Source: a virus
Reading direction: 5' to 3' (one strand)
DNA: 64,000 nt
IMG/VR virus record: IMGVR_UViG_3300018421_000010
Location: 1 to 64,000 of that record
How positions within the stretch are numbered: the first letter of the stretch is position 1; each line of letters begins with the position of its first letter. Made by a program: the position numbers and the translations under genes. This document shows, one piece after another, positions 1 to 64,000 of the stretch. The notes beneath the pieces were generated by a model. That model ran no database searches and was not told the origin of the DNA. It worked only from the letters and a program-made list of their open reading frames with translations.

Positions 1-364
1 CAATCATTGACATATTAAGTTTTAGTAGTTTATCTTCTGAAGTATCTACATCAAGTGCTTGTAGCCACGCTTCGTCAAGTGCGTTCTCTGAGTCAATAAG
101 AACTACAAAGATGCCTTGGTCTTGTGCTGACTTTACAATGTTACCGGAACAAATATAAGATTTACCTGCACCCGATTCGCCTGCAAATACACTTACTTTG
201 CCTAGCGGAATGCCTTTGTTCCAATCACCTGAAATAAGATAGTTGAGTGCATAGTTACCTGTGCTAATCCAATCAGTAGGATCGTTAAATCCTGCACTCA
301 TGCCTGTAATGGATTTTGTCAAAGTGTTTCTAAACTTTGATGGGTCAAATGCCTTAGTTGCCAT
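1..364 (-). CDS. uvsX: UvsX/RecA-like recombinase (N-terminal part, cut by window edge)
   Basis: About 121 N-terminal residues are visible, and the rest lies beyond the left edge. Translating the minus strand from the ATG at 364 gives a RecA-fold start with a clear Walker A, GESGAGKS, at about residues 62-69, followed by a strand ending in LIDSENALDE, as in phage T4 UvsX. UvsX forms filaments on single-stranded DNA for recombination-dependent replication and repair, working with gp32. An AGGAG ribosome-binding site lies just upstream of the ATG. The gene follows gp32 in the same direction with a strong hairpin between them. UvsX is preferred over bacterial RecA because of the T4-like surroundings. 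Confidence 0.88.
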   Translation of the reverse strand, partial: MATKAFDPSKFRNTLTKSITGMSAGFNDPTDWISTGNYALNYLISGDWNKGIPLGKVSVFAGESGAGKSYICSGNIVKSAQDQGIFVVLIDSENALDEAWLQALDVDTSEDKLLKLNMSMI

Positions 365-397
365 AATGTCTCCTATCTAAAAAGCCTTTGTAAAGTC

Positions 398-429
398 TGT
401 AGACTTGTTTATTAAAAAACAAGCCTACA
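398..429 (-). promoter_or_regulatory. Intergenic hairpin between gp32 and uvsX
   Basis: In the minus-strand RNA, TGTAGGCTTGTTT can pair with AAACAAGTCTACA (13 pairs, one a G-U) around a six-base TTTAAT loop. No T-run follows, so it is not a typical intrinsic terminator. It may be an mRNA processing or stability element, or a partial attenuator, separating abundant gp32 mRNA from uvsX. Confidence 0.5.
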
Positions 430-441
430 AACTTAATTTTA

Positions 442-1449
442 TTACTGTCCTTGACGTGCTCTAATCATTGCTAGAATGTCTTGGGCATTACCTGATGTTT
501 CTGCAGGTGCCGCTGCCGCTGGTGCTTCAGCTGGTGCTGCTTCTGCTACTGGAGCAGGTGCTACTTCAGGTGTTGGTGCTGGTGCAGGTGTTGCTACTGG
601 AGCAGTTCCTGATGTTGCAGTACCATTTGATGATGCTGTATTAGGATCACCTGTACGTGCAGCCATACCAGCTGGACGGAAGTATTGACCCCAACGATCA
701 GGATCATATGCTTCGCCATCTACTGATGCTTCAAACATTTCTTGCATGACTTTAAGCTCAACTTCAGTTGGCTTTTTAGGAAGAAACTCTGACAAGTTAA
801 ACAATCCGTGTGTGTTAACTGCTGCCATCTCTGCATCGCCTAGTGGACGCTCTCTACGTGCCCAATTACTTGTGCCGTAATCTGCATAGCCACCTTTTGA
901 TGTTTTGTTAAGACGGAAATCAACACCACCAGTAAAGTCTGTTGGCAATTCTTCCATATCAGGATCAAGCAATGATTGCTTAATGATTTGGAAAATTTGT
1001 GGTCCAATAATGAACCTACGGATTGGGTTTTCCGGAGTAGAATCATCCGCAAGTGGATTGTCTACAACAAAGCCTTGGAAAATATAAGAACGTTTCTTCC
1101 AGTACTTACGACCCATATCTTCTAGAGTTGGATCTTTAAACCAACCACGTACTTCGTTCAAAATTGAACACTGTTCGCCATACATTTCCATACATGGAAT
1201 TTGTACTTGTACAGGACGTGAATCAGTTTCACCTTTTACACCTGCAAAAGGTAACTTAATCATTAGGCGTTCTGCCCAGAAAAAGTCATTGTTTGCATTG
1301 CCGTCAGGAAGGAAACGGAGTACTGCACTCTCGCCTTCTTTGATATTCCAAAACGGGTAAATGGCGTTATCGCCTGGTGTGTTAGAAGAACCACTTGTGC
1401 GGTTTTCTTGTTCTTTGAGCTTTGCTCGGATTTCTGCTAATGATGCCAT
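442..1449 (-). CDS. 32: gp32-like single-stranded DNA-binding protein
   Basis: This 335-residue protein matches the T4 gp32 family layout. A basic N-terminal region (residues 1-20, with AEIRAKLKEQ) would carry the cooperative-binding role. A core DNA-binding domain follows, with aromatic and Cys residues (CMEMYGEQC near 86). An Ala/Pro-rich linker occupies about residues 265-320, and a conserved tip, QDILAMIRARQ, ends the protein. The protein coats ssDNA during replication and recombination, and its tip recruits partners such as UvsX loaders. The T4 protein has an acidic tail; here the linker is unusually rich in Ala-Pro. It has its own strong promoter and an AGGAGG site before the ATG. Identity rests on fold layout and context. 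Confidence 0.85.
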   Translation of the reverse strand: MASLAEIRAKLKEQENRTSGSSNTPGDNAIYPFWNIKEGESAVLRFLPDGNANNDFFWAERLMIKLPFAGVKGETDSRPVQVQIPCMEMYGEQCSILNEVRGWFKDPTLEDMGRKYWKKRSYIFQGFVVDNPLADDSTPENPIRRFIIGPQIFQIIKQSLLDPDMEELPTDFTGGVDFRLNKTSKGGYADYGTSNWARRERPLGDAEMAAVNTHGLFNLSEFLPKKPTEVELKVMQEMFEASVDGEAYDPDRWGQYFRPAGMAARTGDPNTASSNGTATSGTAPVATPAPAPTPEVAPAPVAEAAPAEAPAAAAPAETSGNAQDILAMIRARQGQ

Positions 1450-1500
1450 AGTTTTTGCCTCCTATAATGTTGCCTATGTGCTGTGCCTTTTTGTGTAGCA
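1450..1500 (-). promoter_or_regulatory. gp32 mRNA leader with hairpin and strong RBS
   Basis: The minus-strand leader contains CTGTGC and GCACAG separated by 11 nt, able to form a six-pair stem, followed by AGGAGG six to eight bases before the ATG. T4 gp32 represses its own translation by binding a structured leader. The position fits such control, but no pseudoknot is demonstrated here. Confidence 0.4.
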
Positions 1501-1508
1501 CAGTGTAT

Positions 1509-1537
1509 ATAATACACAATCCTACACCGCTTGTCAA
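1509..1537 (-). promoter_or_regulatory. Sigma70-type promoter of gp32
   Basis: Read on the minus strand there is a perfect -35, TTGACA (1537-1532), a 17-base spacer and a near-perfect -10, TATTAT (1514-1509). It is the only textbook host-sigma promoter I found in the window and it faces gp32, as expected for an early or middle gene. A palindromic TGTATTATATACA overlaps the -10. Confidence 0.85.
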
Positions 1538-1588
1538 GTCTTTTCTTTAAAAAACTTGAAAAAAATCATGGACTTTGTCCAAAAGTAT

Positions 1589-3499
1589 TTAGCGTCTTAT
1601 GCCTGCTAAACCTTTAATTCTGTCTAATTCTGCCTTTTCTGATGTTTGCTTCTCTGCAATTGACAGTTGTGCATTTGTAAATTGCTCGTATTTTGCATGT
1701 ACTGCTTCAATAAACTTTTGGGCCATAGGAACACATTTGTTACCATAGTCTTTTTCTACTGCTGTTAGTACTGCTGTTTCGCCTTTTGGAAACTGTCCTG
1801 TTTGTCTGTCGTAGTATGATAGAATAAACTCGCCTAATGGTGTCTTTTGTTCTTCTTCGCCGTCTAACGACAATGCACCATCTTTACCTACAGTAACGTC
1901 AGTTTCAGATGCTTCCATATCACCAAAATCTAGTTTGGCTAAAAGTTGTGGATCTTTTGCTTTTATATATTTGTTTACTAATGGACGCACACACATGTCT
2001 GAATCTTTTTGTCCAATTTGTTTTAGCATGTCGTGTAGTCTAGGATCATCAATTAGACCGTGTAAACTTTCAATTGCATTAGTACCGTCTACGCCTGCTG
2101 GGAAATGATCGCCAACTAGTGCTTGTAACTTTTTAATTGCCATTGCTTGCTCTTCTTCGTCTTGACTAAAGACAGCATCGCCTTCTGCAATTTCGTATTT
2201 TTTAGTTACACCATTTAGTGCAGATTCAATTTCTTCACCATACTTTTGGAAGCCACCCGGTGGCAAACCTCTAGTTGCACCGTCTGGTCCTGAACCCATA
2301 AAGTAAGGCATTTTAATTTCCATGCCTGGGCGTATTTGTGATGGATCTTTAATTTCTGGATTTTCGTCCATAATTGCTTGTAACGCTTCGTCTCTACCGT
2401 GACCTTGGAAGTTAGCATCTTTAAACTTCATATAGATACTGTAAAGAGTATCACCTTGTTGTACTGTATATGTTTCTGCTGGTAGACCAACTTCTACATC
2501 GTCAACAGGACTACCTTCGCTAAAGTCTTCTGGATTTAATTCTTGTGTTTCTAATACATTGTACAAGTATGGGAAAACATCTTGTAATTCTTCTTTAAAA
2601 CTTTTTACTGTAAGTGCTTCAACCCATTCTGATCTAACGTCTTCTGGAACTTCAGAAATTTCACGTGTCTTAAATGATTCAAATGCTTCGTTATAGTAAG
2701 ATTGTTTTTGTAGTTGATCTACAGATTTTTTAATTTGCTCAATACGCTCAACAACACGATCTGTTATGTTGCCCATTGCTTCTGACATTGTTTCAGAACG
2801 AGAAACATAATTTTTAAACTTTCTTAAATGACCTAGTTCCTTGCTCATTTCAACAATATGATTACCAAATGCATCGTATGGTGTACCACCGTTAGCGATA
2901 TGACGACCTAAAGCTCTTGCTCCGTTCAAGTGCTTAACAGGATATTTAAATCTTTCGCCTTGTGGACTTTCAATGAATATACTTTCAATATGCATTGATC
3001 TACCGCCAGGTAGTTCTGAGTTAACTGGCTTAGAATGCTTTACTAATAGTTTAGCACCATCTAAGTCTTGGTAGCTCGTACGAGGCGTACCATAAAGTTT
3101 TGATTCGGTCATGTTGTTATCTCCGGAGTTTTTCGCAAGGAATTGATAATCTCTTTTATCTAAGTTTGACTTTGTAATATCTCTAGTATCAAAGTTTAGC
3201 ATACGTTTTTTACTAAACATTCTAAGTTCTCTAAGAAAATTGTACCAATCTTTTTGTACTTCGTCATTTTCTTCACTTACAAATTCTGTGCTATAATAAA
3301 CTACAAGTCCGTCGTCTTCGCTTAGACTAACATTAACATGTCCAAGTGTTTCTGATCCTGACTTGTATTCAAAGTCAATAAAACGTGCTAACGCTGGATC
3401 GTTAGTCACTTTACCTGCATCGTCGCCCATAGTTACACTTGAGTAACGGCTACGTATTTTATTAAAAAGGTCTTCTGCTATATCGTTTAAGTTTATCAT
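1589..3499 (-). CDS. LysM-domain phage protein, probable virion component
   Basis: The product has 636 residues. A LysM module lies at about 342-400 (TYTVQQGDTLYSIY, then a proline/Ile-Arg-Pro-Gly stretch ending in PYF), a fold that binds peptidoglycan or chitin-like glycans. The N-terminal 330 residues are not recognised. The C-terminus ends in RIKGLAGIRR, closely resembling the RRLAGIK end of the scaffold protein at 58987-60084. The gene lies between the large terminase and gp32. A late-type motif is only 6 nt upstream of the ATG. The role is uncertain: it could be a virion-associated cell-wall-binding protein or an internal head component. Confidence 0.65.
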   Translation of the reverse strand: MINLNDIAEDLFNKIRSRYSSVTMGDDAGKVTNDPALARFIDFEYKSGSETLGHVNVSLSEDDGLVVYYSTEFVSEENDEVQKDWYNFLRELRMFSKKRMLNFDTRDITKSNLDKRDYQFLAKNSGDNNMTESKLYGTPRTSYQDLDGAKLLVKHSKPVNSELPGGRSMHIESIFIESPQGERFKYPVKHLNGARALGRHIANGGTPYDAFGNHIVEMSKELGHLRKFKNYVSRSETMSEAMGNITDRVVERIEQIKKSVDQLQKQSYYNEAFESFKTREISEVPEDVRSEWVEALTVKSFKEELQDVFPYLYNVLETQELNPEDFSEGSPVDDVEVGLPAETYTVQQGDTLYSIYMKFKDANFQGHGRDEALQAIMDENPEIKDPSQIRPGMEIKMPYFMGSGPDGATRGLPPGGFQKYGEEIESALNGVTKKYEIAEGDAVFSQDEEEQAMAIKKLQALVGDHFPAGVDGTNAIESLHGLIDDPRLHDMLKQIGQKDSDMCVRPLVNKYIKAKDPQLLAKLDFGDMEASETDVTVGKDGALSLDGEEEQKTPLGEFILSYYDRQTGQFPKGETAVLTAVEKDYGNKCVPMAQKFIEAVHAKYEQFTNAQLSIAEKQTSEKAELDRIKGLAGIRR

Positions 3500-3505
3500 A
3501 GTATA

Positions 3506-3514
3506 GTATTTATC
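3506..3514 (-). promoter_or_regulatory. Late-promoter-like motif before the LysM gene
   Basis: GATAAATAC on the minus strand resembles the T4 late promoter TATAAATA. It lies 6 nt from the ATG at 3499 and overlaps the terminase stop codon region. No ribosome-binding site lies between, so a leaderless transcript is implied. Confidence 0.5.
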
Positions 3515-5096
3515 AATAGTTGCTTATAAAGATAGGCATTGGTGCTTCGAAGTCATCATCAACTTCAATACCAACTGCTCCACCCCATTGTGCGTATACA
3601 CGCTGATCCCATTCTGCTAACACTTGCATCATTCTAATTGCAAGTAATGTTGCACTAACTAAGTCGTCATGCATTCCTGATTTTGCTTTAAAACTTGTTG
3701 CTTGTGCAATATATCCTTTAAGTTCTGATATTAAAGGTTTAGAATTTATATGAAGTTTGTTTTGTTCTATTAGAACTTTTAATCTACTACATGCACTAAT
3801 TTTTGTTTTGTATGTAGTATTAAATCCTTTGCGGAACTTGCGTACATGTCCTTTGCGGATAGGTTCACTTAATAACAATCCTGGAATATTCTCTTCACCT
3901 AAATCTTTAATTACTAATAGTGCTGCTTCACCAATTGAATTATTTTCAACACTCCAATATACATTTTCAGTTCCACAAGTATCTGCAATATATCTGTTGA
4001 TTTCTCTTACTACTTTTATTTGATCAGGTATAGCTGTTTGATTGTGCTGCCATTCAGCTACTTGTTTAAATGTAGGTAATTCAAACACTTGTATTGCAGC
4101 ATAGTCGCCGCCTGTACCCATTGCAGGATCTAATGCTACAATGTATATTCCGTCTTTGCGTATTTTTGTGTAAAAACGTGTTTGACCCATTTTCATTATA
4201 GGATCTATACCTTCCATATTAGCAAGTGTAATACTGTTAATAAGTGTTTCGTCAAATACTAAGAATTCACAACCGTATTCACGGCGGAACTTTTCTTCAC
4301 CAATACGTCCAATTTCTGCCTCCATCCATTCATCGTCTCGATCTGGATGTTCTTGCCATTCAGCTCTAAACGCATGAAACCCATTAACGCCTATGTCTGT
4401 TTCATTGCCGTGACTATCAAATTTTTGTTCTGCTTGTTTCCAAATAGTAGCAAATGTATCTTCGTCTGAGTTTGGTGTACTTGTAATAATAGCACGACCA
4501 CCTGTTGCTAGTGTAGGTGATATTGAAGTCCAAAACTCTTCTGCAATATTAGGTTGCACAAACGCAAACTCGTCACAGTATAGTAATGATATGGACATAC
4601 CACGTCCTGTGTTGCCTGTTGTTGTTTGACTTACAATACGGCTTCCGTTATCAAATTCTATGCTACCTTTGTTGTATGAAATAACACCTGCACGTATATG
4701 ATCAGGACAAGTTTCGTACACATAACGTATACGTTGCATAATTTCTTGAGCACCTGTGTATTTGTGTGCAGCAATAAGAATTGTTTGATCTGGATGAAAC
4801 ATTGCATACCAAGTAAGATATATAGCAGCACAAGTAGTTTTGCCTGTTTGGCGTGGCATCATGTTAATATTAAAACGATAACTGTGATATGAGTGCAGTA
4901 ACCTTAATTGATATTCGTAAGGATCAAACAGTAGTTTACCTTTTACAGGATGCTGTATGTATGCAAAGTGTTTTGCAAAATGTAAGTATCCTTCGTTAGG
5001 ATCCATACATTGAACCATGTCCTGTAATTGATCTTCGGTATATGTTTCTCTTTTATTGGCTTTTTTAGTTAATACGCCGTCTAACGATTTGCTCAT
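3513..5096 (-). CDS. 17: Terminase large subunit gp17-like, packaging ATPase/nuclease
   Basis: A 527-residue motor protein that pumps phage DNA into the prohead and cuts the concatemer. The ATPase half shows the Walker A-type PRQTGKTT at residues 81-88 and a Walker B LLYCDE at 171-176, followed by the coupling motif TSTPNS near 206. The nuclease half starts near 310 with an RNase H-like strand, VALDPAMGTGGDYAA (D323 is a metal ligand candidate). T4 gp17 is 610 residues; the marine T4-like versions I know are shorter, as here. It is separated from the upstream genes by a terminator and has a late motif 4 nt before the ATG. Confidence 0.95.
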   Translation of the reverse strand: MSKSLDGVLTKKANKRETYTEDQLQDMVQCMDPNEGYLHFAKHFAYIQHPVKGKLLFDPYEYQLRLLHSYHSYRFNINMMPRQTGKTTCAAIYLTWYAMFHPDQTILIAAHKYTGAQEIMQRIRYVYETCPDHIRAGVISYNKGSIEFDNGSRIVSQTTTGNTGRGMSISLLYCDEFAFVQPNIAEEFWTSISPTLATGGRAIITSTPNSDEDTFATIWKQAEQKFDSHGNETDIGVNGFHAFRAEWQEHPDRDDEWMEAEIGRIGEEKFRREYGCEFLVFDETLINSITLANMEGIDPIMKMGQTRFYTKIRKDGIYIVALDPAMGTGGDYAAIQVFELPTFKQVAEWQHNQTAIPDQIKVVREINRYIADTCGTENVYWSVENNSIGEAALLVIKDLGEENIPGLLLSEPIRKGHVRKFRKGFNTTYKTKISACSRLKVLIEQNKLHINSKPLISELKGYIAQATSFKAKSGMHDDLVSATLLAIRMMQVLAEWDQRVYAQWGGAVGIEVDDDFEAPMPIFISNY

Positions 5097-5100
5097 ACAT

Positions 5101-5110
5101 GTATTTACTC
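5101..5110 (-). promoter_or_regulatory. Late-promoter-like motif before gp17
   Basis: GAGTAAATAC on the minus strand lies 4 nt before the gp17 ATG, directly after the terminator at 5111-5137. No Shine-Dalgarno sequence separates it from the start. Confidence 0.45.
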
Positions 5111-5137
5111 AAAAAAATAGGGCCCGTAGGCCCTATT
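5111..5137 (-). terminator. Intrinsic terminator upstream of gp17
   Basis: AATAGGGCC and GGCCCTATT form a nine-pair stem with a four-base loop. On the minus strand it is followed by seven T. It ends the transcript of the gene at 5163-5798 and is immediately followed by the gp17 late motif. Confidence 0.85.
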
Positions 5138-5162
5138 GAATATTTAGAATTTTTTAGAATTT

Positions 5163-5798
5163 TTATTTGTCGTCGTCTTCGTCGTCTTCAGCATGATCGT
5201 CTTTGCCTGGTTTTTTGTCTGCCCAGTCTGGAACGCCATCGCCGTCAGCATCTGGCTTTTTCTTTTCATTGGTTAGTTTCTTAGCTTCTAGTGCAAGCTC
5301 AAGTGCTTGTCTAATGCTTTCAACTGCCATTGGGTTATCGCCATCTTGTGCTTTGGCAAACTGCTGTTTACGCTTGTGAATGTCATCGCCTGAAGCCATT
5401 TGATCATTCATGCTGTGATATTCTTCTTCTGGCTCGTTTTCATAATCTTCTTCAACTTCGTCGTCCATGCCGTCCATTGCAAGTAGCTGACGCTTCATCA
5501 TATCACGATCGCCACCGCATGGTCCTGCTGGTCCATGATCGCCACCGCATGCTTTACATGGCATTGGGCCTACTACTTCACCTTCGTCACCATCTGGTTC
5601 CATGTGAGGTAGTTCACTAGTTGAACCGTCGTTATGAACAACGCCGCCTAGTTGCATTACTCTTAATAGTTCACCTACTTCAGATGCTGTTTCTGCATTA
5701 GCACTGATATTTAGGCTTGCTTCTGTTATTACTGAAGTGCTTTTTACACTTCCTTCGATTTGATCCATTGCTGCGATCATGTCTTTCATTGTAGTCAT
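5163..5798 (-). CDS. Acidic conserved phage protein with Ca-binding-type loop
   Basis: 211 residues, not identified by function. The N-terminal part (ETASEVGELLRVMQLGG near 35-50) resembles a conserved protein I associate with marine T4-like phages downstream of the small terminase. The middle holds a Cys/Gly stretch, CKACGGDHGPAGPCGGD, which may bind a metal. The C-terminus has DADGDGVPDWADKKPGKDD, an EF-hand or type-3-repeat-like calcium loop, and ends in a run of Asp/Glu. It overlaps the stop of the next gene upstream by one base, and a terminator follows. A head-associated role is possible from context only. Confidence 0.65.
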   Translation of the reverse strand: MTTMKDMIAAMDQIEGSVKSTSVITEASLNISANAETASEVGELLRVMQLGGVVHNDGSTSELPHMEPDGDEGEVVGPMPCKACGGDHGPAGPCGGDRDMMKRQLLAMDGMDDEVEEDYENEPEEEYHSMNDQMASGDDIHKRKQQFAKAQDGDNPMAVESIRQALELALEAKKLTNEKKKPDADGDGVPDWADKKPGKDDHAEDDEDDDK

Positions 5799-6316
5799 TA
5801 TTTTGCCTCCGGTGCTTTTTGAACACTGTCAATTGGATCATGATCACGCTCTTTACGAGCAACTTCTAGTTCTTTCAATAGATCCATTACTCTGCTAGAT
5901 CCAACTGAGTCTTGAGCACTTTCTGCTGCCATTTCTTCAGTTCCGAGCATTGCTTCGTATTCGGTCTCTTCTTTAGTAGTTTGATAGTCTTCTTGTGGTT
6001 CATTTGGGTTACGAACAATTAAATGTGAAGTTGGAATTTTGCAAGTTTCTCTTAGGTAGTCTTGTAGTTGATGTGATGTAACAGGATATTCTAGTTCAAC
6101 ATCCCATGTGTGTACTTCACAATTTGTTAACTGTGGAAAATCTAATGGACGCTCAACAATTGGTGTTTTAGCAGCATTAGACATATTTACTACACTGTAT
6201 TTTTTAAGAGCAGACTCTAAACGATCTTCACATGCTTCTGGAAGTTCGCCTGCAACTCTTACCTTAAATGTATAAGTCTTTTTTGACTCTGTAAGAAAAT
6301 CTGTAAACTTTTTCAT
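5798..6316 (-). CDS. Putative internal head protein with capsid-targeting-like N-terminus
   Basis: 172 residues when started at the ATG at 6316; a TTG five codons upstream is possible but lies too close to the late promoter. The N-terminus, MKKFTDFLTES, closely resembles the T4 capsid targeting sequence (consensus like MKTYQEFIAE), which directs internal proteins into the prohead and is cut by the gp21 protease after (I/L)xE. Here LTE at residues 8-10 would be the cut site. The rest is a mixed alpha/beta domain with Cys residues and an acidic C-terminal half, and I do not recognise it. Function beyond head targeting is unknown. Confidence 0.7.
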   Translation of the reverse strand: MKKFTDFLTESKKTYTFKVRVAGELPEACEDRLESALKKYSVVNMSNAAKTPIVERPLDFPQLTNCEVHTWDVELEYPVTSHQLQDYLRETCKIPTSHLIVRNPNEPQEDYQTTKEETEYEAMLGTEEMAAESAQDSVGSSRVMDLLKELEVARKERDHDPIDSVQKAPEAK

Positions 6317-6340
6317 TCTATTCGTTCCCAACTATATAAT

Positions 6341-6350
6341 GTTATTTATC
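6341..6350 (-). promoter_or_regulatory. Late promoter motif for the head-targeted protein gene
   Basis: GATAAATAAC on the minus strand, 24 nt before the ATG at 6316. The spacing places transcription start near 6330, which excludes the upstream TTG codon and supports the ATG start. Confidence 0.5.
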
Positions 6351-6815
6351 AATATTACGTAGTTTCTCCATTAAACTATTACGGTCTGTTACGACTGTTC
6401 CTTGCCCAATTATTGAGTCTCCGTCGGAACTTTCGTCTTGATCTAATTTTTGTTTTTTGAGTTGTAATTCGATCATTTTTAATTTTTTATCTAATTTAGC
6501 AGTTTTTGCATCTAAACTAGTCTTTAGCATATTACCTGCAACTTCAAAAACTCTACCACTATAACGACTTTCAACGTTCATACCTAGATCCATTAAATCT
6601 TCATATGTTTGTAATGCACGTTGAGCAATGTCGTCAAGTTCTGAATCTGCTTTTTCGCCTAATCCTTTTACACTAGGCAATGCTGCTGCAATTTTATCAA
6701 ACTCAGCAATATCACGAAATGTTTCTTCTATATCCTCTTTTACTGCTGGAGGTGGCACAGAAGCATCTTCTTGATTTTCTGGTAAATTTAATAGTTCTTC
6801 TAGTTTTTTAGTCAT
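6342..6815 (-). CDS. 16: Terminase small subunit gp16-like
   Basis: 157 residues; T4 gp16 has 164. The protein is mostly helical: a central region (ALQTYEDLMDLGMNV, then RVFEVAGNMLKTSLDAK at about 102-118) followed by a lysine-rich coiled-coil segment, KLDKKLKMIELQLKKQK. This is the usual layout of the small terminase, which forms a ring, regulates the gp17 ATPase and helps recognise DNA. It is transcribed in the same direction as gp17 two genes away. The assignment is by size, helical pattern and context rather than a catalytic motif. Confidence 0.75.
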   Translation of the reverse strand: MTKKLEELLNLPENQEDASVPPPAVKEDIEETFRDIAEFDKIAAALPSVKGLGEKADSELDDIAQRALQTYEDLMDLGMNVESRYSGRVFEVAGNMLKTSLDAKTAKLDKKLKMIELQLKKQKLDQDESSDGDSIIGQGTVVTDRNSLMEKLRNIDK

Positions 6816-6840
6816 TGTATTATACCATTATATGCTATTA

Positions 6841-6849
6841 TTATTTATC
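6841..6849 (-). promoter_or_regulatory. Late promoter motif for gp16
   Basis: GATAAATAA on the minus strand, about 25 nt upstream of the gp16 ATG and overlapping the end of gp4. Confidence 0.5.
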
Positions 6850-7282
6850 GTCTTTTGCCGTTGTGGAAAATATCTTGTTCGGTAATAACACGAAAATATA
6901 TGTTATGTTGTTTACACCAAGCTCTTGCTGCTTCCCACTTGGCTTGGTTTACGACCCAGTGTGCTTGGTTTGCTTTTGATCTTCCAAGTTTTCTTCTGTC
7001 TGTGTGATTTTCAGGTTTTACTTCTACAAGTTCAACACGTTGTTTTCCGTTCCTATCACTGTATGCAATAAAAAAATCTGGAACATATATTGTATATTTT
7101 CCAGTTAGTGGATGTCTATACGGAATTTTAATCGATTCACTTGCCCATTGTTTTACATTTGGGTTTTCATCGCAAAAACGCATCATTGCCCATTCCCAAC
7201 TTGATCTATAAGTAGGAGTTCTACCTCCTGCATATTTCTCTGGGTTCTTCAGTGTGTATTTTCCTTGGGCGAACCTAGACAT
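6845..7282 (-). CDS. 4: Head completion protein gp4-like (PD-(D/E)xK fold)
   Basis: 145 residues, near the 150 of T4 gp4 (also called gp50/65). It has a PD-(D/E)xK nuclease-like core: YVPDFFIAYSD with D69, and VELVEVKPE with E87 and K89. Flanking conserved features are YRSSWEWAMMRFCDEN near the N-terminus and YFRVITEQDIF near the C-terminus. The family acts late in head assembly, completing filled heads before tail joining, and a DNA-end trimming activity is plausible from the fold. A clear CGGAGA ribosome-binding site precedes the ATG. It sits in the cluster with gp16 and gp17. Confidence 0.9.
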   Translation of the reverse strand: MSRFAQGKYTLKNPEKYAGGRTPTYRSSWEWAMMRFCDENPNVKQWASESIKIPYRHPLTGKYTIYVPDFFIAYSDRNGKQRVELVEVKPENHTDRRKLGRSKANQAHWVVNQAKWEAARAWCKQHNIYFRVITEQDIFHNGKRR

Positions 7283-7292
7283 AACATCTCCG

Positions 7293-7664
7293 TTATAGCA
7301 GTATGTTTCTGCTATCTAGACTTTTTATTTCATTAGTAATATTTCTATTACCAATAACGCTAGTTACGGGTCTGTTCAAATTAACAACTTCTGCAACTAC
7401 TGCACTTATTTGTACATCTTCAAGACCTTTAAGTGTATCTAGCACTTCAAATACGGGAACGTTTTCTAATTTAGCTTGTTGTAATATAACAGTAGCAACA
7501 CTTACTGCTGGCTTTAAATCAAATCCACGCTTAGTAAAGAAGTTAACTACAGCATCAATTTCAGCTGCTGGATAAGATAATTCAGCAGTATAGTATCTGT
7601 TAAAAAATGTTTTTGTTTCTGTGTGTACTGTTGGATTTGTTTCTAGGTTAGTTTTAACTGTCAT
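7293..7664 (-). CDS. Small conserved virion-module protein, function unknown
   Basis: 123 residues. The central part, AVVNFFTKRGFDLKPA followed by ATVILQQAKLENVPVFEVLD, looks like a helical domain seen in marine T4-like phages next to gp4 and baseplate genes. No catalytic motif or membrane segment is visible. Its start overlaps the end of the tube-initiator gene by 4 nt (ATGA type), so the two are likely translated together. It could be a small baseplate or tail protein. Confidence 0.6.
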   Translation of the reverse strand: MTVKTNLETNPTVHTETKTFFNRYYTAELSYPAAEIDAVVNFFTKRGFDLKPAVSVATVILQQAKLENVPVFEVLDTLKGLEDVQISAVVAEVVNLNRPVTSVIGNRNITNEIKSLDSRNILL

Positions 7665-9001
7665 CTTGATCTCAACTCTTGTTTTATAGTTTGTACAGCA
7701 ATATCTCTAAATGTTTGTTTAGAGTTTTCACTTAGTGCATCATATGATGCTTTAATAAGATTTATGTCAGCAACACCATATTCATTTATATATTCGGTTT
7801 TATAAACTGTTGAGACAGTAAAGTCGTCTAATTTTTTAATGCTTGATGTAATAGCAAGTACTTGTTCCGATACATTATTGCCTACAGTAGAACCGCTGTT
7901 TGCTGATAGGTTAGTATTAACAGTCGCTTCAATTGGAGCTTCTATAGATGCTGTAGGGAAGGTTGTATCAGTTAATCCTGATACACTAACATTTGTTTCT
8001 AAGCCTCTTGTTAATATTCCTGCTGCTTCTGATCTAACACCCGAACTATTTAACTGTTTAAAGTTTTTTACAGTATTAGCACCTGTAACAACTGCTTCTA
8101 TAAATCCACCTACAGACGTAAACGCTCTGCCAGTGCCAATTAGATCAAAAATATTTGCAACGCCTTCAACTACGCCTCCAGCACCAAATAATGTAGCACT
8201 GCCACCGCCAGCTGGAGTAATTGGACTAAACTGTTTGTCATAGTGTCTTTCGGCAAAACCTGCAGGAGTATCTGGTTTAACTGTACCTGGATTATGATAA
8301 AGCACTGCTTCATATGATACTGACATTTGGCTTTCAGCTGTTTCACCACCTGCACTTGAATTAACATCTGAATGACTCCAGCTGTTAATTACAGGATTAA
8401 TCAAAGTATAGGTAAAGTGTCTATGTCTTGACAGTTGACTTATTTGAATACTTGTAAAGAAACGTTTTTTGCTTCCTGCATTATTATAGTCTAAACCATA
8501 TGCACCAGTATATTGTTCAAACGGATTTAAACTAAATGCACTGTTAAATCCTTGCGGATTACCTGATGTATCTTCACTAAATCCTACACCTTGATAGTTT
8601 CCATCAGCAAACATGTATTTGTAGTATGCTTTCCACATGTCTGTTGTTGTGTTATTGTTATCATCATGAAATGCTATGTTGACAGGATCGTAATTGATTT
8701 TAGTAGTTACAATTCTTTTTCTATTGTACTGGTTAACTACACTTGTTTCCATATTAAACTTGGGTAGTTCAGCACTCTTAACAAGCATGTTAAGTTCTAC
8801 TTTATCGTATCCTGCACCAAGTGTTTTAACAGCCGGATTAATGTTGAATACAACATGATATAGGAATTTAGTTTTTGGAGCCAGACGGAAATAGTCGTCT
8901 GTAAAGAGTCTAGCTGCGTGTTGAAAATCCCCAAGATTACCTTTTGGGTTAAGAACACCACCTAAAACATTGTCAAGAAATCCGTTAAGTTTATTTGCCA
9001 T
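7661..9001 (-). CDS. Baseplate/tail-tube initiator protein (gp48/gp54-like)
   Basis: 446 residues. The N-terminal half resembles the tail-tube fold used by gp19 and by the tube-initiating baseplate proteins: LVKSAELPKFNMETSVV, then a strand-rich region through DMWKAYYKYMFADG, with YNRKRIVTTKINYDPV between. The C-terminal 200 residues are Ala/Ser/Val-rich and low in complexity. Such proteins cap the baseplate hub and start tube polymerisation. I cannot decide between gp48 and gp54. A terminator separates it from gp19, and a late motif lies 4 nt before the ATG. Confidence 0.65.
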   Translation of the reverse strand: MANKLNGFLDNVLGGVLNPKGNLGDFQHAARLFTDDYFRLAPKTKFLYHVVFNINPAVKTLGAGYDKVELNMLVKSAELPKFNMETSVVNQYNRKRIVTTKINYDPVNIAFHDDNNNTTTDMWKAYYKYMFADGNYQGVGFSEDTSGNPQGFNSAFSLNPFEQYTGAYGLDYNNAGSKKRFFTSIQISQLSRHRHFTYTLINPVINSWSHSDVNSSAGGETAESQMSVSYEAVLYHNPGTVKPDTPAGFAERHYDKQFSPITPAGGGSATLFGAGGVVEGVANIFDLIGTGRAFTSVGGFIEAVVTGANTVKNFKQLNSSGVRSEAAGILTRGLETNVSVSGLTDTTFPTASIEAPIEATVNTNLSANSGSTVGNNVSEQVLAITSSIKKLDDFTVSTVYKTEYINEYGVADINLIKASYDALSENSKQTFRDIAVQTIKQELRSR

Positions 9002-9005
9002 AATA

Positions 9006-9014
9006 ATATTTATC
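9006..9014 (-). promoter_or_regulatory. Late-promoter-like motif before the tube-initiator gene
   Basis: GATAAATAT on the minus strand, 4 nt before the ATG at 9001, downstream of the gp19 terminator. An AAAGG overlaps its upstream side but is too far from the ATG for ordinary initiation. Confidence 0.5.
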
Positions 9015-9040
9015 CTTTATATTATATGGGTATAAAATAG

Positions 9041-9065
9041 AAAAAAGGGGACCATAAAGATCCCC
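9041..9065 (-). terminator. Intrinsic terminator after gp19
   Basis: GGGGA and TCCCC form a short stem around nine bases, followed on the minus strand by a run of six T. It separates gp19 from the next gene. Confidence 0.75.
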
Positions 9066-9092
9066 TTGAATACATCAACTCTTTTCTATTTC

Positions 9093-9719
9093 TTAGACGC
9101 CGCCGCCAGTTACTAGTGTACCTAGTGAACGTCCGACAGTTGAACCAATACCAGTACCTTGTGGTGACTGGATTGCGTTGTCGTAACGTACAGCAAGTGT
9201 AACTGTTACTGGTTCGTTAGCTGAGTAACTTAGCTGGTTGTAGTTTGCGTTTTCAACGTAGCAACCATATAGTTCAAATGTTTCTAATACTTGTGGAACA
9301 TTTGCACCGTTACCACCATCTAGTATTTCAATACGTGTTGTGAACTTGTAATCAATACCTGATGCTGCACTTGACTGCTCGTAGAAGTCAAATTGTTTCT
9401 GTAGTTGTTCGCCAACTAGTTTTTGAACGTTGTTGTTTACATCTTCACGCAAGTTAATTGTGATTGGTTCCCAACTATGCTTACCTGCTAGGTAAACACG
9501 TGAGTTGTAAACATCAAGTGTCATTTGTTCAAAACCAACAGTTGGACGAGTTACGTCTACAACTTGTTTTGTTAATTCTGTTGTTGGTGTTGACACGCCA
9601 AAGTTTTCTAAAGTAAGGCGGAAGCGATACTGTAGCTTTGGCATGAGCAGACCTTGGTTACTAGCAGAATCACTGCTAGCCAAAGGTACTGTAAATTTTG
9701 AAAGAGTTGATATAGCCAT
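9093..9719 (-). CDS. 19: Tail tube protein gp19-like
   Basis: 208 residues; T4 gp19 has 163. The start includes LLMPKLQYRFRLTLENFG, followed by TKQVVDVTRPTVGFEQ and LDVYNSRVYLAGKHSWEP, the strand pattern and conserved segments of myovirus tube proteins. The end has NYNQLSYSANEPVTVTLAVRYD, the typical closing strands. Hexameric rings stack to form the inner tube that carries DNA. It lies directly downstream of the sheath gene with its own late promoter and a GGAG site, and a terminator follows, as expected for a highly expressed single gene. Confidence 0.92.
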   Translation of the reverse strand: MAISTLSKFTVPLASSDSASNQGLLMPKLQYRFRLTLENFGVSTPTTELTKQVVDVTRPTVGFEQMTLDVYNSRVYLAGKHSWEPITINLREDVNNNVQKLVGEQLQKQFDFYEQSSAASGIDYKFTTRIEILDGGNGANVPQVLETFELYGCYVENANYNQLSYSANEPVTVTLAVRYDNAIQSPQGTGIGSTVGRSLGTLVTGGGV

Positions 9720-9745
9720 TTAAATTTGCTCCTGTTTTCTTATAA

Positions 9746-9754
9746 GTATTTATC
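9746..9754 (-). promoter_or_regulatory. Late promoter motif for gp19
   Basis: GATAAATAC on the minus strand, 26 nt before the gp19 ATG, with a GGAG ribosome-binding site in the leader. Confidence 0.6.
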
Positions 9755-12700
9755 TTATCCTAAGCTCGCAATTTCACCGGTATTTTTCAAACGTAGCGGA
9801 ATGTAAATAAATTCTACTGCTTTTACTGGTTCAATAGCAATATCTACAAAAAGCTGGTTACGGTCAATTCTGCTTGGTGTGTTGTTTGACTCGTCACATA
9901 CAACTAAGAAGTCATATAGTGCTCTTTGTCCAACTAGTTCAAGCATCAAACTCTCAACCTGTTGTTTGATCTCATCACGTGTGATCTTATCGTTTGGTTC
10001 AAAGATATAAGGCTTAGCAAGAGCATTTAGCTGTCTACGTAAGTATACAACAAGTCTTGCAACGTTAATTCTATCTAGTGCAGAAGCATTTCTTGCACGA
10101 GTCTTTTGACCCATACATACAACACCGCTACCTGTAATAAATGTAACTGGGTTAACATTTACATTGTATAGAACATTACGCTGACCTTCGTTTAGAGCGA
10201 TTGTTCTAAATTCGCCTTCAGCATCTACATAACCAACTGCACTTGCATTAGTTACGCCACCACGTCTTGTACCTGCTGGTGCAAACCATGGATAAGCAAC
10301 TTGGTCACTTAGTGCAATAGTTCTTAGCATCATATGTGAAGCTGGAACAACAATATTGTTACCAAAGTTATCACTTGTAATACCACTTGGGTAGTAAACA
10401 CCTAGGTATTCATCTGAAGTAACAAGACCTGAGTCACTGTCTTCAAATGCACCTTCTACGTTGTTACCCCAGTTGTTTAGTGATGTACCACTTGAGTTAA
10501 GTCTAAATGGAGTGTCACCAACAACAAATGCTGTTAAGCCTCTGTCTACGTTTAGTGAAACCATTTCGCCAATTAGCTCTGGGTAACCTGGGCAAGAAAT
10601 TAGGTTGTAGTTTAGACCTTCTTCATCACGCATACGTTCGTTGCTGTTAACTAGAGCTTGTAGTGCTCTTACAACAACTTTACGCTGTGCTTTACGTCCA
10701 AACGCACCTGAACCGTCTTCGTTGTTTGTTGAAACTGTTACCCAACGATGTGGATAGTAGTTACTCATTGAACTACCGTCATCTGTACCGCGTTGATTTT
10801 CTTCTGTTAGTGGAACATAGTTACGACGGAATTCTTTTACGTTAAATCCGCTTCTACGTGTGTTCCATAGTAGCATACCACGTGGGTAAAGTGCTGGATC
10901 TGGAGCATCGTGATCTAAGTAGCTGCTTAGTAGTAGCTCTTCAATTGATGCTTGATCTAATCCTGTTGAATTACCACCTGATACGCCCCAACGTGCATCT
11001 GCAAATAGGATACCGTCTTCAGTTGTTTGGTCTGTGTTATCTAGTAAGAACCAAGTACCTGCTTGAGTATAACGATATACTTGTGGGTAGTTTTCTAAGT
11101 CTGCTGTGCTAATCCAAATATCGCCTGATTCTAGTGCTGATGTACCATCTTGTCTTACAAATGGCTGTGTAGCACTAATGATTGGGCCTGGATATGAAGG
11201 ATTAACTTCTTTGTATCCTCTCCAGTTAGTACCGTCATGAATCATAATGTCAACTTCGTCAACAATTGAATTGTACCATAGAGCACCGTCTGCTGTTAGG
11301 CTTGTTGGATTGTCTGGAGTTGATTGTGGTGCAAGATATTTCCATCCACTTGCTACAAGGTTATGTACATCGTCGCCGCCTGGTGCACCATAAAGGTTAG
11401 TAGTACCAACCCCTGCACTTACAAAAGCACTAAAGCCTGCTGTGCTGAATGGAAGGTTAGCACCGTCTCCAATACGGAAATCACCACCAGTTGCATGTGT
11501 AATTACAACTCTGTTGCTATTATCAATGCTTGCTGAAACGTGTAGTAGTCCTAGTGAGTTAATGGATGCTGCAAAACGCTCTGCACTTGTTGTTGCATCA
11601 CCTGAGCCAGTAAAGCTACCTACTTTAGAATGTAGCACTGAACTGTTTGGTCTTGTTTCACTTAGTGTGTAATCATATACAACACCGTTAGTAAATGTAC
11701 TGTTAGCAATAATTGTTGATTTAATGCTTACTGCACCTAGTACTTCTCTACGGAAGATTTTAAATGTTGCTAGTGCAGGAGTAGCATCAGCACCTAGTGT
11801 TTCACCTGCGTTAGTTTGTACATATAGTGTACCAACGCCTAGGTTTGCACCACCTGCTGCTCTGTCTAAGTTATAAATTGCATCGTGGTTTGTTGGATAC
11901 AATGGAGCTGACTGCTCGTCAAATAGTTTTGTTGCATCGTTCCAAATTTTAATACGCCATTTTGCACCACCGTTTGGATCAGTTGTTTTAACCCAAACAC
12001 TACCAGTTGGTTTGTTAACGTCAACGCCGTTGTCTTTCCATTCTGGAACTTGTGTATGTGGTGTCATTTGTAGTGCTGGTGGAAAATAAGTTCCTGAAGC
12101 AACACCAATTGCACTGTTAGCTGCGTCAGCTGCTACAAGTGTACCACTTAGTGTAATACCACTTGCTGTTGCTGTTGCTGTACCAGTGTTATCTAGTGCA
12201 TTGCTTACATAAAGTTCAAACTTACCATTTACTACTGCTGCTGATATAACGCTCGACTTACCAGCTGCTGCAATTTGACTGTTTACTTCTGTAACAAGTG
12301 TTGATAGTGCTTGTGTTCCTGTACCACCAACTGTTGCAGTAATGCTTAAATTTGCTGCACCGTTTACTCCATTAATAATTAGAGTATCACCGGACTCTAC
12401 TGTTGGAGATGATTTTGTGCCGACTACGGTTGGCCAAGCCATAGACCATGCATTTGAACCTACTTCTACCCAAGTACCTGCGTTAGCGGCTGATTTATAC
12501 CACATACGCTTGATTGGATATAGTGTTGTAGCTGTTACTGCATATTCGCCAATTGTACCAATACCTGCTTTAGGTGCAGTGTTATCCATTTCGGAATCAC
12601 TTGTAATTACTCTTGGTGTAATTTCTTTAAACTTCTGTCCTCCTGATAATGTAGCAGGAGCATTGTTCCATTCAAAGATACCCCAGCTTGTTGCTGAAGT

Positions 12701-13114
12701 GTCTAACCAATATGTTCCTGCTTCCGGATCAGCTGCTGGTTCTTCAGCAGTTGCAGTTAATTCAGTTAGGTTTACGTCTGCACGTACGATGTAAGCTCTG
12801 TTAGCTACACCTAAGAAACTGTATGCTGCTTGCAGACCATATTCATTTTGTTCGCCGCCGTGTACTGCTGCACCGCTTGCATCAGTAATAAAAGTTGGGT
12901 CGCCAAATGTTTCTGCAAGTTCTCTTTGTGAAGTAATTGTAAATACTTCTCCAGCATTTGCTTTGGTTGTACCCGCTGCAATGCCAGTATTTGAACTGTT
13001 TGTTTTGTCCTGACCGGACGCAACAATTATAAGTGGTGTTGTACCTGGTTCAGCGGGAGTATAAAAACTCTCGTCAATTACGCTAACCTGTACGCCTGGT
13101 GATTCTAAAGCCAT
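9755..13114 (-). CDS. 18: Contractile tail sheath protein gp18-like, with large insertions
   Basis: 1119 residues, against 659 in T4. The N-terminus, SPGVQVSVIDESFY, and the C-terminal domain (DKITRDEIKQQVESLML near 1045, then YDFLVVCDESNNTP and EPVKAVEFIYIPLRL) are the conserved polymerising core of myovirus sheaths. About 400 extra residues lie in the middle, rich in Gly, Thr, Ser and Ala, with DGTNW-type hairpins and repeated WKDNG/WYNS stretches. They probably form surface domains on the sheath. The gene is preceded by a late motif and an AGGAG site. Function in contraction is certain; the role of the insertions is unknown. Confidence 0.92.
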   Translation of the reverse strand: MALESPGVQVSVIDESFYTPAEPGTTPLIIVASGQDKTNSSNTGIAAGTTKANAGEVFTITSQRELAETFGDPTFITDASGAAVHGGEQNEYGLQAAYSFLGVANRAYIVRADVNLTELTATAEEPAADPEAGTYWLDTSATSWGIFEWNNAPATLSGGQKFKEITPRVITSDSEMDNTAPKAGIGTIGEYAVTATTLYPIKRMWYKSAANAGTWVEVGSNAWSMAWPTVVGTKSSPTVESGDTLIINGVNGAANLSITATVGGTGTQALSTLVTEVNSQIAAAGKSSVISAAVVNGKFELYVSNALDNTGTATATASGITLSGTLVAADAANSAIGVASGTYFPPALQMTPHTQVPEWKDNGVDVNKPTGSVWVKTTDPNGGAKWRIKIWNDATKLFDEQSAPLYPTNHDAIYNLDRAAGGANLGVGTLYVQTNAGETLGADATPALATFKIFRREVLGAVSIKSTIIANSTFTNGVVYDYTLSETRPNSSVLHSKVGSFTGSGDATTSAERFAASINSLGLLHVSASIDNSNRVVITHATGGDFRIGDGANLPFSTAGFSAFVSAGVGTTNLYGAPGGDDVHNLVASGWKYLAPQSTPDNPTSLTADGALWYNSIVDEVDIMIHDGTNWRGYKEVNPSYPGPIISATQPFVRQDGTSALESGDIWISTADLENYPQVYRYTQAGTWFLLDNTDQTTEDGILFADARWGVSGGNSTGLDQASIEELLLSSYLDHDAPDPALYPRGMLLWNTRRSGFNVKEFRRNYVPLTEENQRGTDDGSSMSNYYPHRWVTVSTNNEDGSGAFGRKAQRKVVVRALQALVNSNERMRDEEGLNYNLISCPGYPELIGEMVSLNVDRGLTAFVVGDTPFRLNSSGTSLNNWGNNVEGAFEDSDSGLVTSDEYLGVYYPSGITSDNFGNNIVVPASHMMLRTIALSDQVAYPWFAPAGTRRGGVTNASAVGYVDAEGEFRTIALNEGQRNVLYNVNVNPVTFITGSGVVCMGQKTRARNASALDRINVARLVVYLRRQLNALAKPYIFEPNDKITRDEIKQQVESLMLELVGQRALYDFLVVCDESNNTPSRIDRNQLFVDIAIEPVKAVEFIYIPLRLKNTGEIASLG

Positions 13115-13150
13115 TTTAATTTTCTCCTATGAGCGTTTGTTACTTTATAT

Positions 13151-13158
13151 TATTTAGC
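13151..13158 (-). promoter_or_regulatory. Late promoter motif for gp18
   Basis: GCTAAATA on the minus strand, 36 nt before the gp18 ATG, with AGGAG in the leader. Confidence 0.5.
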
Positions 13159-13213
13159 ACTTTTGTATCAAAACCCACTGTTAAACCACTCCAAAAAGGT
13201 ACCATAAAGGGCA

Positions 13214-13222
13214 GCTAAATAC
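13214..13222 (+). promoter_or_regulatory. Late-promoter-like motif before the HNH gene
   Basis: GCTAAATAC on the plus strand ends 3 nt before the ATG at 13226. No ribosome-binding site follows. If functional, the transcript would begin at or near the start codon. Confidence 0.35.
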
Positions 13223-13225
13223 AAT

Positions 13226-13564
13226 ATGAGACCATTATGCAAGAGTTGTAATAAGAAACCTTCTGCAATTAACTATCGAAAAGGTAATAAGATCTATTAT
13301 AGGTCAAAATGTGAAAGTTGTGCAAGGTATGGAGGGCCACGAGGAGTTCCTCTGTGGCAACAACTTGGATATGAAATGAAAACTGTGTGCGAGAAGTGTG
13401 GTTATAAAAGCAAACACACTGAACAGTTTAATGTATATCATATAGATGGCAATCTACAAAACTGTAGACCAACAAACTTAAAAACTATTTGTGCTAACTG
13501 TCAGAGAATTCTTCAAAAGGACGGTGTACGTTGGAAACAAGGTGACCTAGTCCCCGACTTCTAA
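13226..13564 (+). CDS. HNH-type zinc-finger protein, putative endonuclease
   Basis: 112 residues and the only plus-strand gene in the first 21 kb. It has four CxxC pairs (C5/C8, C29/C32, C55/C58, C89/C92) and an HNH-like core: YHIDGN with H72, then N84-L85 and CANC. This arrangement matches small HNH proteins of marine T4-like phages and free-standing homing-type nucleases. Its role could be DNA cutting during packaging or homing; activity is not shown. Its last 71 bases overlap the end of the convergent kinase gene. It may be a mobile insertion between gp18 and the kinase. Confidence 0.75.
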   Translation: MRPLCKSCNKKPSAINYRKGNKIYYRSKCESCARYGGPRGVPLWQQLGYEMKTVCEKCGYKSKHTEQFNVYHIDGNLQNCRPTNLKTICANCQRILQKDGVRWKQGDLVPDF

Positions 13565-14054
13565 AAATAGTTCGCATCAGTGTGCTAACATTTCTTTCTA
13601 ATCTTTTTAAATCGCCGTTGTTGTCAATAGTGTAATCACACATCCATTGTTCAATGCTCATTGAACTAGGATCTTCTTTAGGCAAATGATCTGAACGATC
13701 TACCCAAATTGCATAGTCAAATATTTCTTCGTTTTGCATAGCAAAGAATTCACGCTTGTTACGCAAGCCGCAGTATATTTGATTTTGAGCAAACAAATTG
13801 CGACCAAGTCGTGCTAGATCATCTTTACAATAGTCATGAATCATATTATACCATTCTGTACGATGATTGTGCCTATCTGCGTAGCACTCTTCTTCGTTAG
13901 AGTAGCCGTACTTGTCTTTTAAATCATTGAATATAAACAGTTCTGAACAGAACTTAGAACTTGATTGAAAAGTATATCCATACTTTTCTAACATTTCACA
14001 GACAGTATCTTTGCCATGACGACCATGGCCTACTACTAATAATTTGGGCAACAC
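13494..14054 (-). CDS. Deoxynucleoside monophosphate kinase-like P-loop protein
   Basis: 186 residues. A P-loop at residues 9-16, GHGRHGKD followed by T, and a lid-like DARLGR..LF segment fit the dNMP/adenylate-kinase class such as T4 gp1, which phosphorylates dNMPs for phage DNA synthesis. The start is a GTG at 14054, preceded by AAGGAG about ten bases upstream; there is no nearby ATG. Its 3' end overlaps the convergent HNH gene. Substrate cannot be told from sequence. Confidence 0.75.
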   Translation of the reverse strand: MLPKLLVVGHGRHGKDTVCEMLEKYGYTFQSSSKFCSELFIFNDLKDKYGYSNEEECYADRHNHRTEWYNMIHDYCKDDLARLGRNLFAQNQIYCGLRNKREFFAMQNEEIFDYAIWVDRSDHLPKEDPSSMSIEQWMCDYTIDNNGDLKRLERNVSTLMRTIFRSRGLGHLVSNVHRPFEEFSDS

Positions 14055-14092
14055 AGTAGATAATCTCCTTAACTATACTGTGTATTATATGT

Positions 14093-14287
14093 TCAACTAG
14101 AACGCTTGTCAAGCATTTTTTTATATGCTTCTTCAAAACCTTCTTCGTGAACACAATTTTCGTGATTGCCCCAAAGACGTTTAAAATATCCGTCTGCACA
14201 TTCTAATATTGTTCTTTCTGGAGCGTTGAGGTGGCCTTTAACAATCCAAAAAAGCCTGTGGGCTTCTTTGTATTCAGCCTCTGACAT
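14093..14287 (-). CDS. Small hypothetical protein
   Basis: 64 residues, helical, with three Trp/Phe-rich turns (RLFWIVKGHL, YFKRLWGNHENC). I do not recognise it. The ATG overlaps the stop codon of the neck gene gp13 by 1 nt, so translation is likely coupled. The overlapping ORF in another frame (13996-14199) is judged a shadow. Confidence 0.55.
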   Translation of the reverse strand: MSEAEYKEAHRLFWIVKGHLNAPERTILECADGYFKRLWGNHENCVHEEGFEEAYKKMLDKRSS

Positions 14288-15045
14288 TAGCCAATAATAA
14301 ACCCGTAGCCGTTACCGCCAGCAATGTTCATTTTAACTTCTTCTTCAAGTTTTTCCATTTCAGCAGTTGCTTCTGCTTTAAGTGCATCACCGTTAAGTGT
14401 TGATCCACCTTGTGGACCTGCAATAGTAGCAAACTTTGAACGTGCTTCGCCTAGCATAAATTTACAAGCAGCAAGTGTATAATCTTTAAGCCACTGCTTT
14501 GCATATGTATCAGTTAATAGTGAAATGTCTGGTTTATAATTGTATGTGTATACTAGTACTTCTTCTTCGGTTCTTGGACGTTGTAATATTGTAAGTTGTT
14601 TGTTATTGTTGTTATACTTAAATTCAATAAAACTACCAAACATACGTCCTACAAGTTCTTGATAACCTGAAAATAGTTCGTATGTTAATAAGCCGCCAAT
14701 TGAACTTGAACTTAGTAGATATGTATTTGTGTATGCAAGGTTGAATGGTTCAAACAATGTGCCGCCATCACCGCCGCCACTGCGTGATCCAATTGAACGT
14801 CTATACATTTTGCGAACTTCAATTACTTCGTCTGGCAATGTATATACGTTTTGATCTGTAACCAAAGTTAAAAAACTATAACTTTCTTCTACTGCATGAT
14901 CTGAACGCTGTCTATATCTAGTTAGAGCTTTTTCTAGTGCAATTTCATAATGCCTTGGATCAAGTTCAACATCAACCATGCCTCCGCCAAGCATAGCGTC
15001 TACATAGTCAAATATTTTACTTTTTTCTTCGGTTAAGTTTGCCAT
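14287..15045 (-). CDS. 13: Neck protein gp13-like
   Basis: 252 residues; T4 gp13 has 309. The start, EEKSKIFDYVDAMLGGGMVDVELDP followed by HYEIALEKALTRYRQRS, and the central IEFKYNNNNKQLTILQRP are features of marine T4-like gp13. The family forms the neck ring that closes the filled head and joins it to the tail together with gp14. It heads a cluster of tail-completion genes; the partner gp14 lies on the opposite strand at 21343. The protein has no enzymatic motif, as expected. Confidence 0.8.
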   Translation of the reverse strand: MANLTEEKSKIFDYVDAMLGGGMVDVELDPRHYEIALEKALTRYRQRSDHAVEESYSFLTLVTDQNVYTLPDEVIEVRKMYRRSIGSRSGGGDGGTLFEPFNLAYTNTYLLSSSSIGGLLTYELFSGYQELVGRMFGSFIEFKYNNNNKQLTILQRPRTEEEVLVYTYNYKPDISLLTDTYAKQWLKDYTLAACKFMLGEARSKFATIAGPQGGSTLNGDALKAEATAEMEKLEEEVKMNIAGGNGYGFIIG

Positions 15046-15055
15046 AAATCAATCC

Positions 15056-16594
15056 TTACGCTGCAAATGTAGCATTAGTTATTTGCACACAGAATGTTGC
15101 TAATAAGTTTGCTCTGTTTGTAGTCACTCCGTTTTCAATAATTGGAATTGCTTTTAGATGTCTTTGATCAATACCATTAAGTGTTGAAATTCCATTTGGT
15201 GTTACATCGCTGTGAGCTGAATATAGTTCGTCAACAACAATCAAATATTTACTTGACGGAGAAATATGTGGGTGTATAGTGTAGTTTGCATTAGTTGCAT
15301 AACCTGCACCAGTTTCAATATAGCCAACTACAAGTGCCCAGTGACCAACACTGTCTTCAAAGTCATCTGCTCCACCTACATAATAGTTTTCGTTGTTAGG
15401 TCCTGATGTTGTAAGTGTACCCCAATCGTAAAATTTAATAGGTAAGCTCTTACATAGGCTTGCTCCGCCTACTGTTTCAGGAGCAAGTTTATTTGCAGGA
15501 GTAGTTTTTTCTGTAATGTTCCAATGTCTAAAACATGCAAAGAAAGGACGATTGTTTGCAATTTCATCTCTAACAGTTTGGAAGTTAGTGTCAAAGTTTT
15601 CCATCAATGTTGATGCATACCCTTCGTTTGCAAGTGGATCTGGAAATATATCTTGTGTGTTATAACTAATTGAAGCATCTGTTGCTTGCAATGCACCTTC
15701 GCCAATATGGTTTAACCAAGCACGGAAACCTAGTACAAAATTCCCAATACTTGTACCATAAGTTACTGCGGCATTTAATGCAGCACAATCAGCTGCACCA
15801 GTACCATTAGTACCAATATACCAACCAAAGTCTGTAACATTGCTCGATGCTTGTGTTGCGTGTGTTACAGTGTTTGCAGGTCTTGCAGCATCATAGCAAT
15901 GATCTAACCACTGTGCATCACCTTGTACATATGTGCCTGTGCTTGGATAGTCTGCACCATCACCAAATGTACTAAATGGACCGTAACGGTTTTCTATAAA
16001 TCCTAAGTAGTTTGAACATGCTGTTGGACCACTCCAACCATACACTGCTTCTTGTGCTACGTTAACTGTATCATAGTTGTATGGATTATCCCACATTGCT
16101 GGTTGATAATCGCAAGTTACTAATTGTACGTTGTTAGCAGCCATTTCTGTTTCACTAGGACGTAGTCTACGGTAATTTAAGTTAGTACCTGCACTAGAAG
16201 TATTAGTGTCCCAACGAGAATTTGTGCCATCATACACAAATAATGTTTCTAAATTTTTATCATCTAATACTAACGTTTTGTTATCGCCTAAGAATGTGTT
16301 AACATATGTACCATCTGGAACTACACCAGTAGTTCTAAAGTCAATAGGATGACTTGCTCTTACACTCACTGCGTTAGTAAGATGTCCGTAGCCTTTTACT
16401 ATAATTCTTACTGTATCTCCATCTGCTGGTGTTGCAGCTAGTGTTACAGCAAATCCTGGTAAGTAATCATTTAGTGTATCATTGCCTGCTCTTACAGCAG
16501 AGTCAACAATAATAGTATCACCATTACCTGCTGCGTAAGAGTCTTCAACTGTTTTTGTTTTACTTGCTGCGTTTCTTATTTCTGCTAAAAACAT
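15056..16594 (-). CDS. Structural protein with cysteine-peptidase-like domain
   Basis: 512 residues. The first 140 form a beta-rich domain typical of neck/fibre decorations (FVYDGTNSRWDT near 119-130). From about 180 the sequence looks like a papain/C39-type fold: SGPTACSNYLGFIE with C193, GHWALVVGY with H418, and KYLIVVDELYS with D455 would form a Cys-His-Asp triad. It may process a phage or host protein, or be a degenerate, carbohydrate-binding relative. It sits 4 nt upstream of the fibre-type neighbour and 10 nt from gp13. I could not match it to a named phage family. Confidence 0.6.
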   Translation of the reverse strand: MFLAEIRNAASKTKTVEDSYAAGNGDTIIVDSAVRAGNDTLNDYLPGFAVTLAATPADGDTVRIIVKGYGHLTNAVSVRASHPIDFRTTGVVPDGTYVNTFLGDNKTLVLDDKNLETLFVYDGTNSRWDTNTSSAGTNLNYRRLRPSETEMAANNVQLVTCDYQPAMWDNPYNYDTVNVAQEAVYGWSGPTACSNYLGFIENRYGPFSTFGDGADYPSTGTYVQGDAQWLDHCYDAARPANTVTHATQASSNVTDFGWYIGTNGTGAADCAALNAAVTYGTSIGNFVLGFRAWLNHIGEGALQATDASISYNTQDIFPDPLANEGYASTLMENFDTNFQTVRDEIANNRPFFACFRHWNITEKTTPANKLAPETVGGASLCKSLPIKFYDWGTLTTSGPNNENYYVGGADDFEDSVGHWALVVGYIETGAGYATNANYTIHPHISPSSKYLIVVDELYSAHSDVTPNGISTLNGIDQRHLKAIPIIENGVTTNRANLLATFCVQITNATFAA

Positions 16595-16598
16595 TATA

Positions 16599-19500
16599 TT
16601 AATTCTCCGTTAGTATCCAACCCTGTTCTGCGTTATAGTAAACAAGTCCAAAAGCAGCACGATCTGTTTGAATAACTAGGTTATCGGCTCTGCCTTGTAT
16701 ATTGTGCCCATTTCTTGCTATGGTAATATTAAATAGACTTGCTGTTCCAAATCCATCTATTACTCTTATTTCGTCACCTAGTTCTGCTACAGCAGGAAGG
16801 GTGATTGTTACACCTCCTGTAACACTAGTATCAACAATATAAGCACTACCTGCTTCAGCTGTAACATTAGTTATCAGTTCTGTCCAGCCTCTAGATAGTT
16901 TTCCTGTTTTAACAACATTTGTAGTAACGTTTGCGTTAACAACATCACCAACAACAGTACCATCAATATCATTAATAATTTGTGTACTGTCTTGTGCAAA
17001 TACTGAACCAGTTATGTCACCTCTAATATTGTTAGAAACAATATCGCCAACATATAGATTAGCATATCTAAATGTAGCACTACCGATGTCGCCGTCTAGA
17101 TCAAACTCTGGAATAAAGTTTACACCAGTTCTAGTATTAACAGTGTCAAATATATCTACTGTACCTGCAAGTGATGTATTACCGTCAACGTAGAATTGCT
17201 CAGTAGCACCTATAGTAAATCTAAATCCGTCACTTAGTGTAGCTGGAGTAAAGAATACTGCACTACCTTGTTTTTGTATTGTAACATCATCGTTAGCAAT
17301 ACGACCTTTGATTTCACCAGTTAGACCATCAACCATTACGCTTGAATCGTCTGCAAATACAGAACCTTTCAAGTCGCCTGCTAGTGTAGCAAATGTACTT
17401 CCGTTAGTCCATTCCGTGCCGTTCCATTGCAGTACATCGCCTACTGCTGGTGCACCTAGTGTGACTCCACTTAGATCATCGATAGTTTTAAGTCCAAACT
17501 CAGTATTAAACCTTGCGTTTGTGAAATAGTAGTTAGCAATACCTTCTGCTAGATCGTCTGTTGTTTTTAAACTTAAACTGTTGTCAAATCTAGTTTCAGT
17601 CCAATACAAGTTACTTGTACCTTCAGCAATATCACTTGATAGTAAGTTGCTTAATCTATAATCAAAGTCTTGGTTAAAGTAAGTTGTTTGATAGTATCTG
17701 TTTGAATTACCTTCTGCTAAGTTATCTGTTGATATTGCTAGTAAATTAGAAGTAAAGTTGGCATCGCCTCTTGCTTCAGTCCAATAAAGGTTATTGTTTC
17801 CTTCTGCTACTCCGTCAGTTGTTAGGCCGCCGCCAATTCTAATTAATTGCTGCCAAGAACCACCAACTGCAACATATGCTTCGCCATCTGCTTGTACTAC
17901 TGCAAACATACCTGCATAAGTTGTTGCACTTGGTAGGTCTGCTGTTGTTGCATAATAACTTCTAATTTTGTTAGTTGAACTTGTTAATTCAATTGTTGCA
18001 CTTGGACTTGTAATACTACCGTTTAAGTTACCTTCAAATGTTGATGCAACTACAGTGTCAGAACCAAATGACCATTTGTCAACTGCTTCATCCCATACAA
18101 ATTGTTTAACACCGTCGTCTCCTCTGCGTACTTCAATACCAGAATTTAATGATGGTGTGCCAGTTGTAACATTTGAGTTAAGTGTAATAATGTTATCTTC
18201 AACTAATAACTGTTGTGTGTCAATAGTTGTAGTTGTACCTTGTACAGTTAAGTTTCCGCTAACAGTTAAGTTAAGGAATGTTGGACTTGCATTTGTTGCA
18301 ACATCTTGTCCAACAGCAATTACACCAGTTGTACTGTTATAAATTACACCTGTACCTGCACTCAACGAAGCTCTTGCTCTTGCTGCTGTATGGTACAAAT
18401 TAGTTGCACCTTGTGCTTCTGAAATTTCGTCAGTTACAGTTGGTACTGTTGGTGTGTTTGTAAAGTTTGTATAATCTAAGAAGTAACTTGGTGATTGACC
18501 ATTTAGATTTTGTACTTCGCCAAACTCGTTAATAATAACATCGCCATATTCATTTTCAACATGATAAGCATTTAGTCCACCTAAAATATAGTTACCTGTC
18601 AGTGTTGATTCGATAGTGCCACTTGATGTAAAGTTACCGCTAACTGATAGATTGTTAAATGATGAAGTGTTTGTACTTGTAACATCACCACTCAATGTAC
18701 CGTTAACGCTACCGTTCAAACTACCAGTAAAGAAACCTTCAAAGCTCAAGTTTTGACTTGGACTTGTAGGATCTGCTCTAACAAGCATTGGTAGTGAACT
18801 ATAGAATTGGAGGCTTGTTCCTTCAATTCTTGTTGCACCAAGTGTTGCTAGTGGACCACCTCTTATTGATCCACCTGCTCCAAATAGTAATTGTGTATTG
18901 TTGTTAACATTAATAGTTGTGCCACTTGACGATCCAATTGTATCGGTAAGTGTTTCACTGTTGGAAACATCGCCTAAAATTTTGTTTGATATTGCATCAA
19001 CAAGTATTGTTGAGTCATCGCCAAATACAGAACCTTTAACATCACTACCCCAAATTGCAGTTGAAATATCTGCAAATTCTACAGCATCGCCTGTTGCGTT
19101 TACAGCAAGGAATTTGTTGCTGAACCCTGCAAATGAGCTTGGTGTATCTGTTAGTCCTAAGAATGTTGTAGAACCTCCTGTACCACCACCTGTTGCTTCA
19201 ATTGTTAGTGTGTTTGCTACATCATCATATGTAAGGTTAATACCTGTACCTGCATTTACAAGTGTGCTAACACGATCGTCTACACGCTCGTCTGTATACC
19301 ATTTGTTAATAAGTCCTTCTGACAAATCGTCAGTAGTCTTAGTACTAAACATTATGTTCCAGTCAGCTTGTGTAAACTTGTCTAGAATATAAATGGTGCC
19401 AGTCATTCCTGGATAGAATTGACTTATGTAATATAGTGTATCTGGTGCATCTTGTGGAACAGTAAATGTAATAGTTCCGCTGTCAGTTCCATTACCAGTT

Positions 19501-21269
19501 ACACCGTCAGTGTATGCATTGGTAGTTCCTGTGGTTGCTGATGTCTTAATATAGAACGGACTACCTGTTGTGCTTATGCTAAAGGTATAAGTCTGTCCTC
19601 TAGTTAGATATAGTGTTGGATCAGTTAAGTTAGTTGTTCCGCCACCGTTGAATACATAGTTATTTGTACCGTCTGCTGTTACAGTAAAGTTAATAACACC
19701 GTCTACACTTGCAACGTCACCTGGTACAAAATTTGTGCCATCCCAAACTAGTGCTTGACCATTTGTTGGAGCAGTACTTGTTGTATCTACGTCTTGTAAT
19801 GCATCAATGCTTGTTGTTCCTAGAGATGGTGCTACTGCACCTGGCACCCAGTTAGATCCATTCCATACTAGTGCTTCGCCATTGCTTGGTGCTGCTGAAG
19901 TTGTGTCAACATCTGATAATGCATCAATGCTTGTAGCACTAATATCTGCTGCAACACTGCCTGGAACAAAGTCATTGCCGTTCCATACAAGTGCTTGTCC
20001 ATTTGTTGGGGCAACACTAGTAATGTCAACATCATTTAATGCACCAACACTGAATGAGCCAATGCCTGTGATGTATCCTGAACTATTGTTAAAACTAATA
20101 ACACCAGTAACTTGGTTAAAGTCAATGTCACCTGTGCCGCTAATATCTGTTAGTGCAATACCTACGCCACCTGTTGAAGTTGCGTCAGCAGCTGGTGCCC
20201 ATGTAGCACCGTCCCATTTTAGTACTTGACCTGTACTTGGAGCAGTTGCACTTACATCTGCAAGATCTGCTAGGTTAGTAGGAATAGTTGGTGTGCCGGT
20301 TAGGTCACTGTATAATCCGCTAGTTGCTACTGTTGCTAGTGTAGGAGTACCTGTTAAGTCTGCATATGCACCGCTTGTTGCTACTGTTGCTAAACTTGCA
20401 GTTGTAGCATAACTTGATAAGTCTGGAGGAGTTAAAGTAAACAGACCTAGTGTATTATTATATGTTAATGTACCAGTACCGCTTGGTGCTACAGTGTTAG
20501 CTGACAAGTCAGTTAGTGCAATGCCGCCGCTGCCACTGTCATCTGTTCCAACTTCCCAAGCACTGCTTGTTGCATTGTATTTTAATACGCTTCCTGTAAC
20601 AGCACCAGTTACATCAACATCTGTTAATGTTGCCATTGATCCGCCACTGCTTGCTACAGTACCTGGAACAAAGTTTGTGCCATCCCAAACTAGAGCCTGG
20701 CCGTTAGTAGGTGCTGCTGTTGCTGTATCTACATCGCTTAGTGCATTGATGCTTGTAGCACTAATATCTGCTGCTACTGCACCAGGAACCCATGCACTGC
20801 CATTCCAAACTAGTGCTTGGCCGTTGCTAGGTGTGGCTGCACTTACGTTTGTTAAATCATCTAATGCTTGTGCTACTGCGGTTGGTGTGGTTGCTGTCCA
20901 TACAGCACCATCATAGGAAAGGACTTGACCGCTTGTTGCTCCTGCTACACTTGTATCGTTTAATGCTGCTAGGCTTGTTATGATAGTTGGTGTGTTAGCA
21001 AAATTATTATAGTCTAAATAGTAAGCCGGTGATTGACCTGCTAGTGTTGCGGCATCTGTACTTGATGAAGTTGCACTTCCCCATCCAATGCTTCCGTCAA
21101 CGCCAACGATTAAAACTTGGCCTTGTAAACCAAGCTCCCATTCGGGAAAACCGCCTACTTTACTGTAAAGTTCGGTAAAATTATTATTTGTTTTCGTAAG
21201 TGCGGAACGTAGTGTATCGCCGTCACCTGCGTCAGGGCTACTACCTGTGTTGATTATTTCTTGAGCCAT
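16599..21269 (-). CDS. Tail-fibre-like protein with two classes of internal repeats
   Basis: 1556 residues. The N-terminal 20-510 region carries nine copies of a 27-30-residue unit, LNDVDTxxxAPTNGQALVWNGSxWVPG-like (for example ALVWNGSAWVPG). A second class, LAEGxxNxYxTxARxxxxF, occurs six times further on. Both are common modules in phage fibres, forming trimeric stalk segments. The middle has beta-helix-like NGSVNGTLSGDVTS stretches, and the C-terminus is a compact domain that could bind a receptor. The first five codons give AQEIINTG, as in other phage fibre starts. An AGGA site and a late motif at 21301-21310 precede it. Confidence 0.8.
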   Translation of the reverse strand: MAQEIINTGSSPDAGDGDTLRSALTKTNNNFTELYSKVGGFPEWELGLQGQVLIVGVDGSIGWGSATSSSTDAATLAGQSPAYYLDYNNFANTPTIITSLAALNDTSVAGATSGQVLSYDGAVWTATTPTAVAQALDDLTNVSAATPSNGQALVWNGSAWVPGAVAADISATSINALSDVDTATAAPTNGQALVWDGTNFVPGTVASSGGSMATLTDVDVTGAVTGSVLKYNATSSAWEVGTDDSGSGGIALTDLSANTVAPSGTGTLTYNNTLGLFTLTPPDLSSYATTASLATVATSGAYADLTGTPTLATVATSGLYSDLTGTPTIPTNLADLADVSATAPSTGQVLKWDGATWAPAADATSTGGVGIALTDISGTGDIDFNQVTGVISFNNSSGYITGIGSFSVGALNDVDITSVAPTNGQALVWNGNDFVPGSVAADISATSIDALSDVDTTSAAPSNGEALVWNGSNWVPGAVAPSLGTTSIDALQDVDTTSTAPTNGQALVWDGTNFVPGDVASVDGVINFTVTADGTNNYVFNGGGTTNLTDPTLYLTRGQTYTFSISTTGSPFYIKTSATTGTTNAYTDGVTGNGTDSGTITFTVPQDAPDTLYYISQFYPGMTGTIYILDKFTQADWNIMFSTKTTDDLSEGLINKWYTDERVDDRVSTLVNAGTGINLTYDDVANTLTIEATGGGTGGSTTFLGLTDTPSSFAGFSNKFLAVNATGDAVEFADISTAIWGSDVKGSVFGDDSTILVDAISNKILGDVSNSETLTDTIGSSSGTTINVNNNTQLLFGAGGSIRGGPLATLGATRIEGTSLQFYSSLPMLVRADPTSPSQNLSFEGFFTGSLNGSVNGTLSGDVTSTNTSSFNNLSVSGNFTSSGTIESTLTGNYILGGLNAYHVENEYGDVIINEFGEVQNLNGQSPSYFLDYTNFTNTPTVPTVTDEISEAQGATNLYHTAARARASLSAGTGVIYNSTTGVIAVGQDVATNASPTFLNLTVSGNLTVQGTTTTIDTQQLLVEDNIITLNSNVTTGTPSLNSGIEVRRGDDGVKQFVWDEAVDKWSFGSDTVVASTFEGNLNGSITSPSATIELTSSTNKIRSYYATTADLPSATTYAGMFAVVQADGEAYVAVGGSWQQLIRIGGGLTTDGVAEGNNNLYWTEARGDANFTSNLLAISTDNLAEGNSNRYYQTTYFNQDFDYRLSNLLSSDIAEGTSNLYWTETRFDNSLSLKTTDDLAEGIANYYFTNARFNTEFGLKTIDDLSGVTLGAPAVGDVLQWNGTEWTNGSTFATLAGDLKGSVFADDSSVMVDGLTGEIKGRIANDDVTIQKQGSAVFFTPATLSDGFRFTIGATEQFYVDGNTSLAGTVDIFDTVNTRTGVNFIPEFDLDGDIGSATFRYANLYVGDIVSNNIRGDITGSVFAQDSTQIINDIDGTVVGDVVNANVTTNVVKTGKLSRGWTELITNVTAEAGSAYIVDTSVTGGVTITLPAVAELGDEIRVIDGFGTASLFNITIARNGHNIQGRADNLVIQTDRAAFGLVYYNAEQGWILTEN
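19720..20990 (-). repeat. In-frame fibre repeat block (AP-x-NGQALVWNGS type)
   Basis: Eight related units of about 80-90 nt, irregularly spaced, encode LxDVDTxxAAPTNGQALVWDGTNFVPG-type segments in the fibre at 16599-21269. A ninth more divergent copy lies near 17430. They vary at the second half of each unit, suggesting expansion by recombination. Confidence 0.75.
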
Positions 21270-21300
21270 AGTGTCCTATTCCTAGCATACATTTATTTAA

Positions 21301-21310
21301 AGTATTTATC
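21301..21310 (-). promoter_or_regulatory. Late promoter motif for the 1556-residue fibre
   Basis: GATAAATACT on the minus strand, 31 nt before the ATG at 21269, back to back with the plus-strand motif at 21325-21335. Confidence 0.55.
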
Positions 21311-21324
21311 TTATCAGTTCAATT

Positions 21325-21335
21325 CTAATAAATAC
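21325..21335 (+). promoter_or_regulatory. Late promoter motif for the plus-strand neck/enzyme operon
   Basis: CTAATAAATAC on the plus strand ends 7 nt before the gp14 ATG at 21343. There is no Shine-Dalgarno sequence between. It is the only late-type motif noticed for the operon 21343-28952. Confidence 0.6.
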
Positions 21336-21342
21336 TTGTACT

Positions 21343-22713
21343 ATGCCAAGACTAAGTTTATACAAACCAGAAAAAGGTCGTGACTACAAGTTTTTAGACC
21401 GTCAAATATACGAAATGTTTCAAATTGGTGGGACAGATGTAAACATTCACAAATACATCGGCACCGATGACGGTACCACTGTGAAAGATGAAAGACAAAT
21501 ACAAGATCTACTGTTTTTAGAGAACAGAGATCGTAAGTATGACGAAGATATTTACACTATTAGAGGTATCTATAATGTACAAGATATTGACTTTGACCTA
21601 AGTCAATTTGGACTGTTTTTACAAAATGACACAGTGTTTATGACCATACATATTAATAGTAGCGTAGATGCACTTGGTCGTAAAATAATGCCTGGTGATG
21701 TATTGGAATTACCTCATTTAAAGGATGAATTTGCAGCAAACGATTACGAAGTTGCACTTAAACGCTTTTATGTTGTAGAAGATGTTAACCGTGCTGCTGA
21801 AGGTTTTTCACCAACTTGGTATCCGCACTTATATAGAATTAAATTAAAACAGATAGTAGACAGTCAAGAATTTAAAGATATTTTAGATTTACCAATGAAT
21901 GAAGATGCTCCTGAGCAGGGCAGTTTACGCGATTTGTTGTCTACATACGAAGCAGAAATGCAAATTAATAATGCAAATCTTGCAGAAGCAGAAAAGGATG
22001 CTGCAAAGTCAGGATATGACATTACAAATCTTTATACACTTGCTGTTAACGAAGACGGCAGCACTGCACTAGAAACTGTTGATGATAGTACACTGAATGC
22101 AGACTCATTAAATACTGTTGATGCATTGCGTAACACTCCGAGAAAAGATGGTTATAGTGGTTACTTATTAGGCTCTACTGAAGCTCCAGACGGTGCTCCA
22201 TTTGGTAGCGGTATTGCGTTTCCAACTACTCAAGCAGAAGGAGATTATTTTTTACGTATAGACTTTTTACCTAATAGATTATTCCGTTATGACGGAACAC
22301 GTTGGGTTAAAATGAGAGATAATCTAAGAATGGATATGACAAATACTAGTGCAAGACAAACACAACGCTTGTCGTTTGTTAACAATCTTGAATTTACATA
22401 TATTGATAAACTTGCCGCAGACATGGCATCATTGGCAAAGGGCGACACTGTTATTCAAACAGACGTACAGTTAATTACACCAACTCCTGCATATGTTCTT
22501 ATTAAACTTAATAACTTTAAACTTGAATTGTCAGTTGCTGAAAATCCTGGCTTAATAACCACATATGCAAAAGGCAGTTTTACAGATTTAATGCAAATAA
22601 ATTTACCAACAGAAATTATCGAAACAGGTTTGTGGGAAGTTATATTCTACAATGATAGAGTTAAACAGCGTCAAAGCCTAAGTGAAGCATTGCGTCCAAG
22701 GAGTGACAATTAA
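21343..22713 (+). CDS. 14: Neck protein gp14-like, enlarged
   Basis: 456 residues against 256 in T4. The N-terminus has DRQIYEMFQIGGTDVNIHKY and FGLFLQNDTVFMTIHI, followed by the marker DALGRKIMPGDVLELPHL, matching T4 gp14 (the T4 form has PKEGDLIYFP at the same place). It forms the second neck ring with gp13. The extra 200 residues at the C-terminal half contain FRYDGTRWVKM and look like a decoration. It is the first gene of the plus-strand operon that also carries gp15 and the radical-SAM enzymes; its last base is shared with gp15 (TAATG). Confidence 0.8.
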   Translation: MPRLSLYKPEKGRDYKFLDRQIYEMFQIGGTDVNIHKYIGTDDGTTVKDERQIQDLLFLENRDRKYDEDIYTIRGIYNVQDIDFDLSQFGLFLQNDTVFMTIHINSSVDALGRKIMPGDVLELPHLKDEFAANDYEVALKRFYVVEDVNRAAEGFSPTWYPHLYRIKLKQIVDSQEFKDILDLPMNEDAPEQGSLRDLLSTYEAEMQINNANLAEAEKDAAKSGYDITNLYTLAVNEDGSTALETVDDSTLNADSLNTVDALRNTPRKDGYSGYLLGSTEAPDGAPFGSGIAFPTTQAEGDYFLRIDFLPNRLFRYDGTRWVKMRDNLRMDMTNTSARQTQRLSFVNNLEFTYIDKLAADMASLAKGDTVIQTDVQLITPTPAYVLIKLNNFKLELSVAENPGLITTYAKGSFTDLMQINLPTEIIETGLWEVIFYNDRVKQRQSLSEALRPRSDN

Positions 22714-24143
22714 TGGAACATTTTTATGACGGTCAAGTAAGACGCTATCTAAATCAGATGCTTCGTTTGCTGAGTCATTTTACTTACAAAGACGGAAGTG
22801 GAAAAATAACACAAGTTCCTGTAATGTATGGAGACATTACACGACAAGTTGCAAGTATTATTAGAGATAACTCAGAAAATAAAATACCAAGTGCTCCACG
22901 AATAGGTATGTATGTAACTGGTCTTGAACAAGATCGTTCTCGTACTGCTGATGCAAGTTATGTTAACAAAGTTCATATTAGAGAAAGAGAGTATGACGAA
23001 GTTAATAAAAAATATCTTCCTACTCAAGGTAATTCATATACAGTTGAAAGGCTAATGCCTAGCCCTTATACACTTACTGTTAATGCGGACATATGGTCAA
23101 CAAACTCAGATCAAAAGCTACAACTTGTAGAACAGATACTAATGCTGTTTAATCCAAGTTTAGAAATTCAAACAACAGACAACTTTGTTGATTGGACTAG
23201 TTTAAGTGTTGTTAACTTAGAAGGTGTAACTTGGAGTAGTAGAAGTATTCCGCAAGGAACTGAAAGCGAAATTGATGTGGCAACACTACAATTTAGTACA
23301 CCCATCTATATTAGTCCTCCAGTAAAAGTAAAACAACTAGGTGTAGTAACTCAAATTACTATGAGTATAGGTGATGAAGAACGCGGCACTATTGAAACAG
23401 GTATTAATATTCCTGGTGACTCGATACTATTCCCAGGATGGGATCAAGAAGCACCACAAGGATTTAAGGCTAATATAGGATTAAATCCAGATGATTGGCA
23501 TTTACTTGTAATAGGAACATATTCAGAGCTTGTTAATCCTATGGGTCTACAAGCACAGTCAGAACTAGATGTACCAACACCTAATGGAACAAAAGGTTCA
23601 TGGCAAGGAATACTTGATGCAATGCCTGGGCAATATCGTGCAGGACTTTCTAAAATATTCTTAAAACGTTCAGATACAAACGCACCTATTGTTGGATACA
23701 TTACACTGAATCCGTTAGATGATAGAAAACTTGTAGTAAATTGGGATGAAGATACTCAACCAACTAATACACTACTTACAGGTCCTACACGTACAGATGG
23801 AAATATAAATGCTGTTGTTGATCCTCAAAGAGCAATACCAAATGTTGGTCCAGGTGTTAGATTCTTAATTACAGGAAATATAGGTGATATTTCCAATGTT
23901 GACGGTCCTGATGCATGGAAAAATTTAGATGGTAGTGACTTTATAGCTGAAGAAAATGACATTATAGAATGGGACGGTCTCAAGTGGCATATTATATTTG
24001 ATGCAAGCGAGTATGCCGGTGATCCTATTTATGTTAGAAATATTAATCCTAATAGTGGTCTACAATTTAAATGGGACGGAGATCAGTGGATTAAAGCCTG
24101 GGAAGGCATTTACGAGCCAGGAAACTGGCAAATCATCCTCTAA
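22713..24143 (+). CDS. 15: Tail sheath terminator gp15-like, enlarged
   Basis: 476 residues against 272 in T4. The start, EHFYDGQVRRYLNQMLRLLS, and the middle YTLTVNADIWSTNSDQKLQLVEQILMLFNPSLEI follow T4 gp15 closely (T4 has MVEQILPYFQPHF). gp15 caps the tail tube and sheath and joins the tail to the neck. The last 200 residues are an addition with EWDGLKWHIIFD and FKWDGDQWIKA motifs, as in gp14 and the fibres. It overlaps gp14 by one base and the Nudix gene follows 17 nt later. Confidence 0.85.
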   Translation: MEHFYDGQVRRYLNQMLRLLSHFTYKDGSGKITQVPVMYGDITRQVASIIRDNSENKIPSAPRIGMYVTGLEQDRSRTADASYVNKVHIREREYDEVNKKYLPTQGNSYTVERLMPSPYTLTVNADIWSTNSDQKLQLVEQILMLFNPSLEIQTTDNFVDWTSLSVVNLEGVTWSSRSIPQGTESEIDVATLQFSTPIYISPPVKVKQLGVVTQITMSIGDEERGTIETGINIPGDSILFPGWDQEAPQGFKANIGLNPDDWHLLVIGTYSELVNPMGLQAQSELDVPTPNGTKGSWQGILDAMPGQYRAGLSKIFLKRSDTNAPIVGYITLNPLDDRKLVVNWDEDTQPTNTLLTGPTRTDGNINAVVDPQRAIPNVGPGVRFLITGNIGDISNVDGPDAWKNLDGSDFIAEENDIIEWDGLKWHIIFDASEYAGDPIYVRNINPNSGLQFKWDGDQWIKAWEGIYEPGNWQIIL

Positions 24144-24160
24144 ATCAAATAACTACTTAT

Positions 24161-24613
24161 ATGAGTAATAAAATCATTTGCAGTGGTGCTATCGTCTGTT
24201 CACTAAAAACTAAGCGATTCCTGCTGCTACAAAGGACACATCAAAAGCAAATAGGCCAATGGGGATTAGTAGGAGGAACTAATGACTCAAATGAGTCTCC
24301 ATGGGAAGGTCTAACGCGAGAGATTATAGAAGAAATAGGTTCTTTACCTAACTTTGTTAAAGTTATTCCATTAGAGCTTTTTGTTAGTAATGATGAAAAA
24401 TTTAATTTTCATACATATCTTTGTTTTGTAGATGAAGAGTTTATACCTGTTTTAAATGAAGAACACTCGGGATATTGTTGGGTTGATTTTGGTGTGTGGC
24501 CTAAACCCTTACATCAGGGGTTGCGAAATACTTTAAATAATGCTACAATAAAAACTAAAGTATTAACCGCAGTCGATGTATTACAATATATCGAGGATCA
24601 GAATGATAATTAA
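24161..24613 (+). CDS. Nudix hydrolase
   Basis: 150 residues. The Nudix box GX5EX7REUXEEXGU is present at residues 39-61 (GTNDSNE, seven residues, REIIEEIG), with S61 in place of the usual final hydrophobic residue. A conserved WGLVGG strand precedes it. Nudix enzymes cleave nucleoside diphosphates linked to another group (sugar, cap, dinucleotide). The substrate is unknown. Downstream it overlaps the oxygenase-like gene by 11 nt, and the gene belongs to the late neck operon, which is unusual for a house-cleaning enzyme. Confidence 0.9.
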   Translation: MSNKIICSGAIVCSLKTKRFLLLQRTHQKQIGQWGLVGGTNDSNESPWEGLTREIIEEIGSLPNFVKVIPLELFVSNDEKFNFHTYLCFVDEEFIPVLNEEHSGYCWVDFGVWPKPLHQGLRNTLNNATIKTKVLTAVDVLQYIEDQNDN

Positions 24614-25133
24614 AGATTTATGGCCTACAAAATTAATACAGTTCAAATGGGATAATCAAGAACTATTAGGTAATGTTGTTAACGACATTATTCTAAAATT
24701 TCCCGATGGTATTAGTGATAGTGAACGTCCCGATATAGAAGAATATCCTGAAATTAAACCAGCATATGATTATGTTAATGACTGCGTTGAAAAATTTTTA
24801 GAGGTTGAATTTCCTAAACAAGGAACTTATTCTTTTAGCTGGTGGGTACATGTTTATAGACAAGGTGCTACACATCATATACATAATCACTTAGGCAGTC
24901 AGTTTACTGGTATACTTTATCTTGCAACACCTCCTGTAGGCGGAGAACTAGTATTACACGATCCAAGAGGTAATGCTAACAGAGGTTATAATAATAATTT
25001 AAAACATATGTTTGATCCTATTATATTAAAACCCGAAGCAGGTGATTTGTTTATATTTCCTAGTTTTGTTTGGCACAATGTTGAAACTGTAAAAGACATG
25101 CGTATATGCATGCCATTCGATGTGTGGTGTTAA
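24603..25133 (+). CDS. 2OG-Fe(II) oxygenase-like protein
   Basis: 176 residues when started at the ATG at 24603; an upstream ATG exists but GAGG five bases before 24603 supports this start. The double-stranded beta-helix core shows HHIHNH (H94 and H96 as candidate metal ligands), FTGILYL, GGELVLHDPRG, the distal AGDLFIFPSFVWHNV with H158, and R167 for 2-oxoglutarate. It resembles the phage/bacterial family of putative 2OG-Fe(II) hydroxylases. These hydroxylate peptidyl residues, small molecules or nucleic acids. Being followed by a cupin and radical-SAM enzymes, it may modify the same target; this is inference. Confidence 0.75.
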   Translation: MIIKDLWPTKLIQFKWDNQELLGNVVNDIILKFPDGISDSERPDIEEYPEIKPAYDYVNDCVEKFLEVEFPKQGTYSFSWWVHVYRQGATHHIHNHLGSQFTGILYLATPPVGGELVLHDPRGNANRGYNNNLKHMFDPIILKPEAGDLFIFPSFVWHNVETVKDMRICMPFDVWC

Positions 25134-25134
25134 T

Positions 25135-25596
25135 ATGCTACTACCTAGTGTTAGTCTATCGTACGATGAATTTGTATCTTTAATTAGAAGCGAGCATGCT
25201 TTTAATGAAGACATGGTTAGTTATATTGATCGAAAAGGCTTGCAACACTATTTAAAATTTGACGATTATATTTCATATCTAGGTAAAATAGATAACTTAT
25301 TGTTAGACAAGGATATAACAATTAAAGTAGAAAAATATGAAACTATGTGTAACTTTAATAAAGGCACTGTTCATATATTTTATGCTAAAGAAGGAAGTCC
25401 TAGTTTTGACGAGCATTGTGATCCTGTAGACTTAATGTTGCAAGTAACACATGGTGTAAAAACAATAGAAATGAATCAAAGAGATTATACGTTGCATAAG
25501 GGAGAACGTTTATACATTCCTGCAAGTACATTACATCGTGCAACAAACAAATATGAAAGCATTATGCTATCTTGGGGTATAAATGACTGTACATAA
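25135..25596 (+). CDS. Cupin-fold protein
   Basis: 153 residues from the ATG at 25135. Two cupin-type motifs are visible: DEHCDPVDLMLQVTHGVKT, and KGERLYIPASTLHRATN, where the H and N are typical of motif 2. Such proteins bind a metal or small ligand; some are dioxygenases or JmjC-like, others are non-catalytic. It starts one base after the oxygenase-like stop codon and its end overlaps the next gene by 14 nt. No close family is recognised. Confidence 0.7.
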   Translation: MLLPSVSLSYDEFVSLIRSEHAFNEDMVSYIDRKGLQHYLKFDDYISYLGKIDNLLLDKDITIKVEKYETMCNFNKGTVHIFYAKEGSPSFDEHCDPVDLMLQVTHGVKTIEMNQRDYTLHKGERLYIPASTLHRATNKYESIMLSWGINDCT

Positions 25597-26608
25597 TGCT
25601 ACACAATATATGTCCTATATTAAAACAACCGAGACTTGTAATTTAAACTGTTCTCATTGTTTTACTAACGGTACAAGTGGACGTAAGATTTATTTTAACC
25701 CTGTTGCTACAGCAGACTTTTTTAATAGGCTGTATGCCAAAATGCCCAACAGTGGAATAGCGTTTGAGTTTCACGGTGGTGAGCCTATGCTTGCACCTGT
25801 AGAAGATATGAAACTGTTTCACAAACTGACTTACGATGTTTGGGGTGACAGAGCATACTATGGCATGACTACTAACCTAACTTATAAACTAACAGACGAT
25901 AAACTTGATTTAATATACGGAATATTGCACAAGCGTTTGGGTACAAGTTACGATCCGTTTATACGTTGGGCAAATGAAAAACAACAAAAATTATGGGAAG
26001 ATAATGTACGTCAACTAACAGCAGACGGTGTTGAAATCAAATGCTTTGTAAGTCTAAGCAAGGACATGATACAAGAAAACCCAGCAGATGTTATTGAATA
26101 TCTTATTAGTTTAGGAATACAAGAAGTTGACTTTGAACGTTTAACTTCAGACGGTAATGCAGTACGCAATCCTAAAATATTTCCTACAAATATAGAAATA
26201 CAAGATTGGTATATGCTGCTTCATAAAGAAACACAAGCAAGAGGTTTGCGTGATAAAATATACAATCAAACACTTGAAAGTGTGTATATGAAGTTTGAAG
26301 AAGGCATTACTCGTGCAAGTACATTTTGTAGAGACTGTGAGCAAAAACTGTTTACTGTAAATGCAGATGGAACTATTGCAGGATGTCCTAACTCAGCACC
26401 TACAGCACACTATGCACACATAAGTGATGACATTGACACTGTGTTATATCATCCAGAACGTATGTGTAACATTGCTAATGAATTAAATAGAAATCCCAAG
26501 TGCTATGAATGCCCTGTGCAGTTTTATTGTGGTGGCGACTGTTATAAACTTGCGTGGGAAGGCAATGTATGTCCTGCACCTAAAAAACTTATGTTGGAGT
26601 TGGCATAA
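25583..26608 (+). CDS. Radical-SAM/SPASM protein, plus-strand copy 1
   Basis: 341 residues. The cluster-binding CxxxCxxC is CNLNCSHC at C19, C23 and C26, followed by the GGE-like HGGEP (about 63-67). The C-terminus has a SPASM-type region with CRDC, GCPNS, NPKCYECPVQFYCGGDC and CP. SPASM radical-SAM proteins commonly make thioether or C-C links in ribosomal peptides or activate enzymes. The start at 25583 overlaps the cupin by 14 nt; an in-frame ATG at 25610 is possible. Target unknown. Confidence 0.9.
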   Translation: MTVHNATQYMSYIKTTETCNLNCSHCFTNGTSGRKIYFNPVATADFFNRLYAKMPNSGIAFEFHGGEPMLAPVEDMKLFHKLTYDVWGDRAYYGMTTNLTYKLTDDKLDLIYGILHKRLGTSYDPFIRWANEKQQKLWEDNVRQLTADGVEIKCFVSLSKDMIQENPADVIEYLISLGIQEVDFERLTSDGNAVRNPKIFPTNIEIQDWYMLLHKETQARGLRDKIYNQTLESVYMKFEEGITRASTFCRDCEQKLFTVNADGTIAGCPNSAPTAHYAHISDDIDTVLYHPERMCNIANELNRNPKCYECPVQFYCGGDCYKLAWEGNVCPAPKKLMLELA

Positions 26609-27642
26609 TGGATTTAATTATTAAACCAACAGAAGCGTGTAACTTTAAATGTACATTCTGCTCGTCAACTAAGATTGACCCTAACAATGCAGGACTACTT
26701 GATCACGATTACATTTTTAGATTTTTAAAACGCTATCCTGATACAAACACTATTATTGTAAATGGTGGCGATCCACTAATGGTCGAGCCAGACTATTACT
26801 GGAAGATTATCAAGTTTTTAGATGAACATAATATGCCTGCAACTATTAGTTTTACTAGTAACTTGTGGCCATTCTATGTTAAGCCGGACAAGTGGGTTGA
26901 ACTGTTTAATCATCCACGCATGGGTATTGCTACTAGCTTCCAATACGGTAGTGGCAGACTTAAAGGCGATATGAGTGTGTTCACTGAAGAAGATTTTTGG
27001 AAAGTATCAGACAAGATGTTAGAGCTTGTAGGATACCGTCCTGAGTTTATTGCTGTTATTGATGATATGAATGATTGGAGTATTATTAAAACAGTTGAAC
27101 TTGCTAAACAAATGGACGTAGTATGCAAAGTAAACTATGCTATGGCCAGTGGCGAACAAGGTTACACTTATCGCCTAAGCAAAATATATAAAGCGTATTT
27201 AGACATACACGAAGCAGGTCTTACTCCTTGGGAATATAACACACAACAAATGATACGCAGACTGCAAACTGACACAACTACGTGTCCGCAGAACAGACAC
27301 TGTGACGAAGGTATTAGAGCATTTAATCCAGGTGGTGACTATTACAGTTGTGGCAGCTTAGGTGATGACAAAGATTATCCTATTGACTTTGAATATGAAA
27401 TGTCAGGCGGATTTAGCACACCATTGCAAGATGCACCTGAACTTATATCAATGAAGCAGGCTTGTTTGACTTGTCCTATGTTCCGTATATGTAACGGCTG
27501 TCGTAAAACCGTGCGAGATCATAAACGTGAAGGTGTTGTAGAAGATCATTGTTTTCAAATGAAACAACTTGCACCTAAGATACTAGAACTTAATGGTCAA
27601 GATCCTAACGAAGTTACACCTTATGTGAGAGAATATGACTGA
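26608..27642 (+). CDS. Radical-SAM/SPASM protein, plus-strand copy 2
   Basis: 344 residues. CNFKCTFC with C11, C15 and C18 lies at the extreme N-terminus; the GGE-like segment is VNGGDPLM near 50. The C-terminus carries ACLTCPMFRICNGC and a final DHC, a SPASM-like auxiliary cluster region. It overlaps copy 1 by one base and copy 3 by 8 nt. Sequence is clearly different from copies 1 and 3, so they are not a recent tandem duplication. No known maturase family is assigned. Confidence 0.9.
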   Translation: MDLIIKPTEACNFKCTFCSSTKIDPNNAGLLDHDYIFRFLKRYPDTNTIIVNGGDPLMVEPDYYWKIIKFLDEHNMPATISFTSNLWPFYVKPDKWVELFNHPRMGIATSFQYGSGRLKGDMSVFTEEDFWKVSDKMLELVGYRPEFIAVIDDMNDWSIIKTVELAKQMDVVCKVNYAMASGEQGYTYRLSKIYKAYLDIHEAGLTPWEYNTQQMIRRLQTDTTTCPQNRHCDEGIRAFNPGGDYYSCGSLGDDKDYPIDFEYEMSGGFSTPLQDAPELISMKQACLTCPMFRICNGCRKTVRDHKREGVVEDHCFQMKQLAPKILELNGQDPNEVTPYVREYD

Positions 27643-28552
27643 GTTTACTGTTAGCATAAACCCTACATACTTTTGTAACTTTCGTTGCGACTTTTGTTAT
27701 CTTACACCAGAGCAACTAGCAAACAAACATCGTATTAGCCCACAAGAACTTGATCAAAGATTAAGCGAAATAACTGTGCCTATTACACACGTTGACTTAT
27801 ATGGCGGTGAAATAGGATTACTTGACAAAGATTACTTTTACAGCATTAAAAGTGTAATAAAAAAACACTTTGCTGGTACTATAAATATTAATACTAACTT
27901 TAGTGCAAGACCGGATTTCTTTTTAGACGACGATGTGCATGTTAGTGTGAGCTATGATTTTGAAGCACGTGAGCTAAGTGACACTGTGTTAAGAAACATA
28001 TTATTGTTTCCTAAAGATGTAAGTGTACTTGTTTTAGCAAGCCCAAAAGTATTAGCAACAGACGTAGACTTTATGATTAACACATTTAATATGGTTCAGA
28101 ATATTAAGTGTGTTGAGATAAAACCTTACAGCACTAACCAAGCAAATGCACACCCTGTTACACACAAAGACTTTGAAGAACACGTTAAAAAATGGATAGA
28201 GTCACCAATACAAAAGCAATTTGATTTTGTAAATGTTGACGAGTTAGAAGATGTATTAGATGGAAAACGTAATGCATTTTCAAACGATCATGTTTATATT
28301 ACTCCAGATGCTAAGTTTGGTGTGCTAGAGTTTGATGACAATGATAATGAATATTTTGAAAAATATAATAAATTTGAAGATTATCTATTTTGGGCCGATC
28401 AAGAGCCAACAAAAAATTTAAGTCCTATATGTCATAGTTGCGAATACTATGGAAAATGTTTAACAGAACATTATAGATTTGTACATGACTTAGATAATGG
28501 ATGCAATGGTTACAAAGGATTAATAGACTGGTATGCTAGACTGGAAGATTAG
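27635..28552 (+). CDS. Radical-SAM protein, plus-strand copy 3
   Basis: 305 residues. The cluster site is CNFRCDFC (C14, C18, C21) followed by YGGEIG near 55, a GGE motif. The end has CHSCEYYGKCLTE and a late Cys, compatible with a twitch or partial SPASM domain. The ATG lies 8 nt inside copy 2, so translation is coupled. It is shorter than its neighbours. Function is inferred only from the radical-SAM fold. Confidence 0.88.
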   Translation: MTEFTVSINPTYFCNFRCDFCYLTPEQLANKHRISPQELDQRLSEITVPITHVDLYGGEIGLLDKDYFYSIKSVIKKHFAGTININTNFSARPDFFLDDDVHVSVSYDFEARELSDTVLRNILLFPKDVSVLVLASPKVLATDVDFMINTFNMVQNIKCVEIKPYSTNQANAHPVTHKDFEEHVKKWIESPIQKQFDFVNVDELEDVLDGKRNAFSNDHVYITPDAKFGVLEFDDNDNEYFEKYNKFEDYLFWADQEPTKNLSPICHSCEYYGKCLTEHYRFVHDLDNGCNGYKGLIDWYARLED

Positions 28553-28952
28553 ACAACAACTTTTTAATTCTACTGCGGAAGAATTTACAGACGACTTAAA
28601 TTTAGTTAATATTCGCACAGAAGAAGATAGTGTTACTTGGGCAGTAAAACACTTTAACGAACGTGTAGACGAATGGGTATATCCTGCTAAAAGTTATTTT
28701 GTAGCAATATGTTATGCTTATTGGATTAGTTTAGATTTTCGTTACGACTTTATTGAACTGCTAGACGACAAAGACTTGTTAGCAGGCAACGATCCATACT
28801 TTAAAACTTATAGTGAAGATAAAGCAACTTACAATGCTATACTTGATCAGGTTGAACTACCTGATCCTTCATCTCAGATGGGAATGGTGCCCGACGTTCG
28901 ATCGTATTATGAGGAAGAGATGATGTTTGACGAGTATCCCCTACATAGTTAA
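28533..28952 (+). CDS. Hypothetical protein ending the plus-strand operon
   Basis: 139 residues, acidic, with a Trp/Tyr-rich middle (SYFVAICYAYWISLDFRYD). It begins 20 nt before the stop of the previous radical-SAM gene and its last 116 bases overlap the convergent radical-SAM gene on the other strand. No catalytic motif and no membrane segment are convincing. It could be a partner of the enzymes; the overlapped tail is less certain than the body. Confidence 0.55.
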   Translation: MLDWKIRQQLFNSTAEEFTDDLNLVNIRTEEDSVTWAVKHFNERVDEWVYPAKSYFVAICYAYWISLDFRYDFIELLDDKDLLAGNDPYFKTYSEDKATYNAILDQVELPDPSSQMGMVPDVRSYYEEEMMFDEYPLHS

Positions 28953-30048
28953 AAAATTCACGTATAGGACATACGCCCGGCGGTAAGTCTCTTGCACGGT
29001 TCTTCCAGTCCCATTGTGTATAACAACGAAAACCACAACGATCAAAATAAGGACAACTTAAACAACCTACTTCATCCATGTATGCTTGCATAAGGTTGGT
29101 GTTGTCTTTTCTAATATATGCATGATTAAAGTCATTGCGTGTATAACGATGCCAACGACAGTTTGCAGTTGTGTTGTCAGGGAATATTGTGAGCTTGTTT
29201 AAACTCATACAGTGCATTTGATTTTTATCTTGTGTTAATAATTCTCTATAAGGAAATACCATAGGATAGTTATCTGCAATATATTTCATAAACTTCAAAT
29301 ACAAACTATCACTTGGTACTAGATGATCGTAACCTGGATCAGGAATAAAATCATCAAAGAACAAATCAAAATTTTTGTACAAGTAATCAAAATACTCATC
29401 GCCAGCAAACAGTGCGTTAATACTGTCTGTTGTTGCTACTAGGTTAATAGTAGACACATAGTCTTTGAAACGTTCGATATTTTTAGTGTATTGTCCGCCT
29501 GTAGGACGACCGCTTAGATCATAACTAGCAATCAGTTTACTTGGGATGTCTACTGCATTTAATTTGTCTAACAGTGTACGTACATCTTCGTGATATTTGA
29601 ATAAAAAGTTGCTGACCCAAACTACTTGTATTACATGTCCGTACTTGTCACAGATTTTTTTAATCTCAAGCATTAGATCATAATACATAGGATACAGTGT
29701 TTCTCTTGCACGGTCTTGAAACAGCTCTCCGCCTACCATATTAAACTGCATAGCATGTACTTTGCCTTGCATCTTTTTACAGTGTGCTTCTACTAGAGGA
29801 AGTTTAGCAAGCATTTCAGGATATGTCATGCCCACTGTACTGTCTTTGTCATGAAAGCAAAAGTCGCACACAATAGGACAGTTTTCAAATAGAGTGATTT
29901 CTATTTCGCCAATAAGAGGACGCTTACGCTCTAGTATCATATGCGTAACTGCATTTGCTGCTTGTTGTTCCGGAGTGTCTAATAAATGATCGTCGGTAAC
30001 ATTTTCAGGCATTAATGCTTTTAATATTTCTGTGCCACAACCGCCCAT
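28837..30048 (-). CDS. Radical-SAM/SPASM protein, minus-strand member 6
   Basis: 403 residues. An N-terminal extension of about 50 residues (starting MGGCGTEI) precedes CPIVCDFC (C57, C61, C64). The middle carries MVGGELF, a GGE motif. The C-terminus has a SPASM-type set: CMSLNKL, NCRWH, CLSCPYFDRCGFRCYTQ and CP. It differs from the five preceding genes, which form one family. It is the last gene of the minus operon, has a TATAAATA promoter motif 40 nt upstream, and overlaps the plus-strand 139-residue gene. Target unknown. Confidence 0.9.
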   Translation of the reverse strand: MGGCGTEILKALMPENVTDDHLLDTPEQQAANAVTHMILERKRPLIGEIEITLFENCPIVCDFCFHDKDSTVGMTYPEMLAKLPLVEAHCKKMQGKVHAMQFNMVGGELFQDRARETLYPMYYDLMLEIKKICDKYGHVIQVVWVSNFLFKYHEDVRTLLDKLNAVDIPSKLIASYDLSGRPTGGQYTKNIERFKDYVSTINLVATTDSINALFAGDEYFDYLYKNFDLFFDDFIPDPGYDHLVPSDSLYLKFMKYIADNYPMVFPYRELLTQDKNQMHCMSLNKLTIFPDNTTANCRWHRYTRNDFNHAYIRKDNTNLMQAYMDEVGCLSCPYFDRCGFRCYTQWDWKNRARDLPPGVCPIREFFNYVGDTRQTSSLPHNTIERRAPFPSEMKDQVVQPDQV

Positions 30049-31172
30049 TATCTATAACCTATATTATTGTAAAGTGCCATTACGTTTTTATTTATAAGGC
30101 ACTCGTTTTGTTGTATTACATCTGACATGAGTGTTTGTATTAGCCTTGAGTTACAATTTTCAACATACTCACAGTTGTTGCACACAAGGTTAGGTATATT
30201 TTTATACTGTTGTATTTGCAAGTTGTGCTTTTTATTCATTATACTTGTTAGCACACTGCCTTCTATTGGTATCTCAAAGCTCTCATGATATATTGGAGAG
30301 TTTTCATATAAGAAAGGAACAACATATAACTTGTCGTTATTAACAGTAACAATAACTTCGTTAAAGTTTTTATGACTATTATCACTTTGTTGCCAAATAA
30401 AGTTTTCTTTAAAACGTTTTTCGTCTTTGTCTACAACACTTTGTATACTGTTATTCCAGCCTTGTATTATGCCTAACATTTTGTCAGGCTTGTTTACCAT
30501 TGCACGTACTAGACTAGGTCCCCATTCTACAACAGTACCCCATTTTTTACGCACACTTTCTATTTTATCCAATACATCATCGTCAACTTTTTGTGTAATA
30601 TTACAAAGCAGACTTACTTCATACTCAACACTACTTGCTTCCATCATTGCAAGGCGTTTTTCAATAAGACTGTGTACGTTTGAGTTATCCAACATATGCA
30701 AGTCAACTGCTATTTGTACATCAAAAGGACGCTCACAAAGATAACTGTTTTCAACATGTTTAATTACTTGTTCAACACGTTCGTCTCCGATGAAAAAATC
30801 AACTGAACAGTTGTGTTGCAAGCCTCCTTCTTCAGGTAAAGCATCAACTATTTTACGAAAACGAGGATCTTCTAATACAGGTATAATATTGCCGCTTGAA
30901 AAGAAATCGGTAGGTCCTACAATAATATCATCAAGCACATATTGTTCGGTTAGTTCATCAACTAATTGTGCTGCTAGGTCAAGTCCTAACCCTGTTCCGT
31001 AGTTTTTTCTGCGTTTAACAAAACAACCTGAACAGTTATATGCACACCCTTCAAGTATTTCAAGCATGAGTTGTATTTTTATTTTGTTTTGATCAGCAGG
31101 ATTTACAAAACCTTCATCATGATAATCTGTTTTATTTTTGTTTAAGTAGTCTTGCCAATCTTTACGTAGCAT
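30048..31172 (-). CDS. Radical-SAM protein, five-member family member 5
   Basis: 374 residues from the ATG at 31172, chosen because GGAGAG lies seven bases upstream; an earlier in-frame start would overlap the previous gene further. The site is GCAYNCSGCFV (C43, C47, C50). Family markers follow: VGPTDFF near 95, PFLYENSPIYHESFE near 255-275, and CNNCEYVENC with a last Cys, an auxiliary cluster-type end. Shares GPTD and CNxC-x5-C with members 1-4. Its stop codon overlaps the next ATG by one base. Confidence 0.9.
   Translation of the reverse strand: MLRKDWQDYLNKNKTDYHDEGFVNPADQNKIKIQLMLEILEGCAYNCSGCFVKRRKNYGTGLGLDLAAQLVDELTEQYVLDDIIVGPTDFFSSGNIIPVLEDPRFRKIVDALPEEGGLQHNCSVDFFIGDERVEQVIKHVENSYLCERPFDVQIAVDLHMLDNSNVHSLIEKRLAMMEASSVEYEVSLLCNITQKVDDDVLDKIESVRKKWGTVVEWGPSLVRAMVNKPDKMLGIIQGWNNSIQSVVDKDEKRFKENFIWQQSDNSHKNFNEVIVTVNNDKLYVVPFLYENSPIYHESFEIPIEGSVLTSIMNKKHNLQIQQYKNIPNLVCNNCEYVENCNSRLIQTLMSDVIQQNECLINKNVMALYNNIGYR
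30089..30096 (-). promoter_or_regulatory. T4-consensus late promoter inside member 5, before member 6
   Basis: TATAAATA on the minus strand is an exact match to the T4 late promoter. It lies about 40 nt upstream of the ATG at 30048, within the 3' end of the preceding gene, and would give the last gene extra transcription. Confidence 0.55.
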
Positions 31173-32241
31173 TATAGCTCTCCAATACACGTAAAGGATA
31201 TACACAGTCTTTAAATTTATAGTGTTCCATATACTTTAGTACATGTTTACTCATACATATTTCTCTACGACTACAATTTTCACAACTTGTAGTTTCTGAT
31301 AGGTAATCTAGCTGTTCTAAATATAATGTTGTTTTTAAATCAGTCCAACTTTTAATGTCTGTAGGATTTTGCACACGAAACTCATCAGTTTTTATTAGTG
31401 CTGCTTCATAAACAAACGGAGTTGAATAAAACTCTCCTTGACTGAATGTATAGTTAAGTTCAAACGGACCACCTTGGTCTTTGTCTGCAATAGTCATTGC
31501 AAGATATTCTTTATTTGTATCGTTAAAAGTATTTTCAATAGTCTTAACCCAGTCATTAATTAAACGTTCGTGTATTACACCTTTGCTGTAACGTTGATAG
31601 CTAGGTAGTGTTTCCAATATACTTTCGTATTCATCACGCACTATGCGACTTATTTCTGCTAGATTTTCAATATTGCTATCTATATTAAATGTAATGTAAT
31701 AATCTACAGGATCAGTAAACTTGTTTAGTACTTCATGTATACGTGCAATGTTATTTTTTCTATATGTAGGATCTAAAACTTGTTTAGGATCTATTACAAC
31801 TTGGAAACCATATAGAAAATCATCACGCTTTGGTATACTGTTGAACTTCTCTATAACTTGGTCAATGTATTTGTCGTCTGCTTGCAGTGTACTTGGCATT
31901 TCAATAGTAGTACAACGACTTACTAGCGTTCTAAAGTTTTCGTAATCTAGTAAATCTAATATATTCAAGTTACCAAACACATCTGTAGGACCAATGTTTA
32001 CACTTGTAAAGCGTATATTGTTAGACATAAACAGTTCTTGTGCATCAAGTACCTTTTGAATGTCTTCGTTTGTAACTTGTTGACGTCTACGATTAACAAA
32101 GCACCCTGCACAGTTATGTATACAACCATCAAGAACGTCTAGAGTCATGTTTACTTTTATTTCGTGAGCATTTGCCACACCAATATTGTAATCTTCGTGT
32201 CCTCTAGTTGTTTCCCAATAGTTATTTTTTACGATTGGCAT
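31162..32241 (-). CDS. Radical-SAM protein, five-member family member 4
   Basis: 359 residues. GCIHNCAGCFVNRRR holds C40, C44 and C47. The family markers are IGPTDVFGNLN, PFVYEAALIKTDEFRV and CENCSRREIC plus a last CVYP. The start MPIVKNNYWE is nearly the same as that of member 3 (MPVIKNNLYYE), pointing to tandem duplication. Ends overlap both neighbours by 11 and 20 nt. Likely a SAM-dependent radical enzyme on a peptide or protein target. Confidence 0.9.
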   Translation of the reverse strand: MPIVKNNYWETTRGHEDYNIGVANAHEIKVNMTLDVLDGCIHNCAGCFVNRRRQQVTNEDIQKVLDAQELFMSNNIRFTSVNIGPTDVFGNLNILDLLDYENFRTLVSRCTTIEMPSTLQADDKYIDQVIEKFNSIPKRDDFLYGFQVVIDPKQVLDPTYRKNNIARIHEVLNKFTDPVDYYITFNIDSNIENLAEISRIVRDEYESILETLPSYQRYSKGVIHERLINDWVKTIENTFNDTNKEYLAMTIADKDQGGPFELNYTFSQGEFYSTPFVYEAALIKTDEFRVQNPTDIKSWTDLKTTLYLEQLDYLSETTSCENCSRREICMSKHVLKYMEHYKFKDCVYPLRVLESYNAT

Positions 32242-33403
32242 GGTATACTTTCTTTATTTCTTCTAGTCGTTCATCGCCGTCTTCAGTTACTAAGAACTTT
32301 TTGCGATAACCTTGCTTGTCTGCTTCAACTGAATAGTCTGTCCAGTCATACATTTCTGCTGCACTTTTATTATAGTTATAAATGTTCTTCATCATATTTT
32401 CTTTAGGTGCAATACAAGTGTCTACACCTAAGTAATCACGTAGTAATATTACTTTTCTGTTATAACAACTAAAGAACAAGTCGCAATTTTCACACTCTGT
32501 ACCTTTTGCACGTTCCATTTGTGTTAGTGTCTTGTAATATGCTTCGTCTAAGTCCTTAACTTCAAACTGTTCATCATACAATGCCATGTTTTCATACATA
32601 AATGGACTCAAATACCACTTGCCCTTCTTAAAGTTAAGTACTGTGTAGTTGTGTCCAGCATGAGAATGGTCAACCATGATGTTGTTTAGATGAGTGTCTT
32701 CAGGTAGTGCTTCAAAAAATGCATTAAACTGGTTAAGTGTACGCAATATTATGTTAGGTTTATGGCTACGACTAACACTTGGTATAAAGTCAATGGTAGT
32801 ATCAAACTCTTTAACTACAAAATCATGTATTTGTTCATAGTCTAAGTCATATTGTCTAATGTTTACAATGAATGTGTATGTACATTCGTGTTTTAGGTTA
32901 GCATCAATGTACGCAATACAACGTTTGAGCTGTTGTATGTACAATATGTCCTTGTAACGCATTGGATCTGTTGCAATACCTACCTCTATTTCAGTATCAG
33001 TGTTAACATTGGCGTGTAAGAAGTTAATCCAACGCTCTAAGTAGCTCATGTCTTGCTCTAAAAAGGTTGTAGTGAACGCAAGTATAGGAGAGTTTTCATT
33101 TATCATAGACAACAAGTCGGGATCTTGCATTACTTGGTAAAAGTTTTCGCTAGACAGGCAGTCTGTTGGGCCTATTAGTACTTCATCTACTAAAATTCCC
33201 TTGTCAGTTATGCGTTTTACAAACTCACGGCACTGTTTTAAGTGATTTTCTTCAGGAGCATTGCCTCTACGGTGTACAAAACAGCCCGGACAAGCGTGTA
33301 TACACCCGTCTAACACATCTAATTGTATTTTTACGGCACTAACTGGTTTAGTTTGTGTTTCTGTTGTTAGCTCGTAGTACAAGTTGTTCTTAATGACTGG
33401 CAT
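32222..33403 (-). CDS. Radical-SAM protein, five-member family member 3
   Basis: 393 residues. GCIHACPGCFVHRRG holds C34, C38 and C41, followed by IGPTDCLSSEN, PFMYENMALYDEQFEVKD and CENCDLFFSC with a last CIAP. The C-terminal 40 residues (SVEADKQGYRKKFLVTEDGDE) are an extension lacking in member 4. It overlaps member 4 by 20 nt and member 2 by 14 nt. Confidence 0.9.
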   Translation of the reverse strand: MPVIKNNLYYELTTETQTKPVSAVKIQLDVLDGCIHACPGCFVHRRGNAPEENHLKQCREFVKRITDKGILVDEVLIGPTDCLSSENFYQVMQDPDLLSMINENSPILAFTTTFLEQDMSYLERWINFLHANVNTDTEIEVGIATDPMRYKDILYIQQLKRCIAYIDANLKHECTYTFIVNIRQYDLDYEQIHDFVVKEFDTTIDFIPSVSRSHKPNIILRTLNQFNAFFEALPEDTHLNNIMVDHSHAGHNYTVLNFKKGKWYLSPFMYENMALYDEQFEVKDLDEAYYKTLTQMERAKGTECENCDLFFSCYNRKVILLRDYLGVDTCIAPKENMMKNIYNYNKSAAEMYDWTDYSVEADKQGYRKKFLVTEDGDERLEEIKKVYHANRKK

Positions 33404-34418
33404 TTAGGTACTCCTTGGGCAATACACACTCTGTTAAACCTCTATCTTGCATGTAAAACAGTACATTACGCTCTGCACAGCTCATTAAATGAGGACAACT
33501 TGCACATTCTTGAGTATTTTCAGCATATGCAAGGTTGCGAGACAAGAAATCATCACTGTTTATGTTTTGTACTTCAAAGTTTGGTGTACGTTGCAGTATA
33601 GCATCGTACAAAAACGGATTCATATACAGTTTACCATTGTAAAAACTGTAGTTAGAGCATCCATAGCCATTAAACTGTGCATCAAACATAGTATACAGGC
33701 TTTTGTACTTGGGGTCAATCTTTTGTTTGCTTAGTTCTTGTATAAACATTGGCAAATATTTACTTACTTTGCCTCTGCTGTTACGATCGTTAAGGAAACT
33801 TGGTAGTATAACTACAGGAGCATTGAAATCTTTCATGGTCATATCACATAAATGATTGTAATCAACACTATCAAATATGCCTGGATAGTAGTTTACTCTA
33901 AACTGCACACTGCCTTGTTTAAACAGTTCAAGTTTGCGACACATATCTTCAACATCGCCCTGCAAGTAACGTTCAATGTCGAGCACTATCTTAAAGTCTA
34001 TGTCAGGTGTGCGATCTAGTCCTTCGTAAAGGCTCCAAATCTTAGTGTGTTTAGCAAGTATTGTGTTGTAGTCCTGTAGTAGCGTTGAGTTAAAACTTAA
34101 TGCTGCAATGTTGTACAAGCGTTTCATACTAGGATGCTCCATCAACTCCCAAAAGTTTTCAGCATCAAATATATCAGTAGGTCCTATTACAACATCGTCA
34201 GGTGTATATGCACTAGATTCTAGTATATCACAAAGAGTTGTTAAGTGATCAGCACTGGTTAAGTTTTTGCGTGGAATAAAACAGCCAGGACACTGTTGAC
34301 TACAGCCGTGTAGTATGTCAGCATGAACTTCAACCCTAAGAAAGTTGTTATCCTTAGGGCTTACACCTTCAACGTAGTTATTAAATCCTGATGGAGTTGC
34401 GTTTAAGTTAACGAGCAT
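33390..34418 (-). CDS. Radical-SAM protein, five-member family member 2
   Basis: 342 residues. GCSQQCPGCFIPRKN holds C39, C43 and C46, followed by IGPTDIFDAEN, PFLYDAILQRTPNFEVQN and CASCPHLMSC with a last CVLP. Same domain order as members 3-5. It overlaps members 1 and 3 by 11 and 14 nt. The spread in sequence among the five members suggests different targets or reactions rather than gene-dosage copies. Confidence 0.9.
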   Translation of the reverse strand: MLVNLNATPSGFNNYVEGVSPKDNNFLRVEVHADILHGCSQQCPGCFIPRKNLTSADHLTTLCDILESSAYTPDDVVIGPTDIFDAENFWELMEHPSMKRLYNIAALSFNSTLLQDYNTILAKHTKIWSLYEGLDRTPDIDFKIVLDIERYLQGDVEDMCRKLELFKQGSVQFRVNYYPGIFDSVDYNHLCDMTMKDFNAPVVILPSFLNDRNSRGKVSKYLPMFIQELSKQKIDPKYKSLYTMFDAQFNGYGCSNYSFYNGKLYMNPFLYDAILQRTPNFEVQNINSDDFLSRNLAYAENTQECASCPHLMSCAERNVLFYMQDRGLTECVLPKEYLNASH

Positions 34419-35589
34419 TGACGATTTTCAAGGCATCGTCATTCCATTGCTCTGTGCTGTCAATAAACGGATTGTACATTTCAAGTACTTCTAGCGGCAT
34501 CAGGCACTCATGCATATTCATAGCGTCTTGTGCTTGGAATATCAGTCTGTTTGCACATGCTACAGCATACTTACAATCAGCACAATCCTTAACAGTGGAA
34601 GACTTTGCCAAGCCTTTTGCTATTAGTTGATCCCTCTTTGCCAATATTTCTTCAAAACTTAAACCTGTTACTTCTAATTCTTTATGTTGTGTAAAGAACG
34701 CTTGTTCGTGTAGCATAACATTTAGGAATACACGAGGTGCATCAAAGCCAGGAATAATAGTTAGCCCTATGAAGTTCATTGAGTTACAGTACAAGTTAGC
34801 CATACTCATTGTAACATCAGCATAGTTATCTTGATCTACTACTTCTTTTAAGAAGTTGTTCCATGCTACTAGATTCTTACGCTGGTGTAATACACTTGGT
34901 GCTCTAGAGAACGCAGGGTTCATTTCTAGAATAGTTTCGTAATCTTCAAGAATCTTGTATAGCAGTTTGTTGTAGTTTTCTTTAGTTAGATGTTTTTGCA
35001 TTACATTACTTGCTTGTAATGTCCAACTCCAGTCAATGTTTTTAGGAGTTTCATTTGCAAAGAACTCTAGTTTTGCTTTTATGTCTTTGAAATATTCTTC
35101 ATCATTAAGTATACGGTCAATATCACCTACTGGCATAATAAACTCAATGATCATTTCATCTCTGTATTTTGCAGGATCGTCAAGTATTGAAAATACTTCA
35201 CGTAGTCTTTCCATGCTTACATCGTCTATTTTGCTAGGTGTAGCAATACGTGCTTTTGTATGTTCACGCATGATATCCTGTATAATAGGATTGTTAAGAA
35301 TATTGTCTGTATTATTTGCTGAGAAAAGATCAGTTGGACCAATAACAAACTCACGTAAATTAAGTCCTGTGCGTGTTACGCCGTCTGCAAGTTCTTTTGC
35401 AGTAGTTAACATTGCATCCATTGTAGCAACGTCTTGATTTTTGTTAACAAAACAACCTAAACAACCATGGTTACAACCAGTGAGTCCTTCAAAGTTAATT
35501 AGTACGTCAAACTTTTGTGCATGACTAGGAGGTAGACTCTCAGGTCCACTGTATCTCATCTGCTTGCAGTATGATTGTTGCATTGTCAT
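34408..35589 (-). CDS. Radical-SAM protein, five-member family member 1
   Basis: 393 residues. GCNHGCLGCFVNKNQ holds C39, C43 and C46; then IGPTDLFSANN, and CADCKYAVAC with a last CLMP. The PF(L/M)YE segment of its relatives is altered (NVMLHEQAFF). The ATG sits in an ATGA overlap with the 236-residue gene. It is the first enzyme gene after the candidate precursors and two unknown genes. Confidence 0.9.
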   Translation of the reverse strand: MTMQQSYCKQMRYSGPESLPPSHAQKFDVLINFEGLTGCNHGCLGCFVNKNQDVATMDAMLTTAKELADGVTRTGLNLREFVIGPTDLFSANNTDNILNNPIIQDIMREHTKARIATPSKIDDVSMERLREVFSILDDPAKYRDEMIIEFIMPVGDIDRILNDEEYFKDIKAKLEFFANETPKNIDWSWTLQASNVMQKHLTKENYNKLLYKILEDYETILEMNPAFSRAPSVLHQRKNLVAWNNFLKEVVDQDNYADVTMSMANLYCNSMNFIGLTIIPGFDAPRVFLNVMLHEQAFFTQHKELEVTGLSFEEILAKRDQLIAKGLAKSSTVKDCADCKYAVACANRLIFQAQDAMNMHECLMPLEVLEMYNPFIDSTEQWNDDALKIVNAR

Positions 35590-36296
35590 TCTGTTATTCC
35601 CTCATCAAATAATTCTAGCATATTATTTGCAACACCATGTTTTATTAATGTGTTATATAAGTCAGCACCTTGATACTTACTTTCATTGTTAAAAACTCTA
35701 ACATTTAAGTTACTAGTTGGCCACGGACCAAACTTATGTCCTAACAAATACAAAACATCAATAGCATATGTTGCTATATATACAATATTTAGCCCGATTT
35801 CTGTATCACTATCAGTGTATTCTAACTCTTCTGGCACAAGTTCTTTATACTTGTCGTTATATTTGCTGGCTTGATCAATACAGAACAATGCAACGTGTTG
35901 CATTTTGTCTAACAAATCGTCAAATAATTTTCCATGTTCATTAATATACTCGTCGATCATATCATTTGACCACAGAGTATTCATTGCAGCATCAACATTG
36001 TTATATTCTTGACCTAATTTTCTTTTTGCAATTAGTGCTATAATTCTAGCTAGTAAAGGTGCTTCAACTAGAAAATTAATTTTAATATATTCATTTAGTA
36101 GTTCTGCATCAACAGTGTCAAACTGTACTTTAAAGTTTGTGTTAGCAATATAGACTAAGATATGTTTTACAGATAATACTTTTTTACTTTCTTCATAATT
36201 TACATGAAGAGTGTAATCATCACTATCTGCTTTGATCTTATAAATTTCTGCTAGATCTGTTGGTTTTAAAGGTAGTATATAACTTTGTGTTGACAT
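35586..36296 (-). CDS. Unknown protein between precursors and radical-SAM genes
   Basis: 236 residues, soluble, mostly helical after an N-terminal beta part (residues 1-75, starting STQSYILPLKPTDLAEIYK). No CxxC, nucleotide-binding loop or membrane segment is seen. In ribosomal peptide clusters this position is often held by a leader-binding partner (RRE fold) or a chaperone; the N-terminal beta-region would be the place to look, but I cannot assign it. It overlaps the first radical-SAM gene by 4 nt and follows the 350-residue gene after 8 nt. Confidence 0.7.
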   Translation of the reverse strand: MSTQSYILPLKPTDLAEIYKIKADSDDYTLHVNYEESKKVLSVKHILVYIANTNFKVQFDTVDAELLNEYIKINFLVEAPLLARIIALIAKRKLGQEYNNVDAAMNTLWSNDMIDEYINEHGKLFDDLLDKMQHVALFCIDQASKYNDKYKELVPEELEYTDSDTEIGLNIVYIATYAIDVLYLLGHKFGPWPTSNLNVRVFNNESKYQGADLYNTLIKHGVANNMLELFDEGITE

Positions 36297-36304
36297 TGTG
36301 TCTC

Positions 36305-37357
36305 CTATACCAGTGGTTTTACTTTAAACAGCAAATACGGTATACGACTCTTACGCTTGTAGAAGAATTCTACTTCACTCCAAGCATTTCTAAGTGCTTC
36401 GTTATTTGCAAAATTAAATCCGCCCTCTGCTATTTGTACTACAATAGGAATAGTTTTAGCAAATTCTTTGTATACTTCTTCATATTCCCAATCTTCGTGG
36501 TTGTTAATGAGTTCTAAGAGTTCAGCATTATTGCCAACATCGTTCCAAAAATCTCTTAACACATAAAGTGCTTGCATGCGATTTTTATTTTGGAATGTAT
36601 CTTTAACAAATTGTACTTTGTCCCATGATGAATTACCGTTTGCATGGAACCAATCAATAATACCGTTAATAACACTAATATAACCAATTTTATTTTGTAG
36701 CATACCAATTACTTCATCAATCATTTTTTCACTGTGAACAGTGAATTTTTCACGCAAATGATTTTGTGTTACTAAGTTAATTTCTGCATACGTTTCATTT
36801 TCGTTATACTTGTCATTAATAAAGAAAAGTATATCATAACCCCAATGTTTACTACTTGGAGTGCCCATGTTATGCCATTCATTTTTAGCGTAAACATCTT
36901 CAACACAACCGTTAATATCATTTTCTGTAAATGTAGTGTATGTTGCGTATGTAATATCTCTTTGGAACACTAACTTTAAAAAGTCTTTTACTACATCTTT
37001 AACATCTTTGTTAGTTGCTGTTTGTAGTAGAGATGCAATATACTTTGCATATACACGAATTAAATCTAATGCATCATCAAATAATAAAAACTCTTTGTCA
37101 TTGTTTGACAAATATTCCCATGTGTTTATTTGATCAGTTGTAGTGAACGAAAGCATATCCGGATTTGCATTAGGATAATCTGTAAGTAGTGTATTAACAT
37201 ACGAGTCTCGTACTTGTGAGTGTCCTTCCGGTGCTACTAACACCATTTTTCTTGTTTGATCGCCTGCCCAAGGACTCTCTGCTAAAGCACTTACCATAGA
37301 GCTAGACTTTCCTAAATATTTCTTATTGTTGATATAATAAAAACTTTCACCTATCAT
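36305..37357 (-). CDS. Unknown protein directly after the candidate precursors
   Basis: 350 residues, acidic, helix-rich. The N-terminus (YYINNKKYLGKSSSMVSALAE) contains GKSSS, which looks like a partial P-loop but lacks the full GxxxxGKS pattern; it is followed by MVLVAPEGHSQVRDSYVN, so an ATPase- or nucleotide-binding fold cannot be excluded. I do not recognise the family. The ATG overlaps the stop codon of the 127-residue gene (TAATG), so it is translationally coupled to the precursors and is probably part of the same pathway. Confidence 0.7.
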   Translation of the reverse strand: MIGESFYYINNKKYLGKSSSMVSALAESPWAGDQTRKMVLVAPEGHSQVRDSYVNTLLTDYPNANPDMLSFTTTDQINTWEYLSNNDKEFLLFDDALDLIRVYAKYIASLLQTATNKDVKDVVKDFLKLVFQRDITYATYTTFTENDINGCVEDVYAKNEWHNMGTPSSKHWGYDILFFINDKYNENETYAEINLVTQNHLREKFTVHSEKMIDEVIGMLQNKIGYISVINGIIDWFHANGNSSWDKVQFVKDTFQNKNRMQALYVLRDFWNDVGNNAELLELINNHEDWEYEEVYKEFAKTIPIVVQIAEGGFNFANNEALRNAWSEVEFFYKRKSRIPYLLFKVKPLV

Positions 37358-37740
37358 TATCTTCTTCCCCTTGAGCCGTGACAGCTATAATGGCAACTAC
37401 TATGACAGATTCTCCAATCAAAATATGTGTTAGTTAGTCTGCCTTCTATTTGGTTAACTGTGCGTGAAATACAGTTAGTTGCAAAATTTTGTACCTCACT
37501 TGCATATACTTTTAGATTATCTCCAATGTTATTTGGAAGATCTGCTGTACTATATGTTCCTTGTCCTGCGTTTACATACTCATAACGTCTGTTACCGTAA
37601 GCAGTTCCAGAACCCCAACCACTTACGTTTGCATAATAGCACGTAGCATTGAAGTTAATAGTCTTGTCAAAAGATCTAAGACGTAGATACGCATTGTTAT
37701 AGTATCTTGTTTCTAAAGAAGCGTGTGACTCGCCTGCCAT
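37357..37740 (-). CDS. CHxS-tail protein 2, candidate modified peptide precursor
   Basis: 127 residues. It shares with its neighbour FDKT(I/V)N, GTAYGNRRYEYVNA (about residues 47-60), YFD(W/F) and the final RICHSSCHYSCHGSRGRR (110-127). Cys lie at 112, 116 and 120, each followed by His-Xaa-Ser, so the tail is three tandem CHxS tetrads and a basic end. Upstream Cys occur near 33 and 89. The layout (long variable front, short conserved Cys-rich tail, radical-SAM genes next door) suits a ribosomal peptide with a C-terminal core. Alternatives are a metal-binding virion tip or small structural protein. Start and stop overlap neighbours as TAATG. Confidence 0.7.
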   Translation of the reverse strand: MAGESHASLETRYYNNAYLRLRSFDKTINFNATCYYANVSGWGSGTAYGNRRYEYVNAGQGTYSTADLPNNIGDNLKVYASEVQNFATNCISRTVNQIEGRLTNTYFDWRICHSSCHYSCHGSRGRR

Positions 37741-38114
37741 TACCTTCTCCCTCTACTGCCGTGACAACTATAATGGCAACTTGTATGACAAATACGAAAA
37801 TCAAAATACTGATTAGTTATTCGACTTTCGATTAAATCACAAGTTCTTGTTATAGCATTTAGTGCCTGGTCTATCATATGTCCTGCATCTACTAGTGTAG
37901 TATTGGGATACACGTTTCCGTTGTAATCACTGTTAGGAGCATTTACATACTCATAACGTCTGTTACCATATGCAGTACCTGCGTTGTAACCGCCATAGTT
38001 TTGATTAGTATAAACTGTGGCTGCTACGTTTACAGTTTTATCAAACCCTCGCAATTGAGCACCAGCATTGCCGGTAAAATAATCTCTTGCGGATGTTCGA
38101 TTCATGTTTCCCAT
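37740..38114 (-). CDS. CHxS-tail protein 1, candidate modified peptide precursor
   Basis: 124 residues, paralogue of the next gene. The tail is RICHTSCHYSCHGSRGRR at residues 107-124 with Cys at 109, 113 and 117. Compared with its paralogue, eight of the 18 tail codons differ, but seven of these changes are silent and one is Ser to Thr, so the peptide is conserved by selection. The ATG lies 3 nt after the stop codon of the 4221-residue fibre, with AAGG about eight bases upstream, so it is part of the late fibre transcript. It could be displayed on the virion after modification. Confidence 0.72.
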   Translation of the reverse strand: MGNMNRTSARDYFTGNAGAQLRGFDKTVNVAATVYTNQNYGGYNAGTAYGNRRYEYVNAPNSDYNGNVYPNTTLVDAGHMIDQALNAITRTCDLIESRITNQYFDFRICHTSCHYSCHGSRGRR

Positions 38115-38117
38115 GGA

Positions 38118-41100
38118 TTATACCTTAACTTCAACTACATCTGTACCGTCTTCAATAGCAACACCAATTAATAATGTGTATTCTGCTATAGTACTTAGTT
38201 CGTCTATAGCACGGCCTGCACCGTCCTGATCAGCAATAATATACTGACCTTTCTTAGCAGAACCGTTAATCTTACATGGAACACGACCTTTTAGTGCAAC
38301 GAACGGCCACATTGGATCATCTCTGTTATCGTCTGTTTGGTTCATCATCAAACCTGGCTGTGTTGATACAACGCCTGCTAGTTTCATGCCTTCTTTGTAT
38401 AGTGTAACTTCTTTGTCGCCACCAATACCTAGTACTGTACCTGGAGCATACACTGCGTCTGCTTCGTATTTCTCTGCCAAGTCAGCCCAGTTAGCACTTG
38501 CTGCTGTACCTTGATAAACACCGCTGTTGTCAACGTATGAAACATCTGTACCGTCACGTCTAAACTGAACAATACGATCGGAGTTAGCACCAGCTGCCAT
38601 GTAGAATCTGTTAGCATGATATTCAATCTTACCAACGTCATTACCTGGGTTACCAGTCCATGTTTCGTTTGCGTTTTCCATAAAGCGGATGCCTGGTGAG
38701 TTACCATCATTGTTGTATGAACGTAGTGCCCAGTTACCATCTTCGTTTAGGAAACCTTGTGATGCATCGTCTGCATATAGTCTACCATAGATAGTGTTTG
38801 AACTGTTGTTTAAACGTAGTTCACATGATCCAGTATTTGCAGAACGGAACGCCATTGCGTTTGTTTCATTTGGATAAATGTGCCAGCCTGCGTAGTTGCC
38901 ACCTTGCCAGTAAATACCTGAGTTGCTTTCAATGCGTACCCAGTTATCAACATATAGCTCGCCTGCAATGTTTGCACCGTCGGAACGTGTTTGAACTTTC
39001 CAACTACCATTGTGCATCATTTCAGTTTGGCCGCCGTGTACACCGTAGAACAACCACTGGTTATTTACATCGTTGTAGATACCAGTTGCTGTACCGCCAT
39101 CATGCATGAATACTGCACGACCATCAATGCTAAAGCCTTCCCAGTTACCATAACCACTACCGCTAATTTGGATTGAACCGTAGTCGCCTGTTGGTTCTCT
39201 TAAGTAACGTGTAGTTTGGTTACCAACTGCAATAAACTGTTTAACAACTAGTCGACCATCTGTTGTAAGTGCCATAGCACCAGCTGCTACGCCGTCACCA
39301 TCATGTCTCCACTTCCAACCACGGTCTGTGTCGTTGTTCATTGTAAAGGTCATTGCATAGTCATTCAACCAACCCATTGTTTGACCACTAAACATACCAA
39401 TTGAGTATGAGCTGTTGTTCCAAACACGTAGTTTGTCGTAACTATCGCTGCCTTCGCCGTCAATGTAACCAATGTTATAACGTGTGCCACTTGCAAACAA
39501 GTCTGGGAATGTACCAGCGTTTAGATTGCTTGCATTACGGAAGAATGCACTATCATTACCATCTAGTAAGTCTGCATCTAAGCCGCTGCCGCTACCATCG
39601 TTACCAGCATGCCATACTTTGTATGCATTAGCACCCATTGACCAACCGCCAACTGCTAGATCGTTTGTACTTCCGTCTAGACCAAAGTGTACAGCATAGT
39701 CGCCACCAATATGGAATGTTAAGAATGCATCATATTGGTTAGCACCGTTACCTTGATATAGTTGTAATGTGTTAACTTCACCAGTGTTTTGAATTGTTGT
39801 TGCAGGAGCACTAATTGTAAACACACCGCCACTAAATGCAGCACCAGTATCAACACGTAGGAAGCTACTTGCATGCAATCCGTCTAGTAGGTCTGCGTTT
39901 AAGCCTGAACCTGCACCGTCGTTAGCGTCAGTCCAAATAGCACCGCCGTTAACATAACCAGTTGTAGCGTTAAAGCTACCATTAACATCTAGGTTATAAG
40001 TACCGCTTGGATCTTTGTTAATACCAACTTTACCATCACCGCGTACTGAGAATACAATGTTACCATTAGTTTGACTTACGTCATTGTTAACACGGAAGAA
40101 TGTGCTTGCCGCAGCATTGTTTGAGTTAGTGTCAAGTCTTACGTTAACGTTGTTGTAAGAGTTAATGCTTAAACTATCGCCAGCACCCCAAGTATCGTTA
40201 CGTGAACTAATACCATGGTTTACATAGCCGCCAATTGCACCGTAGTTTCCATCCCAGTCAAAGCTAATGCCATGTACTTTTGCAAGTTCGCCTGTTGTGC
40301 CACCGCTTGAAATAAAGCGTCTATTAGTGTCAATAGTTTCAACGCCGCCTACATTATAACTGTTACCGTCAATAGCACCAGTTAGTGTAAGTTCAGCAGC
40401 AACTAAGTTACCACCAACGTACAAGTTCTTACCAAAGCTACCACCACCGTCTACACGTAAAGCACCTGTTGTAGTGCTTGTTGCTTGGTCAGCGGAGTTA
40501 ACGTGCAAGTAACCACTTGATGCACCAATGTCAATAGCAGTTGCAGCACCACCAATGTTGAGTGTAGTAACTGTATCGTTTAATAGATCAAATGTTGCTT
40601 GGTTAGTACCCAAACTACTTGCTTGTGTAATAACGTTTTTGTTAAGTCTAATAGCATCGCCTGCGAAACTTGCTACAAGTTCGCTTGTTTGGATGCCGCT
40701 ACCTGAACCAATACTTTCGGAACCATAAATGTTAACTATAGCACCAGTACCTGAACCAGTACCTGGGTTTGGTTTTAGATTTAGTTCAGAACCGTTAACG
40801 TTAAACTGTCCAGTAATTGGACCTTTTACACCAATTGTACCTGATTGTTTAGAACCTTGTGAACCTCTACCAAACTCTAGTTTGTGAGTATGTGCATCAG
40901 TACCACTTACTTCAACGCGATTAACTTGTGTTGTTGAAGTACTGCCTGAAGTTCCTGAATAGCCTGTGTCAATAAACACAGATCCTGCTACACCACTACC
41001 AGTGCTTGCACCGCCTTGTACTGTTAGATCTGCACCTTGCTTGTTAGTACCTAATGCATTTGGTGCTTTGATTACTGAATCAACTGGAGCAGTTTCTACT

Positions 41101-44100
41101 GCATCGCCACCTACAACCATTGTAGTATTTCTAACTGCTAGTGTACCAGATTTGTCAGCACCTAAAGTAATTAATGTTGCTGCTCTACCAATACTTAGTG
41201 ATGTAACTGTAGTATCGTATACAGTTGCACTTGTCTTAGTAGTTTTAATATCACCACCATCAACATTAAAGTCACCGTCAATTTGTAGGTTACCTAGTGA
41301 ATCAAGAACCATGCGTTCTGCTAAGAAGCCTGCTGCCATCAAGTTAAACTTGAAGCTAAAGTCTTCAGAACCAAACGTTACATCTGATGCAACAGCGTCA
41401 ATAGTACCACCAACTTCTCTGTTGTTGTTTGCAGTTTCTACTTGGAACTGCATACCAACACCAATACCTACTGCTGGTGTGTTAGAAACATCGTGACGTA
41501 TTTCAAGTGGTCTTGAAACACCAAAGTTGTTAGTATCTTCTACGAACGGAGCAACGTCATTTGACCATGCTGGGTTTCCTAATTCGTCAACAACCATAAC
41601 AGCACCTTGGCTACCAATTGGTAGTCTGTTTAGTGTTGTTGGTGATGTTGCATAAATCATATCACCTGCAATATACTGATCAAGTGCTGTACCACCTTTG
41701 TTAACAGGCACAGGGTTTAACATGTTACCTGGATCTAAGAAGTATTGACTGTCTAGTCCGTCAAGTGTACCTGCATCAAGTACGCCTGCTTTTAGTTCAA
41801 CTTCACCTGAATTTACATTAAACTGTGCTTTGCTGTATGAAGCAACACCTTCGTTTGTAAAGCTCTGATTACCTAATGTATCATCTGCTCTGTCAATATC
41901 AAGTTGTGTATCTTTATAATAGAAGTTTTGTCCACCGCTAGTATAGAAGTTACCAGTAATGTTTAGTGGTGAGTTAAGTGCTGTTCTTGTAGTTCTTACT
42001 GCATAATCCCAGCTGCTGTCACCTTTTAAGTATGTGTTACTGTTAGCAGAACCAATAGATGCAAGTCTTGATGTACTAATAACACCCGAAACAATGTTTG
42101 AAGCATCAACGTTTGCACTACCAGTTAGTGCCCAGTTTGCAGAATTTTTACTTGAAGTATTAATTTCGCCGTAAACTGTGATATTCTGATGGATAAAGTC
42201 TGCACTACCACTACCAGTTTGAACAAAGTTAATTGCACCTTGTACAACACCGTTTACACTGTTTAGAGCATCTTCTCTAAATTCGTGTACTGTGAAAGTG
42301 TTTTGACTTACTGTACCTGCGTAGTAGTAAGATCCACTTGACATTCCTGTTGGAGGGTTAGTACCTACAAAGCGGAATGCTCTACCAGCTGTAAATCCGT
42401 GGTTTGGTGAGTAGATCTTATCTTTACGTGTGTCAACGTTGTTGATAATAAGTGCATGTGTACCAGTTGAACTTACAGTAAAGTTAACTTTTGTACTTGC
42501 ATTTAAATCATACCTGTTGTATAATTCAATAGTGTTAGCATCAATTACTTTTACAAAGTAACTTTCACCCTGCAACATACCTCCAATTGGAGTGTTTGGT
42601 GAGCTTGCATAGTTAACAACGTCACCGTCATCAAATATATGACTTGTTATTTCAATCTGTGAATTTGCATAGTCAACATTACCACCGTTTGCTAGTGTAT
42701 CTGCATTAAATGCATTAAGCGAGTTACCACCTAGTGCAACAGTATCAACTTGTGCATTGTTATCTTCAATGTACTCGTTAGTACTTGTTGATGCAACAAA
42801 CTTGCCTGCAAGTAGATCAACATACAGTCTGTTGTCAACGCTAAGTGCTGAAATTTGGAAAGCTGAACTTGACTGTCCGCCTAAGTTTCCTGTTGCTGCA
42901 CTCAATACATCTGTTGTTGTATAACCACTACCACCTCTAACCAAGTCAACGCTTGATACTTGGCCGTTAGTAACTGTGATATCTGCTCTTGCACCAGTAC
43001 CTGAACCGTTAACATTTGTTAGTGGTACGTTGTTATATGTTAAAGAACCTGTTGTAGGAACATAACCTGAACCGTTACTAATATTTGCTAAGTCAACTGC
43101 AAGTAGTACACCTTCAGCTTGTGCAGTAACAACACCTTGTGTTTTTGAGTTAGCTGCTGTAACAGTTACACCGTTTGTAAATGATGCTCCAGCAGGCTCA
43201 TATCTCAAATACTGACTGTCACTGTCTTGAATCATTGTGTACTGAATATCACGTGTTTCAGATGAGCCAGTGTTTGTGATGTATGTTGTAGTGTTGTTGC
43301 CATTTTTGCTTAGTGTATTAGCACTAATATTGTTGCTAAATGTGCCAACAATGTTTGTTAGGTAAACAGTAGTTGCACCACCGTTGTCTTCATCAACAAT
43401 AGCAGTAGCACCTGTGTTTGCTTCAACAATTACATCATCTTCGTTAAACTGTGTTGGAGCACTTAGAGTAAACAGTGTACGTGGATAACGTTCTTGTGCA
43501 ATGTCACCCTGTAATGGCTCTTGTGGTGGAATATCATCAGTTAGATCATATCTACCAAATTTTGTGTTTGTAGTGAACAAACTAAAGTTACGTGTTGCAG
43601 GAATAATATCTGCGTTCAACAAACCTTGTGCGTTCATTTGTGGAACAGCACCACTAACTGAGTTAGTAGATACGCTCTTATCAATAAAGTCACCTAGTCT
43701 GTTTGCTAAGAAGCTACGCTGTGCCAACTGTGTTGTCAAACGTGTATCTGTAGCACCACCTGGTTCGTTGTCACCTAGTCCTGGATCAGTTGAAATTGCT
43801 TCAATAACAACATCTGAAACTGCAAGTTTCAGTGCTGAAAGTTCACCAACTGTAACTGTGTTTTTAAATGTAATGTTACCAGTTCTGTTTTCTGCAACAA
43901 TGAAGTCACCAACTTTAAAGTCACCTAGTTCGTTAGTACCTGAAGAGTAAACTCGTCCTGGTAAGTCACTAAACTGTTCGTATTCTTCTCTTGTAATACC
44001 ACCGTTCTGTGGTAGAGCGTTATAGTCTGTACCAGAACCTGCATATTCCCAAGTGTGTGATGAACTGTTAACAATTGAAGGTCTATGGAAACGTATAAAT

Positions 44101-47100
44101 GTTCCCTGTAGGTTACCTGTGTTAGTTAACACACCACCAACAATAGTTGGATCAATAGTAAACTCTGCTGTGTACAAGTCTGTTCTAGAAGTAAAGCCTG
44201 TTACAGCAATGTTACTTTGTGGAATAGCACTACTATCATTGTCAATGATAGAAGTAGCATCAAAGAAGATTCTTGTTAGAGAACCGCTGTTTTCTGCTTT
44301 TTCTACTGAAACAGTAAGTGTGCGTGTTGCTGCTTCATATGTATAAACAAACGCTTTGTTTCTGTAGATACCAGTAGTTGCTTCAATAAGGTCGCCTGGG
44401 TTAAAGTTATAAGTTCCAGGAGCAAGTGTTAGTACTTGATACTTGTTGTGTGTTAGCTTGTTACCATCAGCGTCTTGAATAATATCATCAATGAAGAATT
44501 CTTCTGTTTGTGTTTCAAGCAAGTGATCACCACTTGACACTGCAACTAGATCTGCAACAAATCCTCTTGAATCATCTTGATACAATCTAATAATGTCATT
44601 AGTTAGAACTTCAACATAGTATAGACCTTGGTCAGCAAGTCCGTTAATTTCAATATTGTTGTTTCTGCGATATGTTACAGCATCACCTGTTACAAGTCCG
44701 TGTCCAACAATAGTAATTGTGTTAGCAGCAAGATCCAACGAACCTTCTTCATATACAGGATAGTTTGTACCTGTAAATGTTATTTCAGTTAGTGTTGCGT
44801 TATCATTAACTAGCGGAACTGCTGCTACTGTAATTTCCAATGCACCGCTGGTATTATCATAGACTGCATTTGTAATAGCCTGTGGACTATTAGCATTGTT
44901 AATATCAACAGTACCTCCAGAAACATAAGTTCCTAAGTTTCTACCTGCACCAACTTGAACAGTAAATGTTGTTGCTGTTACTGATGCTACTGTGTATGTT
45001 GCAGTATCACCGTAAAGTGTTCCAACTTCACCGCCGTTAAATGTTATTGTACTTGGAATAGTTTTGAAACTATTAGTAATATCATTTGCTAAGTTGTTTT
45101 CTTCGTCATCGTCATAGAAGCGTAAGATAAACTGGTTAACTGGAGTACGCTTAGTACCAACAGTAATAAGTTTTTGCTGTGATGCTTGAGCACCGACTTC
45201 TGCAACAACACCGCGGTCAAACACAAAGCTGTTTGCTGAGTAACCTGATGAACGTAGTGCATACAAACCAAAGTTAGTAGCAGAGTTAGTAACAGAAAGG
45301 TAAGCACCTGACTGACACCAACAACCGTTGCCTAGGAAGATTTGGAAACACGAAACGATCTGTGCATATGCATCGTTAGTTAGACGCCAACCAGTACCAC
45401 CAAATGATAACATGGTGTATGCGTTTGCAACCATTGACTTACCTTGTTCAGGTGTTTCACCAAATACTGGATTCTCAGCTTCGATAGCAAAACGTGGAAT
45501 GTTTGGTGTAATGACCTTTGAACCGTCTACCAAACAGCCGCTTAGTCCTAAAAACGAAATAATAGACACGTTCTGTACGTATGGTGACTGTGTAATAAGT
45601 GGACGTTCTCTTAGTCCTACATAGCCTGTACGATCAACACCAGTATCAAACGGATCGTCAAATGCTGTACAGAATCTACCTGTAAAGCTAGGTACGTTAA
45701 ATGCATCTAGACCGTCTTTGAATGTAATACCCAACAAGTAACAACCATTACGTACACGGAAAATATCTTGGTTAGCATTTAGCGGACGAACAATAGTTGT
45801 ACGCAAGTTATCACCAACAATAGATACATAGTCTGGAATAATAACTGGGTTATCTTCTTTGTATTCACCAGTTGATACCATAATGGTTGTGTAACTGATG
45901 TTAAACGCACCTTCAACTTCTGTTGGAATGTTTGGTGAGCTAGGACCGTTTTCAATAATATCAATAATAGTGTTGAATTCTGACTCAACAACACCTACTG
46001 TAGTTCCTTCAACATTCTTAGTTAGATCAGTAATCTGTCCAACTTGATTTTGATATAGTTTAGTGTTTACAACATTCTTTAGAATGTTATCTACAAGAGT
46101 TTGGAAGTATCTATTAGCAAGTATTGTTTGGAACTTAGTATCACCCGGAATAACAAGTGTAGTACCGTTATAGTATGCTTTACCTGCTTCAATAGCACGT
46201 TCGTTACCACCATAGATCAAATCATATTGGATAGCATCGATAAACAATCCAACGTCTCTGCGACAGAACGCAACATCATATACAAAGTTAGTAAAGTATG
46301 TGTTAATGTAACTAACAACTTCAGCTTGGATGTATGCTTTGTTTAGTGCAATCAAATCAGCTGCATTAAGAATGTTTGTATCATCTGTTGGAACAATAGC
46401 ACTTCTTAGTACAGTAATATTTTGTGATGCACTTACACCATCAATAATAATATCTTCAATTATGTCGCCAAGTTCACCAATTGTAGTAACTGCTGCTGCA
46501 CCACCTGGGTTCAGTGTGTCAGTAACTTGGGTTGAGTTAGTTTGCCAACTAACAACTGGATAGTTTTCAGCAACCTGTTGTGCAAGTCTAATTGCATGCA
46601 TAATACCATCAACTGTTTGTACAAGCTGGCGAGCAAGTGCAAACTGGCTGCTTTGTTTAAAGTAAGCAATCGCTGCTGCAACAGAGTTTGTAGTTCCGCC
46701 CCATGTTAGGTCAAAGTTAATAGCATCTAGAATGTAACCAACATCACGTCTACATGTTGTTTGGTTGTAGTTGCTTGAGAAGTTAATCCAACTTCCGTCA
46801 ACATATGCAACAGTTTCTTTTTGGATGAAAGTTTTGTTGCTTGTGATCAATGAATCAGCATTAACGTATTCTGTTGCTGTGTTTGCTGAACCGTTTGCAT
46901 TTACAGTAATGTACTGTGATGTTCCGTCTGTTACAAGATCAATAATAATATCAAGTAGTGCTCCAATAGTGTTTGCACTTGTGATGTCGCCCGGGTTTGG
47001 TCCATCAAATACTTGGCTTTCGGCTGAGTATGTTGGGCTTACTGTAACATTACGTACAACCTGTGTTGCAAGAGTTTTTAAGTGATTTAAACCATCAAGT

Positions 47101-50100
47101 GTTTCTGATAACTGTCCGCTGATAACAATAGCAGCATTTTGTTTATAATATGCAACTGCGGCTGCAATACTATTTGTATTACCACCGTGTGTCAGGTCAT
47201 ATTCAACAGCATCAAGAATTAATCCAATATCTCTACGACATGATGTTTGATCGTAAGTTAAACCTGGATGTTGAGCATTAATATATTCAATAACTTCTTC
47301 TGTAATAAAGTTAGTGTTAGACTGTAGCAATGCTTCAGAATTTAATGCACCAGTGTTTGTTGTTTTTGTAAAGCTATTTGTTGTACCAATACCGTTTTTA
47401 AGTATAGATATAACATCGTTAGTACGATCATAAACTAATTGTGCTACTGTATTGTTGCTTGGAGTTGCACCGTTAAGTGTTTGTGTAAATGTATTTTGAT
47501 ACAGATTAGGAACAGTATTTTGCAATACAACATTTGCTAAAAGATCTCTAGTATATTCTAGTGCATCAACTGTAGGCTGTAATTGAGCTTTAATAACCTC
47601 AACAGCATCACCTGTAATTTCGCCTGTTCCAGTAGTAACATTGTTGTAGTAACTAATACCAGCAAAAATACTTTCAGCATTACCACCGTGTTTAACGTCA
47701 TATTGAACTGCGTCAACAATTAGGCCAACGTCACGCTCACATTTAACAGGATCATAGTTAAAGTTACCAAAGTTTTCTTCAATAAATGCAACAGTTTCTG
47801 CTTTAATAAATTCTACGTTAGCTGCTAGTATAGCATTTGCATTTATTACATTTTGTACTAAACTTGGTACAGAGTTATTTGGATCAATATTTAAACCAAT
47901 AGTAGCACTGTCGCCATCGTTAATAATATCAACAATTAGTGTTTGTAATCCTGAAATAGCAGTTTGTGCCGACGCATCACCTGGATTAGATGGATCAGTA
48001 AACTGTCCAAATGTGCTTTGATAGCTTTGTGCAGGAGCTTGGTTTACAATTACTAGTTTAGCAAGATCAATAGCATAGTTAATACCGTCAAGTGTTTGTG
48101 TTAACTGGCTGTTAAGTGCAGTACTTGCACTATATTGATAGTAGGCTAGTGCTGCTTGAATACTTTCATTATTACCGCCATGTGTTATATCATAACGTAT
48201 TGCGTCAAGAATTAATCCAACATCTCTGCGGCACTTATTTTGATCATATATAAACAAGTTAGCATCAACATATGCAATAGCGTCATCAATTAATGTAGCT
48301 TTGTTAGTATTGATTTGTAATGCTGCGTCTTGTAATTGTTGGTCTGCCCAAGATATACTTGGGTAAGTTTTAGATGGTAAATTGTTAAGGTTACCAGCAG
48401 TAATAACATCTTCAATTATTTGTAGCAAGCCGTCGAGTGTTGTTGCTTCAGTGCTAGTTGCATTACCGCTTGAGAAGTTTTGTGCAACTACTGCTTGTTC
48501 AGCAGTTACTGAAATACCTTGTACTACATTGCTTACATGACCTGCTAAGAAGTTATAAGCATCAGCAGTAATAGTAGCTTCGCCAGCACCTAGTTGACTT
48601 GCTGCACCTACAAAATATGATTCAGCAGCAAGAACAGATGCACTGTTACCACCATAAACAATATCATAAGTTAAAGCGTCTACAATATATCCTACATCAC
48701 GTGAACATGCTGCTGTATCGTATGTGTGTGAAGGATAAGTGTTTGCAATATATGCAAGTACCTCTGCTTGTAGGAAGCTTCTGTTAGCTTGTAGTTGATC
48801 TCTTGCGTCACTTAAATCTTGGCTTGCACCAGTTGGGGCAGGGAATGTTAATGCATTTGCATTACCTACACCATTTTGTAAAATATCTATTACTTCGTCA
48901 AATGCAACAGTTGCTCTAGTGCTTGCTGTTGACCAACTAGACACATCGCTTAGTGCAAGAACATCTGTTTTAAGATTACCAATTGCTCCTACAGTTAGTG
49001 TTAATTGATTGCTTTGTAAGTATGCTGTGTTTGCACGTTGATACGCTAAACCTGCTGTTACAGCATTATAGTTAGTACCTAGTGCAATGTCTGCTGCTAC
49101 TGCATCTAGTATTAAACCAGAGTCTCTACGACATTTAGTTTCATCGTAAGTTGACTGATATTGTGAATCTAAATAACCAATAACTTCTTCTTTAATGAAG
49201 TCAGTGTTTTGTGTAATAAGTGTATCAGAATTAAGTCTAGCTGTGTCAGTAGTTATTACACCGTTTGCAGTACCAATGCCTGTGTTTAACAAGCTATAGA
49301 TAATGCTAAGATTATTATAGATTGTTGTTCCTTCTGCAGATGTGCCAGGAGTTAAACTTGTATCTTGTGCTACAGTGTTCTGATATAGATAATCAACAGT
49401 TTCACCTAGTACAACTTTTTGTGCAAGAGATCTTGCATAGTCAATACCTGCTAGTGTTTGAAACTTTTGATCAGAACGTACTAAAGATGCTTGTGCATTT
49501 AGATATGTAATACCAGCATAATGCGATTCTGCATTACCACTGTATAACAAATCATAGTTTGCAGCATCAATAATTAATCCTGTATCACGTGAACATTTTG
49601 CAGCATCAAATTGGAAGCCGCTGTATTTTTGATTTAAGAATGCAATAACTTCATCTTGAATAAATGTTTTGTTAGCATCTATAAGAGTTTCTGCATTTAA
49701 TATATCTGTATCTTGTGTTTGTGTTTCGTTAGGTTGAACACCACCAGTGTCACCTGTGTAGTAACTTAAAACTTTATCACCAAGTGCTGAAACTGTTGCT
49801 GATTCAGATGCTGTTGCAGTTTTAGTACCATCAAATTGCTGCTGTACTGCTGCTTGAGTATTATCTGTAATAGCAGTGTTAGTAACTACTGCTGTTGCAA
49901 GTTCTTTGATACGACGAAGACCATATTCAGTTGCAACGTCTTGTGCTTGTTTAACTAGTGCTGAACTTTCTAGTGCATAGAATGCACCAGCAACGCTTGA
50001 AGCTGCATCGCCGCCATAGCGTAAATCGTTTTCAATAGCGTCAACAATTAATCCAACATCACGCTCGCATTTTGCTTGATCATATGTAATATTAAATGCA

Positions 50101-50783
50101 TTTGAGCTAAATGCAATAACTTCGTCTTGTAAGAAGTCTCTGTTAACTTCCAATAGATCTTTTGCATCATACGCAGATTGTCCTGGATCAACAACTGGTG
50201 TAAAAATACCGTCAGATGCAATTTGTGCAGCACGTTTAATTGTTTTAACTGGTTGTAGACGACCGTCATTGTTGTCGTCACCGTATTGAGCACTTACATA
50301 AATTCTATTACCACCTAGTGAGCCTGGGTCACTCCACTGTGTTTGTCCAAAACCTAAGTTTTGAAGAATTTGTCCTTTACGTGCATCAGTATCAGGAAGT
50401 ATAATATCGTAGGAATCTGATAACTCTGAAGGTGCTTTAACGTTAACAGTATTTGATCCAAACTGTGATAATTCTCTAAACTTAACTGCACCTTGATCGT
50501 CAAGTTCTAAATCGTCCGCTAGAAAAACTTGGTTACCATCTATACGGAGTTTTTCTATGCCATCAACATCAACTGTAACAACACCATTTCCTTGGTCATT
50601 GACTATTACGCGAGTATCGCCTTTTTCAATCTGTTGTGTGATGTCTTTTATAGTGCCGTCGGACTGTTTGATAAACATTTTACCGTCGGCAGTGTTGATT
50701 GCAATTTCGCCCAAATCTAATTGTGCGGATTGTGGTTCCTGCCCGGTAACATTGTTTCTTTTATGTAATATTTTGTTTGCCAT
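38118..50783 (-). CDS. Giant tail fibre / virion protein, 4221 residues
   Basis: At 4221 residues this is the largest gene of the window. The N-terminus resembles phage fibre starts (QLDLGEIAINTADGKMF). A pectate-lyase-type opening (VSAQYGDDNNDG, then TIKRAAQIA at 162-190) is interrupted by nine copies of a 158-residue helical unit around YDxxKCxRDVGLIxDA, and the beta-helix continues with SYTTIMVSTGEYKEDNP and VSIVGDNLRTT. Later sections are beta-rich, with a TTGALRVDGGG..GKNLYVGG unit. The end, ADLAEKYEADAVYAPGTVLG to VEVKV, resembles the C-terminal chaperone/autoproteolysis domain of fibres. Probable receptor-binding device. Confidence 0.85.
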   Translation of the reverse strand: MANKILHKRNNVTGQEPQSAQLDLGEIAINTADGKMFIKQSDGTIKDITQQIEKGDTRVIVNDQGNGVVTVDVDGIEKLRIDGNQVFLADDLELDDQGAVKFRELSQFGSNTVNVKAPSELSDSYDIILPDTDARKGQILQNLGFGQTQWSDPGSLGGNRIYVSAQYGDDNNDGRLQPVKTIKRAAQIASDGIFTPVVDPGQSAYDAKDLLEVNRDFLQDEVIAFSSNAFNITYDQAKCERDVGLIVDAIENDLRYGGDAASSVAGAFYALESSALVKQAQDVATEYGLRRIKELATAVVTNTAITDNTQAAVQQQFDGTKTATASESATVSALGDKVLSYYTGDTGGVQPNETQTQDTDILNAETLIDANKTFIQDEVIAFLNQKYSGFQFDAAKCSRDTGLIIDAANYDLLYSGNAESHYAGITYLNAQASLVRSDQKFQTLAGIDYARSLAQKVVLGETVDYLYQNTVAQDTSLTPGTSAEGTTIYNNLSIIYSLLNTGIGTANGVITTDTARLNSDTLITQNTDFIKEEVIGYLDSQYQSTYDETKCRRDSGLILDAVAADIALGTNYNAVTAGLAYQRANTAYLQSNQLTLTVGAIGNLKTDVLALSDVSSWSTASTRATVAFDEVIDILQNGVGNANALTFPAPTGASQDLSDARDQLQANRSFLQAEVLAYIANTYPSHTYDTAACSRDVGYIVDALTYDIVYGGNSASVLAAESYFVGAASQLGAGEATITADAYNFLAGHVSNVVQGISVTAEQAVVAQNFSSGNATSTEATTLDGLLQIIEDVITAGNLNNLPSKTYPSISWADQQLQDAALQINTNKATLIDDAIAYVDANLFIYDQNKCRRDVGLILDAIRYDITHGGNNESIQAALAYYQYSASTALNSQLTQTLDGINYAIDLAKLVIVNQAPAQSYQSTFGQFTDPSNPGDASAQTAISGLQTLIVDIINDGDSATIGLNIDPNNSVPSLVQNVINANAILAANVEFIKAETVAFIEENFGNFNYDPVKCERDVGLIVDAVQYDVKHGGNAESIFAGISYYNNVTTGTGEITGDAVEVIKAQLQPTVDALEYTRDLLANVVLQNTVPNLYQNTFTQTLNGATPSNNTVAQLVYDRTNDVISILKNGIGTTNSFTKTTNTGALNSEALLQSNTNFITEEVIEYINAQHPGLTYDQTSCRRDIGLILDAVEYDLTHGGNTNSIAAAVAYYKQNAAIVISGQLSETLDGLNHLKTLATQVVRNVTVSPTYSAESQVFDGPNPGDITSANTIGALLDIIIDLVTDGTSQYITVNANGSANTATEYVNADSLITSNKTFIQKETVAYVDGSWINFSSNYNQTTCRRDVGYILDAINFDLTWGGTTNSVAAAIAYFKQSSQFALARQLVQTVDGIMHAIRLAQQVAENYPVVSWQTNSTQVTDTLNPGGAAAVTTIGELGDIIEDIIIDGVSASQNITVLRSAIVPTDDTNILNAADLIALNKAYIQAEVVSYINTYFTNFVYDVAFCRRDVGLFIDAIQYDLIYGGNERAIEAGKAYYNGTTLVIPGDTKFQTILANRYFQTLVDNILKNVVNTKLYQNQVGQITDLTKNVEGTTVGVVESEFNTIIDIIENGPSSPNIPTEVEGAFNISYTTIMVSTGEYKEDNPVIIPDYVSIVGDNLRTTIVRPLNANQDIFRVRNGCYLLGITFKDGLDAFNVPSFTGRFCTAFDDPFDTGVDRTGYVGLRERPLITQSPYVQNVSIISFLGLSGCLVDGSKVITPNIPRFAIEAENPVFGETPEQGKSMVANAYTMLSFGGTGWRLTNDAYAQIVSCFQIFLGNGCWCQSGAYLSVTNSATNFGLYALRSSGYSANSFVFDRGVVAEVGAQASQQKLITVGTKRTPVNQFILRFYDDDEENNLANDITNSFKTIPSTITFNGGEVGTLYGDTATYTVASVTATTFTVQVGAGRNLGTYVSGGTVDINNANSPQAITNAVYDNTSGALEITVAAVPLVNDNATLTEITFTGTNYPVYEEGSLDLAANTITIVGHGLVTGDAVTYRRNNNIEINGLADQGLYYVEVLTNDIIRLYQDDSRGFVADLVAVSSGDHLLETQTEEFFIDDIIQDADGNKLTHNKYQVLTLAPGTYNFNPGDLIEATTGIYRNKAFVYTYEAATRTLTVSVEKAENSGSLTRIFFDATSIIDNDSSAIPQSNIAVTGFTSRTDLYTAEFTIDPTIVGGVLTNTGNLQGTFIRFHRPSIVNSSSHTWEYAGSGTDYNALPQNGGITREEYEQFSDLPGRVYSSGTNELGDFKVGDFIVAENRTGNITFKNTVTVGELSALKLAVSDVVIEAISTDPGLGDNEPGGATDTRLTTQLAQRSFLANRLGDFIDKSVSTNSVSGAVPQMNAQGLLNADIIPATRNFSLFTTNTKFGRYDLTDDIPPQEPLQGDIAQERYPRTLFTLSAPTQFNEDDVIVEANTGATAIVDEDNGGATTVYLTNIVGTFSNNISANTLSKNGNNTTTYITNTGSSETRDIQYTMIQDSDSQYLRYEPAGASFTNGVTVTAANSKTQGVVTAQAEGVLLAVDLANISNGSGYVPTTGSLTYNNVPLTNVNGSGTGARADITVTNGQVSSVDLVRGGSGYTTTDVLSAATGNLGGQSSSAFQISALSVDNRLYVDLLAGKFVASTSTNEYIEDNNAQVDTVALGGNSLNAFNADTLANGGNVDYANSQIEITSHIFDDGDVVNYASSPNTPIGGMLQGESYFVKVIDANTIELYNRYDLNASTKVNFTVSSTGTHALIINNVDTRKDKIYSPNHGFTAGRAFRFVGTNPPTGMSSGSYYYAGTVSQNTFTVHEFREDALNSVNGVVQGAINFVQTGSGSADFIHQNITVYGEINTSSKNSANWALTGSANVDASNIVSGVISTSRLASIGSANSNTYLKGDSSWDYAVRTTRTALNSPLNITGNFYTSGGQNFYYKDTQLDIDRADDTLGNQSFTNEGVASYSKAQFNVNSGEVELKAGVLDAGTLDGLDSQYFLDPGNMLNPVPVNKGGTALDQYIAGDMIYATSPTTLNRLPIGSQGAVMVVDELGNPAWSNDVAPFVEDTNNFGVSRPLEIRHDVSNTPAVGIGVGMQFQVETANNNREVGGTIDAVASDVTFGSEDFSFKFNLMAAGFLAERMVLDSLGNLQIDGDFNVDGGDIKTTKTSATVYDTTVTSLSIGRAATLITLGADKSGTLAVRNTTMVVGGDAVETAPVDSVIKAPNALGTNKQGADLTVQGGASTGSGVAGSVFIDTGYSGTSGSTSTTQVNRVEVSGTDAHTHKLEFGRGSQGSKQSGTIGVKGPITGQFNVNGSELNLKPNPGTGSGTGAIVNIYGSESIGSGSGIQTSELVASFAGDAIRLNKNVITQASSLGTNQATFDLLNDTVTTLNIGGAATAIDIGASSGYLHVNSADQATSTTTGALRVDGGGSFGKNLYVGGNLVAAELTLTGAIDGNSYNVGGVETIDTNRRFISSGGTTGELAKVHGISFDWDGNYGAIGGYVNHGISSRNDTWGAGDSLSINSYNNVNVRLDTNSNNAAASTFFRVNNDVSQTNGNIVFSVRGDGKVGINKDPSGTYNLDVNGSFNATTGYVNGGAIWTDANDGAGSGLNADLLDGLHASSFLRVDTGAAFSGGVFTISAPATTIQNTGEVNTLQLYQGNGANQYDAFLTFHIGGDYAVHFGLDGSTNDLAVGGWSMGANAYKVWHAGNDGSGSGLDADLLDGNDSAFFRNASNLNAGTFPDLFASGTRYNIGYIDGEGSDSYDKLRVWNNSSYSIGMFSGQTMGWLNDYAMTFTMNNDTDRGWKWRHDGDGVAAGAMALTTDGRLVVKQFIAVGNQTTRYLREPTGDYGSIQISGSGYGNWEGFSIDGRAVFMHDGGTATGIYNDVNNQWLFYGVHGGQTEMMHNGSWKVQTRSDGANIAGELYVDNWVRIESNSGIYWQGGNYAGWHIYPNETNAMAFRSANTGSCELRLNNSSNTIYGRLYADDASQGFLNEDGNWALRSYNNDGNSPGIRFMENANETWTGNPGNDVGKIEYHANRFYMAAGANSDRIVQFRRDGTDVSYVDNSGVYQGTAASANWADLAEKYEADAVYAPGTVLGIGGDKEVTLYKEGMKLAGVVSTQPGLMMNQTDDNRDDPMWPFVALKGRVPCKINGSAKKGQYIIADQDGAGRAIDELSTIAEYTLLIGVAIEDGTDVVEVKV
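46200..50200 (-). repeat. Nine in-frame repeats in the giant fibre
   Basis: Nine copies of a unit near 475 nt (about 158 residues), spaced from about 50084 to 46281. Each carries a core Y-D-x-x-K/T-C-x-R-D-x-G-L-I/Y-x-D-A, followed by D-x-x-x-G-G-N-x-x-S and AYY. The Cys and the RD are kept in all nine. The spacing and divergence point to old duplications followed by drift, not a recent expansion. Confidence 0.85.
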
Positions 50784-50817
50784 TAGGTTGCTTCCCAGTT
50801 ACGATATATCTCTACAT

Positions 50818-50828
50818 GTATTTATTTC
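50818..50828 (-). promoter_or_regulatory. Late promoter motif for the giant fibre operon
   Basis: GAAATAAATAC on the minus strand, 34 nt before the ATG at 50783, probably driving the fibre, the CHxS proteins and the downstream radical-SAM genes. Confidence 0.5.
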
Positions 50829-50848
50829 TTTGAGAAGGATACGGATTT

Positions 50849-53800
50849 TTAGAAGGTTCCGCCATCGATAGTAAAGTTATTAATGTAACTTAAATCAATA
50901 CCAGAGCCTTCAATATCCTGTCCTACGTAGATATCTCTACCTACTCCGACACCACCTTCTACTATTAAAGCACCAGATGTAGTTGATCCAGCTTCAGTTG
51001 TTGATTCTATTCGGGTTTCTTGGGCAACAAATAGCTTTTCTTTAATGCCAACACCACCGTCAACTACTAATGCACCTGTAGTACTATCAGTAGACGCTGT
51101 AGCGTTTTCTATACGTGTTATGCCTGCAACATATAGATTTTTACCAATGCCAATGCCACCTTCAATTACAACAGCACCTGTAGAAGTGCTTGTTGAATCT
51201 ACAGTGTTTGTAGCATTAATAATACCGTCAACGTAAATATTTTCAGCAACGCCAATGCCACCTTTAAATATTACGCCGCCTGTTAGTGAGCTAGTACTAC
51301 CATCTAGTGATTCAAATATTGTTTGACCACTAGTTGCACCAAAACTAATATTTGTTGAGCTATTAAATGCTCTCAAAAACTGAATGTTGTCTCTTAGTAA
51401 GTCAAAGTTTTGTTGAAGTGTGTTTATACTTCCACCTTCAACATTTAAATCTCCACCTAGGTGTATATTTTCACCAACACCTAAACCACCGCCAATTACT
51501 ACAGCACCATTTGTTTCAGCTGTTGAGCCTGCGTTAGAATTAAATCGTGTAGTACCTGCTGCGTTACCAAAGCTAACATATGTTGCTTGACCAAATGCGT
51601 TTATTGTTGTAGCTGTTGTATTGAAAACATTTTGTGTAGTTGAGCTACCATAAATGTCACCTTCAATAAACAATTCACCTTCAATGGTCATGTTCTTCAT
51701 TGACACAATACGGCCGCTACCTGCTGCATCTAATTGCAACGGAGCGTTTGTATTGAGTGTTGAAATACGTGTACCAAATACGCCTATTTCTGGGAAGTAA
51801 ACATTTTTAGCAAATGTTGCATCTTCAGCAACTGTTAAAAAGTCTGTAAAGACATCAGGAACGTTAATGTTTGCTGTAACGTTTAGAATACCATCAACTG
51901 TTGTGTTACCATTTAACTGTGTAGGTGTGTTAACAACAAGTTCAGTATCGTCAAAACGTAAATTGTCGCTTGTTTGAATTTCATTTTGGAAATCAATATA
52001 AGCAATTCTGTTTATTAATTCACCAGTAACAAACATTCTTGGTGAAGTAACCCAACTGCTTGCGTTTAGTACACCAGTAACATTTGTATCTGCTTCTAGA
52101 TTAATTTCGCCTGTACCATTTACCATTATATCAATATCTGAATTAGATATTGTGGTTTTAATAGCATTGCCTTCAATGTTTAAATTTCCGTCAATTAAAA
52201 TACCACCTTGCCAACCTTGGTTTGTTAGTCTAGCAAGTTCAACTCCGCCGCCGTAGAAGAATAGTGTATTCTCATTTGAGCCTGGGCTAAGTTCTGGTAA
52301 AATATAAGTGTCGCCGTCTACATCACGAACTCCACCTAATGAACTCCAAGCAAGACCATTCCAACCTTCATATTGGTTAGTGTCAGTATTAAAACGAACT
52401 TGTCCAACTTCACCTGGAGGTCTTGTAGCAACACCGCCTACAGGAAGTACAAGAGCAGTTTCTCCTACAATTCTTATCTGTCCTGAGCCTGCTGCTGAAA
52501 TTTCAAAATCAGCATTGGTATTTGTTGTACTGATTCTATTTTGGAATATTCTAAAATCGCTTGTATTGATTGAAGCAATCCACGCTTCGCTAAACATTGC
52601 TGTGCTATGACCAATGTCATATGCCATGTTAACATCTGGAATAATATCACTTGCAAAGTTTGCAGCAGCAATACTTGTAACATTTAGTGTAGCATTAGGA
52701 GCACTAATAGTACCACCTGGTAGTACAATGTCTCCGTCAATGTTTACTGTTTTGTTAAAGAAAAACTCACCAGTACCGCCTGGAGTTATTTCAAAACGAT
52801 AATCAGTATTGATACTATTCATTACCATAGTATCGTTTTCAAATGTAAAGTTTTTATGATTAAAACGTGTACTGTTTACAGTTAAATCGTCAAAGTCCCA
52901 TTGACCAATTAGTGATCCGCCTGCGTAAATGTCAAATCTATCATCATTTGAACCTGGAGTTACTTCTGGAGTAATGTAAGTGTTGCCATCAATATCTTTG
53001 ATGCCACCCAATGAGCTCCAAGCAGTTCCTTGATAACCTTCAAATGATTGTAATTGTGTGTTAAAACGTATAGCACCTGTTTCTGGATTAGAGCCACGTT
53101 CAGGTGTATTACCAACTGGAACTCTTAAAAAGCTATAGCCGCCAATTAATACTCTACCAGCACCACTAGGATTAATTTCTAAATCTTGGTTTGTTGTATC
53201 AACAGAAATTACGTTGTTTTCAATGCGTACATCGTCAACTTGTACTTTACCAGCATACAATGCTCCCCACACTGCATCTGGAGCACCTAGGTCCCAAACG
53301 CCTGTAAATTCTGTTGCAGGTTGAATATTGCTTTCAACATATGATTTAAATCTTGTAACATATGGGAACGGATCTACTGGATTTCCTGGAGGTGTACCAA
53401 GATCAATATCACCTCTAAGTACAATAGGACCACCAGTAAGTTCAAGTTGTTGTGCTCCGTCTGAAGCGTTAACTGTTATTTGACCTTCTGCAGAATATAA
53501 ACTTAATGCATCTAGTGCGTCAATTTCAAGTATGTCTGTAGAGCCAATACCGTTGTTAGCAAATGTTAAGAAACCTGTTGTAACTTCAGTTGCAGTAATA
53601 GTACTTCTGTTACCTTGACCGTCATCAAATGATAAGCCACCTGCTAGAGCACCAAAGTTAAGTCCGCTACCATCAATTTGTACTTCGCCTGTTTCTTGTG
53701 ATACGTAGAACAAGTCGCCTACACGGAAGTCACCTAAATGGTCAACGGAAGTATAACGTACTTTACCACCATTTAGTTCAATAACTTCATTGCCTTGTAT

Positions 53801-55351
53801 AGCATCTGAAGCACGGTTAGTTGTTAGTTTACCTGTACCAACATAACCAAAGTTATGACTTACTAGACGTAAACTTACACCTGGACCATCTGCTGTAACA
53901 CCTGAGTTACCATATACCATTGCAGAACCAATTGCACGTAGTTCTACACCAAATTCAAATTTTGTTACTTCAACAATATTTTCTGCTTGTACACCAGAAA
54001 CTGTACCAATAATAGAACCACCTTGACCATACTGTGGTGTAAAGTCAACACCGTCTAGTCCAGTGTATAGTCCTGTAATTGATAGTGTGTTAGTTGCTGG
54101 ATTCCAACTTGAAATTTGAAACTGTGCTACTGTTGAACCATCTGTTGAAGTATAACGTACTGTTTCGCCTGGAATAAAGTTTCCACCTGTTACGTTATTA
54201 ACAATAACATATGTTTGGCCTGTACCGCCCCAACCTTGTGTTCCTGTTGTTGCATGGAATGCTTTGTCTGCTAGATAAACAAACGAGTTTAGCATTTCTA
54301 TTCTAATACCGTTTGTAGCATATATACCAGTTTGACCTGGTGCAAATATTGTTACCTCATTGAGCAACATGCTTGGCTCAATTGAGTTTCTGTTTATAAA
54401 TTGACCATCTGCTTTAACACCTCGGCCTGCATCATGTGCATCAAAACCGTATGGATCATCAGATGAATTAATACCTAATCTTACAGTTGAACCAAAGTTC
54501 AATACTGTAACATTCATTATGTATGGACCACGTGTAAAGTTTGCTGTTGTTGATTCGTCAAAACAGAAAGCATAACCTGTATCGTTTATGCTGTCGTACT
54601 CCATTTCACGAACAGTTAACATTTCTACTGTGCCGCCACCTCTAAATTGGAAACCGTTTTGTGTACGAGTAGCTGATGTTGGTTTAATCTGTGTTGAACG
54701 AATACCTTGTCCAACAATGTTAACACCAGGATATACTGTTAGTGGAAAAATTTCTTCAAATGTACCTGAGCCAATTTTAACTGTGTCGCCATTACGTGCA
54801 ACAACAAGTGCTTGTCTAATAGTACGGAAAGCATCTTGCATGCTTTCACCTGTGTTACCGTCACTACCATTTACAGTAACCCAGTAAACATTACCTTCTT
54901 TCTTAGTAATATCAACACCATTAGCATAGATACCACCAGTACCTGCACTGTCTAAATATAAACTAGTATTAGAGTCAATTGAACTAATGCCAGTACGATC
55001 ACCGTCACCATCTAGTCTTAGGTTGTTAATATTAACAACTTCACCTGTAAAGGTAGTTGCTGCTTCACCAACAGTAAGCAAGTTGTTAATAACAACATTA
55101 CCAGTGCCACTTGCTGTAATAACAAGATCACCGTTTGAGAATTGTGGTTCTAAAATACTTGTTTGAATTCTAGTTGAATTAACAGTATCACTAAAAAAGC
55201 CGCTACCAGAAACATCAATTTCTGCTATAGGTCTAGTAGTTTTACCTACAGCAAGTTTCGAGTCTGAAGTAACTTCTCCAAACCTATTAATTTTTAATGC
55301 TTCATCTTTTACATTCTTTGATGCTAATGTAGTACGCTTTAAATATTTCAT
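50849..55351 (-). CDS. Tail-fibre-like protein with beta-helix and repeats
   Basis: 1500 residues. A pectate-lyase-type section (VYWVTVNGSDGNTGE, then VNIVGQGIRSTQIKP at about 155-225) is followed by two copies of a segment with RFNT, AWSSLGG and DGxTYIxPExxPGSN. The C-terminal part has five to six STTGALVVDGGVGIxxxLYVxG units. These are modules of large trimeric phage fibres or whiskers. Similarity to the neighbouring giant fibre (shared GG-G-GKNLYVGG unit) suggests common origin. It precedes the giant fibre with no terminator between. Confidence 0.8.
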   Translation of the reverse strand: MKYLKRTTLASKNVKDEALKINRFGEVTSDSKLAVGKTTRPIAEIDVSGSGFFSDTVNSTRIQTSILEPQFSNGDLVITASGTGNVVINNLLTVGEAATTFTGEVVNINNLRLDGDGDRTGISSIDSNTSLYLDSAGTGGIYANGVDITKKEGNVYWVTVNGSDGNTGESMQDAFRTIRQALVVARNGDTVKIGSGTFEEIFPLTVYPGVNIVGQGIRSTQIKPTSATRTQNGFQFRGGGTVEMLTVREMEYDSINDTGYAFCFDESTTANFTRGPYIMNVTVLNFGSTVRLGINSSDDPYGFDAHDAGRGVKADGQFINRNSIEPSMLLNEVTIFAPGQTGIYATNGIRIEMLNSFVYLADKAFHATTGTQGWGGTGQTYVIVNNVTGGNFIPGETVRYTSTDGSTVAQFQISSWNPATNTLSITGLYTGLDGVDFTPQYGQGGSIIGTVSGVQAENIVEVTKFEFGVELRAIGSAMVYGNSGVTADGPGVSLRLVSHNFGYVGTGKLTTNRASDAIQGNEVIELNGGKVRYTSVDHLGDFRVGDLFYVSQETGEVQIDGSGLNFGALAGGLSFDDGQGNRSTITATEVTTGFLTFANNGIGSTDILEIDALDALSLYSAEGQITVNASDGAQQLELTGGPIVLRGDIDLGTPPGNPVDPFPYVTRFKSYVESNIQPATEFTGVWDLGAPDAVWGALYAGKVQVDDVRIENNVISVDTTNQDLEINPSGAGRVLIGGYSFLRVPVGNTPERGSNPETGAIRFNTQLQSFEGYQGTAWSSLGGIKDIDGNTYITPEVTPGSNDDRFDIYAGGSLIGQWDFDDLTVNSTRFNHKNFTFENDTMVMNSINTDYRFEITPGGTGEFFFNKTVNIDGDIVLPGGTISAPNATLNVTSIAAANFASDIIPDVNMAYDIGHSTAMFSEAWIASINTSDFRIFQNRISTTNTNADFEISAAGSGQIRIVGETALVLPVGGVATRPPGEVGQVRFNTDTNQYEGWNGLAWSSLGGVRDVDGDTYILPELSPGSNENTLFFYGGGVELARLTNQGWQGGILIDGNLNIEGNAIKTTISNSDIDIMVNGTGEINLEADTNVTGVLNASSWVTSPRMFVTGELINRIAYIDFQNEIQTSDNLRFDDTELVVNTPTQLNGNTTVDGILNVTANINVPDVFTDFLTVAEDATFAKNVYFPEIGVFGTRISTLNTNAPLQLDAAGSGRIVSMKNMTIEGELFIEGDIYGSSTTQNVFNTTATTINAFGQATYVSFGNAAGTTRFNSNAGSTAETNGAVVIGGGLGVGENIHLGGDLNVEGGSINTLQQNFDLLRDNIQFLRAFNSSTNISFGATSGQTIFESLDGSTSSLTGGVIFKGGIGVAENIYVDGIINATNTVDSTSTSTGAVVIEGGIGIGKNLYVAGITRIENATASTDSTTGALVVDGGVGIKEKLFVAQETRIESTTEAGSTTSGALIVEGGVGVGRDIYVGQDIEGSGIDLSYINNFTIDGGTF
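50870..51560 (-). repeat. Tandem GGxGVxxxLYV units at the fibre C-terminus
   Basis: Five to six units of 70-100 nt encode (S/T)TxGA(L/V)VxxGGxGVxxxLYVxG-type segments in the 1500-residue fibre. Related copies also occur in the giant fibre near 40400. Confidence 0.7.
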
Positions 55352-55353
55352 TA

Positions 55354-55686
55354 TTACACTCTCACATAACTTGAGGTAACAGTAAGTGCGTTAGCATTGC
55401 TTACTAGTACTTGTATACTGTCATTTTCTTCAAGAACAAATTTTTCTGTATCTAAACTAAAACTTTCTCCTGCAGGGATTGCTAAATTTTTCATTACCGT
55501 ATTATCATCGCCTGCTGCATCGCCAGCTGCGACCACATATAAATCTACGGTTACATCTGTGCTAGTTGACGTGTTGCACAAAATCATAATCGTAACAGCT
55601 ATATCATTCCCGCCGCCGACAGCTTGGTTGTTTAACAGAACTTCTGTTGCGTTAGTGCCAGTTATTCTTACATTTTTTATAGCCAT
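55354..55686 (-). CDS. Small structural protein, unknown
   Basis: 110 residues, beta-rich (TNATEVLLNN, VTIMILCNTS, VTVDLYVVAAGD) with a possible immunoglobulin-like fold. It lies 2 nt upstream of the 1500-residue fibre gene in the same direction, so it is probably a virion component, for example a fibre adaptor or decoration. No known family recognised. Confidence 0.6.
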   Translation of the reverse strand: MAIKNVRITGTNATEVLLNNQAVGGGNDIAVTIMILCNTSTSTDVTVDLYVVAAGDAAGDDNTVMKNLAIPAGESFSLDTEKFVLEENDSIQVLVSNANALTVTSSYVRV

Positions 55687-55697
55687 CTTTACGTTCC

Positions 55698-56780
55698 TTA
55701 AAACAGCAATCCATAAATGATTGCTTTTCGTCTGCTTGCAATTTCATCTCTGCCTTCAGGAGTAGCTGCATACAACCCAGTACCACCTCCAGCAACGTCA
55801 CCTGCATACAATTTTGTTCCTACGTTAGGCGGTGGAAGTGCAGGTTCACTTACATTCTTAACCATTAGTATATCGTCAAGAATACGTATGCTTCCTGTAC
55901 CGCTTACAGTTAATACTAGATCTGAGTTTGACCCCATGCTTTCTAGCATTGTACCATTAGCTACGCCTTTAACTCTTAAACCTTGAGAATCTATTGCGTT
56001 ATAAAATTCAAAACCATCTTCAAGTGTAGCTCTAAAAGCAGGTACATCATCAATAGTAAATTCAATTTCACTATTTTGAATCCAGTTAACACCTTCTTGC
56101 TTAACAGTAACCGAAGTTTTGCTAATTGGTGCAAATGTTACAGGATCTAAAAGTGTACTTGAAATTGTTGGAACACCAGTACCGTTTAGATAATCAATAA
56201 TTTTCCAGTCAACATAGCCTTTGTTAGCTAGTATCTTGTCATCATCATTACCAAAGTATCCTGCTGATCTTGGTTCAATTGCTTCTGTATAAGAAGCACT
56301 ATCAACTTCAATAGTGCCACTTGCTCCTATGCCTTGGAATAAAAACTTAGTTCCAGCATTCATTATAATGCTGCTAGTTTTTAGCGGAACTGGAGTTTCA
56401 ATTCTTGTTCCGCCTCCACTAAATGATTCTTGGAAAAAGTTTATAACACCGTAGGATTGTACGCCTGTCTGAGGATCTGTAAATGTTATGTCTTCGTCGT
56501 GTACTATGTAAGTGTCAGGTATGCCATTACCTCTGTTAATGTGCAAACCTGACTTTCTAAAACTTATAGCACCTTGTGTACCTGGATCACCTTCGTTTAA
56601 AGTTATTATTGGATCTTTAATTGTGGTGATGGTAGATTCAACTGTAGTTGTATTACCAGTTACAGTTAAATTACCGTCGACGATGACATTACCAGTTGAG
56701 CCTGGATCTAAAATGATCTGGCCACCTGGTTGTGATTTTATTTTATAATCGCCGTCGGGTACATTAACTAGTCTTAACAT
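55698..56780 (-). CDS. Fibre-associated structural protein
   Basis: 360 residues. The beginning, DGDYKIKSQPGGQIILDPG, with VIVDGNLTVTGNTTTVESTITT, is the same type of repeat as in the large fibres. The end (PALPPPNVGTKLYAGD and STPEGRDEIASRRKAIIYGLLF-like region) is distinctive but not identified. It is probably a short fibre or adaptor in the same operon as the two giant fibres. Confidence 0.65.
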   Translation of the reverse strand: MLRLVNVPDGDYKIKSQPGGQIILDPGSTGNVIVDGNLTVTGNTTTVESTITTIKDPIITLNEGDPGTQGAISFRKSGLHINRGNGIPDTYIVHDEDITFTDPQTGVQSYGVINFFQESFSGGGTRIETPVPLKTSSIIMNAGTKFLFQGIGASGTIEVDSASYTEAIEPRSAGYFGNDDDKILANKGYVDWKIIDYLNGTGVPTISSTLLDPVTFAPISKTSVTVKQEGVNWIQNSEIEFTIDDVPAFRATLEDGFEFYNAIDSQGLRVKGVANGTMLESMGSNSDLVLTVSGTGSIRILDDILMVKNVSEPALPPPNVGTKLYAGDVAGGGTGLYAATPEGRDEIASRRKAIIYGLLF

Positions 56781-56810
56781 TATATTTCCTCATCAGTAAC
56801 TTACTTGATG

Positions 56811-57251
56811 TTAGCCATCACCTTCAGTATCGTCAGCACCTGTTAGTACGTCATCTGCTGTACCAAGAGTTGCGTCAACACCAGCACCAATGCCTGTACC
56901 AGCTTCTTCAACTGCTACTGTTGCACCTGTACCTGTGAAGTCCCAATCAATTCTAGAACCATTGTCCATGGTTAGAACACGACCGGAAATTTTAGTTACT
57001 TGACGAGCTGTTCCGCCATCGTCTACAGTGATTGACATTTCACCTGCTGCTAGTGCTGCTGATGCTTTGTCTACAAGGTAACAAGTACCTGTATCTGTAC
57101 CGCCTGCATTTGAAACTTTGAAACGCTTTGAACCAGTTTGTTTTACAATGTAACCTGGAGTTGATCCGTTACCTGAATTAAACTGAACTTTGATTTCGCT
57201 ACCGCCTGCTGTAGGTGCACCGAAATATCTTTTGTTAATTGGTCTTCCCAT
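56811..57251 (-). CDS. Small virion structural protein
   Basis: 146 residues with a beta-rich core. MGRPINKRYFGAP, SEIKVQFNSG and VKQTGSKRFKVSN are seen in small structural proteins of marine T4-like phages. The acidic tail (VDATLGTADDVLTGADD) is likely flexible. It has its own promoter, a 94-nt structured leader and a strong AGGAG site, consistent with high late expression. It is the first gene of the fibre block. Confidence 0.7.
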   Translation of the reverse strand: MGRPINKRYFGAPTAGGSEIKVQFNSGNGSTPGYIVKQTGSKRFKVSNAGGTDTGTCYLVDKASAALAAGEMSITVDDGGTARQVTKISGRVLTMDNGSRIDWDFTGTGATVAVEEAGTGIGAGVDATLGTADDVLTGADDTEGDG

Positions 57252-57345
57252 TTGTTTTCTCCTATAAAGTAGTCCTATCCGGGTTCTATCCGGTACGCTG
57301 TGGGTAACAGCATAAGTCCGCCTTGCGGCACACTATCTGACACAA
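57252..57345 (-). promoter_or_regulatory. Structured 5' leader of the 146-residue protein
   Basis: After the late motif, the minus-strand leader has three possible hairpins: GCC-GCAA-GGC, GCTGT-TACCC-ACAGC, and CCGG..CCGG around ATAGAAC, then AGGAG before the ATG. It could stabilise the mRNA or be a ligand or protein site; no known riboswitch class was recognised. Confidence 0.4.
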
Positions 57346-57354
57346 GTATTTATC
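57346..57354 (-). promoter_or_regulatory. Late promoter motif of the fibre block
   Basis: GATAAATAC on the minus strand, 94 nt before the ATG at 57251, 30 nt after the terminator at 57384-57406. Confidence 0.6.
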
Positions 57355-57383
57355 CATAACGCCAGAAAGGTGAAAGCATAGAT

Positions 57384-57406
57384 AAAAAAACCCGCCGAAG
57401 CGGGTT
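57384..57406 (-). terminator. Intrinsic terminator after pqqA-like gene
   Basis: AACCCGC and GCGGGTT form a seven-pair stem around a four-base loop (CGAA), followed on the minus strand by seven T. Confidence 0.85.
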
Positions 57407-57451
57407 ATTCGCAATCTTGCGTTTCTAGCAAACGTTGCATGTAATCTTCAT

Positions 57452-57523
57452 CTAGCGGTTCATTACATACATTGTTACTTCGAAACCAAAACGCATTTCT
57501 TCTGCTATAGGTTTTGTCCACAT
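57452..57523 (-). CDS. pqqA: PqqA-like peptide, 23 residues
   Basis: Too short for ordinary gene finders. From the ATG at 57523 the product has 23 residues, exactly the size of many PqqA proteins. It has MWTKP at 1-5, R11, GFEVTMY at 13-19 and a final NR. In PqqA the Glu at 15 and Tyr at 19, in a conserved ExTxY, are the two residues joined to make the PQQ cofactor; both are present here. AAAGGAGA lies 5-12 bases upstream. The closing terminator and the riboswitch-led leader show a real transcription unit. No pqqB-E genes were found in the window; one radical-SAM gene of the phage or the host's PqqE might act on it. Confidence 0.88.
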   Translation of the reverse strand: MWTKPIAEEMRFGFEVTMYVMNR

Positions 57524-57575
57524 ATGCTTCTCCTTTCAAATAATATTTAAACATAGATGAAAGGAAAAAGCATAC
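57521..57575 (-). promoter_or_regulatory. Inverted repeat sequestering the pqqA ribosome-binding site
   Basis: In the minus-strand RNA, TATGCTTTTTCCTTTC (57574-57559) can pair with GAAAGGAGAAGCATA (57537-57523), about 15 pairs with one bulge, around a 21-base AU-rich loop. The paired region contains the Shine-Dalgarno AAAGGAGA and the first base of the ATG, so translation may be gated. Confidence 0.6.
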
Positions 57576-57584
57576 GTAAAATCA

Positions 57585-57671
57585 TTAAAGACTGCTCAAT
57601 ATAAAATTGATTCTATTTCTTCGGTGCTGAATGATTAGTTGTTTGTAGCACCATAGTGTGAAGTTGTCCAT
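57585..57671 (-). CDS. Small ORF downstream of the riboswitch (28 residues)
   Basis: From the ATG at 57671, preceded by AGGAGA with eight bases spacing. The product starts MDNFTLWCYKQL and is basic in the middle (HRRNR). Downstream-peptide riboswitches are known for preceding short ORFs of this type, and this ORF has exactly that position, between the aptamer and pqqA. Function unknown. Confidence 0.5.
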   Translation of the reverse strand: MDNFTLWCYKQLIIQHRRNRINFILSSL

Positions 57672-57690
57672 TACACTTCTCCTACTTAAA

Positions 57691-57743
57691 GGGTTAAAGT
57701 GCGTTCCTTCGCATTATGCTACTTCCGTCCCGTAGGATGAACG
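57691..57743 (-). ncRNA. Glutamine-II / Downstream-peptide type riboswitch
   Basis: On the minus strand the blocks CGTTCATCC (57743-57735), GGACGGAAGTAG (57730-57719) and GAAGGAACGC (57710-57701) match the glnA/Downstream-peptide consensus that binds L-glutamine. P1 pairs CGTTC with GAACG; P2 is a stem closed by the stable C(UACG)G loop; P3 is GCA/TGC. A TTAACCC follows at about 57697-57691. The 5' end of the aptamer matches the expected transcript start of the late motif at 57749-57758. This class is known from cyanobacteria, marine metagenomes and cyanophages. Confidence 0.85.
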
Positions 57744-57748
57744 TAAAA

Positions 57749-57758
57749 ATATTTAGTC
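57749..57758 (-). promoter_or_regulatory. Late promoter motif of the riboswitch-pqqA unit
   Basis: GACTAAATAT on the minus strand, between the gp23 terminator and the riboswitch. With the usual spacing, transcription would start at about the first base of the aptamer. Confidence 0.5.
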
Positions 57759-57785
57759 AAAAAAATAGGCCCCTAAGGGCCTATT
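57759..57785 (-). terminator. Intrinsic terminator after gp23
   Basis: AATAGGCCC and GGGCCTATT form a nine-pair stem with a four-base loop, followed on the minus strand by seven T (57759-57765). It ends the head-gene transcript. Confidence 0.85.
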
Positions 57786-57809
57786 TTAGTGTTTTATAAA
57801 AAATAAAAC

Positions 57810-58979
57810 TTAGCTGAAGCTTACGTTAGAGATCGCAACACGCTCAACGTAGTCCGCTGCATTACCAAGAGATGATGCAGTGTTGTTTAGCTCAACATAA
57901 CCATAACGTGTCATGAAGCTAACTACTGGCTCGAATGTGTCTGGATCTAGAACAACGCCGCTGCTCATCAATGGAATGTATGGGCAGTAGAATGCTGCTG
58001 CATCTGCTTCAGATGAACCTTTGTAACCAACTAGTACGTCAGTGTCGTCTGCTGCATATGTATCAACGTAGATTCTCATTGCGTTGTTTAGTGTACCAAC
58101 GAACTTAGTGTTTGTTGGTGCTTCGAAAGTACCTTCTGTAGTACGAGCAAATGCACTTGTAGTTGCAGACTGTAGGATTGTCAATGCTTGTGGTGAAACC
58201 ACTGCAAAGTTACCTGCACCTCTACGTGTACGCTGTGCAATTTTGTTTGCTTGTCTGTTGATTAGAACTGCAAGTGCTGCATGCTCATCACCAACAAATG
58301 TTGCTGTACCAGATACTGCTGCCTGGTTGAATGTTTCACTTGCTGTACCAGCTAGTGAACGTAGTGAACCTAGGATTTCTTGGTCAATCTCAGTTGTAAT
58401 TTCCTGAGCAAGAGCTGCCATGATTTCAGCTTCAACGTCAATGCCCTGTTGAGCTTGTGCGTCTTGAGCTGCTTCAAAAGTCCAGCGAGCTGATAGCTTT
58501 CTGGATTTTGCTTCAACAGTTTGCTTGAGGATTTGGATTGACATCTTACGTCCTGGAGCACCTTCAAGTGTTGCAGTTGCATCTGCTTTACCATTTGGAT
58601 CAGTGCCTGCACCTGAATATGCAGTTGCAATCTTAAATGGTGATAGAGCTTCGTCACCTGCTGTTACGTTATCGTTTGATTCAGCATAACGTACTCTTAA
58701 TGTGTGGATCTGACCCACTGGACCTGTCATTGGTTGTACACCAACTAACTCGTTTGCGATAGTTGTTGGCATTACACGTCTGATGACTGGTAAAATGACT
58801 CTGTTTAGAGTCGCGACGTTACCGGCAGAAGTGGCACCAGCTGTTGCACTTTCTGACAAATACTTGCGAGTATTTTCAAGTGTTACAGCCATAACTGACT
58901 TACGATTGCCTTCAAGGCCTTCGAGCAGTGCTGTTTTAGTGTCCTGCCAGCGGCTTTCTAGTAGTTCTGACATTTTCAT
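57810..58979 (-). CDS. 23: Major capsid protein gp23-like
   Basis: 389 residues against 521 in T4. LNRVILPVIRRVMPTTIANELVGVQPMTGP at about 60-90 is the most conserved T4-like capsid segment (shown here in parts only: VILPVIRRVMPT, ELVGVQPMTGP). The mid-part GRKMSIQILKQTVEAKSRKL and the end FMTRYGYVELN are also typical. Cleavage by gp21 after LSE at 41-43 (an (I/L)xE site) would give a mature start at SATAG. It forms the hexons of the head. The next gene downstream is the terminator at 57759; gp22 lies 7 nt upstream. Confidence 0.95.
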   Translation of the reverse strand: MKMSELLESRWQDTKTALLEGLEGNRKSVMAVTLENTRKYLSESATAGATSAGNVATLNRVILPVIRRVMPTTIANELVGVQPMTGPVGQIHTLRVRYAESNDNVTAGDEALSPFKIATAYSGAGTDPNGKADATATLEGAPGRKMSIQILKQTVEAKSRKLSARWTFEAAQDAQAQQGIDVEAEIMAALAQEITTEIDQEILGSLRSLAGTASETFNQAAVSGTATFVGDEHAALAVLINRQANKIAQRTRRGAGNFAVVSPQALTILQSATTSAFARTTEGTFEAPTNTKFVGTLNNAMRIYVDTYAADDTDVLVGYKGSSEADAAAFYCPYIPLMSSGVVLDPDTFEPVVSFMTRYGYVELNNTASSLGNAADYVERVAISNVSFS

Positions 58980-58986
58980 GTTCTCC

Positions 58987-60084
58987 TTATTTGATTCCCG
59001 CTAAACGACGAATGTCGAAAATATTGCTTTCGGATTCGTCCTTTGCACTACTAATACTAGTATTAACTTTATTGCCTGTGATTTCTGTGCCTTCTGTCAG
59101 TGCCTTCTTCTTCGCTGGAGTTTTACCGTCAATAACGGCCGGTAGGTATTTGTCAAACTGTGCTTGTAAGCGGTTAGTCTGAACAGATTCCAGTAAGTCT
59201 GTCATTATCTCTCTTTGCTCACTGTTAAGTGGGCTTAGGAGCTCGTGAAGCTTTTCTTTACGCATCATTGTGTCGTTAGCTTGAGCAATTTCTTGCTGTT
59301 TGCTTTCAACTAAAGCAGTTTTTTCTTGAACAACTGCTTTCGCTTCTGCTAGTTCTTGCTCTTTTTTAGCAACAACTTTTAGAAGTTTAGCTGTCTCTGA
59401 TTTCTCATTAAGATAGCTGTTATTGTACTCTGATGCAAACGCTTCAAAGATCTTACGACCAAAGTCGTTCTTACGTGCTAGATCGATATCCTCTTTCAGT
59501 GTAACAATCTCTTTGTTAAGTGATTTGCTTACTGTTTCAGCAACGAGTTTAGAGCTACGTTTTACAAAAGTTTCTTTAACTTTTGCAAATTGAGCTTTTG
59601 CTTCTCTTATCAATCGCACTTTAGTTTCTGCAAGATCCTTTTTATCTGTATGGAACTCTGCAATTTCTTTAGCTAGAGCTTCTACAACAAATTCTTCAAG
59701 TTGACCGTATTTGCCAGCCATTACTTTCTGATCTTCGTGTAGTTCTTTGACTTCTTTTGCTAGTGATTCAACAACAAAGCCTTTTAGTAGATCTGCGTTT
59801 TTACGCATTGCTACTGCATACTTTGCTTTTGCTTCAGCTAACTGTTTGCGATCTTCTGCAAACTCAGAAATCTCAGCTTGAAGACGGTCTTCAACTAGCT
59901 TATCGATAGCTTCAACCATAACGCCTTTGTCATGTTCGTATTTTTTAGCAAACTCTTCACGTAGTTCTGTAACTGCCGCTGTTTTTGCTTCTGCAACACG
60001 AGCATTCCATGCTTCTTCAATCTCCGCTCTTACATCTTCGGAAATCACGTTGTTCTCAAATAGGTTTTTTAGTGCGTCCAACAT
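58987..60084 (-). CDS. 22: Prohead scaffold protein gp22-like
   Basis: 365 residues, almost entirely charged helix. Glu/Lys/Ala-rich coiled coil runs through about 20-280, as in T4 gp22 (269 residues). The C-terminal third contains EGTEITGNKVNTSI and a last FDIRRLAGIK. The scaffold forms the core of the prohead and is destroyed by gp21. It is transcribed between gp21 and gp23 as in T4. The C-terminal RLAGIK also ends the LysM protein (GLAGIRR), a link that may be a core-binding signal. Confidence 0.88.
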   Translation of the reverse strand: MLDALKNLFENNVISEDVRAEIEEAWNARVAEAKTAAVTELREEFAKKYEHDKGVMVEAIDKLVEDRLQAEISEFAEDRKQLAEAKAKYAVAMRKNADLLKGFVVESLAKEVKELHEDQKVMAGKYGQLEEFVVEALAKEIAEFHTDKKDLAETKVRLIREAKAQFAKVKETFVKRSSKLVAETVSKSLNKEIVTLKEDIDLARKNDFGRKIFEAFASEYNNSYLNEKSETAKLLKVVAKKEQELAEAKAVVQEKTALVESKQQEIAQANDTMMRKEKLHELLSPLNSEQREIMTDLLESVQTNRLQAQFDKYLPAVIDGKTPAKKKALTEGTEITGNKVNTSISSAKDESESNIFDIRRLAGIK

Positions 60085-60098
60085 GTTCTTCTCCTCTA

Positions 60099-60725
60099 TT
60101 ATCGGAGCCCGTTGATGATATTCATCAACTGATTCTTTAGGTATTTTTGTGCCTTAGCATCGTCCCTAAGTTCTTGTGCCATTCCAAATGCCTTATACCC
60201 ACCCCTGGTATTCATAAGATGCTCATAAATTGGTGTTGGGTAGGCACCTGGAGCACTTGGCTGAGCGACCACATCAACTGTTATAATTTCAAAGTCGCTT
60301 ACTTCGCCGGATCCATCTTCACTGACGTTTCCGGAACCTCTTGAACTTACACCAAGTTTTACACCGGCCTCTAGCATTGTTTTTACTAGAGACCCCATTG
60401 GTGTAGGAATAAGTTTAAGTTTTCCATAACCGTTTGGGCCATCCATCCACATTTTTGTGATCATATGGCTTACACGATCTAAGTTAACATTAAGACCTTG
60501 CGGATGATCTACTTCGCCAAGAACCGAATATCCTCCTTCAATCTGCTCGTTGAGCGTCTTGACAGCCCTGCTAATTTCTTGCACTGGATACACACGCTGA
60601 TTGGCATTTCTTACACCGCCTTGGATGAAAATGCCTGACATGTGAAGGTCCTTGCCTTCATTTGCAGACTCAACGACCATGTTTGCCTGGTCAAATGTCA
60701 AGTTCTCTTGGAGTACATTCATCAT
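60099..60725 (-). CDS. 21: Prohead core protease gp21-like
   Basis: 208 residues. HMSGIFIQGGVRNANQRVYP, GEVDHPQG (H near 79), and SSRGSGNVSEDGSGEVSDFEI match the phage prohead protease fold (herpes assemblin-like, with a Ser in SSRG and His in DHP as candidate catalytic residues). It cleaves scaffold and capsid proteins after (I/L)xE. Between gp22 and the acidic core protein, in the order of T4. A second ATG is one codon in. Confidence 0.92.
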   Translation of the reverse strand: MMNVLQENLTFDQANMVVESANEGKDLHMSGIFIQGGVRNANQRVYPVQEISRAVKTLNEQIEGGYSVLGEVDHPQGLNVNLDRVSHMITKMWMDGPNGYGKLKLIPTPMGSLVKTMLEAGVKLGVSSRGSGNVSEDGSGEVSDFEIITVDVVAQPSAPGAYPTPIYEHLMNTRGGYKAFGMAQELRDDAKAQKYLKNQLMNIINGLR

Positions 60726-60739
60726 TTAAAGTCTCCTAA

Positions 60740-61546
60740 TTAGGCTTTAGCTTTTGAATATGCTGGAGCTTTTTTGTTGCCTGGCTTGTTAACATTACCT
60801 GCATCTTCAACAGTTGCTTTATCGGCTTTTCCGCCTTTTTCTTCTGCTGAACCTTGTGCAATGTTACCTGCTGAACCACCCATATCATTTTTACCTGCTA
60901 CAACTGATTTAGCTTTGTTATCTTCGCCTTTGGCATCTGCTACTTTAATAGTATATTCGTCTAGCTTTTCGCCATCTTTATCCGCTGATTCAAACTCGAA
61001 ACCTTCATCGGCTTCCATATCATCTTCAGCTTCGCCGCCCATGTCCATGTCGCCCATATCGTCTGCTGCTGGCTCTTCACCACCTGCACTTGCTAACATG
61101 TCTTGGAACTCTTTTTCAAGTTCGCTTAGGGCATCTTCGAGGTCTTCAACACGATCTTCAAGTTCGCCTTCTCCAGCTTCTTCGCCTTCGTCGCCGCCCA
61201 TGTCGTCCATGTCTGCCTCTTCATCATCGCCTTCGTCGCCCATTGCGGCCACGTCGTCGATCATATCATCAGCTGGATCTCCCATTTCGTCCAACTCTGA
61301 ATCTTCATCTTCATCAGAAGCTTCTTCAACTGCTTCGTCGTCGTCTTTTTCAGACTCTTCAACTTCTTCATCAGTTTCGTCAGTTGCTTCTTCGATGTCT
61401 TCGTCTTCTAGATCACTTTCTAGTAGACCTTCATAAATATCTCTTGATTTTTCCACTACGATTTCGTGGAATAGTTCTTCTGCTGCTTCACGCTCTTCAT
61501 TGATTAGGAGCTCAAGCATCTTTTCAAATTTGCTACGATCAGTCAT
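60740..61546 (-). CDS. Highly acidic prohead core protein (gp67/gp68-like position)
   Basis: 268 residues. The N-terminal part, DRSKFEKMLELLINEEREAAEELF, is helical; the middle is almost pure Asp/Glu (about 50-190), with a Gly/Met-rich DMGGDE section, and the C-terminus ends in PAYSKAKA with Lys. Small acidic core proteins precede the protease in T4 (gp67, gp68), and similar Glu/Asp-rich proteins sit here in marine T4-like phages. It probably takes part in prohead core assembly. The plus-strand Ser-rich reading frame opposite is a shadow. Confidence 0.75.
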   Translation of the reverse strand: MTDRSKFEKMLELLINEEREAAEELFHEIVVEKSRDIYEGLLESDLEDEDIEEATDETDEEVEESEKDDDEAVEEASDEDEDSELDEMGDPADDMIDDVAAMGDEGDDEEADMDDMGGDEGEEAGEGELEDRVEDLEDALSELEKEFQDMLASAGGEEPAADDMGDMDMGGEAEDDMEADEGFEFESADKDGEKLDEYTIKVADAKGEDNKAKSVVAGKNDMGGSAGNIAQGSAEEKGGKADKATVEDAGNVNKPGNKKAPAYSKAKA

Positions 61547-61584
61547 TGTGTTCTCCTTTTTTTAATTTACAAGGCTGTCAATAA

Positions 61585-61592
61585 GTATTTAC
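61585..61592 (-). promoter_or_regulatory. Late promoter motif of the core/capsid operon
   Basis: GTAAATAC on the minus strand, 38 nt before the ATG at 61546, with an AGGAG-like site (AAAGGAGAAC) in the leader. Confidence 0.5.
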
Positions 61593-61610
61593 AAATTATA
61601 CAATAAACTA

Positions 61611-62210
61611 CTAAGAAATAGGCTCAAAACGAGCCATTTTGAGTTTTTCATCCATTTTTTCATATGTAATATTAGAAAAATTAGGATATCTCAGTAAATC
61701 TTTAGGTGTAAAACGGTACTCATCTGTAATTATTCTATAATAATAAGTATTCGGATTATCCCTAATAATCAACTGTAATTGCCGTATCCAGTTGCCAAAA
61801 TAAGTTGCTGGACTTTCTGCTGGTTTGTAGTTTTTTGTTCCACCGTATATATTATTGAGCTTATCGTCATTGCTTTCAAAATCAAAACCTGATATGAAAA
61901 CTGTAGTTGCTTTATTATATGTAGCAAGCCAAAGTGCTGTTGGGCCGCTACTCCAACCTAAATGCTCTGGCATAAAGTTTACACCTTCAATATTTCTAAA
62001 TCTGTTGTGTTCTCTAGTGTAAAATTTAGTAGAAAGATGAGCCTTATTGTCTATTATCTCTTGAACCATAGGTGGATCAACTGCTACTAGATAATCTACA
62101 GTTTCATCTCTATAAATGGCATTACAGCCATAAACAGTACCATACTGCTTGTATTGCTGTATATTAAAGTTTTTTCTTGATTTTCCGTTGCCAAGGACGA
62201 AGCAATGCAT
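61611..62210 (-). CDS. Conserved phage protein, glycosyltransferase-like start
   Basis: 199 residues. FVLGNGKSRKNF at the N-terminus, YGCNAIYRD and VDYLVAVDPPMV resemble the nucleotide-binding start of a DUF115/sialyltransferase-like family seen in many marine phage genomes. WSSGPTALWLATY and VFISGFDF follow. The substrate is unknown. The ATG overlaps the end of the 79-residue gene by one base. A short GGCTC/GAGCC stem is in the 3' end. Confidence 0.6.
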   Translation of the reverse strand: MHCFVLGNGKSRKNFNIQQYKQYGTVYGCNAIYRDETVDYLVAVDPPMVQEIIDNKAHLSTKFYTREHNRFRNIEGVNFMPEHLGWSSGPTALWLATYNKATTVFISGFDFESNDDKLNNIYGGTKNYKPAESPATYFGNWIRQLQLIIRDNPNTYYYRIITDEYRFTPKDLLRYPNFSNITYEKMDEKLKMARFEPIS

Positions 62211-62449
62211 TACATACCTGGTTGAGCAGGTACACCATACATTTGTCTAATGAACTCAAGCTCTTCTTCTTTTTCTTGCTCATGCAAGTCGCTTGCAACT
62301 CTTAGTTGATTAAGTTGCTCAAGTGTTAGTCTTGTTTTGCGAGTGTCGCTAACTTTGACCACATCGGAATCCATGTCAGGATTGTAACGGCCATCCTGGC
62401 TCATTTCCAGTGTATCTTTATCAAAGTAAAAGAGTTCTCTTAGTATCAT
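62210..62449 (-). CDS. Small protein between portal and glycosyltransferase-like gene
   Basis: 79 residues, charged (FYFDKDTLEMSQDGRYNPD, then a helix QLNQLRVASDLHEQEKEEE). Conserved in my experience among marine T4-like phages downstream of the portal gene. No function is known. A late-promoter motif ends 4 nt before the ATG. Confidence 0.65.
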   Translation of the reverse strand: MILRELFYFDKDTLEMSQDGRYNPDMDSDVVKVSDTRKTRLTLEQLNQLRVASDLHEQEKEEELEFIRQMYGVPAQPGM

Positions 62450-62453
62450 AAAA

Positions 62454-62462
62454 CTATTTATC
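62454..62462 (-). promoter_or_regulatory. Late-promoter-like motif before the 79-residue gene
   Basis: GATAAATAG on the minus strand, 4 nt before the ATG at 62449, overlapping the portal end region. No close ribosome-binding site. Confidence 0.45.
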
Positions 62463-62463
62463 C

Positions 62464-64000
62464 TTATAGTCCGCCGCCGCCCGGTGCTCCGCCCGGTGCT
62501 GGTGCTGGTGCACCACCTGGCTCTGCTCCACCTGCTTCTGCTCCACCTTCAGGTGCTGCTGGTGCTTCTGGTGCTGCGGTTTCTAAACCGCCTATGTCTG
62601 AACTAATACCGCCCATGCTAATTCCTGCACTGCGTAGTTCTCCGCTTGCATCAGTTGGAAGTTTTAGATTTTCATCATTTTCTTCACGCCATAGTCTTTC
62701 GTTTTCTGCAATCTCTTCGTCACTTAGTCCTAAGAAACGTTGTAGTGCAAAACGTTGACTCATATAAGGAATCTGTTGTACTTGTGTAAATGTACCTATA
62801 CGACTGTTGTCAAGTTCTGCTTGTCTGTAACTTGCAAAGTTTTTAGGTGGTTGGAATGATAGTTCAAAAACACTAGTGTCTACGTTTACACCTTTTTGTA
62901 GTATGTACAGTTTAAATTCTTGATCAAATCTATCTGTTACCAAACGCTGTAGGCGTTCACAATAGGCATTAAAACGTAGTTCTTGTATGTAAGCAGTACC
63001 AACACGACCGTCATTAAACTGACTTTGGCCGTCATCTGCTGCTGTTGGTAAGTAGCTGGAAGGTATACGGAGACCGCGTACTAGTTTGTTTGTGAAATAT
63101 TTGAGGTCGTCAATTTCACCTAGGTTAGTACCGCCTGGCAGCGTTTCAACTTTTGATCCTCTACCTTCAGCTGTTTGTGGAAAGAAGTAGTCTTCGTTTA
63201 TTGAAAGAGGATTGTATGCACTGTCAATTACATTCTGTCCACCACCAGTCTGTGAAGGTATCCTTCTCTGATGGATTTCATTCTTTACTCTTTCCACAAA
63301 ACTCATTGCCAAGTGACTTGGCATGTTGCCAACGTCTACGTAGAACACACGTCTTTCAGGTGCTCTTTGTACACGATATATAATAATAGCATCTTCTAAA
63401 AGTTCTTTTTGTTTATAAACTTTGAAGATGCTTTCAAGTAGACTGTTTCCAAAAGGATAATTGTTGTCTAGTCCTTCACTCAAACTCAAATGTACAACGT
63501 GTTCTGCATCTACTGCAACTTCTTGTTGCGTAGTTTCAAAACGTGAGCTGCTAGTTGCACTGTTTGGTGGAGTGCCTACCATACCTCTTGCACCACCTTG
63601 GAAATAACCCTGATGACCTGAGCTGGTAACGCCACCTGGATCTGTATTCAATGTGGTTGCAACAAGATCTTGAAAATTAATGTTTAGGTCTTTGATTACA
63701 TATTGCTCAGGCTTTTTGCCTTCGCTTTCATTAACAATAATTTTTGTAACTTTTGCAGGATCAACATAAAACCATTTTTTAGTTTCTGGATCTCTAATAA
63801 AAAACGCATCACCATATTTAAATGTGTTGCGTAGTATACGGAAAATGCGAGTGTCAAATTTTTGTAGTTTTGACCACTGTTGTAGATACTGTTTAAGTAT
63901 TCTAACTTCAGAATTAGTTGCTTTTTCTTTAAATTCTAATTTAAAAGGTGTATTGTTAGTTGTATTTCTTTGTGTGCAGAACTCTGCAAGGATATCTAGA
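62464..64000 (-). CDS. 20: Portal protein gp20-like (C-terminal part, cut by window edge)
   Basis: About 511 residues are visible and the frame stays open to the right edge, so the true start lies outside. Visible parts include LDILAEFCTQ, FKYGDAFFIRDPETKKWFYVDP, VVHLSLSEGLDN, IIYRVQRAPERRVFYVDVGNMP and FTNKLVRGLRIPSSYLPT, all typical of T4-like portals. It forms the dodecameric DNA channel at the head vertex. The C-terminus is an unusual Ala/Pro/Gly-rich tail (GGAEPGGAPAPAPGG). A TTG at 63651 is only an internal codon. Confidence 0.93.
   Translation of the reverse strand, partial: LDILAEFCTQRNTTNNTPFKLEFKEKATNSEVRILKQYLQQWSKLQKFDTRIFRILRNTFKYGDAFFIRDPETKKWFYVDPAKVTKIIVNESEGKKPEQYVIKDLNINFQDLVATTLNTDPGGVTSSGHQGYFQGGARGMVGTPPNSATSSSRFETTQQEVAVDAEHVVHLSLSEGLDNNYPFGNSLLESIFKVYKQKELLEDAIIIYRVQRAPERRVFYVDVGNMPSHLAMSFVERVKNEIHQRRIPSQTGGGQNVIDSAYNPLSINEDYFFPQTAEGRGSKVETLPGGTNLGEIDDLKYFTNKLVRGLRIPSSYLPTAADDGQSQFNDGRVGTAYIQELRFNAYCERLQRLVTDRFDQEFKLYILQKGVNVDTSVFELSFQPPKNFASYRQAELDNSRIGTFTQVQQIPYMSQRFALQRFLGLSDEEIAENERLWREENDENLKLPTDASGELRSAGISMGGISSDIGGLETAAPEAPAAPEGGAEAGGAEPGGAPAPAPGGAPGGGGL

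Follow-up and report, generated by a model that had tools for sequence, protein, structure and literature searches.

Gene X of this virus, labelled only as a virion structural protein by its family, probably encodes a minor protein in the head of a T4-superfamily phage, one that is docked in the prohead by its N-terminal leader, cut after Glu10 by a gp21-type protease and conserved for a structural or packaging-related role rather than as a host effector, a reading to which we give a probability of about two in three. The amphipathic MKKFTDFLTE segment would dock X into the scaffold core during prohead building, as the T4 capsid targeting sequence (CTS) does; the phage's own gp21-type protease would cut after Glu10, and the 162-residue mature protein, with a predicted ferredoxin-like domain followed by a C-terminal helix that is conserved, would stay in the head. 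Docking, cleavage in this phage and the conserved role of the mature protein are what we infer, and the name of the family, together with a mass-spectrometry note on one homologue, suggests that X is present in the virion. The reading proposes a concrete entry route and a maturation step for this family of jumbo-phage head proteins.

The window comprises the opening 64 kb of a virus record (G000) that is 117,792 bp long, and the features discussed here are collected in Table 1. X starts at an ATG with GGGA about 9 nt upstream and has the N-terminus MKKFTDFLTESKKTYTF; the ten leader codons are followed by SKK, placing an aliphatic-x-Glu triplet before Ser11, and the X stop codon shares 1 nt with the ATG of the following gene, Y (TAATG). 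A longer X start chosen by the ORF caller (TTG, adding 15 nt) was rejected, as an ATG stands at the corresponding place in 26 of 26 relatives read. Starts of X homologues are annotated elsewhere in two named phages: four codons upstream in the Phosso record, and, in that of Atu_ph07 (L024 6001-6087), so far downstream (29 codons after an in-frame ATG) that the leader of gp113 is omitted. The upstream in-frame ATG of gp113 would yield the leader MKTLQDYLTES.

Table 1. Coordinates of the features discussed, numbered from the first letter of the window; a slash within a sequence marks a cut site here and in the text.
Feature	Coordinates	Strand	Basis or remark
LysM-domain protein	1589-3499	-	just after the large terminase gene; related to a virion structural PHROG
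gp17-like large terminase	3513-5096	-	PHROG search
Y, 211 aa	5163-5798	-	predicted site VITE26/ASLNIS
X, 172-aa putative head protein with CTS-like leader	5798-6316	-	PHROG 14802
X leader, codons 1-10	6287-6316	-	cut predicted between Glu10 and Ser11, whose codon is 6284-6286
gp16-like small terminase candidate	6342-6815	-	PHROG 16202 (unknown function); weak PHROG 445 match, E 0.00069
gp4-like head closure protein	6845-7282	-	PHROG 218
gp23-like major capsid protein	57810-58979	-	predicted site YLSE43/SATAG, from alignment to T4 gp23
Scaffold candidate, gp22-like by position	58987-60084	-	PHROG 10922 (unknown function); putative role from gene order
gp21-type prohead protease	60099-60725	-	Pfam Peptidase_S77; 35% identity to T4 gp21
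Acidic 268-aa protein where T4 has the core proteins gp67/gp68	60740-61546	-	putative role from gene order and composition; no PHROG or Pfam match
gp20-like portal protein	62464-64000	-	continues to 64209, past the window

The first-pass annotation had likened MKKFTDFLTES to the T4 CTS and had seen in it an LTE site for gp21, and both points stand. The LTE triplet of X is followed by Ser, and the same phage encodes a gp21-type protease (Peptidase_S77, E 4.4e-27; 56 of 158 positions identical to T4 gp21) as well as a Gp23-family capsid protein and a portal. When the capsid protein is aligned to T4 gp23, YLSE/SATAG falls opposite the T4 sequence FLTE/AEIG, predicting a site after Glu43. Capsid sites obtained by alignment in named jumbo phages are LME/S, LME/T, LRE/S, LVE/N, LRE/S and LME/N, and that of PBECO4, read by eye, is LTE/S. 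T4 is described as removing 65 residues from gp23 and 10 from gp24 (PMC9958956); in the sequences these points read FLTE/A and LLRE/S respectively, and the FLTE/S site of X combines the two.

The 10-20-residue propeptides of gp24 and of the internal proteins (IPs) are termed capsid targeting sequences in one account (PMC5694885), and a conserved CTS is described in another as restricted to IPII and IPIII (PMC9958956). X resembles IPII and IPIII (MKTYQEFIAE/A) in having a 10-residue N-terminal leader of one form with Glu followed by a small residue, although no similarity was found between the body of X and those of IPII and IPIII. The vertex protein gp24 (MAKINELLRE/S) is described with the same arrangement, a ten-residue propeptide with Glu/Ser at the cut, but it is a 427-residue capsid-lattice protein similar in structure to gp23, whereas X has 172 residues and a weakly predicted ferredoxin-like core. 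A further ORF of the record (67355-68554) was considered as gp24-like for its FLSE/A sequence and was not used: PHROG and Pfam gave no match for it, and the one in NCBIfam was below threshold.

The leader was compared with chance by a census of plausible starts, defined as those within 25 residues of the longest frame in non-overlapping ORFs, using the pattern M..[FYLIVM]..[FYLI][FYLIVM].E[ASG] and an expectation taken from internal positions of the same ORFs. In the whole 117,792-bp record one of 151 starts fits this T4-type propeptide pattern, with 0.042 expected, and it is X. The T4 control gave three of 603 starts (0.168 expected), namely IPII, IPIII and gp24, all of them head proteins cut by gp21, and the pattern is therefore specific. 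A narrower form modelled on IPII and IPIII finds only these two among the 603 T4 starts and only X among the 151 here; a much broader pattern was useless, with 29 matches against 17.5 expected in T4 and 5 against 3.5 in this record. The census does not amount to a formal p-value because the pattern was composed after X and the T4 CTS proteins had been seen.

The first-pass annotation had also proposed a search for the same start in other genes of the phage, and none besides X carries it in this record. The near relative G001 likewise has X as its one match (1/257 starts, no other gene), and PA5oct has none among 881. Three of 1131 starts fit in Vibrio phage 2.275.O (0.405 expected): X, an ORF that directly precedes the capsid gene, and a reading of 39 residues, the last taken as spurious. 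The surroundings of X were covered in 97 overlapping loci, 761 kb in all with 1838 ATG starts; besides X itself a single start fits the pattern there, present in two of the loci, where 0.79 would be expected. T4 gene 61.1 (L040 18966-19130) starts with MKTFKEFIKEDM, which is CTS-like but has Asp after the Glu. That the leader of X is a chance match is very hard to credit: the motif is short and the pattern was chosen after the fact, but the leader is kept, despite silent codon change, throughout the 55 distinct proteins described below.

Relatives of X were collected by two scans of viral_contigs, the first giving 19 loci and the second, which used an internal pattern independent of the leader, contributing the best 80 of 577 by similarity. 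From the 19 loci, L002, L003, L007, L008, L011, L012, L017 and L018 were dropped as encoding identical proteins and L019 for spanning only 21 residues. The resulting 88 loci represent 84 contigs (L006 and L045, L009 and L046, L010 and L047, and L013 and L048 are duplicates) and yield 55 distinct proteins, a number unaffected by the duplicates, one of them identical to X.

Across these 55 proteins Leu8 and Glu10 are invariant, Phe4 is present in 54, and position 7 is Ile, Phe, Tyr or Leu. The residue after Glu10 is Ser in 49, Ala in three, Gly in two and Thr in one, never Asn or Asp; three of the proteins carry one extra residue before the motif. The underlying DNA has drifted silently, Leu8 being written in four codons and Glu10 in both in the 52 proteins for which codons were compared. 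Invariant Leu8 and Glu10 with a small next residue are as expected of a targeting leader with an aliphatic-x-Glu site before a small residue. As a block, the leader is of average conservation, residues 2-11 ranking 80th among 162 ten-residue windows, and residues 49-64 are nearly invariant (mean entropy 0.20 bits) and among the best-conserved stretches of the protein. A further [LIVMF]xE[ASGT] site occurs in the body of 42 of the 55 proteins, at any one place in at most 26. Protein queries of viral_contigs from Vibrio 2.275.O and PA5oct returned no relatives, and that from Atu_ph07 returned one contig, which encodes an identical protein.

Conservation of the site is looser among the named phages that represent deep lineages of the family. 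Glu at position 10 followed by a small residue is kept in two of seven, Atu_ph07 and Vibrio 2.275.O (both LTES). PBECO4 (LTEK) and GAP32 (LTEL) retain Glu with Lys or Leu after it, and position 10 is not Glu in BF (LIDL, hence D/L), PA5oct (YDAS) or Phosso (LSSV). The hydrophobic spacing of the leader persists across these lineages, and the capsid proteins of those that have no site in X still keep their own Glu site. Retention in two of seven is, on these sequences, the main evidence against a universal cut of X; X may be docked more widely than it is cleaved, or the deep-lineage phages may leave X untrimmed.

These deep relatives also bear on another explanation, in which the N-terminus is an uncut, fixed structural helix of a virion protein, LTES is the end of that helix and the similarity to T4 propeptides arose by convergence. 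Five of the seven have no Glu10 or no small residue after it while keeping the hydrophobic spacing, and the predicted model of X, weak as it is, has a helix at residues 4-10 and its first strand at 15. We regard this explanation as unlikely nonetheless: among the 55 distinct proteins, drawn in part from the best 80 of 577 relatives, Glu10 is invariant and always followed by Ser, Ala, Gly or Thr, and X (52/52) and the next gene slot (37/49) are enriched for such sites when neighbouring slots are compared.

The model itself was predicted with AlphaFold2 from A2, an input of 46 sequences, fewer than the 55 distinct proteins, and has a mean pLDDT of 63.2 and a pTM of 0.42. Beyond the N-terminal helix come a beta-alpha-beta-beta-alpha-beta core and, at residues 139-156, a C-terminal helix. 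Foldseek comparison with the PDB returned generic ferredoxin-like folds (best E 1.9e-3, none at or below 0.001), and functions borrowed from them (HPPK, ribosomal S6, ACT, PII) were set aside as reflecting that generic fold only. In a viral structure library six matches reached E up to 0.001, all to unnamed or uncharacterised proteins; the 'Ip7' protein of phage MX01, at rank 21 (E 6.8e-3, TM 0.30), was too weak to use. No function follows from the predicted fold.

Family membership is clearer from profiles. X matches PHROG 14802, 'virion structural protein', a family that takes in PA5oct gp282 and proteins of 121Q, PBECO4, BF and GAP32, with E 3.2e-8 (residues 1-148 on positions 1-154 of 179). 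All 14 of 14 members of A1 match it too, the named phages among them probably by construction of the profile. In a tblastn search with X, 39 phage records had an E of 1 or lower, and for 24 of these it was 1e-3 or lower; matches of the GAP32 and BF types are weak when taken by themselves (E 0.04-0.6), and their homology is argued from the PHROG, alignment and gene order. No Pfam or NCBIfam entry matches X at an E of 0.1 or below, and the sole solved chain found by profile at E up to 1, eIF3H (E 0.039), was taken as chance. PA5oct gp282 is annotated as a structural protein, with ESI-MS/MS noted in its record; because PA5oct has no Glu10, the sole homologue with a mass-spectrometry note lacks the cut site. 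In the MIJ3 paper the four virion proteins named from the main bands of a gel are tail, fibre and capsid proteins, with no X homologue among them, and titles and abstract openings in the literature searched gave nothing on the leader of the family, which is no proof of its absence from print.

A second profile, PHROG 2667 'internal head protein', matches the N-terminus weakly in seven of eight X proteins (E 0.0011-0.26). In the four that match best, the first 43 residues suffice for a match in every case (E 1.1e-4 to 4.3e-3), and deleting residues 1-11 abolishes it in every case. T4 IPIII (E 0.0058) and IPII (E 0.009) match the same profile through their first 16-19 residues.

This match, together with the IPII and IPIII form of the leader, is what favours a role for X like that of the internal protein IPI of T4, injected to act on the host or to protect DNA; the first-pass annotation had leaned the same way in suggesting that X might act on the host. 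That suggestion fares poorly, and we consider an injected X improbable. The family has been conserved among phages with unrelated hosts (Pseudomonas, enterobacteria, rhizobia and Vibrio); in all but the Vibrio phages its genes are found close to tail, head-closure or terminase genes. In contrast, the T4 internal proteins are described as highly diverse (PMC3012670) and dispensable for assembly (PMC9958956), whereas X belongs to a conserved family with a recurring neighbourhood and has the nearly invariant stretch at residues 49-64. Because gp24, a shell protein, has a ten-residue propeptide of the same kind, the leader of X implies entry into the prohead and trimming, not injection; a CTS-like leader need not signal host-acting cargo.

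The neighbourhood raises a further possibility, compatible with the favoured reading since it concerns the role of the mature protein, namely that X enters the prohead through its leader as an accessory of the packaging motor or portal vertex. X lies between the gp16-like and gp17-like genes and overlaps Y by 1 nt, and the order in PA5oct (tube, tube, structural, head closure, hypothetical, X, structural, terminase) is much as in the window. However, terminase annotation is absent from the 12-kb stretch around X in PBECO4, Vibrio 2.275.O, BF and GAP32. The order in PBECO4, BF and GAP32 runs from tube genes through head closure and a hypothetical gene to X, a gene named Hsp70 and virion structural proteins, and the neighbours in Vibrio 2.275.O are mostly unnamed. 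Ribonucleotide reductase genes stand between the head closure or completion gene and X in Phosso and Atu_ph07, with the terminase a few genes later. Gene order alone does not give a function, and a packaging accessory is, to our minds, a rather unlikely proposal for the mature role.

The N-terminus of Y, MTTMKDMIAAMDQIEGSVKSTSVITE/ASLNIS, contains a longer N-terminal site predicted for the same type of protease. The later position resembles that in T4 IPI, which presumably is cut at STITE/ATLTS. In relatives the same slot (+1) is occupied by several unrelated proteins, many with sites of the LTE/A, LNE/A or INE/A type. When [LIV]xE[ASG] sites within the first 45 residues were counted around X, whose frame was found for 52 of the 55 proteins, X had one in 52/52 and slot +1 in 37/49, or seven of 14 sequence clusters; related sequences are not independent. 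The other slots, assigned automatically and including some unrelated genes, gave 0/48 at -3, 2/49 at -2, 14/49 at -1 (one of four clusters), 3/39 at +2 and 0/27 at +3. If any of [ASTGVM] is allowed after Glu, residues 1-45 contain a site in 60 of 67 proteins of the Y slot, compared with 106 of 802 windows taken from other parts of those proteins; the Y of the window is probably counted twice here, as it looks the same as that of L044.

With its site and its variable slot, Y is a better candidate than X for exchangeable cargo, and the host-acting idea, weak for X, is less weak for this variable slot. One may imagine, tentatively and as a rather unlikely reading, that the terminase-flanked stretch is a cargo bay in T4-like phages known mainly from environmental contigs, with X as the constant, prohead-docked member and the Y slot holding exchangeable packaged proteins with protease sites, possibly ejected into the host; it would then be a counterpart, in a different place, of the T4 internal-protein genes. 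The slot is a place to seek packaged proteins in such phages.

Elsewhere in the window, a run of nine ORFs (25583-35589) carries CxxxCxxC motifs by eye and is radical-SAM-like; Pfam Radical_SAM matched two of the five ORFs tested from it, one of them above the cut-off. Near this run, two tandem minus-strand genes (37357-37740 and 37740-38114) encode related small proteins ending in RICH(S or T)SCHYSCHGSRGRR, one of which has a weak match to Phage_30_8, below the cut-off; these small proteins are possibly modified peptides.

Follow-up and report, generated by a model that had tools for sequence, protein, structure and literature searches.

PqqA is the peptide that bacteria consume to make the cofactor PQQ. 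PqqE joins a Glu and a Tyr of PqqA that are spaced four residues apart, and linkage of pqqA to pqqBCDE is usual, though not required. The closest described relatives of the peptide considered here are the PqqA peptides of the Methylophilaceae (PF08042/TIGR02107). In hosts of this type, XoxF and PQQ synthesis are core functions, and multiple pqqA genes are found with single copies of the other pqq genes (PMC4109929). In a methylotroph with five pqqA genes, expression of pqqA1, pqqA3 and pqqE rises with PQQ formation (PMC9851590). Viral copies have also been reported, namely in VP_266 from Lake Baikal, a T4-like methylotroph virus with both PqqA and a methanol dehydrogenase (Coutinho et al. 2020, PMC7678222), and in a 2026 reservoir study that lists viral pqqA among phosphorus-cycle genes (PMC13188868). 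Among cultured phages of OM43, Venkman, MEP301 and Melnitz, which represent three distinct viral groups, were the sole isolates before MEP401 and MEP402 were added in 2023 (PMC10580990). No paper naming pqqA in cultured methylophages was found in a literature search that was made without most subscription journals.

The window, i.e. the whole 64,000-nucleotide stretch of DNA analysed here, is part of a 117,792-base (117.8 kb) IMG/VR contig. It includes a 23-codon ORF that encodes a PqqA peptide. The features at this locus, in minus-strand order and ahead of the next gene (56811-57251), are:

57810-58979, minus strand, gene for the major capsid protein (gp23-like), the upstream neighbour of the pqqA unit
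57762-57787, no strand assigned, terminator-like hairpin between the capsid gene and the riboswitch
57698-57745, minus strand, glutamine riboswitch aptamer, glnA type, RF01739 (51.3 bits, gathering threshold 35)
57585-57671, minus strand, 28-aa ORF MDNFTLWCYKQLIIQHRRNRINFILSSL with a Shine-Dalgarno sequence, between the riboswitch and pqqA
57544-57553, minus strand, TGTTTAAATA, candidate T4-like late promoter element of pqqA, proposed from its motif
57530-57536, minus strand, Shine-Dalgarno sequence AAAGGAG of pqqA
57452-57523, minus strand, pqqA, 23-aa PqqA precursor peptide MWTKPIAEEMRFGFEVTMYVMNR, assigned from its reading frame and PqqA family profiles
57389-57406, minus strand, predicted intrinsic terminator 3' of pqqA, a G+C hairpin followed by a T run
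57249-57332, minus strand, freshwater-2 cis-regulatory RNA, RF02980 (76.6 bits), outside the pqqA unit

The peptide includes E15 and Y19 within EVTMY and has a C-terminal NR. It scores 42.2 bits (E=7e-11) against Pfam PF08042, for which the cut-off is 21.1, and 38.5 bits (E=7e-10) against NCBIfam TIGR02107, for which the cut-off is 20. Hence, both curated models place it in the PqqA family and the E15/Y19 pair is present. An HMM built without the window peptide gave 58.0 bits for the pqqA ORF, while the runner-up among the 1801 small ORFs of the window scored 6.0 and the maximum in 60 order-1 Markov windows was 18.1 bits. A longer, 49-aa frame overlaps pqqA, but it is broken by a stop in a relative (L304) where the pqqA frame is intact. 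There was no match to pqqA in PHROGs. PqqB-E were detected by tblastn neither in the window nor in the rest of the record, and PqqD and PqqE had no match across the whole record (PqqE even at E<=10). This ORF is therefore confirmed as a genuine, full length, phage-encoded PqqA. An earlier note on this DNA had described a 23-residue PqqA-like ORF with both cross-linked residues, a strong ribosome-binding site, a terminator, and no pqqB, C, D or E gene in the window. These descriptions and the coordinates were correct, and the strand, which that note did not give, is minus, with AAAGGAG at 57536-57530 preceding the ATG and the hairpin and T run at 57406-57389. The riboswitch, the 28-aa ORF and the freshwater-2 RNA were missing from that note.

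In length, MWTxP start, EMRFGFEVTMYVMN core and cross-linked residues the peptide resembles Methylophilaceae PqqA, of which stand-alone copies also occur in the hosts. Its core is identical to that of the Methylophilaceae peptide, so that the phage gene has a homologous host metabolic gene. The window copy differs in being phage-borne, with no PqqB-E in the record, and it lies beside the capsid gene, between it and other phage genes. Baikal VP_266 is similar in being a T4-like methylotroph virus with PqqA, for which the same role has been proposed. However, a methanol dehydrogenase like that of VP_266 was not seen when the ORFs of the window record were read by eye, and by capsid and terminase the window virus is nearest to jumbo phages. 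As PMC7678222 had already proposed a viral PqqA, the novelty implied in the earlier note is reduced. As far as the literature searched shows, what is new is the presence of pqqA in every named cultured OM43 phage and, as a stand-alone gene, in many viral contigs. The test made of the cross-linked Glu and Tyr, the repeated occurrence of pqqA beside the capsid gene in a jumbo-like lineage and the adjoining glutamine riboswitch are new in the same sense.

When phage records were searched with the PqqA peptide, matches of 82-87 % identity were found in six named methylophage types, namely Venkman, P19250A, MEP301, MEP401, MEP402 and Melnitz (four strains), and in an uncultured podovirus. Hence, pqqA is present in all five OM43 phage isolates covered by PMC10580990 and in the LD28 phage P19250A. 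The named phages, all phages of Methylophilales, share the stand-alone peptide with the window virus, but belong to unrelated lineages and carry the gene at other sites, mostly with no CDS called. Specifically, in Venkman, P19250A, MEP301 and MEP402 the annotation has no CDS at pqqA, and in Melnitz-1 and the podovirus a hypothetical CDS on the reverse strand covers it. Melnitz also has a glutamine riboswitch (PMC9004378), of the same aptamer family and likewise in a methylophage. However, the gene downstream there is the tmRNA gene, ssrA, whereas in the window the 28-aa ORF and pqqA are downstream.

IMG/VR and bacterial genomes were scanned using degenerate DNA patterns for the PqqA core. The frequencies obtained are lower bounds, and the IMG/VR contigs are mostly fragments. 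The GFEVTMY pattern was found in at least 120 IMG/VR stretches, and among the matches listed 120/120 lie in a PqqA-like ORF. PqqB-E neighbours were found at none of the 120 viral pqqA loci listed, compared to 21 genome loci. Large ORFs from 88 of these pqqA loci match various phage families of portal, terminase and helicase proteins. Thus, pqqA recurs, mostly unannotated, in unrelated phages of Methylophilaceae. About a dozen viral peptides (e.g. MKWETPSFEDLRFGFEVTMYINASN) look different from those of Methylophilaceae, and their phages may infect other bacteria that make PQQ. Two matches in apparent Acinetobacter phages were rejected, one (H11) because the contig is bacterial and includes a pqqBCD-radical-SAM operon, the other (H12) because it is an equal match in another contig of the same deposit. 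CAKLQF020000010.1 (L011), deposited as an Acinetobacter phage, is a piece of bacterial chromosome with such an operon.

The EMRFGFEVTMYVMN core was found in at least 120 bacterial genome loci, and all of the titles listed are Methylophilaceae-compatible, namely Methylotenera, Methylophilus, Methylopumilus, OM43 or compatible higher taxa. On this basis, i.e. from the peptide alone, we consider a PQQ-making methylotroph, with methanol dehydrogenase as the user of the cofactor, to be the very probable host. Sixteen such genomes were sampled. Each has 1-12 copies of pqqA. Most of the bacterial genome loci sampled have no PqqB-E neighbours. PqqE scored over the cut-off in 15 of the 16, one of which has two; the exception, with none over the cut-off, is a 0.9-Mb OM43 genome. 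Orphan pqqA genes of the hosts could not be tied to xoxF, which was not present within the genome loci fetched, or to umuDC, which was present in only about six of them and is therefore not a general neighbour. In some Methylophilaceae chromosomes (L137, L199), orphan pqqA flanks or interleaves umuDC.

The capsid protein and terminase of the record are of the T4 superfamily, and the nearest relatives are Phosso, PA5oct and GAP32/CBB (69-71 % identity for the capsid protein and 43-55 % for the terminase). As these phages have genomes of 285-470 kb, what the record covers may be just a part of a jumbo-phage genome. The remainder of the record, judged by eye, consists mainly of structural genes. 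Two genes that lie among them are giant, encoding 4221 aa (window 38118-50783) and 4639 aa (record positions 82901-96820).

L304, L400 and L401 likewise have pqqA immediately after the capsid gene. In L304, which is from the contig that also includes L104, the genes and RNAs follow one another as in the window, and the distance between riboswitch and pqqA is identical. In G054 and G055, whose capsid protein is 92.6 % identical, pqqA directly follows the capsid terminator and the riboswitch is absent, while in L124 and L336 pqqA occupies the same capsid-side site on the opposite strand. However, L304 is alone among the 80 nearest capsid relatives fetched in having pqqA in its flanks. L399, with a capsid protein 93 % identical, has neither pqqA nor the riboswitch, and other relatives that lack pqqA retain the riboswitch and the small ORF. 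As relatives differ in its content, we consider the capsid-side slot to be variable, with pqqA as one occupant. The 28-aa ORF is conserved in L304 and in the pqqA-less relatives L266, L271 and L303, and the peptide has the consensus MDxFTxWCxxxLIxQHRxxxINF in several relatives. The capsid gene is followed by a glutamine riboswitch and then a small ORF in L266, L271, L303, L263, L311 and L331. In three of these a manA-type RNA, RF01745, lies in the slot that pqqA occupies in the window (L271:7433-7637, L263:4256-4465 and L331:6385-6590; one is below the gathering score). The freshwater-2 RNA, which directly precedes the gene at 56811-57251, is kept in relatives.

No terminator was predicted between the riboswitch and pqqA. 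However, pqqA has its own promoter-like element, and in G054 and G055 it is present without the riboswitch. The TGTTTAAATA element was also found upstream of pqqA in L304, L400, L401 and L124. Six of the eight window copies of the GATAAATA motif are found 15-103 bases ahead of gene starts. Motifs of this type could thus plausibly act as late promoters, and TGTTTAAATA is a plausible late promoter of pqqA. TATAAATA was also considered as a late promoter, but it has just two matches in the window and GATAAATA fits the gene starts better.

Because the searches were made with patterns, the conservation of codons 13-19 is partly set by the pattern used, and a pattern that does not specify the E and Y codons is the only unbiased test for codons 15 and 19. 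With that pattern, E and Y were kept in 120/120 of the viral matches listed. Over 136 distinct viral pqqA genes, pN was 0.09 and pS 0.54 (codons inside the search pattern are biased). From these comparisons of sequences, the whole viral PqqA peptide is under purifying selection. A methanol dehydrogenase gene was found in 1 of 34 viral contigs with pqqA, a combination already reported for the Baikal viruses. The stand-alone occurrence of pqqA, the retention of E and Y, a pN below pS and the contig with methanol dehydrogenase together favour a functional precursor for host enzymes. We consider it probable (roughly 75 %) that the phage pqqA is an auxiliary metabolic gene which supplies the substrate of PQQ synthesis, rather than an enzyme, to the PqqB-E of the host and sustains methanol oxidation. 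The suggestion in the earlier note that the peptide is supplied to a PQQ-making host is thus the best-supported reading, given the Methylophilaceae core and hosts with PqqE. The sugar oxidation it also mentioned is not favoured, as the host enzyme would be methanol dehydrogenase rather than a sugar dehydrogenase (PMC4109929).

Under this supply reading, PqqA would be made late in infection, with pqqA expressed as a separate unit that follows the capsid gene. The host PqqD/PqqE and downstream enzymes, being catalytic and persistent, would convert it to PQQ. As each PQQ uses up one PqqA while the enzymes are catalytic, supply of the peptide could limit PQQ once host transcription falls. The PQQ formed would keep the periplasmic methanol dehydrogenase (XoxF/MxaF) loaded, and phage replication would draw electrons and formaldehyde from the continued methanol oxidation. 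Three steps of this scheme are ones that we infer, namely a limiting supply of PqqA in the infected cell, a rise in PQQ and a benefit of methanol oxidation to the phage. PqqA may not be limiting, since overexpression of pqq genes gave limited gains in PQQ in some strains (PMC9851590). If the supply reading is correct, methylotrophs that rank among the most abundant in aquatic habitats are kept oxidising methanol by their phages by way of one 23-residue peptide and not an enzyme. The gene for it is missed by gene callers and phage protein libraries. The peptide also offers an inexpensive marker by which phages can be assigned to Methylophilaceae hosts, and with cultured OM43 phage-host pairs the limiting-precursor idea is testable now. 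A wider proposal, which we regard as tentative and rather doubtful, is that pqqA is a near-universal, overlooked 'substrate gene' of Methylophilaceae phages that has been gained repeatedly by unrelated lineages and whose dose limits the cofactor, and that in the branch that includes the window its expression is additionally set by the glutamine riboswitch, so that PQQ supply would follow the nitrogen status of the cell during infection.

Other roles can be envisaged for the same peptide. A stand-alone PqqA at high dose would compete for PqqD/PqqE, and could be a decoy that binds these host proteins and lowers PQQ, thereby slowing the host or blocking rival phages. However, a decoy does not need the cross-linked residues, yet both were kept in all of the free-codon matches listed; purifying selection across the whole peptide also disfavours it, and the methanol dehydrogenase in one pqqA-containing contig points toward stimulation. 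A decoy is accordingly quite unlikely. The PQQ made might instead serve another use, such as release to neighbours at lysis. PQQ was among the vitamins and cofactors added to OM43 medium (PMC9004378) and exchange between cells is conceivable, but release brings the phage no direct selective benefit, and XoxF and PQQ synthesis are core in the hosts (PMC4109929), making this use improbable too. Chance capture of a non-functional passenger would be easy from hosts that have up to 12 pqqA genes, with most sampled genome loci lacking PqqB-E neighbours. Against this, the peptide is under purifying selection, pqqA is in every named methylophage type, and several relatives have it at one constant site, complete with a ribosome-binding site and a terminator of its own. 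We therefore consider a passenger very unlikely.

The earlier note had also raised the alternative that PqqA is the substrate of the phage's own radical-SAM enzymes. It would then become a different modified peptide. The window has nine radical-SAM-like genes (25583-35589), and one more, the tenth, is found elsewhere in the record (record position 114287-115756). The first of the nine is SPASM-like: it includes a SPASM domain and is weakly similar to peptide maturases. Five form a divergent tandem family. In favour of this alternative, the cluster and pqqA are both present in G054 and G055. However, none of the ten genes is PqqE (no match even at E<=10), the PqqD chaperone is absent, and the five-member family is absent from the pqqA-containing relative G050 (98.5 kb) and from 14 other contigs with pqqA. 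As pqqA occurs without the family in these 15 cases, PqqA is unlikely to be its substrate. Conversely, a further relative, G056, has the five-member family and the capsid region but lacks pqqA. The radical-SAM cluster also adjoins conserved CHxSCHYSCH peptides that are candidate substrates of its own. The alternative is not supported, and we rate it as highly improbable. Two paralogous proteins of ~125 aa with the conserved C-terminus CHxSCHYSCH[GA]SRGRR are encoded in window 25583-38114, and such proteins were found in seven other viral contigs (see L385-L391). The five-member family and the two peptides ending CHxSCHYSCHGSRGRR recur in other contigs, and the radical-SAM genes with these peptides look like an undescribed phage peptide-modification (RiPP-like) system.
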